Below the pieces are notes generated by a model. It did not search any database, was not told the origin of the DNA, and saw only the letters and a list, made by a program, of their open reading frames with translations. Positions 1 through 64,000 of a stretch of DNA of 64,000 nucleotides are shown piece after piece. A program made the position numbers and the translations under genes. This DNA is from Haematococcus lacustris (taxonomy: Eukaryota; Chlorophyta; Chlorophyceae; Chlamydomonadales; Haematococcaceae): positions 9,850,616 through 9,914,615 of the forward strand of contig JASKMD010000026.1 in assembly GCA_030144725.1 (NCBI GenBank). The letters are read 5' to 3'. How positions within the stretch are numbered: position 1 is the stretch's first letter; every line of letters starts with the position of its first letter.

Positions 1-3000
1 GTCCTCTTCAGCATTGCTGTGCTTAAGGCCTGCACCGCCCTGCCTGTGTGTTTGTTGCAGCGACCCTGCTCCGTGCCACATGTCGGTGGGACTCATGGGA
101 GCTTCAAGGGGCAGTGCCCTCAGCAACCGGCAACCGGACACGCAGCCAAGCCTCCCCCAGCATCTTGCCAGGCAGGTGAGGTGCTCACTTGGCATCTGGA
201 CCGGTGGAGGCTCTAGCTTTGTGTGCGGGCAGCAACGCCGGCAGTGTTCAACAGGACCGCACGTTGACGTACGCCTAGCTATTGATGTGTTGCAACACGC
301 CACTACAATGTATACTGTATTCATATACTTATATGTTAATGTAATACATTTATACATTTATGTATACCGCAAATTGGCGGATGCCATGTACTAACGCTGA
401 TGCTGATGCTGACCTGTCAGGTGTGGCTCACCTGCTGCTCCCTCAGGGTCAGGCGGGCAGCGCTGAGGGCTGCTGCCGCCCCTGCTGCCTGGGTCTGGGC
501 CTCGTGGAGCGCCCCCTCGTGTGCCTTGACCTGATCCAGGGTCACCTGCATGGCGGCATGGGCCGGCCAGGCTGGACCTCCTCGACTGCACAGCTCCCAG
601 GATCTTCAGCTCAATGGTCACTCTGTTTTTGATATAAATTTCTGTCATTTCTGTTTTTATTGATTGGCCAGCTTTGATTGTGGCGCATGTCCTCAACAAA
701 GGGTTGCGGAGCATATGACCCTTGGGCATATGGGATGCATACAAAGCAGGGAGCACCGCCAAGTGGAAGTAGTATTTGCCATGACACCAGCAACACGTCA
801 AGGTCAGGCAGGGGTGACCTTCATTGCAATTCTATGCTTCTAGGGTCAGGCAGGGGTGAAGGGGCGAGGCAAAGTGCAGGGGAGGGCCTGCGATGCTGCA
901 CGGCAAGCGCATGCTTTTGTTAACATCATCATGGACAAGGAAGGAGAACGATACACGGCTGCCGAGGTCAGCAGCCTTGGTACCTCCAATGCTGAAAGCC
1001 AGGGCAAAGGCAAAGGCAAGGGCAAGGGCAACAGCCAAGGCATAGTGAAAAGCTAGGGCAAGGTTGAGGCTGGCGAGCAGCACCAACTGCCAGACAAATT
1101 AGGTCAGGAAGCATCCAGAGCAGGGAGAGGAGGCGGGGGGGTTATGTGACTTCCCGGCTGCTGCACACCTTGATGAGCTCTTCAGGCTTGTGCTCGCCCA
1201 CGCATGTGTCATGCTCAAAGATGCGCTTCTCCAATTCCTGCCAGCCACACCACACTATCACACACAGCCTGGGCCAGCAGCGCTTTGAAACGTCAATCCC
1301 TGATCAACCCCAGGGCAGCGTCAGGCCTCGCAGCCTTGGGGTCAGGTACCTACTGGGCGGGTGGCTAAGCCCACGTGCACTGATCTTCCACTGCCAGCCA
1401 GCTGCTGCAGCCTACAGCTCCTGGCCCACATCACCACACGGCCCACAGCCACAGCCTGGAGCCTCACCAGGCCATGGCTGACAGTGGGAACTGGCATGGG
1501 TCTGAACTCGCAGAAGAGACAGGGCCAGGGGGAGGGTTAGCGCTGGGGGCTAGGATTCGGGGTTGGGGTGGGTTACGCGCAGTATCAGGGTAGCATGGAG
1601 CGGGAACCACTTGATTGGAGTGCTGGGTAGGGCAGGGCAGGGCAGGGCAGGGCAGGGCAGGGCAGGGCAGGGCAGGGCAGGGCAGGGCAGGGCAGGGCAG
1701 GGCAGGGCAGGGCAGGGCAGGGCAGGGCAGGGCAGGGCAGGGCAGGGCAGGGCAGAGCAGGGCAGGGCAGGGCAGGGCAGGGCAGGGCAGGGCAGGGCAG
1801 GGCAGGGCAGGGCAGGGCAGGGCAGGGCAGGGCAGGGCAGGGCAGGGCAGGGCAGGGCAGGGCAGGGCAGGGCAGGGCAGGGCAGGGCAGGGCGGGGGTC
1901 GTGGAGCCCCATTGTGTCATACCACCCATTGTGCTGATCCACGGCTCGTGCCTCTCAGCCCACATGTCCCCAGCAGTCCTGCCACCTCTTGCACCGAGCT
2001 GCCATCTGTTCACATGATGGGTTGGAAGGCGTAGGCCACCTACCTCCCGGGCCTTGCGCAGGGCAGCCTGGCAGCGCTCGTGCTCACGCTTGGCCGCCTC
2101 CAGACCCTGCTGAGCGCCCTGCACTGCAGCCCTGGCGGCGCCTTCAGCCTTCTCCCTGCACACACTCCCACCAGCCAGGTTATCGTCATCGCCATGCTCC
2201 CAGCGGCAGCAGCAGTGGCGGCAGCAGCGGTAGCAGCAGTGACGATGATGCGATGACCGGCAGTAAGTAAGGATCCTGCCCACCATCTCCCCTTCTCACT
2301 AAACCTAGGGGAGTTGAGGAGGAGGCGCACCTGCCCCCGCTCCTCCTACTCCCCCTCCTCCTGCCCCTCCCTCCGCCTGCTCCCCCTCCTCCTGCTCCCC
2401 CCTCCCTCATGGCCCCCCCTCCTCCTACTCCCCATCCTGCACTCAGCACCTCATTGACACTGTGCACACCTCCTTTCCTGGCGGGTTGTGGTCCAGGATA
2501 ACACAAGCTGGTCTGTCTGCTGCGTATCCCAGCTAATCAGCGTGTCCTTTAGGGCAGCATGGGCGGCCACATGCGCTGGTGCCTCCCCGCCCTCGTTAAC
2601 TGCGTGACAGGGGACAGTGATGTCACACAACTAGCCAGACGGTCACGCGCAGGACGCAGTAGCAACCGCTGGCGGCAAAGTATCGATATCAACACATGTC
2701 GGGGGTTCGCGATAGCGTGCATCGATGTGCGCTTTTTCAAACTGTGGGGCCATTTCGACTTACGACTGTCGCACCTACAACGTTGCCTCGACGGCCGGCA
2801 CACGGAGGAAAGAGCCGGGACCCGGGAGGCCTGCTAGCACACGGCGACATGACGCGCACCTAGCCGCGGGTCCGCGCCTGCCTCCAGCAACGGCAGCACC
2901 ACCTCCGCCTTGCCCAGAAACGCCGCCCGCCACAACGGAGTGCGCCCAAACTCCCCTCGGCTGTTGGGGTCCGCTCCAAGCCGCAGCAGCAGCTGCAGGC

Positions 3001-5748
3001 AGGCCCAGTCGTAGGGCCAGGCTGGGACAGCTGCAAGCAGCTGCACCTCTGATGACAGCGGCAGCAGCAGCAGCTGAAGCAACGAAATAGAGCCTGATGT
3101 AAATTCAGATGGTGTGCATGTCATGTTCCTGGAGAGGGCACCAATGGAGTGAGAGGGTGTGTGAGGGTGTGTTAGGTTGGGGACACCCACAGTGCAGCCC
3201 CCTACACAGGCAGGCACCAGGGGTGGGTCCAGTCACACCTTGGTCCATACCTGCAGTGTGCTGCAGGCGCCCCCTGCTGCTGCTTCTGATAGCAGGGTGT
3301 TGCCATGGGAGTCCGCGATGTCCATCTGAAGGCCGCAGGCAGGAGCCAGGGGCCAACAGGAGCAGCAGCAGGAGCAGCATCAGCAGCAGCAGGGGCCGTC
3401 GTAGGAGCAGGGGCAGCAACAGCAGCTGCAGGGCCAACACTGGGAGCAGCAGCAGCAGGTTCAAAAGTAGCTGGAGGTCAGGGTCAGTGTCAGGGTCAGG
3501 GTCGTGGTCAGGGTCAGTTGCAGCAGGAGGGGGTCCAAGGGCAAGCCATAGCAGCCAGGGCCAGCTCACCGCGTCCCGCACACCCAGGGCATCAGCCTTG
3601 GCCAGCAGCCCCTCCACCTCCCTGGCATCATCATCATACGCAGCCTCTAGCAAAGCCTTCCGCAGGCTAGCTTCCTGGGCAGGCCAGCAGGTGCTCACAC
3701 CTCCCTCAGCCTCTGTGCCCTTGCGGTCATCATCAGCACATGGCACTTGCCAGGCCAACAAAACTCATTCAACAAGGAACAACATGTTGGCCTGTGGGTA
3801 ATCTCACATGGCACTTGCCAGTATACATGCGACCCAATGGGATACTGCCGTGGTTACTAGCTTAACGAACTAAAGCCCTTGGAGTGTCACACATACACAC
3901 ATACACACACATGCGTAACTGGCATACTGGTGCTGAGTAGTGCGTACACATGATGCTAAGGTGTGGTGCTGAAGTAGGGTGGTACGGTTTTTTTTATGGG
4001 GACGAATTTGGATGGCTTTGGTGTTTATGTTGAGTTTTTTGTGGTGAATTGTGCACGGTGACTAGTCTGGTGACTCTGCTGCTGCTACTTGCGCTGTGGT
4101 TGCTGACCCCAGGCCTGCAGCCCTTTGATTGTTGTGGCTCACAGCGCTCAGCCAGCTGACGCAGGGCACCCGGGCACGCAACCACTAGGATTTGACCCCG
4201 TGTCTTGCATACGCAGCCGCCAGCCAGGGTTTGCGCTCAGGCTGCGTCAACCCACAAGCCGTTTTGGATGTCATACAACTCAGATCTCAATTGCCCAGCA
4301 TCTTGTGACCCTCAGAGAAGAGCACCCCTTGCAGTGCAGCCCCCTAACAAACCCCCGGCTCGCCTCTCTCTTGCGCTGCGCATCCTCACGCGCCCTCTGC
4401 TGTCGCTTGGCCTCTGCCCTGCGCTCCGCCTCGACCTGCAGCACGTGGCCTGGTGCAGCCTTGCCGGACCTGCCATGACCTGTGGAGCTCCCCCACACCC
4501 TCCACTGACCACCACCACACGGGCAGCAGCAGTACGCATGCCACACGGGCAGCAGCAGGGGCAGCAGCAGGGGCAGCAGCAGTGGCAGCAGCGGCTCACA
4601 AAAGGCGCCACTGGGGTGGAGAGAGTCTCACAGCAATAGCAGCGGTGGGCGGCAGCAGCAGTAGCAGCAGCAGTGGCAGCAGGAGGTGTGGTGTTAGTAG
4701 CTGGCCGCCTCTATGGTGGTTGACATATGTAGCGACATGAGCGGGTGATGCCGATGATGGTGCGACGACTGTGCCCCACCCCTCACCTGCAAGACCCAGG
4801 CTTGCTGCCGGGCTGTGGCAGTATCCTCCAGGGCCCGCTGCAGAGCCCTGAAGTCACACTCCCGGTCACACGTCACACCCACCACCCATCATGGCCGCTT
4901 TGCTTTGCCCACACCACACTTACGTGACCTTTGGGTTTGGCTGTCTTGCTTGCACGAGTTGTCTTGCGACTCACTCTTGGACCATGCGCCGCTGCTCCTC
5001 CTCACTCTTCTCAGCCTCGACGGGGCACTCTGCAGCAACGGTCTCCGCTGGCGGGCCCATCTTGGTCTTAGCCTTCACTGCCTTCCCTGTGCTTGCACCC
5101 ATGGCTGACTTGGTGGGGGCGCTCCTGCTGCCCCCAGGTACAGCTGCTTTTGCCTGTAGCTTCTTGAAGCCGGTGATGGGATGTGGCTGGGCAGTGAGGG
5201 ATGCCTAAGGAGGGCAGGTGCAGCATGCTCCGTCACGGAATGTCAGCTGCGCCAGTGGTCAGTCACCACAGCCACTGGGTGCATCTTGGCCTTGTCAGAT
5301 GTTGGTGTTTGGTGCCGTGTGGGTATGATACCTCAATTACACTGCTGTTGAATGCAACCTGAGGTGCGCTGCATGGCTGGGCTGGGAGCACAGCATGTGT
5401 GGGGCTCTCTCATAAGTGTACATACTTGCGACCTGGTCTTCTTTGTGGCCACCACACCCTTGTATGCTTGCCACTCATTGTATTCAGCACAGTAGCCCTG
5501 ACCCTGGCACACACCTTAACTCCGTTGACACTAGGGACAGAGCTCTTGGAAGTCTTGGCATGATCCAGCTTGCCAGTGAGGGTGGAGGCAGCATGTGCTG
5601 GGCGCTTAGTTGGGCTTTGGCTTCTTGCAACGGGCTGGCCTGAGCTGGCTGTGTCAGCCTGTGGTCAGGAATTGGACGTATTACATACTGGATGTATAAC
5701 CACTGGCAGAATATAATGGAAATGTCCACCGACCTTGCCGGGTGCCAT
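1..5748 (-). CDS. IQANK1: Ankyrin-repeat/coiled-coil protein, IQANK1-like (3' part off window)
   Basis: Multi-exon gene read right to left. Exons with GT-AG borders: 5734-5748 (ATG, MAPGK), 5515-5634, 4975-5204, 4787-4847, 4353-4435, 3570-3674, 3251-3325, 2860-3040, 2470-2599, 2044-2155, 1169-1237, 432-545 and 1-39 (open at the edge). Reading phase matches at all junctions except 4353/3674, where either a weak donor a few bases further on or a missed small exon is needed. Order of parts: basic Ser/Lys-rich N-terminus, charged helix (4353-4435), ankyrin repeats (3674-2860; DSHGNTLLSEAAAGG and GRTPLWRAAFLGKAEVV), then coiled coil (2599-432). The order and wording resemble the IQ-motif/ankyrin protein IQANK1 of animals; its C-terminal part would lie left of base 1. 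The cellular role of that family is poorly known; a ciliary role is inference. The introns hold a (GGCAG)n tract and a solo transposon end. Confidence 0.8.
1627..1892. repeat. (GGCAG)n pentanucleotide array
   Basis: About 53 near-perfect GGCAG units with a single visible variant (AGAGCAG near 1755). It lies in the intron between exons 2044-2155 and 1169-1237 of the IQANK1-like gene. Because 5 is not a multiple of 3, it keeps several frames open on both strands, giving artefactual AGQGR-type and ALPCP-type reading frames. Confidence 0.97.
3739..3820. mobile_element. Solo Fanzor-family-B terminal repeat with 14-bp direct repeats
   Basis: Bases 3753-3806 are a lone copy of the terminal inverted repeat that bounds the mini-element at 35689-36134, plus the few bases that normally follow it. 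It is flanked by perfect 14-bp direct repeats CATGGCACTTGCCA at 3739-3752 and 3807-3820. It sits in the 3675-4352 intron of the IQANK1-like gene. The direct repeats look like a target duplication or repair-made duplication of a very small insertion. Confidence 0.8.
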
Positions 5749-6042
5749 CGTTGAATGCTTGGGCTGCAGTACAGGAGCTGGATAGGACAGCTGGGGCGGA
5801 TATTTAGGTTTACATATTGCCTATGCTCACGTCCACAAGTGCATCTATAACCCCCATTCTATCGGGTATCAGCATGTTTAAAACATTTCAATGACGTAGC
5901 AATCGCTTTGGCCGACGCAGCTAGCGCTGTTTTCAACGCAAATGATGTCGGCCAGTCGCATGTTCAAGTCCCACACTTCGAATGAAAATCAGAATGCAAC
6001 GAGGCGAAACGTATCCACCCCTGAGACAGCAATTAGCAGTGC
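5749..6042. promoter_or_regulatory. Divergent intergenic region between two start codons
   Basis: These 294 bp separate the first ATG of the minus-strand IQANK1-like gene (5748) from the first ATG of the plus-strand cyclic-nucleotide-binding gene (6043). The stretch is less GC-rich than its flanks and has no ORF that fits either gene. It must hold both 5' UTRs and probably both promoters. A TGACGTAG sequence (about 5892) resembles a CRE-type site, but no RFX X-box or other motif could be assigned with confidence. Confidence 0.6.
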
Positions 6043-9000
6043 ATGGCGTTTATAGAGCACATAGCGTCGGAGTTTATCGGGCAACTCGTCGACGCTCCTC
6101 ACCTCGTGCGGCCCGAGCCCGAGAAAGACCTCACAAGCTTACTGGCAGGTGCAGTACATGTCATTGATAGAGTTAAATCAGGCAGCAATGCTAAGCGAGT
6201 GGGTCTATTTATAAACGAGCAATATTGCTTAGGTATGCTGACTTCAATTGCTTTACAGCTCCGTGCACCGCAGACGAAACAGGCAGCAATGGGCCCAGCC
6301 CACCAGATTTCGTTAGGCTGTCCACTCCGTCACTGGACAGCACCTCTCAGTCGAAGGTAACCGACCATAGCCTGGCGGAGTGTCATCGCAGACAGGAGCT
6401 GTCTCTGCTCGACTAGCACATGGGCATGCACCCAGTCCACCCTCCCAACCTGTTTCTGCAGGCCCACAAATCACCCATCAGTGCAGCCAGCACCCGCAAG
6501 TTGCATGTGCTGTCCGGGAGGCTGAGCCGCAGAGACTTCTTCCACACCCCAGCTGAGGTGAGCCACGGGTCACACCATGTCACACAGGTCCATGTCAAGC
6601 AGCCATACATGGGTGTCCATGTCAAGCAGCCATACAGTGGCACGACGCGCGGCTTGTGGAGTATTGGGCCCAGGTGTCAAACGTGTGTAAGGGACACTCC
6701 ATTCCACCTGCTCCTTTCGCTGGGATGTGCCGGCAGGGCTCTGCATGCTGCCTCGGCTGCCTTGCATGCACCTTGCAAGCATGATCTTGAAACCCTTCAT
6801 GAACTGCAGCAGTTGCCTCATGCATCCATGGCACCACCCCTGCAGAGTCTACACTGGTTCCAATTCAGCTGCGGATCCTGCTGATCCCTACTGATGTCCT
6901 GCTGAGTGTGAACCCCAGCTAATCCTCCCGAGCGACTAATGCTTTGCGCTACCTGCCCTGGCCGGTGATGAAGTGTGTGCGTGCTGCTCCTGCTGCCCCG
7001 CCCGCTCACGCCATTGCCGCAGCTAAGGTCTGACGCCGACCTGCTGGCCATTGACGAGCTGCTGTGGGCAGCCCCTGCGTGTTCCGTGATGACCCGGCAA
7101 GCGCGCCTACGAGTTGCGCAGCAGACCACGCTCATGGTGCGGTTAGGGGCTGGGAGGGGGAGGGCTGCTAGGGGGCTCGTTTGTGCTCTGGGTCTGGCTC
7201 TTGTGCTTCATTGCCTCCCACTAGACAGTCGATAGCCCGGCCCCACCCTTGGTTGGCCACGCACCAGCCTGGGCCTTGCTGTGGTTCTCCACCCCTGTCC
7301 ACATGACCCTGCCCTCCCTGCCCCCTCACCCCCTGTTGAACACTATTGGCCGTGCCCCATGGAGCAGGAGTTAGAGGCTGGGGCCACCTTGTGCTCGGCA
7401 GGCCAGCCCGCAGCACACGTCTACTTCCTGCTCTCTGGCTGCATAGCCTGGCAGCCCCAGGGTCCTGGGCAGCCCTCCACCCCCCGCACCGCCTGGACCC
7501 TGCCCGCACCACTACACCCACCACCCCCTGCACCCCTCCCCTCCCTTAACCCTACATCAAATCCTAGTATCGGCAGCAGCAGCAGCCCTAACTCGCATCC
7601 TGTGGGCACTGTGATGCTCCAGCCCGGGTCCAGTTTAGGCAGCTTCTTGGCACCTGCCCGCCGCGATTGCATCACGCCCTGCACACGTGCCATGCCAGCT
7701 GCTGCTCTGGCACCCACCACGCCCCACCACACCCAGCCAGCCGTACCCTGGCTTCCCCAGCCGCCTTTGAACCCCAGCGCCTCATGGACGAGCAGACAGC
7801 AGGCAGGGAGAAGAGCAGCAGGGGCGCCAGGGGCAGGCCATGAGTCAGCCCCACCCTCGGTGATGGGGGTGCTTGAGGACTGCTGCTGGGCAGGCAGTGC
7901 CACAGCGGTGTCGCCTGTGGAGGTGGCGGTGGTAAGCCAGGCACAGTGGCAGGCCGTGATGGCGCAGGAGCCGAGATGGGATGCCCGGGAGGTGAGTGGG
8001 GGCTGCAGCCCTGGCAACAGTGTGGGTGCCATGAGCGCAGCCAGTTCACACAGCGCCCATGAGGCCAGTGTTGCAGGTGAAGTTGATGTGGGGGTGCCAT
8101 GTGTGCTGTGAGGGGACATTGCGTGCATGGTTCCGTGACCTGCCTTTGAGGTGACTGTCGAGGAGGGGAGAGTGGGTGCCCGTGGTGCCATGTGGGTTGT
8201 GCCATGTGCGCTGGGCTGTGAGCATGCAGTATGGCACAGCTCAGTCGCAGCCTCTTGCAATGCCCGGCCACAGGGTCCCTTCTTCTTTGTGATGATCGTG
8301 CAAGAGCTGGTGTGACCATGCAGATTAAGTACAGCAGGGCAGTGGGAGGGCTGTTTTTGTGTACCTCCACCTGCCTTTTACCAGTCTATGCACAGCAGCA
8401 GCAGCAGCAGAGCAGTAGCCGGTGTAGTACGGCTGCACCACTGGCACCACTGTCACCGCTGTCTGGACCACATGGCGCACAAGCTTGCACGCACACGCTG
8501 CTGCACATCAATTCCGCCACTGCTGCCTGTGCCTTTGTGTTGCGCAGCTCGCCGAGTTCTTGGAAGACTTGCCGCTGATGGGTCGGCTCTCCCGTACACA
8601 GCTGCTGAGCGCTGCTCGAGTGGCGCGGTGCACCGCACATCATCCCGGCGCTTCTATCTACCGGCAGGAAAGCGAGGGCAGTGACGTGTTCGTCATCCGC
8701 AGCGGCTTCGTCAGGCTGCTGCGCGAGCTGCCGGTAAGCGACGAGCTTTGCGTTCGTGTCGGTAAATATGCAAGCGACCGTCGCCTCGCGAACGATTGCA
8801 GATGCGCAGCTGCAGCGTGCTAAGCAGCGCCTTAAAGGCCGGACAAGTAGCGTCCTCATGCTAGCCCGAATACTGTGCCCCATGTCACCCTTGTCCTCGG
8901 CCATGGGCTCCATCTTTTCACCACACACCACACCACACCACATCATGATCTCCTGTTCTGCTAGTGGCCACCTACTGATGGCTAGCGTGTAGGTGCCTTG

Positions 9001-11912
9001 GCTGCTGTTGGACTCTTGCTGTAGCCCAGCTGCCCAGCTGCCTGGCTGCATGACTTCTGGCACAACAAGACTGGACCTGCTGCCCCACAGGTGGGCCCGT
9101 CTGTTCGTGACTCCATCAACAGCCTGAGTCACACTCTATCACACTTGAGGGAAAGTGTGCAGCAGCTGAGCTCGCCGGGCCAGGCTCACCAGCGCCTGCC
9201 CCACCCCTCACGCCCCACTAAGGCACGTGTTGAGGCTCGTGGCCCTGAGCTGTCTTGCTTGGCGTGATTGCTTGCTCACCCCTTGACGCTGCTGTCATTC
9301 TTTGCTGTACCAGAAGTGCCACCTCCATGGGTCTTTGAGCAATAGGCTGTCAGACCTGAGTGTACCCTTGCCGGCAATGCTTAAGTGTTTGAGCTGCCCC
9401 TACCCTCACCCTACCCTACCCATGCCCTACCCTCTTCTTCCTGCAGTTTCTCCATTGCTTGTGTCAACATCCTCACACCCCACCTTCACTCCTCCTCTAC
9501 CCCACCCTGCTGCTGCAGGCATCCCACAGCGCAGGCAGCCAACCTGCCAGCCCCCGCTCGCCATCTCCCCGCACACCCGGCCGGCCCGGTTCCTCACCCC
9601 GCTCAGCAGCCACCACCCCAGGGCACTGGGGTGGGGGGGGCCTGGGTGCGACCTCCCCCTCAGCCGTGCATGCAGGCACAGGCGAGCCTGCCCCCCAAGG
9701 CTGGATCAGCAGCAGGGGCCACACTCGTGATGGCAGGCCTCACCAGGACAGCGGGTGGGTCCTCAGTTGAGGTGTCAGTAAGCCTAGCCAGGCAGCGGAG
9801 GCCCCTGCCCTCCCCTCCCCTCCCTTGCTGCCCTCTACTGCCATCCTGCTGCTGCGGCGGCTGCGGCTGTGGCTGCTGCTGCTACTGCTGCTGTAGCGAC
9901 TGAAGGGCTGACGTCCAGCATAGGCACATGGAAAGGGGACACCTGGGCACCAGTGTGGGGTTTGTAGTCAGTCATCAAGGGTGTGACCGATGAAGCAACA
10001 GTAAGAGTGTTCAGGACAGCAGTTATGACAGCATGCAGGTCTTGCGAGGTAGAAGAAGAGGGCAGGGTGACACGGCCCAAGTGGCAGCACACAGTTTTTG
10101 TGAGGTAGAAGGGTTGGATTTGGAGGTTAGGATTAAGGGTTAGGGTTGGAGTTGGAGGTGACATGGCTGTTGTGCTTACTGCGCGCGCCCTGCCCCGCAG
10201 GCTGTCCCGCAGCACCTCGCGCCCCGCTTTCAGTCGCCAAGCTAGCTTGCTGCCCGTAAACGTCACCTCCCCGGGCTCGCTGCGCGCCATGAAAAGCTCG
10301 CGATTCAGCACGGTGCCCGATTTTTCCGACACGGACGCATCCGGCGCTCCTGATGGCGAAGCGCCAGTTGCAAATGTTGGTGCCCCTGCACTGCATCGAC
10401 AGTCGTACGTGGACACGTCACACCCAGGCACTCGGGCGCCGCCTCGCCTCGCGCTAAACATAGGCGCTGTGTCGGCGGAGGCGTCCAAGGAGGTGCTGCA
10501 GCCCCGCACGCCCCGCCTCCTGCAGGCAGCAGAGAGGCAGGTCCGTGTGGAGCTGGACACGCTTGGTGCCGGCAAGGTCTTTGGCTTCACTGGCAGCCGG
10601 GGTGGCAGCCAGGCGAACGCGCTGGGTGCCACTGCCAAGTGCCTGACTGCCCCTTCAGCCGCTGCTGCTGATGCGGCCCAGGGTGGGGGCGAGGTCTGGG
10701 GGTCAGGTGTGAGAGGTGGGGGCGGGGCAGGGGGCGGGGGGTCTCATGGCACCACTGGCATGGGAGGAAGTCGTGCGGAAGGTGGGCGTGGGGAGGGAGG
10801 GCCACGATCCCTCAGCGCAGAGGCGGACACCCGAGTGGAGCTGGTGCAATGGAGCCGGGCTGAGGTGGAGGTGGGTGCCTGATCCTGCCTGCCCGCTCAC
10901 ACCTAGTCATGCAGCCACCCCTCACACCTTCCTCCTGGCGCCTTGCACCTATGCTGCACATAGTAGACTGCCTTTGGAATGGGAACACCCTGGTGGTAAC
11001 TGGTGAGCGCCATGAACACTTCTTGTTACCCTCTGCAGCACACTGTGAGGTCTGAAACACCCACTGCCACGCGACCCACTGCCATGCTACCCACTGCCCC
11101 TGACAGACAGCATGCTTGCCAAGCCCAGGGGAGGGAACAGCCTGGCAGTGGCGGTGAGAGGCACCACCCCTGCCTAGCCCCACTGCCACCCTCGTGCATC
11201 TGCAGGCCAAGCTGGGCCCGCTGCTGTCGTTCCTGTGGAACCCCATGGAGACGGAAGGCTCCCTGGCTGCATCCCACTCTGCCATGAAGTGCGTGGCCTG
11301 GGGCAGGGCCAGGGGGGAAGGAGCCAGATGTGGGGTTGTAAGAGGTCGAGCAGGGTGGGGAGGTGCGGTGAGGCGGTGGAGTGATGAGTTGGGGTGATTA
11401 CCGGGGCCAGGGAGGCCGGGTGTGGAGGGGTGGAGGTGGGCAGTGAGGGGGGGGCATGCCAAGACCGGTGTGGGCTGGGCATTTGGCTGGGCTGCTGGGG
11501 TCATGGGCTAGGGCACATAATGGTAGGGTGAGAAGGGGCGGTCCAAGGCAGGTCTGCATGGCGCTGCTGCCAGGTGCTGAGCTAGCTGTGAAACTGAGCT
11601 AGGATCACAGCTTGCAGCCCCACCTCTTGGCAGCTGGGCCAGGTCACCACCACACAGGCGGCTTGTTGGCTTGTCCTGACCGGCCTGATGACAGCTGAAC
11701 GCAAGGCAGCCTTGGGACCTGCCCTCCACTGCTCCGCCACTCACCTTGCCCGCATCCTCCTCCCCTGGCCCTAGCCTCGGCCTGATCTGGTCCTGCCTGC
11801 CCTCCGGCCCAGGGCCCAGCTGCTGCGTACGATGAAGTGGGAGGTTTTCAAGAAGAAGATGGTGTGCAGCGTTCTGGTGCAGAAGCACGCCCGCACCCCG
11901 CGCCTGCGCTAG
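6043..11912 (+). CDS. Protein with three cyclic-nucleotide-binding-like domains
   Basis: Exons: 6043-6148 (ATG), 6259-6356, 6462-6557, 7023-7136, 7368-7991, 8548-8733, about 9091-9220, about 9519-9753, 10201-10870, 11206-11288 and 11813-11912 (TAG). Phases match from 6043 to 8733 and from 10201 to the stop; the two exons between are less certain. First cNMP fold: helix RSDADLLAIDELLW, then LEAGATLCSAGQPAAHVYFL and GTVMLQPGSSLGSF, with a long Pro/Ser-rich insert. Second: FLEDLPLMGRLSRTQLL and GASIYRQESEGSDVFVIRSG. Third, degenerate: TLGAGKVFGF and RVELVQWSRAEVE. It ends in a basic tail (KWEVFKKKMVCSVLVQKHAR). No channel or kinase segment is present, so it is a soluble CNB protein. In green algae such proteins are often axonemal, but that is inference. 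No symbol assigned. Confidence 0.82.
9940..9998 (+). mobile_element. Fragment of Fanzor-family-B 3' non-coding region
   Basis: About 55 bp match the non-coding segment just after the stop codon in the family-B copies at 35.9 and 59.1 kb (shared core GTGTGGGGTTTGTAGTC). It lies in an intron of the CNB gene between 9753 and 10201. No ORF remains. Confidence 0.6.
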
Positions 11913-12043
11913 GCGCCCTGCACCGCCTGGGCATGGACCACATGCGGCTGTGTGGTTTGTTGGGGAGCTTAGTGGTCTGGTAGGCTGACAGCACGGCAGA
12001 GGACCTCTCACGGCAACGTACTTAATGCGGCAAAGGGGGGGCA

Positions 12044-12560
12044 GGCCAACAAAACTCATTCAACAAGGAATAACATGTTGGACTGTGGGTAATCTCACTC
12101 AGCTACTCCAATTAAGTTGAAGCATCCTCGGTCGCACCCTTGATGACTACAAACCCCACTCTGGTGGCACTTTCCCGGGACAGACCACTGGGCTCCTCAT
12201 CAAAACTAACAGCATCATGCTTTGTAAGGCTGACAGCCTGTGTAAACTACTAGGCCCTATGGGTTGTTGCGGGCCCGGCCATCAATGCCCCGCCGGTACT
12301 CTGCAGCCCGGTGCAACCACTGCTTGCCCTTGGGCAGCCGGTCATTGACACGCTTGTAGCGCTGCTGGTACTCCTTGCCAATGGGGGGCAGAGCCTCAAG
12401 GTCATCCCATTGGCACAGCTCAATGGGGCGCTGTATGCTTTCCACAATGCGCTGCAAGTTCATGCACCCGTTGGTGTCCCAGTCCAGCCACCTGCCCCCT
12501 GGGGGTGCCTGGGGTCGTGGTGCTGGGCCAGGTGCTGCAGGGAGGGGGGGGGGCCTGGGC
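12044..12560 (-). mobile_element. Fanzor family B, 3'-terminal fragment (RuvC-III to TIR)
   Basis: Reading right to left: a RuvC-III-like strand with DWDTNGCMNLQRI (12488-12450; the usual R between the two D is W), then RPIELCQWDDLEALPPIGKE and a tail HRAAEYRRGIDGRARNN, a stop at about 12257, about 165 bp of non-coding sequence, and the family-B terminal repeat at 12044-12090. The 5' part of the nuclease is missing and is replaced by low-complexity G-rich DNA (12530-12670). It lies just downstream of the CNB gene. It is a dead transposon end, but the full 3' non-coding region is present. Confidence 0.8.
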
Positions 12561-12913
12561 AGGTGCAGGGGGAGGTGGGGCCTGGGCTGGGGGAGAGGGG
12601 GGGGGCTGGGCAGGGGCAGGGGGATGTGGGGCCTGGGCTGGGGGAGGGGGGGGGGGACTGGGCAGGGGCAGGGGTCATCTGTGCGTATGTGAATAGTACT
12701 GTGCGTATGTGAATAGTACTGGAATAGTACTAGTAGAAGTCAAAACAGATAGCCATGTACACGATGCACTGAGGGGTAGTCGACGATGCACTGAGGGGTA
12801 GTCGAAGTTTAAATTTTGGTTGCACTGCTATGAGAACAATTAGGGAGCAGCCGAACCTTGTTTGACCATTCATCACCAGAAAGTCCTAGAAAGTCCTGAT
12901 ATTCAGGAAAGGA
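12530..12913. other. Low-complexity and unassigned sequence
   Basis: 12530-12670 is G-rich with imperfect 25-30-bp units (GGGGCCTGGGC...), like the C-rich tract at 52320-52490 beside the other family-B copy, so it is probably part of that element. 12671-12913 contains small direct repeats (GTGCGTATGTGAATAGTACT twice, GATGCACTGAGGGGTAGTCG twice). No gene is seen. Confidence 0.6.
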
Positions 12914-13042
12914 GGGCGGCCAAGCAGCCTAACGGCTGACGGCTGAAGCTTCGGGGCTTGTAGCTATTGGCTCACCATGTCTGCTGATGATGATGTGGCT
13001 TACACCGCTTAAGCCGTCAGCCGTTGGGCTGCTAGGCCGCCC
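12914..13042. repeat. Fold-back element with 31-bp inverted arms
   Basis: The left arm 12914-12944 is the reverse complement of 13012-13042 with two mismatches; the loop is about 67 bp. The arms begin and end with GGGCGGCC / GGCCGCCC. It lies at the 3' end of the LINE fragment, whose reading frame runs into the right arm before stopping. It could be a small fold-back/MITE insertion or an internal hairpin of a LINE 3' UTR. Confidence 0.75.
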
Positions 13043-13776
13043 TCCCCCTCTAGGGGTTCGGGACTTTCTGTAACGCACTTCAAAGCAAGGTGCACAAACA
13101 AAGGTGCACATGGGCTCAACATGAAGTCATGCAGATTCTCATTATTGTTCTGTAAAGTCATGGCAAACTCCGGCTGCTCCCTGATGGAACTCGTGGCAGT
13201 GCACTCAAAGATGAAATGCATGGCGTCATCCACTACCCCCTCTGTGCATCTGGTACATGTGCGATCAATGAAAGTTACCCCCTCAAACCGAGCCTTCTCC
13301 ACCCCCAGACCGCTGTTGCCTAACCTGAACCTAGTCAAGCTCGTGCGAACTTCTGTAGATAGCTGTCTGTTAAGCAGGTGTGGTGCCATGTGATTGATGC
13401 CAATGCCGTCCCCATGCTTGAACCATGCAGCATACGAACATCTCTCCCGATGCACCGTCTCAGGCAATCTAGGGTCTCCCTCAAACCCAACCCAACGCCT
13501 CCCCCACCTCTCGAGCCACTTGACTTCCATAGCCTTGGTGCCTAGGACCATGTCCGGGCTCAAGGTGAACTCACCCCCCATCAGCTCTCTGGCGGCAAGC
13601 TGGAACTGAGCACTCCAGCTGGCCTGGCAACCCCTGCCTAACTCCACATCTGCCTTGATGACCCTCATCAGCAGGTCACTGTGGGATAGTTTGGCAGTGT
13701 TCCAGAACTTGCATGCAGCCCTAAGCCAGTAAAGTTGGAGGGGCAGCTGCCAAATTAGACACCTCAAGCTGGTCAC
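13009..13776 (-). pseudogene. LINE (non-LTR) retrotransposon ORF2, C-terminal fragment
   Basis: An open frame of about 255 codons has the layout seen at the C-terminus of L1/RandI-type LINE polyproteins: a Trp/Arg-rich helical 'thumb and tail' region (LPLQLYWLRAACKFWN, ERCSYAAWFKHGDG, RTSLTRFRLGNSGLGVE) followed by a C-x2-C-x7-H-x4-C zinc knuckle (CTRCTEGVVDDAMHFIFEC). Reverse-transcriptase motifs are absent, so the copy is 5'-truncated, as is usual for LINEs. The frame ends inside the fold-back at 13012-13042, so its last dozen residues may not be original. Upstream (13780-14540) is AT-rich repeat DNA. Confidence 0.78.
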
Positions 13777-13869
13777 ATACGCAAATTAGTGCACAATCAG
13801 CGATTTTGAGGGTGTGTTTTTTTGTATACGATTCGCCTCGAACTAAGTGAATTCCTCTCCCCTTTTAAC

Positions 13870-14545
13870 GCTACTCCTTGCAGTGCAGTACTGCACCATG
13901 CCTAATGCTGCAGCGTTGCACCAAATCTCAGCGTGGAAAACTTAACCATATTCAGTCTAGTAGTATATGATGGAATAAAGTAGTTATGTTGGTAATTCAT
14001 TGGTATTTTGATGATTTGGGAATTGTTCTTCCTTAAAATCTCATTTGCTTCTCATGGTGTAGTACAGCACTTGTAACTAGTGCACTACTTCATTATACCC
14101 CATTGTGCAGTACTGCACCACACCGAGTGGTATAATTCATCACCTCAGCGATATTTCACCAACCACGCATATTTATAAATTTTCGTTCAAACCCCATTCT
14201 TACAATCACCCATACCGGGCTATGTACCAAATCTCAGGCCGAAAATCCAAAAATGCTGTTACTAATTTGCTTGAGTGATGTGGCAAATAGTTATGTTGGC
14301 AATTCATTGATTCCTTTACATCATTGGTAATACACAGGTTGGACTGTAGATTTCATTTGTAGTGTTTCATGGTGTAGTACTGCGGCTGTCCCTAGTGCAC
14401 TACTGCATTGTACCCCATTGTGCAGTACTGCACCACACCGAGTAGTTCAACACAACACCCGCGATATCTCACCACTCAGGCATACTTGTGAATTTTCGCC
14501 CAAACCCCATTCTAACAATAGTAACGTAGGGCTATGTCACATACA
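13870..14545. repeat. AT-rich degenerate tandem repeat (three units)
   Basis: Three diverged units are marked by GCAGTACTGCACC at about 13884, 14107 and 14420; spacing is about 224 and 313 bp. Each carries the same ordered blocks: CCAAATCTCAG, TAGTTATGTTGG, AATTCATTG, and TTTCGxxCAAACCCCATTCT. Composition is clearly more AT-rich than the flanking genes. A further partial unit lies at 15640-15740 on the far side of an inserted transposon. No coding potential is seen. Confidence 0.75.
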
Positions 14546-15623
14546 GTACTATCTATTTCGATTCGCGAGGCCCCAAAAAATAAAATACTTGTTCCCGACC
14601 CAAAAATAAAATTGTTTACTTTTTCCCGATGCAAAGTTAGCAGAAAAACAGAGCTTTGAGAATGTGGATGTGCTTATGAATATTCTAGACAGTCATCCCT
14701 TGCATAACATGTCAATCCGCCATGGTTTAAACACTACTTGCACAGGTCACCATGTCAAGCTTCCCGGTCACCAAGTCAAAGCCATTATGCAAGTATGGGT
14801 AGTGTCACCGTGCACCAAGTCACCAAGTCTTGACTTTGCGCTAGATAGGGCACTGAACCTCCCCCATGAAGTCATGGTGCTCCTTAGGCCGCTTGCAGTG
14901 TCGGCATATCTCTGCATCTTCCTCTGAACACTCAAACTTGCGTGCCCTTGCAGTCACCCATGCCGCAGCTTTGGCCAAAGCAAAGACCCAGTAGCTGACT
15001 TTGTGCGGCCAGCCACCCGAGCTGCTGCCCCGGTTTGGCCAGCCACCCCAGATGCTGACCTGGTGCGGCCAGCCACCCCGGCTGCTAACTTGCTACATAC
15101 CCACCCCTCGCTGCTACTGTCGTCGCCGCTGCTGTTGCCGGCGCTGCTTGTGTTAGCGCTGCTGCTGTTGGCGCTGCTGCTAGTGTTGCACACCAACCGT
15201 GCCTGCTTGCATGTGGGAGTGGGCGTGGCTTGTCCTGTTGGGCTGGCTTAGGCTTGTTCTTGGAGCCCAATGGCCCGCCACGTTTGCGAGGGAGGAGGAG
15301 GAGGAGGAGGAGGCGTAGGGTTAGGGTTAGCCCATTGCTAAATGCTGAACAGCCCAATGCTAAACAGCTTGCGAGGCCTGCCCGGCCCACGCTTCGCGAC
15401 AGCCGCATCTTCACGATCAAGAGCCCTTCGATGGAGCATTTCATCATGTTCATCATCGGCACTGATGCCACGGACCACGAAGCGATCCATCGCAGCATCA
15501 TTTACGCAGTTTACATAACTGTTTGACCACTTCGCGATTTTGTAAAAACACACATTGTTTTACTCGTTCGCGACTTCGCGAGGCTAAAAACAATTCGCGG
15601 ACGCGAATCGAAAGAGAGAGTAC
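14546..15623 (-). mobile_element. TIR DNA transposon, about 1.08 kb, with decayed AT-hook coding region
   Basis: 22-bp terminal inverted repeats (14546-14567 and 15602-15623) differ at two positions and share the core TTTCGATTCGCG. Read with a TA target duplication, the element is 14549-15620. It splits the AT-rich tandem repeat. On the minus strand it holds broken coding sequence: MDRFVVRGIS...KRGPGRPRK (AT-hook, about 15370), then in another frame RGGPLGSKNKPK (second AT-hook type, about 15275), and further on an ECSEEDAEICRHCKRPKEHH zinc-binding-like segment (about 14900) followed by a stop. No DDE catalytic block is seen, so it is a non-autonomous or internally deleted copy. The superfamily is not assigned. 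Confidence 0.65.
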
Positions 15624-15639
15624 GGTAGTATGTGCCAAA

Positions 15640-15948
15640 TCTCACATAGTGTGTGCCAAATCTACTACGTACTATGTCACATAGTACGTGCCAAATCTCA
15701 GGCCGTAATTATCAAAATACCTGTTTTTTATTCGCCTGAGTGGTCCTTGCCTCCATCCCACATCTGACGCACCTGGTACCGCGTACTACTCGACTAGCAT
15801 CTCTCTCAACTGCCCTAAGGGGCAATAAGTACCAACACGAAGTCTGGTAGGACCCTAGCATGGACTCTACAATAAATGATGACAGTCGTGTGGTCATGTA
15901 CTAACGCGAAATGGCCCAGAGTGAGGCTACGTGCACCATATGCGCTCT
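15640..15948. repeat. Right-hand partial unit of the AT-rich repeat, then unassigned sequence
   Basis: 15640-15740 repeats the GTGCCAAATCTCAGGCCG block of the tandem array, preceded by three short GTGCCAAATCT copies. 15741-15948 has no gene signal; it should contain the 3' UTR of the kinase gene, whose stop is at 15949-15951 on the minus strand. No TGTAA poly(A) signal was found on that strand here. Confidence 0.55.
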
Positions 15949-28896
<12,948 letters not shown>

Positions 28897-29099
28897 GATG
28901 TCAGCTGCGCTAGTGCAAGGATACAAACGGCTGGCTTAGGCGGTGGCCGAGGTGACAACAGAGGGAGTGTGACGCACAACTTCCAACCTTGCTGCGTATC
29001 AACCACAAACATTAGACAGTGGCAGCAGCCGTAGCAGCAGAAGCAGCAAAAGCAGCAGAGGCCAGAAGTAGCAGTTGCAGCTGTTGCAGCAGCAGGGCA

Positions 29100-32000
29100 G
29101 ATTAACGTATGGTGGATGGGCATTGCAATGGCAGGCTAGGCGCACTCCCGACCTTGGCCCTGGCTCTAGTGACACTTACTGTCAGACCTTCCTGGCTGTA
29201 CAGTCGGGCCCTCATTCAAGGAGCTGAGCACTGTCATGCGGAAGGGCAGGGCCTTGCCCAAGGGGTCCAGCCCATTTGGGGGGTAAGCGCCAACAGTCAG
29301 CCGCTGGGTGGCTTCAGGGGGCCTGACGCCCTGCAACACAGCACAGCAGCCCGCTGACTCAGCCTTGGCACAACAGAGACCCTTGCTCCTTGCTGTCGGC
29401 CTCGTGGCCCTGTATCACAGGTGCAACTGGCAACCCAAGTGAGGCATGTCCCTAAGCAGCAGCTGGCTAATGTCTGGGGAGCTGGGATTGTCAGGTCCTG
29501 CCGCCCTCCCTGCCTTCCCTCCCTGCCTTCCCTCGCTGCCTTCCCTCCCTGCCTCACCCCTTGCAGGCAGATGCAACTCACAGCCGCAGTGCAGACCCCA
29601 ACCAAGGGGCAGTCTCCCAGCCCCACCTGGGAAGGTGTTGGGGCGTTGGAACTGTTGTGTCCTGGCAGACCCAGACATGCTAGTCACGTGCAGCGCAGGC
29701 AGGGCCAAGGGTCAGTGGCAGCTGATAGGGATGAATTCAGCGCTGCCACCCCTACCTGGGCAGATGACTCAGGAGGCAGCCCTGTGAGCAGCATGGGCTT
29801 GCTGTCCACGAGGGTCTGGCTGATTGGGGGCCAGGGGGCCCGCACCTGCACGCCAAGCAGCCCCAGGCAGCGGCTCACTGCTGCTTGCCTGGCACACTGG
29901 AGCATGAAAGCCTGAAGTGGGATGGTGAGGGGCTGTTGCCTCGGTTCCAGCAACATTCACATTCTGTCCTTCACCCTTGGGCTTCTCTTGCCTCGTGCCT
30001 TTACCCCCTTGTGCCACCTAATGCCTTACGCCTTTGACCAGTCCTGACCTCTCACGCCCCCTTATGCCTTTGCCACAGTGCACCCTCTGTTGAACACTTG
30101 TTTGCCACCTCCACTGTAAACTCATAGTGCCTCCTCCCACGCTTGTCGCATCTTTGACAACAGCGTAGCTACACGACCGGCCAACCCCATTGATGCTCGC
30201 AGGCCATCAGCTGCCTGAGCTGCCCACCAAGGGCAAGGCACACCCAGGCTTGAGATACACGTGGGCAACACACCACCCCTAGTATGGGGCCATAGAGACG
30301 CTCCACTCAGACGCTCCACTCAGGCACTTGCTGCCCGCAGGGGGGCTGAGGAGGATGCTGTCCTATGAGGCTGACACCATGGTGAGCTATTGGCGGCATA
30401 CTTGACCCAGGCATACCTATCGTTCACCCACTGCCCCTGCCCCTGGGCCCCTGGGCCTAGCCCTGCACCCACCCTACTCCCCTGCACCTCACTTGGTTGT
30501 ATGCAAGCGTTGCGGGGGTGGTCAGGGGGTACACCTCCATGAAGGCTGGCTGGTCCGCTAGGTCTATGGCCACGGGGCTGATGCTGCCGCCCTCCGACAC
30601 GTAGCGCAGCAGCCGGGCCTCCTCAGGGGGGACCAGGACCGCCACGTTGAACAGCAGGAGGTCGGAGTTGAACAGCTTGTGGCTGTGGCCAGCAGGACGG
30701 GGGTGACAGGGTGGCAGGGTGAGGGGGTAAGGAGCAGACAAGACGGAGTGGCTTGTCAGGGCTGGGTGCTGCATAGCAAAGTGCTGGGTGAGCTGCTTGA
30801 GCTAATCTTAGGCCAGCCCAGCTGACTCTCCGAAGAAATCAAGGATGACAGTTGACATGTTCGTATAGCAGGGGCAAGTGGGGTCATCAACCACTGGAAC
30901 AAGGGGTGTCAAGCAAGGGGTGTCAAGCAAGCACCGCATCAAGGGCTTTCAAGGATCTGCCATGCGTTGAGGGTGCCGGTGCCCAGTGTTGCAAAGCAGA
31001 AGGGCATGACATTTCCATGCACAGTTTGTTAGTGTCCTTTCTGCAAGAAATAGAGTCCCTGGCGTGATGGGCACATGTAAGTGCTGTCATCAAGATGGGT
31101 ACCGGTGACGATTTACAGGAATGTTTAAAAGTCATCAAGATGGGTACAGAACGTTCAAGAACGTTGACGAGTACGCTAGGTGCATTGCATACACTACAGC
31201 AGGTGCCCTTGCTTACACTTACTTGGTGAGCAGCGGCTCCGGCACCCTGAGGCCCCAGAGCATGCTGGACAGCTGGCCGCATGCGCGCAGCCAAGGGTGT
31301 GACATCAGCATGCTGCCCCGCCACACTGACCTGCAGGCATGCAGGCATGTGTATGCATGTGATGTGCGTGCGCCAGGGCAGCGTGTACAGAGCCAGACAG
31401 GGTCCTGGGCATGCTGCATGCCCATGTGCTGCCCAGTTGTTGGTGGAGGGTGCGAACAGTGTACGGACCAAAGCAAAGACCAAAGCAAAGACATGCCAGC
31501 CTAGCCTCACAGCATGCTGTGCCATGTCTTTGCCATGTGTATGCCATGTGCGTGGGAACTCCTCACAGACAAAACACCGCTTTGTAGAGGTCCACACTTA
31601 TTGTTCCACTGCAACGAAGGCTCTAGGTGGAGGGCTAAGGTGCTGCATGCCCATGTGCCCATGTGTGACTCTGGATCTGCAAGCAGCCCCAGGGGACTGT
31701 GAAGGGAGCACTGTATTCTAGTTGCTGCATCAAAGCTGGAGCGTGTCAGAGCTGGAGCACATCAGTGCTTGAGCGATGGCATTGTGACTTTCAGCACTTG
31801 ACAAACATCAGGCACGGTGATGTAAGTGCTGTTGGTGGTGATTCTGACAGGTTCCTCGATGAGTGGCACAATGGTAGGCTGGGCTGTCCACCCACCGCCA
31901 CCCACAATGTGATTGTAGCGGAGCGAGATTACCCACAGTCTATCATGTTGTTCCTTGTTGAATGAGTTTTGTTTGGCTGTCTACCCACCGCCTGCCCTTG

Positions 32001-32888
32001 GTGTAAGGGGCTGCGTTGGTGAGCAGGAGGCTGTGCAGCTGCAGCACAGCGTCGTCTGTGCGGACAAGGCGTCCCAATGACAGGTTGGCCAGGTCCAGGC
32101 AGGGGGGACGCACAGGGGGCGGCAGCAGGGGGCTACCCACAACCAGGGTGTGACCTTGCATGACCTGCAAGGCAGGCAGCCAGCGCCACTGGTCATGGGG
32201 ACTGTGTCTGCAGGGCAACTTCACCACCACCAAGCGCTCCTGTGAGGGAAGGAAATCTAACCCTACTTTTCCACCACAGCTCCAACACCACCTTGCTCCA
32301 CCTGTGGGATCTCAGTGGGGTGGCTGAACTAATCGCACAGCTGCCCCGCCCCGCCCCACCCCGCCCCGCCCCGCCCCGCCCCGCCCCGCCCCGCCCCGCC
32401 CCGCCCCGCCCCGCCCCGCCCCGCCCCGCCCCGCCCCGCCCCGCCCCGCCCCGCCCCGCCCCGCCCCGCCCCGCCCCGCCCCGCCCCGCCCCGCCCCGCC
32501 CCGCCCCGCCCCGCCCCGCCCCGCCCCGCCCCGCCCTGCCCCGCCCCGTTCTGCCCCGCCCCACCTGCGGGCTGTCGCGCCCATCAAGCTCTGGAAACAG
32601 GGCCCGAGCATCTGATCTCAATATCACCACCCGGGTTGGCACAGCGGCCACTACTGCTGCTCCCTCCCCTGTCAGCGACCCAGGCGTAACATTCAGTGTG
32701 GAGGGGGTAGGGGGACTTGGTCTCTGAGCTCTTGGCCGGTATAGGTGTGTCTGCAGTGGTGGCAAATGTTGCACATCTTTGATATGAGTATGATCATGCC
32801 GGGGGCATGTGTAGATGTAATCCCTACAGCAGCAGCCCATCACCACAGCAGCAATATCTACAGCTGCCGTATGAAAGTGTCAACTATT

Positions 32889-32931
<43 letters not shown>

Positions 32932-33105
32932 CTCACATCCTAAAGGGGCAGAGCAGGTGAACATCATCACGGGGTCAGGGCAGGTGGCACATGTTAAGCC
33001 GGGAGGTCGTCTAAAGCACTGACTGGCTCTAACCGTCCATGGTCCACCAAGACGACTTCCGTGAGGGGCAGTGGCCAGGCGCCCTGGCTCAGCAGCCGCA
33101 GGCCT

Positions 33106-33180
<75 letters not shown>

Positions 33181-36100
33181 GTGGGGTCATTATGGCTGCT
33201 ACACCGTCACTTCATCACATCGAACCTGTCTTGCCTTTGGCATGACAACAGGAGGCCAGCAATAGCAGCAGGAGGTGGACAAGAGCAGCGGGAGCATCCA
33301 GCAGGAGAACCCAGTCGTAGCAAGTCTTCTTTAGTTATACAGCACATCACTCTTAGCATGGGCGCAGTGGCTCTTCTGTTGCTGGCGCATGTGTTGCCCG
33401 CAGTGCTAAAGTAAGATAGTCAAGTGGTGGTGGAGGGTGTGAACAGAGTAATTGAAGTGGTCGGAGGTGGATTGGCGGACGTGGCACCACCGTGACCATG
33501 TGACAGGCAAGTGGTGAGAGGTTGGAGCCAGCTTTTGCCACTTCTGGCCGCTCTAACTTCTCCAGAGCCCTATATTTCTTGTGTGCCTGCTTTAAGCTTT
33601 GCTTAGCAGGCGGTTCATGACGCCAGATGTGATGTCAGCGTGCCTCACCAGCGCTTACGAAGCGTGGTGAGGGCGTGGCAGGTGAGATGTTAGCCCCCGT
33701 CTTAACCAGTGAGCACGCCAGCAGGCTGACATTGAGCAGCTGCAGGCGACCCCACACCAGCGACCACGAGGCGATGTGCAGACGTTGGCGACTAGCGGAG
33801 GTCACCTTTGTCCCACACAGCAGCACGGTACATTGAATCAGACAAGCTCGCATGGGACCATCAACATGGGACCACTGAGGGTTCAAGCCTCAGGCAGCAG
33901 GCAGTAAGGCACACCAGACTGCAGCCGTGACATTGCAGCCACTGGGGAGACGGTTGCAACCGGCATGCCAACCAACACGTTAGCATGCTCCTCTCCACTG
34001 CCAGCTACCTGACATTGCATAAGAAGAATGAGGCAGAGTGGCCCAGAGGGAAGAGGGGATGAGACGTAGTGCGCCTGGGTGCCCTCATGCAAGCCCCCGC
34101 AGCCTCCATGCTGCCAAGAAAGCCCCTCTGGCAGTCGCACAGCCACTGCTGCTAAGATAAACACTGGGCAGGCAGGAACCCCAGCGTGTGTAGGAACCGG
34201 GTTAGCGGAACCCCAGCGTGTGTCCAGCACTTACCCTTGGCAAACCCATGCCCAGCTGCTGTAGCCAGGAACGCAGCCCAGGGGCAGCTGGGGGGCATCC
34301 CCAGCCCTCCCCTGCTGCCTGGCTCCCCCCTGCACTGCCGCGCGCCCTGGTCAGCCACTGGCGGGCTGCCTGCTCCGCCTGTTGTGACGGCCAGTCCATG
34401 CGGTCACTGAGTGCACTGGGCCAGAGCCAGGCTGCCCAGTACGCCACCTCATCATCGGGCAGCACCAGCACACAGTCCGCCAGGGTGACTGAGGCCGCAG
34501 CCCACTCTGCCCCTCCTGCTGCGCCTGCTGCTGGCTTGGCACCCTCCCCTCCAGGTCTTGATGAGATGGTTGCTGGGGCTGCATCTGGGCCCAGGGCTCC
34601 ATTTGTCCTGGTGGCTGCTGTGACTGGGTGAGTGGCCCAGGTTGCTGTGTGGTTGCTGCAGCTGTCAAGGGGGTCCAGGGACCAGTCAAATGAGGGTGGA
34701 GGAGGCGCTCTGCGTGGGCGGGGGGCAGCAAATGCATCATCACTCGGCAATGGCTTAGGCAGATGACAGCAGCAGCAGGGGCGAGGAGGTGGCTGGCCCT
34801 GCACTTCCAAACCATCATCACTGGTGGCAGGGCTGCGGAGCTTGCTCCTGCTTCACAAGGGCCCTGCGGTCCTGGCCCACCCGCCCCTAGCATCGCCCCC
34901 TGCACCGCTCATAGGTCGCTCGTTGCCATGTCTCAATGCCAACCTTGCCTTGTGGCTCCATGGGTCAACACATAGGTCATACACAGGTCAACACAAGAAG
35001 GTCATAGCAGGCTGTGCCATGCGGTGCAGACCCTGGTGGACCCAGACGGTGTGGATTCTGGCGTGGCCCCTGGCAGGGTAAACCCTGGCTGCCTGCCACC
35101 TGCCCGCCAGCGCGGTGCAGCTGAGTCAGGCAGCAGCTTGCCTGTTCAACACCCAGGTCCAGCCCAGCACAGAGGCCATTCCGCTGGGGAGGGACTCAAG
35201 CGGCCCCGGCGGCAGGTCCAGCAGCACTAGGCCTTGCAGCTGCAGGGCTGCTGCCCCAGGCGCGATGATGCCTGATTGAAGCGGGAGCACGAGGGTGGGG
35301 AGGAGCTGGGTGCCAGGGTTGGGCACGCCTGCAGTGCAGAGTGCAGAGGGGTACGTGGGGTGTGTACAGGGGCAGGTCAGAGCAGGGGCAGAGGGTGACA
35401 GGGTGTTAGGGTGCCTGTGACAAGGGTGTTAGGGAGTGTGAACAGTGTAATTGAAGTGGTCGAAGGTGAACTTGGCAGAGATGAGAGCAAAGACATGCAA
35501 GCCTAGCATCACAGCATGTGCAAGTGAAAGCACTATCATGCAGGTGAGCCCAGCTTCCCAATTGGTGTCACATCCCCTGTATGCTGCGCCCCTTATCACG
35601 CCCCTGACACAGCCCAGCTAAGAATGTCTTTCACACTATAGAAACAAGTGCTGGAGACACGGCATTATGGATGCGGGATACTGGAGCAGGCCAACAAAAC
35701 TCATTCAACAAGGAACAACATGTTGGGCTGTGGGTCCACCAGGCAGCGCCCCATAAAGCTGTGCCAATGGAAGGACCTCGAGGCTCTGCCTGCCATTGGC
35801 AAGGAGTACCAGCAGAGCTACAAGCTGGTCAATGACCGGATGCCCAAGGGCAGGCAGTGGTTGCACCGGGCTGCAGAGTATCGGCGAGGTATTGTTGGCC
35901 GGGCCCGCAACAATGCATAAGGCCCTAGTAGTTTTACACAGGCTGTCAACCTTACAAAGCATAATGCTGTTAGTTTTGATGAGGAGCCCAGTGGTCTAGG
36001 GGGAAATGTGCCACCTGAGTGGGGTTTGCAGTCATCAAGGGTGCGACCGAGGATGCTACAACATGTTTGTAGTAGCTGAGTGAGATTACCCACAGTCCAA

Positions 36101-37043
36101 CATGTTATTCCTTGTTGAATGAGTTTTGTTGGCCTGGATGTCTGGATGTCAATGGTTGTCAAGACATGACATGACATGTCAAGACATGTTGGAGATCAAG
36201 ACATCCAGACCAGCGGCATAGCCAAAGGGTAGATTCCGGTATGCATATGCATATGCACAGGGGCTGGGTGGGGTAGCTGACAGCTGGCAACAAAGCCGCC
36301 TGCTGCCTGCCCATGCCCAGCTACCAGTGAGACGCACAAGGCCATGTGCTAGGTCTTCTGGCATTCTCGTCATGCTTTGATGAGGAAAGCTGAGCTGCCC
36401 TGAGCAAAGGGCCAGGACCCCAGGCTGGTGTTGGGTGCCATGGCAATGACCAAGGACCTCATAGATGATGATCCTACAAAACTGGCAGCGTGCAGATCAA
36501 TGATGCGATGGCGACATGTGTAGCAATATGCTGTTCAATGAATCAATCAATGATGAATAGATCTATGAATACCCCTAGCGAGGGGTTCTGTCATTCTGCC
36601 TTTGTCATGGTACTTATTGTTCACTGGGCTGACGAGGAAGGTGCTGTTGACAGCAGTAGGGCTAGTTTTACGCAACACTGACCACGTAGGATGAGGTCGC
36701 AAGACAGGTTGAGCAGGGGCCAGGGAGCTGCTGCGCCTGGTGGCAGACGGCTGTCGTTGCTGCTCCCAACGCCAGAAGCTGGCTGCAGCAGGTGTACACC
36801 CTCCCTGACAGTCACGGTGAGGGATGGTGATGCATCACCTCCACCTGTGCAGCTGGCTGGCAGGGCTTGCAGGGATTCCCATAGGTTGTGGCCTGCGAGC
36901 GCGCGTCTGGGACCGTCGGTTTTTAGGGTTATCGATACCCGATTGCGCGGCTCGCAATACCTCCATTGATCTCCGTGTTCGAGGACACCAGAAGCAGGCA
37001 CCATCCTGCCAGAGCTGCGAGCACTATCGTACACATCCCACAC
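29100..37043 (-). CDS. Partial paralogue: receptor ectodomain exons without kinase
   Basis: A minus-strand series of exon-like segments parallels the ectodomain of the kinase gene immediately downstream, in the same order: about 37.0-36.7 (SLTVTVREGVHLLQPA and PWPLLNLSCDLILRG), 35.33-35.13 (LQLQGLVLLDLPPGPLESLP), 34.55-34.4 (VTLADCVLVLPDDEVAYW), 33.84-33.65 (HIASWSLVWGRLQLLNVSLL), 32.72-32.57 (AVPTRVVILRSDARALFPEL, with a donor beside the CCCCG array), 32.2-32.0 (CLDLANLSLGRLV), about 31.25, 30.69-30.5 (LFNSDLLLFNVAVLVPPEEA) and about 29.9. No glycine loop, HGDLKPEN or DFG follows before the next gene's first exon at 28896. It is either a truncated duplicate or a second ectodomain block of one very long gene. 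Junctions were not fully phased. Confidence 0.5.
30198..30262 (+). mobile_element. Fanzor C-terminal scrap
   Basis: Encodes LPELPTKGKAHPGLRYTWAT, recognisably the LPAxGKEYPGLGYK...V segment that follows RuvC-III in families A and C. It lies inside the ectodomain-paralogue region. Only about 65 bp are identifiable. Confidence 0.55.
31565..31645 (+). repeat. Dispersed 70-bp repeat, copy 3 of 3
   Basis: Same sequence as the copies at 17786 and 28218 with a few changes. It shares the 40-bp upstream extension with the 28.2-kb copy, consistent with both having been carried by duplication of the receptor locus. Confidence 0.8.
31931..31977. mobile_element. Solo Fanzor-family-B terminal repeat
   Basis: A 47-bp match to the right terminal repeat of the mini-element at 35689-36134 (ends GAGTTTTGTTTGGC instead of ...GTTGGCC). 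About 60 bp before it are diverged but alignable with the family's 3' non-coding region. No nuclease-coding sequence is attached. Confidence 0.7.
32343..32567. repeat. (CCCCG)n pentanucleotide array
   Basis: About 44 near-perfect CCCCG units with three variant units at the right end. On the minus strand the array starts 10-20 bases after a splice donor (exon ending GRDSPQ|GTGGGG) of the ectodomain paralogue, so the intron begins directly with the array. Poly-Arg/Ala/Gly reading frames through it are artefacts. Confidence 0.97.
32889..33182. repeat. Two (CAG)n tracts
   Basis: 32889-32930 (about 14 CAG) and 33105-33180 (about 25 CAG), separated by about 175 bp without repeats. Neither is inside a recognised exon. 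Shorter CAG runs occur throughout the window (8395, 4541, 25423, 42150). Confidence 0.95.
35524..35688 (+). repeat. 165-bp segmental repeat, copy 1 (other copy 37864-38033)
   Basis: About 165 bp are roughly 90% identical to 37864-38033, sharing CAGCTTCCCAATTGGTGTCA and ending at the same base ...ATACTGGAGCAG. In copy 1 the family-B mini-transposon follows immediately; in copy 2 the sequence continues differently, so the shared end may itself be an element boundary. No ORF. Confidence 0.8.
35689..36134 (+). mobile_element. MITE-like Fanzor-family-B mini-transposon with 47-bp TIRs
   Basis: Terminal inverted repeats 35689-35735 and 36088-36134 (47 bp, two mismatches; ends GGCCAACAAAAC / GTTTTGTTGGCC). 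Inside, a 185-bp remnant of the nuclease frame starts directly after the left TIR (QRPIKLCQWKDLEALPAIGK), runs through HRAAEYRRGIVGRARNNA and stops with TAA at 35918-35920; then comes the conserved 3' non-coding segment. The RuvC-III aspartate has been deleted, so no nuclease can be made. It defines both ends of the family and shows that the family moves as a TIR element. Confidence 0.88.
35921..36134 (+). ncRNA. Candidate guide-RNA (omega/fRNA) region of Fanzor family B
   Basis: This 214-bp stretch between the stop codon and the right transposon end is kept in the copies at 12044-12256 (reverse), 59043-59217 (to the retrotransposon insertion) and in part at 9940-9998, although they have no shared need to code for protein. 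In TnpB and Fanzor systems the guide RNA is made from exactly this position, its 3' end reading out over the element border. Transcription is not shown; this is inference from position and conservation. Confidence 0.4.
36135..36620. other. No gene recognised
   Basis: Contains a short palindromic patch (36135-36200, repeats of TGGATGTC/GACATCCA and CATGACATG) next to the mini-transposon, and otherwise no coding or repeat signal that I can support. Confidence 0.4.
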
Positions 37044-38190
37044 ATGTAGCTACGTCCATACCTCTAGACGCGCGTGGTGCAAACCAACGACGTGTACCCG
37101 ATGTGGTGCACACTATAACTGCATGATCGTGTCGTGTAAAACACACAGGCGGCTTGCACCGGTGGCTTGCGCAGCATGCCTACCAGCATTTTTTGCATAG
37201 TAGCTGGTGCAACATGCCTGATACGATTCCTCAGGTTGACATCAGAATTAATGTTATTTTATTGTAGACCTGCCAGTGAAAGATATCCCATTATTCTAAA
37301 CATGTCACATCTGGGCTTAGCCTACGGTCAGCATAGTGCGTCTTGGGGTTCGTCGCACTCGCAGTACTTGACCAAACACGGCACCCGGACTCATCCACTA
37401 CCCACGTCTATGCGCAATCCAGGCACACAAGCAAAGGTACTTCACATGCATTGATGGCTGCTGGACTGCACAGCAAAGCAATCCCATGCATTCGATGGTG
37501 ATGCATTAGCAGCAGCTTCTGTGCAACCCACACCGCCACAGGCTTCACCTCGTTGCCAACCTTGCCTTGTGGTTCCATGGGCAATCAAGGGTACATGGAC
37601 TATGGCCCGGCTGCCTAACTGTGGCCTGGCCTGGCCTGGCTGCGCCCTTGGGTTGGGAGTGAGGTGAGGTGGGGCAGAGCAACCTGTTAGATGATGGATC
37701 CTAGTAATGAGATGCACATGCAGCACTCCCCAGCTTCACCCTGACAGCATCAGATGCTCCGCTGTGTTGCTAAATGCATTCACGCCACCAGTGTGGAGGT
37801 GCTGGCCAAGATAGGCGTGGTCATGCGTGGTTGGTGTCAGGAGGGGTGGGGTGGTGCTGACGGAATGAAAACACTATCATGCAAGTGAGCCCAGCTTCCC
37901 AATTGGTGTCACACCTCCTGTGTGCTGCGCCCCTCATCACGCCCCTGACACAGCCCAGCTAAGAATGCCTTCCACACTATAAAAACAAGTACTGGAGACA
38001 CGGCATTATGGATGTGGCATACTGGAGCAGTCCCCCCAAGGGCCCCTGCAGTCATCATACAGTCTTGTGGTAGCAGCTTGCAGAAGTGATGCCAGTGATA
38101 CTGGAGCAGTCCCAGAAAGGCCCAGAAAGGCTGGAGCAGTCCCAGAAAGGCTGAGAAGTGCTTCTTGCACAGCTGCAACCTCACGCACCG
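37044..38190. other. Intergenic; second copy of the 165-bp repeat at 37864-38033
   Basis: 37044-37860 has no phase-consistent exon, though it may hold the 5' UTR of the ectodomain paralogue. 37864-38033 is the second copy of the 165-bp repeat. 38100-38160 has three short CCCAGAAAGG repeats. The 3' UTR of the acidic protein gene (stop 38191) must lie here. Confidence 0.5.
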
Positions 38191-39638
38191 CTAGTCGTCA
38201 TCGGCTACTGCTTCAAAGGCTGCGAGTTTGGCTGCAAGCTCAGGGTTCAGCCCTGCTCTCACAGCCTCAGACTCTATGAGTGAGTCAATATCGTCTATAT
38301 CTTCCATGTCCATCTGCATGCACCACATGGAGGCAAGGTAATGCCGGTAACACAGTGCATGAGCCTCTGTCTAGCATTGCAGGCTGCAAGCTTGCAGCGG
38401 GCTGTCAGATATGTGGCTTTGTGGCTTTGGAAAACCTGCACAATGACATGTGGCCAGCACCTCACCAGCCCGACTCACCACTTCATTGCAGGTGACTGGC
38501 TTACTGGTAGGCTGCTGACTGGTGCCCATCAGTTCATCCATGTCTGCATCTGTCAATTCGTTAGACGTCATGCCTCTCACAAAGTCATGGCTGCTGCCCT
38601 GCTGCACCCCTGCTGCTGCTGCTGGCCCCAGTGGCAGCAGCTCAGCGTCGCCCACCATCAACGTCCCCGCCTGCGCCATCTCCCCCTTGCCCCACCCCCC
38701 CTGCTTTGCCCCATTGCTGGGTGGGGCCCCTGCCCTCCTGGCCTGTACCCGTTGGCCACCATACAGGGGCTGGTGCTGCATGAGATCGTCGTCATCGTCG
38801 TTCAACAACAGGGCATCCGCAGCTGTGGGCTTGCTGGCAGAACCTTGCCGGCACCCTGCCAGGCCCACGGCCCTGCTGGGAGTGCGGCCACCTGGTGTCG
38901 ACCCCAGGCCTCCACGGAGCCCAGGCAGCGGGTCCTGCAGGCCTGGTCTACTAGGCGACACCCGAGGAGTGTCATCTATGCGATAGGCTGACTGCAGCGA
39001 CGCCCAGGGATCCTCCTGTGCTGCGCTGGCGCTGGCAGCAGCTGGGGCCTGCAGGGCTGGGAGTGGGGGCGGAGCTGGCATCCGAGGGAGGGGTGGGGTG
39101 GAGGGTGGCTGCGTGAATAATTGCACCTGCTGCACTTCCACACCAGCAGCGGACTTCATGCTGGAATAGGAAGATGACTTGGGCAAGGCAGAAGACCTGA
39201 GCAATGGCGCAAAGCACTTGCTTGCTTGGCAGTGTTGATTTCATTGACGATACACGGTACCTGAGCAAAGTGTGAGAGGTTTGACTTCAGGGCCAAGAGT
39301 ATTTACACGTACCCAGTGTCGTGAGTTGTGAAAGACTGCACGGCTGCTGGCATCAGCAGTGCACCTTTCTGCACAGCAAAACGACTTGCAGCGTTAATGT
39401 GATGTCTATGATTTCTCGAACCACAGCGTGGCTGCAAGAGCTCACCTCCAGCTCTGATTTAGAGCAGAGAAGCAATCGATCTATCTCAGCAATGTCATCA
39501 TCTACATGCTTTCGTATTGGTGCAGGTTTCAAGCTGGGAGAGCCTGTGGCAACAGGAAGGATCGCTTGACTGGCATAACAATGCCATGCAGTGGCATGAT
39601 GCACACATACCAGGTGTCTGGGACACTAAAAGGGGCAT
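38191..39638 (-). CDS. Acidic low-complexity protein of unknown function
   Basis: Exons: 39611-39638 (ATG, MPLLVSQTPG), 39446-39543 (PIRKHVDDDIAEIDRLLL), a long exon from about 39.2 kb to 38479, and 38191-38313 (ends in TAG at 38191-38193). The first two and the last two join in phase; the 39446 to 39.2-kb junction is unresolved. The protein is Pro/Ala-rich with four spaced acidic helices: DDDIAEIDR, NDDDDDLMQHQ, TDADMDELMG and MEDIDDIDSLIE, and ends LAAKLAAFEAVADDD. There is no signal peptide, TM or catalytic motif. Such short acidic amphipathic motifs often bind partner proteins, but I do not recognise the family. It is divergent from the SET-domain gene. Confidence 0.65.
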
Positions 39639-40273
39639 ATTTAGCTGCTCCTCTTCCGGCACAATGTGCTCGGTCACAGCAACAGGATGCTCGGACTGTT
39701 CAAGTGCACTGGACGGTCACAATAGAATCACAATGGACGGTCAGTGGGCGCAAACGTCCAAAGACCAAGCGAGAGTGGCTCACGTCGCAGGGGGCCCTGA
39801 CACAGGCTGTGAGGCAGATGCTTTGCCCGCAGGAGAGCCTACACGAAAACACAACAAAGAGCGTCTCCACAGCGCATGCATGGGCTCATTTACACGCCCC
39901 ATACCTCCTTTTGCTACGACAGAAGGAGCGCACCCCATACGGGACGGCCAGTGAGCGCAAACGTCCAAAGACCAAGCCGCGGCTAGGTACTCGGCAACAT
40001 TGACACGTTTATAGGGTCAAAACGGGTCTTAAGGGCGCAGCGAACAGTGTTCAGGTGCTAAGCAAAAAGTTTGGACATGTTGACATTTTGTGGCAAACGA
40101 CATTGTGCTGTCGCACTACACCTCTTACACAGGATACGACTAGAAGGATGGGCATGTCTGGCAATAGCCTGTATACGATGACGGGGGTGGTAGGAGGTAT
40201 GGCATGTATGCCCAAAACCTAGCCCAGTGACTTGCTGCACAGGGTGGGTTCCATCGTGGAGTGCATGTGAGAA
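39639..40273. promoter_or_regulatory. Divergent intergenic region between acidic-protein and SET genes
   Basis: 635 bp between two opposed start codons. It holds a direct repeat of about 28 bp (39742-39770 and 39949-39976; shared GCGCAAACGTCCAAAGACCA), each copy preceded by GGACGGYCAGTG, which is a reasonable candidate for a shared regulatory element. Bases 40180-40273 resemble Fanzor family C coding sequence in reverse (GLGFGHTCHT). Confidence 0.5.
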
Positions 40274-45445
<5,172 letters not shown>

Positions 45446-45592
45446 GTGTGACGCCTAATCTGGAACCTCACACACACACACACACCCCTTACACCCACAA
45501 CTCACACCCTCACCTCACACCTCAGACTCGGATCTCACACCCACACCTCACACCCTCACCTCACATCCGGCGCAGCGTCCAGCAGCAGCAAA

Positions 45593-46794
45593 GCAGCATG
45601 CTGTGGCTGAAGGTGCATATGCAGCGCTGCGCAACACGTCAATAGCCCATGCAGCCTACAGAAAGTCAGACACACGGCTAGGCAACTTCTGATGATCAAC
45701 AATGACCTTATGCAACACGTCAACAGCCTGGGCAGCCCCCTTGTCCCTCACTAGGGCCTCCATTTGAGCCGGATCAGCAGTACCCACTAGCAGCCACTGG
45801 CAACCACTAGCAGCCACTAACTAGATCCGACTCAAACAGTATTATTGGGCTGTGTGGAGTAAACCCAGTGCACATGGCACATGAGCCGCCTACCACCTAC
45901 ACTATTGCCTGACCACGAGGGCAATGTGTAGAGTTGGCATGACAAAACATGCACTAATTGTAAGCTGATGACAGCTCAATAAAAGGGGGCACACACTACT
46001 GTGCCTCAGCAGGCTGCTGCTGCTCCTGGGCCTTGGGGGGCTTGTCTCGCACCCGCTTGTAGCCCAGGCCAGGGTACTCCTTGCCCTTGGCTGGCAGAGC
46101 TCCTGGACAGCCTGGGCAGCCCATGGATGCCTCTAGGTGGCTTCCAATGGCCTTTGTTTTGCTTGACAGCCGGAAGGTGATGGTGTGCATTTAGCTGCTG
46201 CTGCTGCTGCTGCTGCTGTTCCTGCTCTTGGTGCTGCTGCTGGCACTGAGCTGGTGTTTGCGCACAAGATGGCTGCTGCTGCTGGGCGTGACTCGTGGGT
46301 GTGCAGGAGCTGTGTTGTGACCCACACCACTATGACGTCATGCGCACAATGCAAGACCTCGAGGTAACCTCACACCTGACCCTCCTCACACCTGACCCTC
46401 CTCACACCTGACCCTACTCACACCTGACCCTCCTCACACCTCACCCTCCTCACACCTGACCCTCCTCACACCTGACCCTCCTCACACCTGACCCTCCTCA
46501 CACCTGAATCAGTGGCAGAAGATGGTCCAGGGGCGGAGCCAGCTGTGGCAGGTGTGGCAGCACGTGCGCAGCCTTTAATATTCCTCAGTCCATGCATGCC
46601 TTGGTGCCTGTGTGCAGCAAGCGTTAGAGTACCTGTTGGCCAACCACCCCAAGCTGCTATTTGCTGCATTGCCAGCTGCATTTGGTACCTTTTCCAAGGC
46701 ATCCAAGGCAGCCCTTCTGCTGCGCAAGCGACACCAACAGCTGGCGGCGGCATACCAGGCCTCGGACCGTCGTAGTAGAGTAGTAACATCGTAG
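45593..46794 (+). CDS. Candidate 3' exons of the SET gene
   Basis: Three exon-like pieces follow the 45445 donor on the same strand: 45593-45622 (QQQSSMLWLK, phase 0 to 0), about 46194-46363 (Ala-rich, then WVCRSCVVTHTTMTSCAQC, a C-x2-C-x9-C-x2-C ribbon resembling a RanBP2-type zinc finger) and 46618-46794 (QALEYLLANHPKLLFAALPA ... RKRHQQLAAAYQAS, TAG at 46792-46794). The phases around the middle piece do not join cleanly. A Fanzor 3' fragment (45733-46113) lies between the first two. They could also belong to a separate small gene. Confidence 0.35.
45733..46113 (-). mobile_element. Fanzor family A, 3' end fragment
   Basis: Nearly identical to 46967-47340: the last coding codons (KGKEYPGLGYKRVRDKPPKA, stop at 45996-45998) plus the full non-coding 3' end with its inverted arms. 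The match begins at a shared boundary CAGCCCCCTTGTCC and stops abruptly at about 46113, inside the coding sequence. The two copies are only 0.85 kb apart and in the same orientation. Confidence 0.88.
46372..46507. repeat. 16-bp tandem repeat
   Basis: Eight to nine copies of CCTCACACCTGACCCT with few changes, directly after the donor of the zinc-ribbon exon. A looser CACACC-rich run lies at 45468-45565. Confidence 0.9.
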
Positions 46795-46966
46795 TAGCCT
46801 AGTAGCCTAGCACCGTCCTTGTGACTGTGCCTGGGTGTGGCGAGCTTTGACTTGCCAATACATCGATGTTCAGATCTGGGCATCAGGCCATACGAGGCCC
46901 CTTAGTGGGTAGCTGGGTAGCACGCGAGGAAGGAAGATGACCCGAGACCCGGAATTCTGAGTTTAC

Positions 46967-47228
46967 CAGCCCCCTTGTCCCTCACTAGGGCCTCCATTTG
47001 AGCCGGATCAGAAGTACCCACTAGCAGCCACTGGCAACCACTAGCAGCCACTAACTAGATCCGACTCAAACAGTGTTATTGGGCTGTGTGGAGTAAACCC
47101 AGTGCACATGGCACATGAGCCGCCTACCACCTACACTATTGCCTGACCACGAGGGCAATGTGTAGAGTTGGCATGACAAAACATGCACTAATTGTAAGCT
47201 GATGACAGCTCAACAAAGGGGGCACACG
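46967..47228 (-). ncRNA. Candidate guide-RNA (omega/fRNA) region of Fanzor family A
   Basis: About 260 bp between the Fanzor stop codon (47229) and the shared element end, conserved in the copies at 45733-45995 and 19827-19962. On the Fanzor sense strand it contains 13-bp arms (47070-47058 TTTGAGTCGGATC and 47009-46997 GATCCGGCTCAAA) that pair fully if one U-G wobble is allowed; in the 19.8-kb copy the same position is a C-G pair. The loop repeats AGTGGCTGCTAGTGG twice. Position next to the transposon end fits the place where Fanzor guide RNAs arise; expression is not shown. Confidence 0.5.
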
Positions 47229-50200
47229 CTACTGTGCCTCAGCAGGCTGCTGCTCCTCCTGGGCCTTGGGGGGTTTGTCTCGCACCCGCTTGTAGCCCAG
47301 GCCAGGGTACTCCTTGCCCTTGGCTGGCAGAGCTCCCTGGTCTGGCCAGAAGCACAGCTCCAGTGGCCGCCACCTGCTCTCCCCAATGCGCTGCATGTTC
47401 AATGCTGCATTGCAGTCCCTGTCTACCCACCTGCCTGGCTGTGGTGCTGGCTTGGCTTTGGCTGCCTTGCCCTTGCCCTTGCCCTTGGTGGGCTCAGCTG
47501 CCGGCTTGCTTCGCTTCGCTGGAGGGGGAGTGCTGGGCCCTGGCTCTGAGGCTGCTGGCTGTGTGGCTGCCTGGCTGCTGCGTGGGGCCTGTGGGGGCTT
47601 GCGGGGGGCCACTACAGGGCACCACATCAGGCCCCGCACTGGCTGGCCACGCTCCTGGCTCCAGGCTGGGCGCACCAGGCGGGGTTCCACCTGCCCTGCT
47701 GGTGGCCTCCAGCCTGCAGGCCTTGTGGCACTGCGTTTGTTCAGCTCCACCTCACATGGCTGCTGGCCATTCACCGCTGAGCTGACCCGGCTGGTGCGGT
47801 GCTCATCCACTCATAACGTGTTTCACTCCCCTCTCCTATCTAGCCCTCCAACCTTTTGCGTCCCTAGCTCCTCCGCTTCTCTGGCTTCTCCGCTTCTCGA
47901 GGTCTCTCCCCCGCTCCCTTTAGCTCCCTTCCCCTTCCTTCTCTGAGTTCTTTCTCTCCTAGGTAGTTCCCCTTCTCTTTCCCTTTTTCTCTGTTCTCTC
48001 CTTAGTCTTTTACCTTTGGAGGTTGGCTTGTATCCACCCGAGCCCTACCTCCTTAGTGTAACAACTACTACTACTATCACCACCCTGCCCCGCAGCTGGT
48101 ATGTGCCCCTGGGCCTGCACACCACCTTGCGGCAGGCACGCAACACCGCATCAGCACCCCACCCACCCCCAGTGCCAATGGTAGCAGCGCCAAAGAAGAC
48201 CACCAGCTGCTTGGCACGCTTGTGGCGCTTCATGGACAACTCCGCCATGTCCTCCTCCAACTGCAGCCATGCACACAAGGCACACACATGGTGGCTGACA
48301 TGGTGACACCAGGTTAGGCATGGCACAATCAAGTACTCTTTCTTTTCGTGCCCGACCACCACCTCTCAGTCCCTTACCCTCCCTCCCTCCCACTTACCCA
48401 CCCACCCACCCTCACCTTGTTGAAGAACTGCTCCAGCGCCTGGTCCTGGGCTCCGTACAGCCTCAGCCGCTGCTGTGCCCACTTGGGGTCCAGGTACACC
48501 TCCCACACCGCATCCCAGGTGGCCAGGGTGACGGTGATGTGCTTCAGGTTGGCCCCCAGGGAAGTGCCGGCTGAGCTGGCTGCTGCCAGGTGCTTGAGGT
48601 GGGGCTTGATCGGTGCTAGCCACCGCTCAGTGTCACGGCGGGCATTGTTCAGGCCGCTGCCATGCTTCACCTGGCCCTTGGTCAGCTTCCACCGGCGCAG
48701 CTGGTCTGCCTGCAGCTGGCCTGTTGCTGGATCCCACACCCCAGAGGCTGCGCTGACTGCCTGGGTGACGCCGGGGTCGATGCCCACCCCAATCTGTGTG
48801 TCTGGGTCAAACACAAACTCACGCGTCTCAGCTATGCCCCTGCCTATGTGGGGGTGCCCCACTGCATGAGCCGCTGCTGCTGCTGCACTTGGGCGGCTGC
48901 TGGTGCTGCTGCTGCTGGCAGCTGGAGGTGGGGCTGGAGGAGGGGGAAGGGGGCGCGTGTAGTGCACGCACACGCTGACACCATCTGTGTCCACCAACCT
49001 CTCGAAAGCAAACCCCTTGTTGCGAAGCTTGTTGGTGTTGAACCACCTGGCCCAGTGATGGCTCAGTGCTGGCTGGGAGGTGAAAGCTGCCCGGGTTTCC
49101 TTGGTCAGGCCCAGCTGCCTGCACACCCCATGCAGCACCCTGCTGTCCACCTGGATCAAATGCACCCCCACCCTGGCCATGGGGGTGAGGGTGAAGGGGG
49201 GTGGGCAGGTCAGGGTCCGGGGACCAACCCCACGCCTCTTGCCACGCTTTGGCTGCCCTGGTGCGGGTGGGGTGTGGGGCTGCTGCCACCGCTCTAGCCA
49301 CCGGCACACATGCACTGCATGGCGCAGGCGGCAGGGCAGGGGCAGGGTGTCCTGCAGGGAGCCTTGCTTCTTCATGCCCAGTAGGCGACGGTGCTTGTTG
49401 TCCTCCTCTATCAGGTCCGCCACATGCCCCTTGTCCAGGGTGGAGGCCTTCAGCTCTGAGCTGTGGGCGTTGATGCCATACCCGCACGCCATCCTGATGA
49501 ACAGCTGCGCCTCCTCACCGCTCCAGCCTAGCTGGGCCCTGGCTGCCTTGGCGTACAGCTTGACTATGCGCTCTGCAGGTCAGGTCAGGTCAGGGTCAGG
49601 GTCAGGGTCAGGGTCAGGCTCAGGGTCAGGGTCAGGGTCAGGGTCAGGGTCAGGGTCAGGGTCAGGGTCAGGGTCAGGGTCAGGGTCAGGGTCAGGGTCA
49701 GGGTCAGGGTCAGGGTCAGGGTCAGGGTCAGGGTCAGGGTCAGGGTCAGGGTCAGGGTCAGGGTCAGGGTCGGGTCAGGTCAGGTCAGGTCAGGTCAGGT
49801 CAGGTCAGGTCAGGTCAGGTCAGGTCAGGTCAGGTCAGGTCAGGTCAGGTCAGGTCAGGTCAGGTCAGGTCAGGTCAGGTCAGGTCAGGTCAGGTCAGGT
49901 CAGGTCAGGTCAGGTCAGGTCAGGTCAGGTCAGGTCAGGTCAGGTCAGGTCAGGTCAGGTCAGGTCAGGTCAGGTCAGGTCAGGTCAGGTCAGGTCAGGT
50001 CAGGTCAGGTCAGGTCAGGTCAGGTCAGGTCAGGTCAGGTCAGGTCAGGTCAGGTCAGGTCAGGTCAGGTCAGGTCAGGTCAGGTCAGGTCAGGTCAGGT
50101 CAGGTCAGGTCAGGTCAGGTCAGGTCAGGTCAGGTCAGGTATAAGGTCAGGTATAAGGTCAGGTATAAGGTCAGGTATAAGGTCAGGTATAAGGTCAGGT

Positions 50201-51906
50201 ATAAGGTCAGGTATAAGGTCAGGTATAAGGTCAGGTATAAGGTCAGGTATAAGGTCAGGTATAAGGTCAGGTATAAGGTCAGGTCAGGTCAGGTCAGGTA
50301 TCAGGTCAGGTCAGGTATCAGGTCAGGTCAGGTATCAGGTCAGGTCAGGTATCAGGTCAGGTCAGGTATCAGGTCAGGTCAGGTATCAGGTCAGGTCAGG
50401 TATCAGGTCAGGTCAGGTATCAGGTCAGGTCAGGTATCAGGTCAGGTCAGGTATCAGGTCAGGTCAGGTATCAGGTCAGGTCAGGTCAGGTCAGGTCAGG
50501 TCAGGTCAGGTCAGGTCAGGTCAGGTCAGGTCAGGTCAGGTCAGGTCAGGTCAGGTCAGGTCAGGTCAGGTCAGGTCAGGTCAGGTCAGGTCAGGTCAGG
50601 TCAGGTCAGGTCAGGTCAGGTCAGGTCAGGTCAGGTCAGGTCAGGTCAGGTCAGGTCAGGTCAGGTCAGGTCAGGTCAGGTCAGGTCAGGTCAGGTCAGG
50701 TCAGGTCAGGTCAGGTCAGGTCAGGTCAGGTCAGGTCAGGTCAGGTCAGGTCAGGTCAGGTCAGGTCAGGTCAGGTCAGGTCAGGTCAGGTCAGGTCAGG
50801 TCAGGTCAGGTCAGGTCAGGTCAGGTCAGGTCAGGTCAGGTCAGGTCAGGTCAGGTCAGGTCAGGTCAGGTCAGGTCAGGTCAGGTCAGGTCAGGTCAGG
50901 TCAGGTCAGGTCAGGTCAGGTCAGGTCAGGTCAGGTCAGGTCAGGTCAGGTCAGGTCAGGTCAGGTCAGGTCAGGTCAGGTCAGGTCAGGTCAGGTCAGG
51001 TCAGGTCAGGTCAGGTCAGGTCAGGTCAGGTCAGGTCAGGTCAGGTCAGGTCAGGTCAGGTCAGGTCAGGTCAGGTCAGGTCAGGTCAGGTCAGGTCAGG
51101 TCAGGTCAGGTCAGGTCAGGTCAGGTCAGGTCAGGTCAGGTCAGGTCAGGTCAGGTCAGGTCAGGTCAGGTCAGGTCAGGTCAGGTCAGGTCAGGTCAGG
51201 TCAGGTCAGGTCAGGTCAGGTCAGGTCAGGTCAGGTCAGGTCAGGTATAAGGTCAGGTATCAGGTCAGGTATCAGGTCAGGTCTGGTATAAGGTCAGGTA
51301 TTAGGTCAGGTCTAGTCACCATCATAACTTGCCTGGCTTGGAGTAGTGCTGTTGCATGGCCACCGCCAGCTGCATGGAGTGTGCGTCGATGGTGTTGGCG
51401 TCACCCGCCAGTTTGATGCTGCCCAGCTCATGCAGCTTGGCCAGCAGCGCCTGGTTGCTGGGGTCCTCGAAGGCTGGCATGAGCATGGGGTGGCGGTTGC
51501 GCACAAGGCGCCGCTGCAGCTGGTTGTAGCATGTCTTGAAGCTGGGGTTGGCAAAGAACATGCAGAAGTCCTTGAGCTGCCTCAGCATGACAGGGTCCTC
51601 GCAGTCAAGGGGCAAGGGAGGGCCAGTGGGTGCTGCGGGTGCAAGGGCTGCCAGGCGGGCGCTGCAGCGCCTTTGGGGGGGTTGCGCGACTGGCTCAGGT
51701 TCTGACTCTGACTCCGAGTCAGACTGTGGCTCCAGATCAGATTCACAGTCTGACCCGGAGTCAGAGTCAGTGTCACACTCCATGCTGGCAGGCTGGGCAT
51801 GTGCTGGCTGGGCAGGGGCCCGTGGGGGGAGTGGGGGTAGGGGGGGAGCATCAGGGGGTTGGGGGGGCTGCACGGCCAGCCGGCCGGTCCTAATGCAGTC
51901 ATGAGG
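47229..51906 (-). CDS. Fanzor RNA-guided nuclease (TnpB-like), family A, nearly complete
   Basis: Three exons. Exon 1: from about 51906 or 51783 (start uncertain; first in-frame ATG 51783) to 51333, Ser/Asp/Glu-rich then a helical CYNQLQRRLVRNRHPMLMPA part. Exon 2: 48416-49572. Exon 3: 48260-47229. Exons 1-2 join in phase through a GC-AG donor AG|GCAAGT; exons 2-3 join with GTGAGG. Fanzor/TnpB marks in order: FTLTPMARVGVHLIQVDSRV, FERLVDTDGVSVCVHY (wedge/TDG strand), GVGIDPGV (RuvC-I, D at 48776-48778), LVVFFGAATIG, VDEHRTSRV (E at 47802-47804, matching the rearranged RuvC-II glutamate of Fanzors) and WVDRDCNAALNM (RuvC-III, D at 47415-47417). The TnpB zinc-ribbon cysteines are absent. A 260-bp insertion (47811-48074) carries stops and breaks exon 3, so this copy is probably inactive. 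About 800 codons. Confidence 0.85.
47811..48074 (+). mobile_element. 260-bp insertion in the Fanzor RuvC-II region
   Basis: Absent from the collinear copy at 22460-22480, where RVVLVDEH is continuous. The insert is strongly pyrimidine-rich on the plus strand, begins TCATAACGTGTTTCAC and ends with a (CTA)n run after GTGTAACAA, like a short non-LTR (SINE/LINE) 3' tail. No GT-AG pair removes it while keeping frame. No Pol III boxes seen. Confidence 0.65.
49575..51312. repeat. GGTCA satellite with higher-order variants, inside a Fanzor intron
   Basis: In order: (GGGTCA)n at 49586-49772; (GGTCA)n to about 50136; about 12 copies of the 12-mer ATAAGGTCAGGT to 50280; about 11 copies of a 17-mer (ATC plus AGGTC units) to about 50475; a long uniform (GGTCA)n to about 51243; then mixed ATAAGGTCAGGT/ATCAGGTCAGGT units. 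It fills the intron 49573-51332. The acceptor CTGCAG is at 49573-49578, only a few bases from the first unit. All frames are open; the poly(RSGQV) ORF is meaningless. Confidence 0.97.
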
Positions 51907-52289
51907 CGCGACAATGGCATCAGGCCTCCCCGCTATGACTAGACCCTACAAAGTGATACTGCCTTTTGGTAGCGGTGCTTGCGCTGTCAGACATTGTCTT
52001 AATGTGTAACCGCTGCTTGGACCGCTCCACTGGCTCAGATAGGCATTCCCCTTGGAGGACTCCAACTGTGGGGACAACACCAGGTAGTTGATATGTAATG
52101 GACCTCACTTCCGCCCCACTCCGGTTGCCGGCACTCCGGTTCGATGGCGACCTGATGCACACCCCAACACGGCCACTCCGCTTGGATAATGTAACTAAAT
52201 CCCTGAGATGCCCCCGAGGGGGAATCGAAAGCGCCCCGTCTCCCCCGCACAGAGTGCAGCCGGTAAGCCGCAGAGCTTCACGAAAGGGT
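51907..52289. other. Junction between two Fanzor elements; no gene assigned
   Basis: Lies between the N-terminal exon of the family-A Fanzor and the C-rich tract that precedes family-B RuvC-III. No repeat or protein motif was recognised. It may contain the 5' end of the family-A element or the promoter side of the family-B element. Confidence 0.4.
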
Positions 52290-52652
52290 ATACCACCCCC
52301 CGAAGCTAACTGACGACGCGACCCCCGCCCCCTGCCCCTGCCCAGCCCCCCCCCCCCCCTCCCACAGCCCAGGCCCCCCCTGCCCCTGCCCAGGGGACCC
52401 CCCCCTCCCCCAGCCCAGGCCCCACCCCCTCCCCCAGCCCAGGCCCCACCCCCTCCCCCAGCCGAGGCCCCCCCCCTCTCTGCAGCACCTGGCCCAGGGC
52501 AACGACACCAGACCCCCCCATGGGGCAGGTGGCTGGACCGGGACACCAACGGGTGCCTGAACTTGCAGCGCATTAAGGAGAGCAGGCAGCGCCCCATAGA
52601 GCTGTGCCGCTGGGATGACCTTGAGGCTCTGCCCCCCATTGGCAAGGAGTAC
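52290..52652 (+). mobile_element. Fanzor family B copy, left part (RuvC-III side)
   Basis: After a C-rich imperfect repeat (52320-52490), the frame RWLDRDTNGCLNLQRI (RuvC-III with the normal D-R-D), RQRPIELCRWDDLEALPPIG and KEY ends exactly at the target-site duplication AGTAC (52648-52652) of the chromovirus. The frame resumes at 58949 as QQRYKLVNDRLPKG without loss of a base. The N-terminal nuclease parts are not seen upstream, so this copy too is 5'-truncated. Confidence 0.85.
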
Positions 52653-53086
52653 TGTAGTGGACATGCGCAGCATGGGCGGCTTGCATCTTTTAAACTGACT
52701 TGCATGTCTGATCTGTAGCGAACTGAGTACTTGTTCTTTTCTTGCAATGGATACTTCTGTTGTTCTCTGTGCAAGGTGCTCCGAACCTAGGCGGATGCAC
52801 CGAGCACAGAAGTTCACAGTTTACGTACACCTTTTCCCTTTACACGTGGATGACTAAGAATGTGAATGGTTTTGAGTACTTAAGGCTCTGTGAGGGCAGA
52901 GACAGGTACCTTGGCTCAGAACTCTATCTGACCCCGGGTCCTGTCTCGTTCTCCCGCCCTTACAGGTAAGCCGTGCTCTGTTGGTCATCTCTGCTATGTT
53001 GTAACCTTGGCTCAGAACTCTATCTGACCCCGGGTCCTGTCTCGTTCTCCCGCCCTTACAGGCTCCCTGGTCTCAGCTCCGTTACA
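52653..53086 (+). repeat. 5' LTR of the chromovirus
   Basis: 434 bp, TG...CA. Contains a direct duplication of about 58 bp (52908-52965 and 53004-53061, ACCTTGGCTCAGAACTCTAT...). A strong splice donor (CAG|GTAAGC at 52966) follows the first unit and an acceptor-like CCCTTACAG ends the second (53061), so splicing would remove exactly one unit plus the 38-bp spacer. Confidence 0.95.
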
Positions 53087-53180
53087 TTGGTGCCTTCTCT
53101 CTCGGGAACCGCAGTGCTCTCCCTCGTATCCACCGTTCCTCTCTCCCACTCCGCATTCTCACCGCTAATCCCGCGCCGCC

Positions 53181-54110
53181 ATGAACGCGGAAGAGATCGC
53201 TCAGATGCAACGCGTATTCTCGGAGCAGCAGGCCACAATCCAGCGGCTGGAACAGCAGCTCGCGCAACTGTCCCTGCAGCAAACCACTCCGGCGGCGCCC
53301 ACTCCAGCTCCTGCTCCTGCTCCTCCTCCTCCTCCCGCTACTGCCCCTCAGCCGCGCATGCCTCGCCCCAACCCGCCTTCCACCTTCTCAGGGAGCCGCA
53401 CCACGGATGTGGCGGCTTGGCTATTCGCAGTGGACCTCTTCTTCACAATCTCCGAGCTGACGGACGCCCAACGGATCGTCTACGTCGCCACCCTCCTCTC
53501 CGGCCATGCTCTCCTGTGGTACCGCAGCAGCGTCAGCTCTTTCACCTCCTGGACGTGCTTTGTCGCTGCGTTTGAGCGGCAGTTCGCGCCTGTCAACCGG
53601 CTGCGCCATGCAAGGGACCGCTTGGCAGCTCTCACCCAAACGAGCTCCGTGCGGCGGTACCTTGGCGAGTTCACAGCGCTCTGCCTGGAGGTCACGGACC
53701 TCTCGCCCGCCGAACAGCTCGACCGGTTCATCCGGGGCCTCAAGCCCTCAGTGCGGCGTGAGCTGGAGCTGCGCGAACCAACCTCCTTCTCCGAAGCCTC
53801 CACCATCGCGGATCGGGTGGACGCCATCTCCTATTCCACCTCAACCTCCCGCTCCTCCTATCGCCCTCCCTCCACTCCCCGCCCTCCCCGCCCTGAGACT
53901 GCCGCGGTGCCCATGGAGCTGGACGCCATGCTCCACACCAGCCCAAGCCGCAGCCGTGGCACTCGTCTCTCTGATGCTCAACGTGCGGCTCTGCGGGACA
54001 GCAAGGCGTGCTTCTACTGCCGCAAGACGGGGCACACCATGAAGGACTGCCCCATCCGCCCTCCCCGCCCAAACGTCAGCAGCGGCCCACGGAAGGGGGA
54101 CCGCCGCTAG
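53181..54110 (+). CDS. gag: Gag of the chromovirus
   Basis: About 309 residues. N-terminal coiled coil ([20 protein letters not shown]), a Pro-rich linker, the Ty3 capsid fold ([48 protein letters not shown]) and a single C-terminal CCHC zinc knuckle ([14 protein letters not shown], near residue 278). The start ATG at 53181 is the first good ATG after the LTR and primer site. It ends in TAG at 54108-54110, after the shift site. Confidence 0.95.
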
Positions 54111-57100
54111 ACGTCGCCTTCCGGACCCTCCCACCACCCCCTCCCACCACCCCCTCCCACCCCCTCCCACCCCCTCCCACCCCCTCCCACCACCCCCTCA
54201 CACCCCCTCTCACCACCCCCTCCCAGCCCCTCTGCTTCTCCACCTCCTCTCCTTGTCCTCCCCGGTGCGCTCGTCCCCACCGCGCGCCTTACTTCCTCCT
54301 CCCTGCCCCTGCACCCTCCTACCCTGATCATCATTCCACCTGCCAGCCGTACACTGGTAAGGTGGACACTGCTGGCCGGCCCTCCCTGCAGGTTGTCAGG
54401 TCCATGCCCTTACCCCTGCAGCATGTTAGACCTGCTGGCAGCATTCTGAAGCGGCCTTCTGTGGCTGGCTCCACGCCACCGGGACGACCTCGTAAGGTCG
54501 TGCGGTTCTCCCTGCCCCTACCTGCAGCTCTAGGTGGCAGCCCTCCTCGCTCTCCCCAGCCTGGCCGGACAGCCCGCCCAGCTGTGTTGCATCGTGCCAA
54601 TGCTGATGCACCTGCCTTCCTCCATGTCAACTCCTTTGCCGTGCTGGCTGTTCAGGACCAGCCGCCGGCCGATTCTCTCGCTCCCCGGTCCTTATCTCCT
54701 CCCCCTGCCCCTCCGTGTCCCCCTCCTGCTCCTTGTCCTTCCCGCACCTCCCCGCCCACTCCCACCCCCACCCCTTCCCCCGCTGTTGCGCCCTCCCCCA
54801 TCGTGCTCACTTCCCTGTCTGCCAGTGGCAGCAGCCCATCTTCAGAGCTGATCATCCTCCATGGCACCTTTGCTGGTCACCCAGCCAGGTTCATGGTGGA
54901 CAGCGGTGCCACCGGCAACATCGTCAGCCAGCAGTACCTCATGCGCAATGGGCTGCACTTGGCTACCACCCTCTCCCCCCGTCGCCTCCTCCTCCCAGGC
55001 CCCAAACACACTACCCTACCCACCTACACCCTCCCACCGTGCTCCATCCGCATGGGTACCTACCGCGATCGCTTACAGCTCGCCATGGCAAACATCCCCA
55101 ACCCCTCCTTTGACATCGTCCTCGGCAAGCCGTGGCTGGCAGCCAAGAACCCGTGTGTGGACTGGATCAACAACGTCGTACGCCTGGATCACGCCGGCTC
55201 CACCCACACCCTGACCCCACCCCCACCCACCCCACTCCAAGCGGATCAGCTGAACCTGCTGTCGGCGCCACGCTTCCGCCGGGCAGCGCGGCATGATGAG
55301 GTCTTCATGGCCCTGCTCACCCAGCAGCCCAATCCCTCTACCTCACCCTCTCCCTCCGCCCCTGCCCCTGATCCACCCCCTCTCCACCCCAAGGCGGCAG
55401 CACTGGTGCAGCAGTACCCCACTGTCTTTCCCAAGGAGCTGCCTGCAGTCCAGGACATGCCCCGCCGCTCCGTGGACCACACCATCCATCTCACCGGCCC
55501 TGCCCCCTCCCCCCGTCCGATCTACCGCATGTCGCAGCCAGAGCTGGACCAGCTGAAGAAGCAGTTGGACGACCTCCTGGCCAAGGGTTTCATCCGGCCA
55601 TCCACCTCCCCCTTTGCTGCCCCTGTGTTGTTTGTGCGCAAGAAGGACGGCAGCCTGCGCCTCTGTGTGGACTTCCGTGCCCTCAACCAGCAGACCCTCA
55701 AGAACCGTTACCCCCTCCCCCGCATCGATGATCTGCTGGACCAGCTGTCAGGTGCCCAGGTCTTTTCCAAGATCGACCTCCGGTCTGGGTACCACCAGAT
55801 CAGGGTGGCTGAGGACGACATCCCCAAGACCGCCTTCCGCACCCGGTACGGGCACTATGAATTCACTGTCCTCCCCTTTGGCCTCTGCAATGCCCCAGCC
55901 ACCTTCCAGCAGCTGATGAACGATGTCTTCAAGCCCCACCTGGATGACTTTGTGCTTGTCTACCTGGACGACATCCTTGTGTTCTCCAAGTCAGCCGCTG
56001 ACCACGAGCGCCACCTCCACCTTACCCTCTCTCTCTTGCGGCAGCACCAGCTGTGCGCCAACCTGGCCAAGTGCGCATTCTGGCTGGACACCGTGGACTT
56101 CCTCGGCCACATCGTCTCCGCCGCCGGCATCCAGCCAGACCCCACCAAGGTCAAGGTTGTGCTGGACTGGCCTGCCCCACAGGACAAGCACCAGCTACGG
56201 TCGTTCCTCGGCACCGCCAACTACTACCGGCGTCTCCTACACCACCATGCCCACCGTGTTCTCCCTCTCACCGACCTGCTGCGTGATGAGCAGCCATGGC
56301 GTTGGGGCGAGGCTGAGCAGCGTGCCTTTGCCGACATCAAGGCAGCCATGGCCAGCTCCCCCGTCGTGCGTCCCCCTGACTTCTCCCTCCCCTTCACTAT
56401 CAAGACTGATGCCTCCCTCTTTGCCATTGGTGCCGTGCTTACCCAACAGGACTCCTCCGGCGCCGAGTACGTGGTGGCCTACGAGAGCCGCAAGCTCAAC
56501 CCGGCTCAGGTCAACTACCCAGCCCATGAGCGTGAGCTCCTGGCTGTGCTCCATGCCCTCACCACCTGGCGCCACTACCTACTGGGTCGTCCCTTCATTG
56601 TGGAGACTGACAACAGCGCCACCACCCATGTGCTCACCCAGTCCAACCTCACCGGGCGCCAGATGCGGTGGACCCAGCGCCTTGCGGAGTTCGACATCAC
56701 CTTTGTGCACAAGGCTGGCAAGCACCACACCGTGCCGGACGCCCTCTCCCGTCGCCCTGACCACCAACTCACCGCCCTCTCCATCGTTGACCCTGACCCC
56801 TCCTTCTTCTCCACCTTTGACCGCCATGCGCCCGAAGACCTGGCCTACCAAGCAGCCCTGTCCCAGGCCCTCTCCCCTCCTTCACCCTCCAGCCCTACCC
56901 ACGTGCAGGTCATTGAAGGCCGCCTCTACACCACCTCCACCCCTCCCCGCCTCTACATCCCCTCCTCCCCTCTCCGCGCCCAGCTGTTGCATGAAGCTCA
57001 TGACGCCCACACCGCTGCCCACCTAGGGCGTGCCAAGACTCTGGAGCGGCTGCAGCGTCATTTCTATTGGCCGCAGATGCACAAGACCGTTCAGGAGTAC

Positions 57101-58468
57101 GTGCGCACATGCGACAAGTGCCAGCGCAACAAGGCCACCAACCAGCTGCCCCCTGGCCTGCTGCAGCCCCTCCCCATCCCCTCACGCAACTGGCAGCAGG
57201 TCAGCATGGACTTCATTGGGCCCCTTCCAGCCACTCCCCGTGGCCACACCATGATCTTCACCATCGTCGACAAGCTCAGCAAGATGATCCACCTCATCCC
57301 CACCACCACCACCGCCACCGCTCACGACACCGCCCGCCTCTTCTTTGACCACATCTTCAAGCACCACGGCCTGCCGGAGGCCATCATCTCTGACCGTGAC
57401 CCTAAGTTCACATCTGACTTCTGGACCTCCCTCTTCCACCTCACCGGCACCCGGCTCCTCCTCTCCTCTGCCTACCACCCCCAGACCGACGGCCAGACAG
57501 AGCGCGCCAACCGCACCGTGGAGGACATGCTGCGGCCCTACGTCAACGACCACAAGACTGACTGGGACCAGCACCTTGCAGCCGTGGAGTTTGCCTACAA
57601 CAGCTCTGAGCACGCTGGCACCGGCTTCACCCCCTTCTACCTCAACTACGGCCAACACCCCACCACACCCTCTGCTCTCTTGCTTCCCCCTCCCACCCTT
57701 GTGCCCAGCCAGGCAGCTGAGGACTTCGTCACCTCCATGCGCAACAACCTTACCGCCGCCCGCTCAGCCCTGCAACGCTCCATTGACACCCAGAAGCTGC
57801 ATGCTGACCAGCACCGCCGCCATGAGGAGTTTGAGGTCGGTGATCTGGTGCTGCTCAGCTGTGCCAACCTGAACCTGCAGACTGCTGTCAACAGCGCCAA
57901 GCTCCAGCCTCGCTTTGTGGGGCCTTTCAAGGTCCTGGCCAAGCACTCCCCAGTCTCCTACAAGCTCGACCTCCCTTCCTCCATGCGTATCCTCCCCACC
58001 TTCCACATCAGCCGCCTACGGCCCTATCTTTCCTCCTCCTCTTTCCCTGAGCGCGCCGTGGAGCTTCAGCCTTCGCCCGTGATCATCGATGGCGAGGCGT
58101 ACTTCACGGTGGAAGCCATCCTGGGTCGTCGCTGGAACGACGCGCAGCACGCTTTTCAATACCTCATCAAGTGGGCTGGCTACGATGACTCCTTCAACTC
58201 CTGGGAGTGGGGCCCAGCACTCGCGCAGCAGGACGCGGTCGCCGCCTTGATCCGGGATTACACCGCCCGCCACCATGCCCCAGTTGACGACGACCCTGCC
58301 TGCCAAGTCTGCGCCAGCCGATCACCGCGGCCTCCGATGTTGCTTTGTGATCAATGCGACAAGGGTTTTCACATCACGTGCCTGTCACCCCCACTTCGTT
58401 CTGTGCCTCGTGGTGCCTGGCTTTGTCATCAGTGCAAGCAAGCTAAGGCTCCCAAGAAGCGCAGGTAG
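54008..58468 (+). CDS. pol: Pol of the chromovirus: PR-RT-RH-IN-chromodomain-PHD finger
   Basis: About 1486 codons, -1 relative to Gag. Protease [12 protein letters not shown] (D near residue 298), reverse transcriptase with [10 protein letters not shown] (YLDD near 652), RNase H with [12 protein letters not shown] (near 800), integrase with the H-H-C-C zinc finger (CDKC near 1035), MDFIGPLP (first D near 1068), ISDRDPKF and [13 protein letters not shown] (second D and E). Then a chromodomain (about 1364-1415; [29 protein letters not shown]) and, unusually, a C-terminal PHD finger (about 1432-1477) with C-x2-C-x11-C-x2-C-x4-H-x2-C-x14-C-x2-C spacing, followed by a basic tail APKKRR. Chromodomains guide chromovirus integration to modified histones; PHD fingers also read histone tails. 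Confidence 0.96.
54068..54110 (+). promoter_or_regulatory. Programmed -1 frameshift signal between Gag and Pol
   Basis: The Gag frame reads CGC CCA AAC here, giving the canonical X XXY YYZ heptamer C CCA AAC at 54068-54074. Seven bases later GCGGC (54082-54086) can pair with GCCGC (54103-54107), making a stem-loop just before the Gag stop. After slipping, the Pol frame continues [11 protein letters not shown]. Spacing and heptamer fit the standard -1 frameshift model; not tested. Confidence 0.75.
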
Positions 58469-58509
58469 CATGTTTAGAGGCTAAACATCTTTTTTCCAGG
58501 GGGGGTGAA

Positions 58510-58943
58510 TGTAGTGGACATGCGCAGCATGGGCGGCTTGCATCTTTTAAACTGACTTGCATGTCTGATCTGTAGCGAACTGAGTACTTGTTCTTTTCTT
58601 GCAATGGATACTTCTGTTGTTCTCTGTGCAAGGTGCTCCGAACCTAGGCGGATGCACCGAGCACAGAAGTTCACAGTTTACGTACACCTTTTCCCTTTAC
58701 ACGTGGATGACTAAGAATGTGAATGGTTTTGAGTACTTAAGGCTCTGTGAGGGCAGAGACAGGTACCTTGGCTCAGAACTCTATCTGACCCCGGGTCCTG
58801 TCTCGTTCTCCCGCCCTTACAGGTAAGCCGTGCTCTGTTGGTCATCTCTGCTATGTTGTAACCTTGGCTCAGAACTCTATCTGACCCCGGGTCCTGTCTC
58901 GTTCTCCCGCCCTTACAGGCTCCCTGGTCTCAGCTCCGTTACA
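58510..58943 (+). repeat. 3' LTR of the chromovirus
   Basis: Same length and, as far as can be read, same sequence as the 5' LTR, including the internal 58-bp duplication. It is preceded by the polypurine tract and followed by the AGTAC target duplication. Confidence 0.95.
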
Positions 58944-59217
58944 AGTACCAGCAGCGCTACAAGCTGGTCAATGACCGGCTGCCCAAGGGCAGGCAGTGCT
59001 TGCACCGGGCTGCAGAGTACCGGCGGGGCATCGATGGCCGGGCCCGCAACAATGCATTGGGCCTAGTAGTTTCACACAGGCTGTCAGCCTTACAAAGCAT
59101 AATGCTATTAGTTTTGATGAGGAGCCCAGTGGTCTGTTGGGAAAGTGCCACCAGTGTGGGGTTTGTAGTCATCAAGGGAACGACCGAGGATGCTACAATA
59201 TGTCTGTAGTAGCTGAG
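58944..59217 (+). mobile_element. Fanzor family B copy, right part (tail and 3' non-coding)
   Basis: Continues the frame broken at 52652: QQRYKLVNDRLPKGRQ, HRAAEYRRGIDGRARNNA. The stop found in the 35.9-kb copy (TAA) is TTG here, so the frame runs on into the conserved non-coding region. The segment is cut at 59217, within GCTGAG|TGAGATTACCC, by the second retrotransposon; the final TIR must lie to the right of the window. Confidence 0.85.
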
Positions 59218-59389
59218 TGTTGCGTGATGAGTGGCGGTGATTGAGTTCTCCGTGACAGACTGGGCGTTGTCAGGAAGTCTGCCCGGGAATCGAACCCGGC
59301 CTCAGATCACCTCACCACATCACACTTCTCACAGGGGAGATCCAGATCTCTCAACCGGCATTAGCGTAGCCTTACATGGTCACGTAACA
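59218..59389 (-). repeat. Left (3') LTR of the defective chromovirus
   Basis: 172 bp. On the minus strand it contains GGGTTCGATTCCC, a perfect match to the tRNA T-arm/Pol III B box, preceded by sequence only weakly like an A box (GCCGGTTGAGAG). Confidence 0.92.
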
Positions 59390-59514
59390 TTCCCCCCCAC
59401 CTGGCTCAGCTGTCCTCAGCTGACCACTGTGGTGTTGCCCCGCTCAGGCACATTGTGCCATCACTCGCGCCCACACTAGCGCTAGGTGTCTGAGTTCCAA
59501 CCATGCCTCTACCA

Positions 59515-61041
59515 TCAGGCCTGGGCCTCAGCTTCAACATCATCCTTAGCTTCAGCCTCGCCATCAGCCGCCTCCTCAGCCTCGGCTCTCAGGTTGTGCT
59601 CTGTCAGGTACCTGGCCAACAGCCCTTGGCAGCCCACCAGCTGAGTGCTCAACTCCCACGTGTTATGCTCGTCACCGTGTCCTTGCCACTTGACCAGGAA
59701 CTCAAGCCTTCTCTTCTTGCACTTGCCCTTGCGCTTGCCTTTGCTGGGCTCCAGCCTGTGGCCCACCACCTTCTCCACTGTGTATTGGGGCTCTCCATCT
59801 AGCCACTGCACCGGAGGTGGTCCAGCCAGCCCAGGCACTGCCCCTGAAACATCTGTGCGATAGGGCTTCACCAAGGACACATGAAACACGTTGTGGAGTC
59901 GAGACCACTCATCTGGCAGCCACAGCTTCACCGCTGCCTTGCCCACCATGTACTGCACACTGAATGGGCCCACGTAACGAGGCTTTAGCTTACGGACTCC
60001 AGGCTGGTTAGCCTTACCCCTCATGTTCTGTGTGCTCAGCAGCACCATGTCACCAGGCAGGTAAAGTGCCTCACGCCGTTTGTTCTGATATGACTTCATG
60101 CGCTTCTGCGCCCGCGCTAGGCACTGCCTCGCTTGCTCAACCGCTGTCTTCATGCCCTTCACAAAATCATGCGCCTGCGGCACCTTCTGCGGCAAGTCGA
60201 GCAGCTCAGCCAGCCGCGGATGATAGCCGAAATTCAGGTAGAAGGGCGTGCTGCGGACCGACTCCTGCCAGGCATTGTTGATGGCGAACTCCACCAGAGG
60301 TAAGTACTCCGCCCAGTCCCGCTGGTCAGGCCTGATGAAGTGCCTCAGCATTTCTTCGATTACTCGGTTAACACGCTCTGTTTGGCCATCTGTTTCAGGG
60401 TGGTAGGCGCTGGATAGGTTCACTTGGACCTGGAGCAGCTTGGTCACCTCAGCCCAGAATTTGTTGTGGAACTGGGGTCCTCTGTCACTGACCACACTCC
60501 TTGGCATCCCATGCAGCCGGAACACATGCTCAAGGAACAGCTTGGCATACTGTGTGGCAGTCATGCTCTCCCAGGTCTTCACCAGGTGTACCATCTTTGT
60601 TAGTCTGTCCACAAACACTAATATTGAGTCATATTTGTTGGGCCCACTTGCAGGTAGCTTCACTATGAGGTCCATTGACACGCTGTCCCACGGTCTCTCA
60701 GGTATGGGCAGCGGCTGCAGCAGGCCAGCAGGCTTCTTGGCACTTGACTTGTTCACTTGGCACGAGTGGCAGCTGCGCACATAGCTCTTCACATCCTCTG
60801 ACACACCGGGCCATGTAAACCAGCGCGTCACCTGCTCAAGGGTTTTCGTCATACCCAAGTGACCAGCAGACCTGGTGTCATGCATGGTGTATATCACTTT
60901 CTTCCGTAGCGCAGCGTCATCAGGAACCACCACTCTGCCCCACTCAGTCAGCCACAGCCCCTCATGCTGGTACAGCTGCGATGTGAAGGCCTCATCAGCA
61001 AAGCGTTTATCAGCCGCGTAGGCTTGTTTGATTGCCTGCAT
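59515..61041 (-). CDS. pol: Integrase-chromodomain part of Pol (defective chromovirus)
   Basis: About 508 codons in the same frame as the upstream RT ORF. HHCC finger (HLGMTKTLEQVTRWF, CHSCQVNKSS), catalytic D at SMDLIVKLP, VVSDRGPQF and HPETDGQTERVNR, then a C-terminal chromodomain (QYTVEKVVGHRL, LEFLVKWQGHGDEHNTWEL) and an acidic Ala/Glu-rich tail. There is no PHD finger, unlike the neighbouring chromovirus. The ATG used here (61041) comes 26 codons after the in-frame TAA; it may be a chance internal Met rather than a real start. Confidence 0.93.
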   Translation of the reverse strand: MQAIKQAYAADKRFADEAFTSQLYQHEGLWLTEWGRVVVPDDAALRKKVIYTMHDTRSAGHLGMTKTLEQVTRWFTWPGVSEDVKSYVRSCHSCQVNKSSAKKPAGLLQPLPIPERPWDSVSMDLIVKLPASGPNKYDSILVFVDRLTKMVHLVKTWESMTATQYAKLFLEHVFRLHGMPRSVVSDRGPQFHNKFWAEVTKLLQVQVNLSSAYHPETDGQTERVNRVIEEMLRHFIRPDQRDWAEYLPLVEFAINNAWQESVRSTPFYLNFGYHPRLAELLDLPQKVPQAHDFVKGMKTAVEQARQCLARAQKRMKSYQNKRREALYLPGDMVLLSTQNMRGKANQPGVRKLKPRYVGPFSVQYMVGKAAVKLWLPDEWSRLHNVFHVSLVKPYRTDVSGAVPGLAGPPPVQWLDGEPQYTVEKVVGHRLEPSKGKRKGKCKKRRLEFLVKWQGHGDEHNTWELSTQLVGCQGLLARYLTEHNLRAEAEEAADGEAEAKDDVEAEAQA

Positions 61042-61119
61042 TAGGGTTAAGGGACCCGACTCGGTTGTGGACTGCTCGTCATCACCTTGTTTGTTTGATT
61101 TGTTTTGTGACTCTGTTGT

Positions 61120-63291
61120 TTATTGTTGCTGCCGCAGGGATTCCCCCCCACCTGGCTGCACCTTCTTTTGTTGTGCACTTGTCATTCTTGCCTGGCCAGG
61201 CGTATGGGCAGCAGCCAAATCTTCTGGTGGGACCAGCTGGTTTGCTCTTTGGGCAGCCTCCCGGGCAGCCACCTGCCCCAGCTCAGCATTCTCTCGCAGC
61301 CGGGCAGCAGTGCGGCGTGTAGTTATGGCGTAGACTGGCCTTTCAGCCCGGGAGCTTAGCGTCATGATCACAGTCATGGCGTCTTCATAGTCAGCATTTT
61401 GTGGTGATGATGAGCTTGTTAGCGCCACCTCATTGGCCAGAGCGGGGTTGCGGCTGATAGGGTCAGCCACATTAGTTGCACCGGGTATGTATTTAATCTC
61501 ATACTTGTAGCGTGATAGCTCTTCCATCCATCTGACCTGCCGCCTCGACAAGTTGGGCTGTGTTTGCAGGTAGATGAGGGGATTGTGATCAGTCAGGATT
61601 GTAACATCAACCGCTCCATCCAAATAACACCTCCACTCTCTGACTGCTCTGATGATACCCAGCAGCTCTTGCTCTCCAGTGGCATAGCGCGTCTCAGCTG
61701 GGGACATCTTTTTACTTGTGTAAGCAATTGGCCTGCCATCTTGCATCAGCACTCCACCGGTGCCTACCAGCGACGCATCGGTGCACACTACAAAAGGGTT
61801 GCTAAAGTCAGGCAGAGCCAACACAGGAGCAGAGCAGAGCTCCTCTTTCAGGGCATTAAAAGCTTCCAGCTCAGCCCCCCCAAAGTGTTCCCAGTCATAC
61901 GCAGCAGCCACTTGCTTGCTGGTCAGATTCGTCAACGGCGCAGCCAGAGAGCTGAAGTTGGGTATGAACCGCCTGAAGTAGTTAGCCAGCCCCAAGAAAG
62001 CCTGCAGGTCTTTTAAGTTGCGCGGCGTCGGCCATTCTTTCACGACTTGCACTTTCGCAGGGTCGACAGCAATGCCGTTGCTGCCCACGATGTGGCCCAG
62101 GAACGCCAGCTGCGTCTTGTTGAACTCGCACTTTGCCAGTTTGGCGTAGAACTTGTTTTCTCGCATGAGCTGCAGGACTTGCCTCAGATGCTGCACATGC
62201 TCTTCAGGGGTATTGCTCATCACCAGAATGTCATCAATGTACACCAGCACACACTCATTGATCAAAGGCTTGAACACGTTATTCATCATCCGTTGAAACG
62301 TAGCAGGGGCGTCAGTCAGCCCAAAACAGAGCACCTTGAACTGGAACTGGCCCATTGGCGTCAAGAAGGCAGTCTTAGGCACATCCTCCTCTGTGATCCT
62401 GATCTGGTGGTACCCAGACTGCAGGTCTAGGGAGCTAAACACCCTTTTGCCAGCCAGCTTGTCAAATAGGTCATCAATCCTGGGCAGGGGGTACCTGTCC
62501 CTCACTGTTAGCTTGTTGAGGGCACGGTAATCAATACACATTCTCAGGCTCCCATCTTTCTTTTGCACAAACAAGATTGGTGCCCCGTATGGGCTGCTGC
62601 TTGGCTCAATCAACCCTTTGGCCAGCAGCTCAGCCACCTGCTTCTTCACTTCAGCCTCCTCTCTGGGGCTTAGCTTGTACATACGTTTGTAGGGAGCTTC
62701 AGCCCCGGGTGGTGTCCTGATTGTGTGCCCCACTGGCCTGTTAGGGGGCAACCCCGGTGGCATGTCCCCAAACACATCAGCATACTCAGATAGCAACCCA
62801 TCTAGCACTGCTGGTGGCACTAGCCAGGGGTCCTGCTCAGTCTTCGTGCTCTGCTCACTGCATCGATGCATGGATCCAGCCACTGCAGCTGCTAAGCTGC
62901 CCTGGTGCCAGCCCTCCTGGTCGCCAGCATCGCCAGGTTTCACTAGCATCAGCCAGCTACTGCAGCCTTTCCGCAGTTGTCGCACGGCCTGGCCCGGACT
63001 GAGCAGCTTAATTTCGGCTGCGCTTTCCCACTGCTCCTTCATAGCAGCAACAGCCGCAAACCCAGGCAGATGCTTTGGTTGCAGTGCGAACAAGTTTACG
63101 GGCTTCCCCGACTCTCCAAGTGCCTCAAACAGCGTGCACACCCCGTGCTTTACCTTCAGCACTGCATCGTGCTCGTGCATCCAATTGACACCTAGGATCA
63201 GGTCGACATCATTGAGCATTCCTGGCATGACCACTGCATTGCTATTCGTCTTGCTTTTTTGCACCTCCAGCAGGCCACAACGGCTCTGCAC
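61120..63291 (-). CDS. pol: Protease remnant-RT-RNase H part of Pol (defective chromovirus)
   Basis: About 723 codons. Only the end of the protease is present (VDLILGVNWMHEHDAVL); the DSG active site is missing. RT is complete (KKDGSLRMCIDYRALNK, FSSLDLQSGYHQI, VLVYIDDILVMS with YIDD at residue 351). RNase H is intact (VVCTDASLVGTGGVL, TDHNPLIYL), ending in a Gln-rich linker and TAA at 61120-61122. The start shown is a GTG with an in-frame TAA just upstream, so the natural N-terminus has been lost by deletion or frameshift. Confidence 0.93.
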   Translation of the reverse strand: MQSRCGLLEVQKSKTNSNAVVMPGMLNDVDLILGVNWMHEHDAVLKVKHGVCTLFEALGESGKPVNLFALQPKHLPGFAAVAAMKEQWESAAEIKLLSPGQAVRQLRKGCSSWLMLVKPGDAGDQEGWHQGSLAAAVAGSMHRCSEQSTKTEQDPWLVPPAVLDGLLSEYADVFGDMPPGLPPNRPVGHTIRTPPGAEAPYKRMYKLSPREEAEVKKQVAELLAKGLIEPSSSPYGAPILFVQKKDGSLRMCIDYRALNKLTVRDRYPLPRIDDLFDKLAGKRVFSSLDLQSGYHQIRITEEDVPKTAFLTPMGQFQFKVLCFGLTDAPATFQRMMNNVFKPLINECVLVYIDDILVMSNTPEEHVQHLRQVLQLMRENKFYAKLAKCEFNKTQLAFLGHIVGSNGIAVDPAKVQVVKEWPTPRNLKDLQAFLGLANYFRRFIPNFSSLAAPLTNLTSKQVAAAYDWEHFGGAELEAFNALKEELCSAPVLALPDFSNPFVVCTDASLVGTGGVLMQDGRPIAYTSKKMSPAETRYATGEQELLGIIRAVREWRCYLDGAVDVTILTDHNPLIYLQTQPNLSRRQVRWMEELSRYKYEIKYIPGATNVADPISRNPALANEVALTSSSSPQNADYEDAMTVIMTLSSRAERPVYAITTRRTAARLRENAELGQVAAREAAQRANQLVPPEDLAAAHTPGQARMTSAQQKKVQPGGGESLRQQQ

Positions 63292-63836
63292 GGCTTGTTA
63301 CCTAGCCGTCCCTTAAACAGAAAAGGTAGCTGCAGCCTTCCAGGCTGTACCTCTGCAGCATTCGGTGGTGCATCCATAGCCCCATAGCCGTTCTCTTACA
63401 CGCAGAGTTGGCCTCAAACATAGGCACAAGATCAAGAACTTCTCCCAGGCCAAGTCCGCCTAAACAACAGTTGCAACACTTCGGCTTGCACCTCGGCATT
63501 TCGGCTTGCACGCTCCTGAGTCACGCATCTTCTTCGCACTGAGCCATCACCGGCCTCTCGGCGACTACTGTCACCTCCATCGCCACTCTCGCAGAATAAA
63601 CCTCCGCCGACTGGTTGTACCGCACAAAGGCTCATTAGCCACTGGTTTCCTTCCTCTTCGCTCATCTCAGAGCCCACACACAGCCGTCGCTTCGCGACAT
63701 TTCCACAACTGGCGCACTACAGCCAGTTCCGACTCAACCGCGTTTACACACGCCAACCAGAACGTCCTTTGCCGCTCATCCTCAGGCAGATACGTGGCAA
63801 ATAGATCCAGTCGGACGGCATCGGTCGGAAACCAAC
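63292..63836 (-). pseudogene. Degenerate Gag/leader region of the defective chromovirus
   Basis: Between the right LTR and the RT frame. Short open pieces only (SEMSEEEGNQWLMSLC, RASRNAEVQAEVLQLLF), no capsid motif and no zinc knuckle. A TTGGTTTCC-starting primer-site candidate follows the LTR on the minus strand (about 63835-63820). Confidence 0.6.
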
Positions 63837-64000
63837 TGTTGCGTGATGAGTGGCGGTGATTGAGTTCTCCGTGACAGACTGGGCGTTGTCAGGAAGTCTG
63901 CCCGGGAATCGAACCCGGCCTCAGATCACCTCACCACATCACACTTCTCACAGGGGAGATCCAGATCTCTCAACCGGCATTAGCGTAGCCTTACATGGTC
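63837..64000 (-). repeat. Right (5') LTR of the defective chromovirus, truncated by window
   Basis: Matches 59218-59381 base for base by eye; eight more bases are expected beyond the edge. Confidence 0.92.

Follow-up and report, generated by a model that had tools for sequence, protein, structure and literature searches.

Does the green alga Haematococcus lacustris carry Fanzor-like nucleases that lack the zinc finger, and if so, how have their genes spread? The question is raised by a gene on the minus strand of a 64,000-nucleotide stretch of the genome assembly (positions 9850616-9914615; hereafter, the window). A preliminary description of this DNA reported a near-complete and recent Fanzor gene with three exons, with all three acidic residues of the RuvC site, and with its zinc-ribbon cysteines replaced. 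We think it probable (roughly 60%) that the gene is a broken, 5'-truncated copy of a high-copy element that encodes a zinc-less, Fanzor1-like, putative RNA-guided nuclease, which would draw its guide RNA from the element's 3' end, and that a Helitron-like Rep protein mobilizes the element in trans.

The copy in the window

The main copy (copy A) has these features, with positions given within the window:

46967..51886, minus strand: Fanzor-like element copy, read as 5'-truncated; it runs between its 5' junction and its exact 3' terminus, both of which other copies share
51887..51900, minus strand: GACTG target motif (51896-51900), then CATTAGGAC, the target-site duplication of the L009 insertion
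51340..51886, minus strand: remnant of exon 1, matching protein P0097 from residue 107; the 3' splice point is approximate
49576..51287, no strand: filler of intron 1, a GACCT pentamer satellite of ~1.7 kb
48416..49572, minus strand: exon 2, with the TDG strand and the DPG of RuvC-I
48776..48778, minus strand: RuvC-I aspartate, codon GAC, in GVGIDPGV
48261..48415, minus strand: intron 2, with GT...AG ends, joining exons 2 and 3
47229..48260, minus strand: exon 3, with the stop codon at 47229-47231, split by an insert
47812..48072, minus strand: insert of ~261 bp, which breaks the frame before the RuvC-II glutamate
47802..47804, minus strand: alternative glutamate of RuvC-II, codon GAG, in VDEHRTS
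47772..47783, minus strand: site of the first zinc-ribbon pair, with Ser (AGC, 47781-47783) and Val (GTG, 47772-47774) instead of Cys-x2-Cys
47415..47417, minus strand: RuvC-III aspartate, codon GAC, in WVDRDCNAALNM
46967..47086, minus strand: structured 3' end, with last bases ...GGGGGCTG; a long hairpin, a CCCU/AGGG hairpin, and a possible CAGCCC/GGGCUG closing stem

The motifs GVGIDPGV, VDEHRTSRV, and WVDRDCNAALNM lie in this order on the minus strand, along with the TDG strand LVDTDGVSVCVHY, exactly where the preliminary description had placed them, and the codons GAC, GAG, and GAC at 48776, 47802, and 47415 encode the three acidic residues. Exon 2 has an open frame of 401 codons. The lower bound that had been given for the gene, 46967, is the exact 3' terminus of the element, and two more copies in the window share it.

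The gene is not near-complete, however. Because its match to P0097 begins at residue 107, about 106 N-terminal residues are gone; this upstream part is present in relatives. The 5' junction is shared with another genomic copy, L009, which has a target-site duplication there, so we read the window copy as a 5'-truncated insertion. There are indeed three exons, and a GT...AG intron joins exons 2 and 3, but since the copy is truncated, these are only what remains of the gene. The longest duplication in its flanks is 7 bp, so it lacks a target-site duplication of at least 8 bp. Its 5' flank is that of L009 and L010, and its 3' flank differs; we looked for a target-site duplication near 59219 that might explain the different 3' flank and found none there.

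The interruption of exon 3, first described as a 260-bp insert, is confirmed. The ~261 bp are extra in the window copy, the sequence of L009 is unbroken at the same point, and a search with the insert against all of the fetched loci (20 other copies) matched only the window's own locus (L001). The database model P0001 bypasses the insert with a longer intron, which deletes conserved sequence before the glutamate. This would imply that the insert is a true intron, which we reject because the relatives read through the site without a break.

Other copies and fragments in the window are:

45733..46103, minus strand: copy B, 371 bp, 5'-truncated, with the same 3' end and a 10-bp target-site duplication after GGCTG
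19822..19952, plus strand: copy C, a 131-bp solo 3' end with the same terminus
22342..23001, plus strand: another fragment of the same gene, from RuvC-II to the C-terminus
52314..52652, plus strand: a C-terminal fragment (WLDRDTNGCLNLQRI) that belongs to a second subfamily and is cut by an LTR element

Copies A, B, and C stop at the identical base (...GGACAAGGGGGCTG) and have unrelated flanks. Over 371 bp, copies A and B share 98% identity, which makes it plausible that the gene is recent, as had been proposed.

RuvC motifs and the replaced zinc finger

Compared to TnpB, Fanzors are marked by DPG at RuvC-I and by a glutamate six residues before the first cysteine of the zinc finger, according to the available text of Yoon 2023 (PMC10711439). 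The C4 finger is described there as present in "many" Fanzors, and in the available text of Bao and Jurka 2013 (PMC3627910), it is "strictly conserved". Bao and Jurka also give the order of Fanzor motifs as D-x(125-275)-[TS][TS]...RD, with the RD 5-50 residues past the finger (PMC3627910).

Among 227 database proteins that we fetched, RuvC-I could be located in 161 (141 of these read IDPGV), RuvC-II could be scored in 185 (183 have the glutamate), and RuvC-III was found in 180 (160 read [LV]DRDCNA). To measure conservation, we used an alignment of 79 rows that spans two subfamilies with ~40% identity; each column has letters in 61-77 rows. The catalytic residues are conserved at 96% (D), 99% (E), and 99% (D), the DPG residues at 96%, 97%, and 99%, and the RD at 100% (R) and 99% (D). 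The alternative glutamate lies ahead of the first finger position with the exact x6 spacing (E-HRTSRV-S). In P0124, 187 residues separate D513 from T701, which is within the range for D-x(125-275)-[TS][TS]. A long low-complexity linker precedes RuvC-III.

The C4 zinc finger between RuvC-II and RuvC-III is absent across the family, among the proteins scored. At the first finger pair, a cysteine was found at either position in 0 of 185 proteins, and 174 of the 185 have serine and valine, so the loss of the zinc-ribbon cysteines (SRVSSAVNG), which had been noted for two copies, extends far beyond them. With a looser motif, which gave 289 instances in 317 proteins, three instances have one cysteine (these are skipped or rearranged gene models) and none have two. 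In the two-subfamily alignment, the serine and the valine are each conserved at 99%. The relatives that we examined have SSxV in place of the first pair. Two other cysteines, in QPCE and WC, are kept at 97-98% across both subfamilies. The distance from finger to RD is undefined because the finger is absent; between the WC (C759) and the RD (R826) of P0124 there are 66 residues.

The second subfamily (A6) is ~40% identical to the first and has the same finger-less arrangement. A third sequence, which is 28% identical and lies inside P0314, reads FRTSRVSSA; this is a single protein. Proteins of the FRTSRVSSA type are probably common in other volvocine algae.

The element's only recognized gene, which is Fanzor1-like, thus has an intact set of RuvC motifs without a C4 zinc finger. 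The motif order, the DPG, the alternative position of the glutamate, and the RD-x-N, all of which are kept in relatives, support a Fanzor-like protein. These features partly bear out the earlier identification as a Fanzor. In the strict sense of Bao and Jurka, the protein is excluded from the Fanzors by its missing zinc finger, and we therefore file it as a Fanzor-like variant.

Profile searches, which the preliminary description had suggested as a check, gave a mixed answer. When searched singly against Pfam and NCBIfam, the exons of the window gene had no match to TnpB or Fanzor families (for PF07282, none at E <= 1), and searches of the PDB with phmmer and with a profile gave no credible match. 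Among the relatives, PF07282 was found in the single models P0015 and P0025 with E = 0.03-0.04, and in 9 of the 25 members of A1 at E <= 1 (best 9.7e-5), but it exceeded the cut-off in just three proteins (P0211, P0172, and P0178), all of them fused models in which the domain occurs several times. The database's precomputed annotation gives PF07282 for six of the relatives found with a longer query (see below). In most of the matching proteins, the best stretches sit on the RD-x-N motif. The PF07282 matches lend weak support to a Fanzor-like identity. AlphaFold models of P0124, from alignments of 61 and 79 sequences, had pLDDT values of 45.9 and 47.1, which is too low to place the D, E, and D.

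Could the motifs be a chance or convergent pattern, without any relationship to Fanzors? Single exons without a PDB profile match or a TnpB/Fanzor match in Pfam are what this would predict. We nevertheless consider it highly improbable, as DPG, a glutamate at exactly x6, TS-R-V, RD-x-N, and the TDG strand occur in order and with Fanzor-like spacing (187 residues in P0124), and PF07282 tends to align to the RD-x-N. Another alternative is that the protein descends from a Fanzor but is catalytically idle and now serves as an RNA- or DNA-binding factor of the element. The loss of the zinc finger, strictly conserved according to Bao and Jurka, and the low-complexity linker ahead of RuvC-III would both fit with an idle protein. 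But an idle site would not need to keep three acidic residues at 96-99% over two subfamilies, so we doubt this explanation.

An active family would comprise Fanzor nucleases that do without the usual structural zinc and would thereby reveal the dispensable part of the TNB domain. Published motif searches requiring CxxC...CxxC, as described in the available text of PMC10711439, would overlook the H. lacustris family.

Copy number, element ends, and target sites

We used exon 2 as the query against the 308-Mb H. lacustris assembly. Among 7611 first-look candidates, we scored 103, and all 103 match at 90-100% identity, including the window copy; these genome counts are lower bounds. At the protein level, exon 2 has 469 relatives at E <= 0.01 among 8000 candidates, and the best 120 of the 469 are all from H. 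lacustris. With a longer relative as the query, there were 697 proteins at E <= 1e-10, and again the best 120 were all from H. lacustris. A search aimed at other species, via the second subfamily, found 97 proteins, all from H. lacustris. In the viral contigs that we searched, there was no relative of the window gene. The gene belongs to a large, high-copy, and apparently recently mobile repeat family in H. lacustris. This family is also a practical problem for annotation: all 15 motif blocks occur in order in just 6 of the 227 fetched proteins, and many others are fragments or fusions.

Decay of dead copies is a very unlikely cause of the cysteine loss. Truncation and interruption of the window copy would fit with decay, as would the small number of proteins with the full set of blocks (6/227) and, by hand count, the internal stops in 38 of the 103 scored exon-2 matches. 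However, the other 65 are without a stop, and decay would scatter the replacements, while serine and valine recur in 174/185 proteins and in the ~40%-identical subfamily. Also, the median dN/dS for exon 2 is 0.28 (210 pairs among 21 copies). This speaks against decay, although the copies compared were chosen by score and for an open exon 2.

To examine the ends of the element, we fetched 20 genomic copies from among the 103 matches, picked on protein score and on the absence of internal stops. The common 3' terminus is present in 18 of the 20 (17 in a first scan, and L014 in a second); downstream of exon 2, L010 and L028 have no such 3' end. Most of the longest copies measure ~3.6-3.8 kb, and their 5' ends are ragged; others are 5'-truncated, down to solo 3' ends.

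We listed 32 ends and tested 17 and then 12 of them for target-site duplications, leaving out the window copy, an end in L012 that is an internal repeat, and the variant end of L024. Duplications of at least 8 bp flank 12 of the 17 copies, as compared to 14 of 272 swapped pairs, and for one of these 12 (L018), the match is to the flank of a second copy. The five copies without a duplication of 8 bp among the 17 are L015, L016, L020, L022, and L026. Among the 12 further ends, 6 have a duplication of at least 8 bp (without a control). The duplications are 8-13 bp long. In six copies (L011, L012, L013, L021, L024, and L025), the left duplication is separated by 40-195 bp of other sequence from the point where the shared sequence begins.

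The motif GRCTG directly precedes the duplication at 13 of 16 sites (all but L017, L021, and L023), against a background of 0.6%, and a G is present at position -5 at all 16. These 16 are the sites with duplications of at least 8 bp, without the 20-bp match of L018 and without window copy C, which lies in a CTG repeat. In the swapped-pair control, CTG precedes only 1 of the 14 chance matches. The last five bases of the element itself are GGCTG. New here are the sharp common 3' end, the target-site duplications, and the target motif. The data show that the 3' end is constant, that most of the copies tested have target-site duplications, that GRCTG marks the cut site, and that 5' truncation is frequent. 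GRCTG might also be the Fanzor's own TAM, but as the element itself ends in GGCTG, the right junction would then be a self-target, and we did not adopt this reading.

The element may be mobilized in trans by a separate enzyme whose cut falls after GRCTG. In rolling-circle systems, the nuclease cuts both the donor and the target after the same short motif. Because GGCTG stands at both the 3' terminus of the element and the target, we prefer a Helitron-like rolling-circle Rep, probably acting one-ended, as the mobilizing enzyme.

Alternatively, the element might be a non-autonomous retroposon that a LINE-type reverse transcriptase inserts by target-primed reverse transcription, with the Fanzor-like gene as a passenger; the CUG at the end of the RNA would anneal to a primer ending in CAG at the nick. 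The constant 3' end with its stem-loop, the 5' truncation, the 8-13 bp duplications, and the CTG at both the target and the element's end would all be expected. Nevertheless, we consider this unlikely, albeit a serious alternative. In all 20 fetched copies, the exons are far enough apart to accommodate intron 2, contrary to what insertion of a spliced RNA would produce, and motif bases -4 and -5 would be outside the primer, yet G occupies -5 at 16/16 sites.

Besides being the insertion terminus, the 3' end is likely to have a conserved RNA fold across its last 120 nt, with mixed results from the controls. The last 125 nt in the window have a predicted fold of -59.6 kcal/mol (z = -4.16; 1 of 200 shuffles was as good). 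Across copies, 95.9% of cells are paired in a structure with the CAGCCC/GGGCUG closing stem, the long hairpin, and the CCCU/AGGG hairpin, versus 36-51% if the partners are slid. Shuffles of the 3' letters average 94.6% paired; 1 of 500 reaches the observed percentage and 1 of 500 the observed covariation score. Pairs changed on both sides are no more frequent than in the shuffles (492/500 reach that number). There is one compensatory pair, in the long hairpin, where G-C is replaced by U-A in 7 of the 23 distinct rows. Without constraints, RNAalifold recovered the long hairpin but paired the last bases otherwise, and the covariation term was small. Overall, the long hairpin is well supported and the closing stem less so. 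In Rfam, the only matches were miRNA-like, below the gathering scores, and on an acidic repeat.

Proposed function and comparison with known systems

In the Fanzor loci described in PMC10432273, the guide RNA comes from the 3' region and the flank serves as the guide. By analogy with Fanzor and TnpB systems, the H. lacustris protein would be an RNA-guided nuclease whose guide RNA is supplied by the structured 3' end, with this end forming the scaffold and the DNA beyond GGCTG forming the guide. Even without zinc, the RuvC lid and the target strand are probably still held by the TNB region, through a conserved SSxV...QPCE...RGxxWC module. More tentatively, we speculate that a green-algal branch of RNA-guided Fanzors dropped its zinc finger, rebuilt target-strand loading on the strictly kept SSxV...QPCE...RGxxWC, and multiplied to very high copy number in the form of 5'-truncating elements that enter after GRCTG, with the 3' end as both the guide scaffold and the insertion terminus. 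This broader scenario is possible rather than probable. If it is true, then all of the numerous solo 3' ends could act as guides.

Judged by title or the opening of the abstract, none of the papers listed was on zinc-less Fanzors. The sole paper we found with both Fanzor and Haematococcus (PMC12633428) names them, in the available text, in unrelated sentences; it reports that the most abundant repeat of Auxenochlorella is an uncharacterized Fanzor element.

The family resembles the TnpB proteins of IS200/IS605 and IS607 in the order of the RuvC triad and in the RD-x-N-A-A motif, which is at the end of PF07282. Unlike TnpB, it has the signature of DPG and the alternative glutamate, as well as introns, and it has no finger and no linked TnpA that we could see.

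Among the characterized Fanzors, SpuFz1 (a Fanzor1; available text of PMC10432273 and PMC11423790) has the same D-E-D triad, and its glutamate likewise lies in the loop that precedes the TNB domain. Its guide RNA comes from the 3' region of the element, the region for which a fold is likely in H. lacustris. SpuFz1 differs in having a CCCC zinc finger in its NUC/TNB domain, and we found no sequence-profile match between it and the H. lacustris family. GtFz1 departs in yet another way, with Asn as its third catalytic residue.

The closest parallels are the "one-ended" Fanzor1/Helitron2 elements CRe-1, CRe-2, and CRe-3 of Chlamydomonas reinhardtii, as described in the available text of PMC3627910. 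There, the C4 finger is strictly conserved for Fanzors, in contrast to its absence from the H. lacustris family, and insertion is after TTTT instead of GRCTG (13/16 sites in H. lacustris). In other respects, the elements are alike: multi-exon Fanzor1-like genes, many copies, a common 3' end with an overabundance of 3' sequence, 5' truncation, and target-site duplications (~7-19 bp in Chlamydomonas). Bao and Jurka even saw the extra sequence after some of the 5' target-site duplications (PMC3627910). With its sharp 3' ends, target-site duplications, and target motif, the H. lacustris family makes the mobility of Fanzor elements, as raised in 2013, directly testable in a commercially grown alga.

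Flanks shared with two other copies and a probably recent LTR insertion

About 1 kb of the 5' flank of the window copy of the Fanzor-like element (within 51887-59219) is also present at L009 and L010, two loci on the same contig that carry other copies. Despite this common 5' flank, the 3' flank of the window copy is unlike that of L009 and L010. We looked for a duplication that would account for the combination of common 5' and differing 3' flanks, and we found none.

The common 5' flank of the window copy is now interrupted by an LTR element, and a second Ty3-type pol lies beyond it:

52653-58943: Ty3-type LTR retrotransposon (two LTRs, gag ORF, and pol)
59518-63297, minus strand: second Ty3-type pol (two ORFs)

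The first element sits within the flank that the window copy shares with L009, at a 5-bp duplication (AGTAC). Its two LTRs (434 bp each) are 100% identical, and it has a gag ORF and a single open pol of 1497 codons with a chromodomain and a PHD finger. It is probably a recent insertion. The second pol is broken into ORFs of 534 and 725 codons.

Satellite in intron 1

Intron 1 of the Fanzor-like gene contains a satellite, which is 1.7 kb long in the window copy:

49576-51287: GACCT/AGGTC pentamer satellite

A shorter form of this satellite seems to be present in L009 and L010.

Apparent tandem copies, fused proteins, and variant 3' ends

At two other loci (L018 and L020), copies seem to have inserted immediately after an older copy's 3' terminus, and this older copy itself supplies the GGCTG target motif. 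Also, five annotated H. lacustris proteins (P0052, P0178, P0207, P0211, and P0225) are fused pieces of Fanzor-like elements, and some of these fusions have other domains attached.

Locus L024 has three variant 3' ends (at 7553, 7774, and 4484) with a nearly identical 22-base core and, upstream of it, a different hairpin. This suggests that one terminal module is common to several element families.
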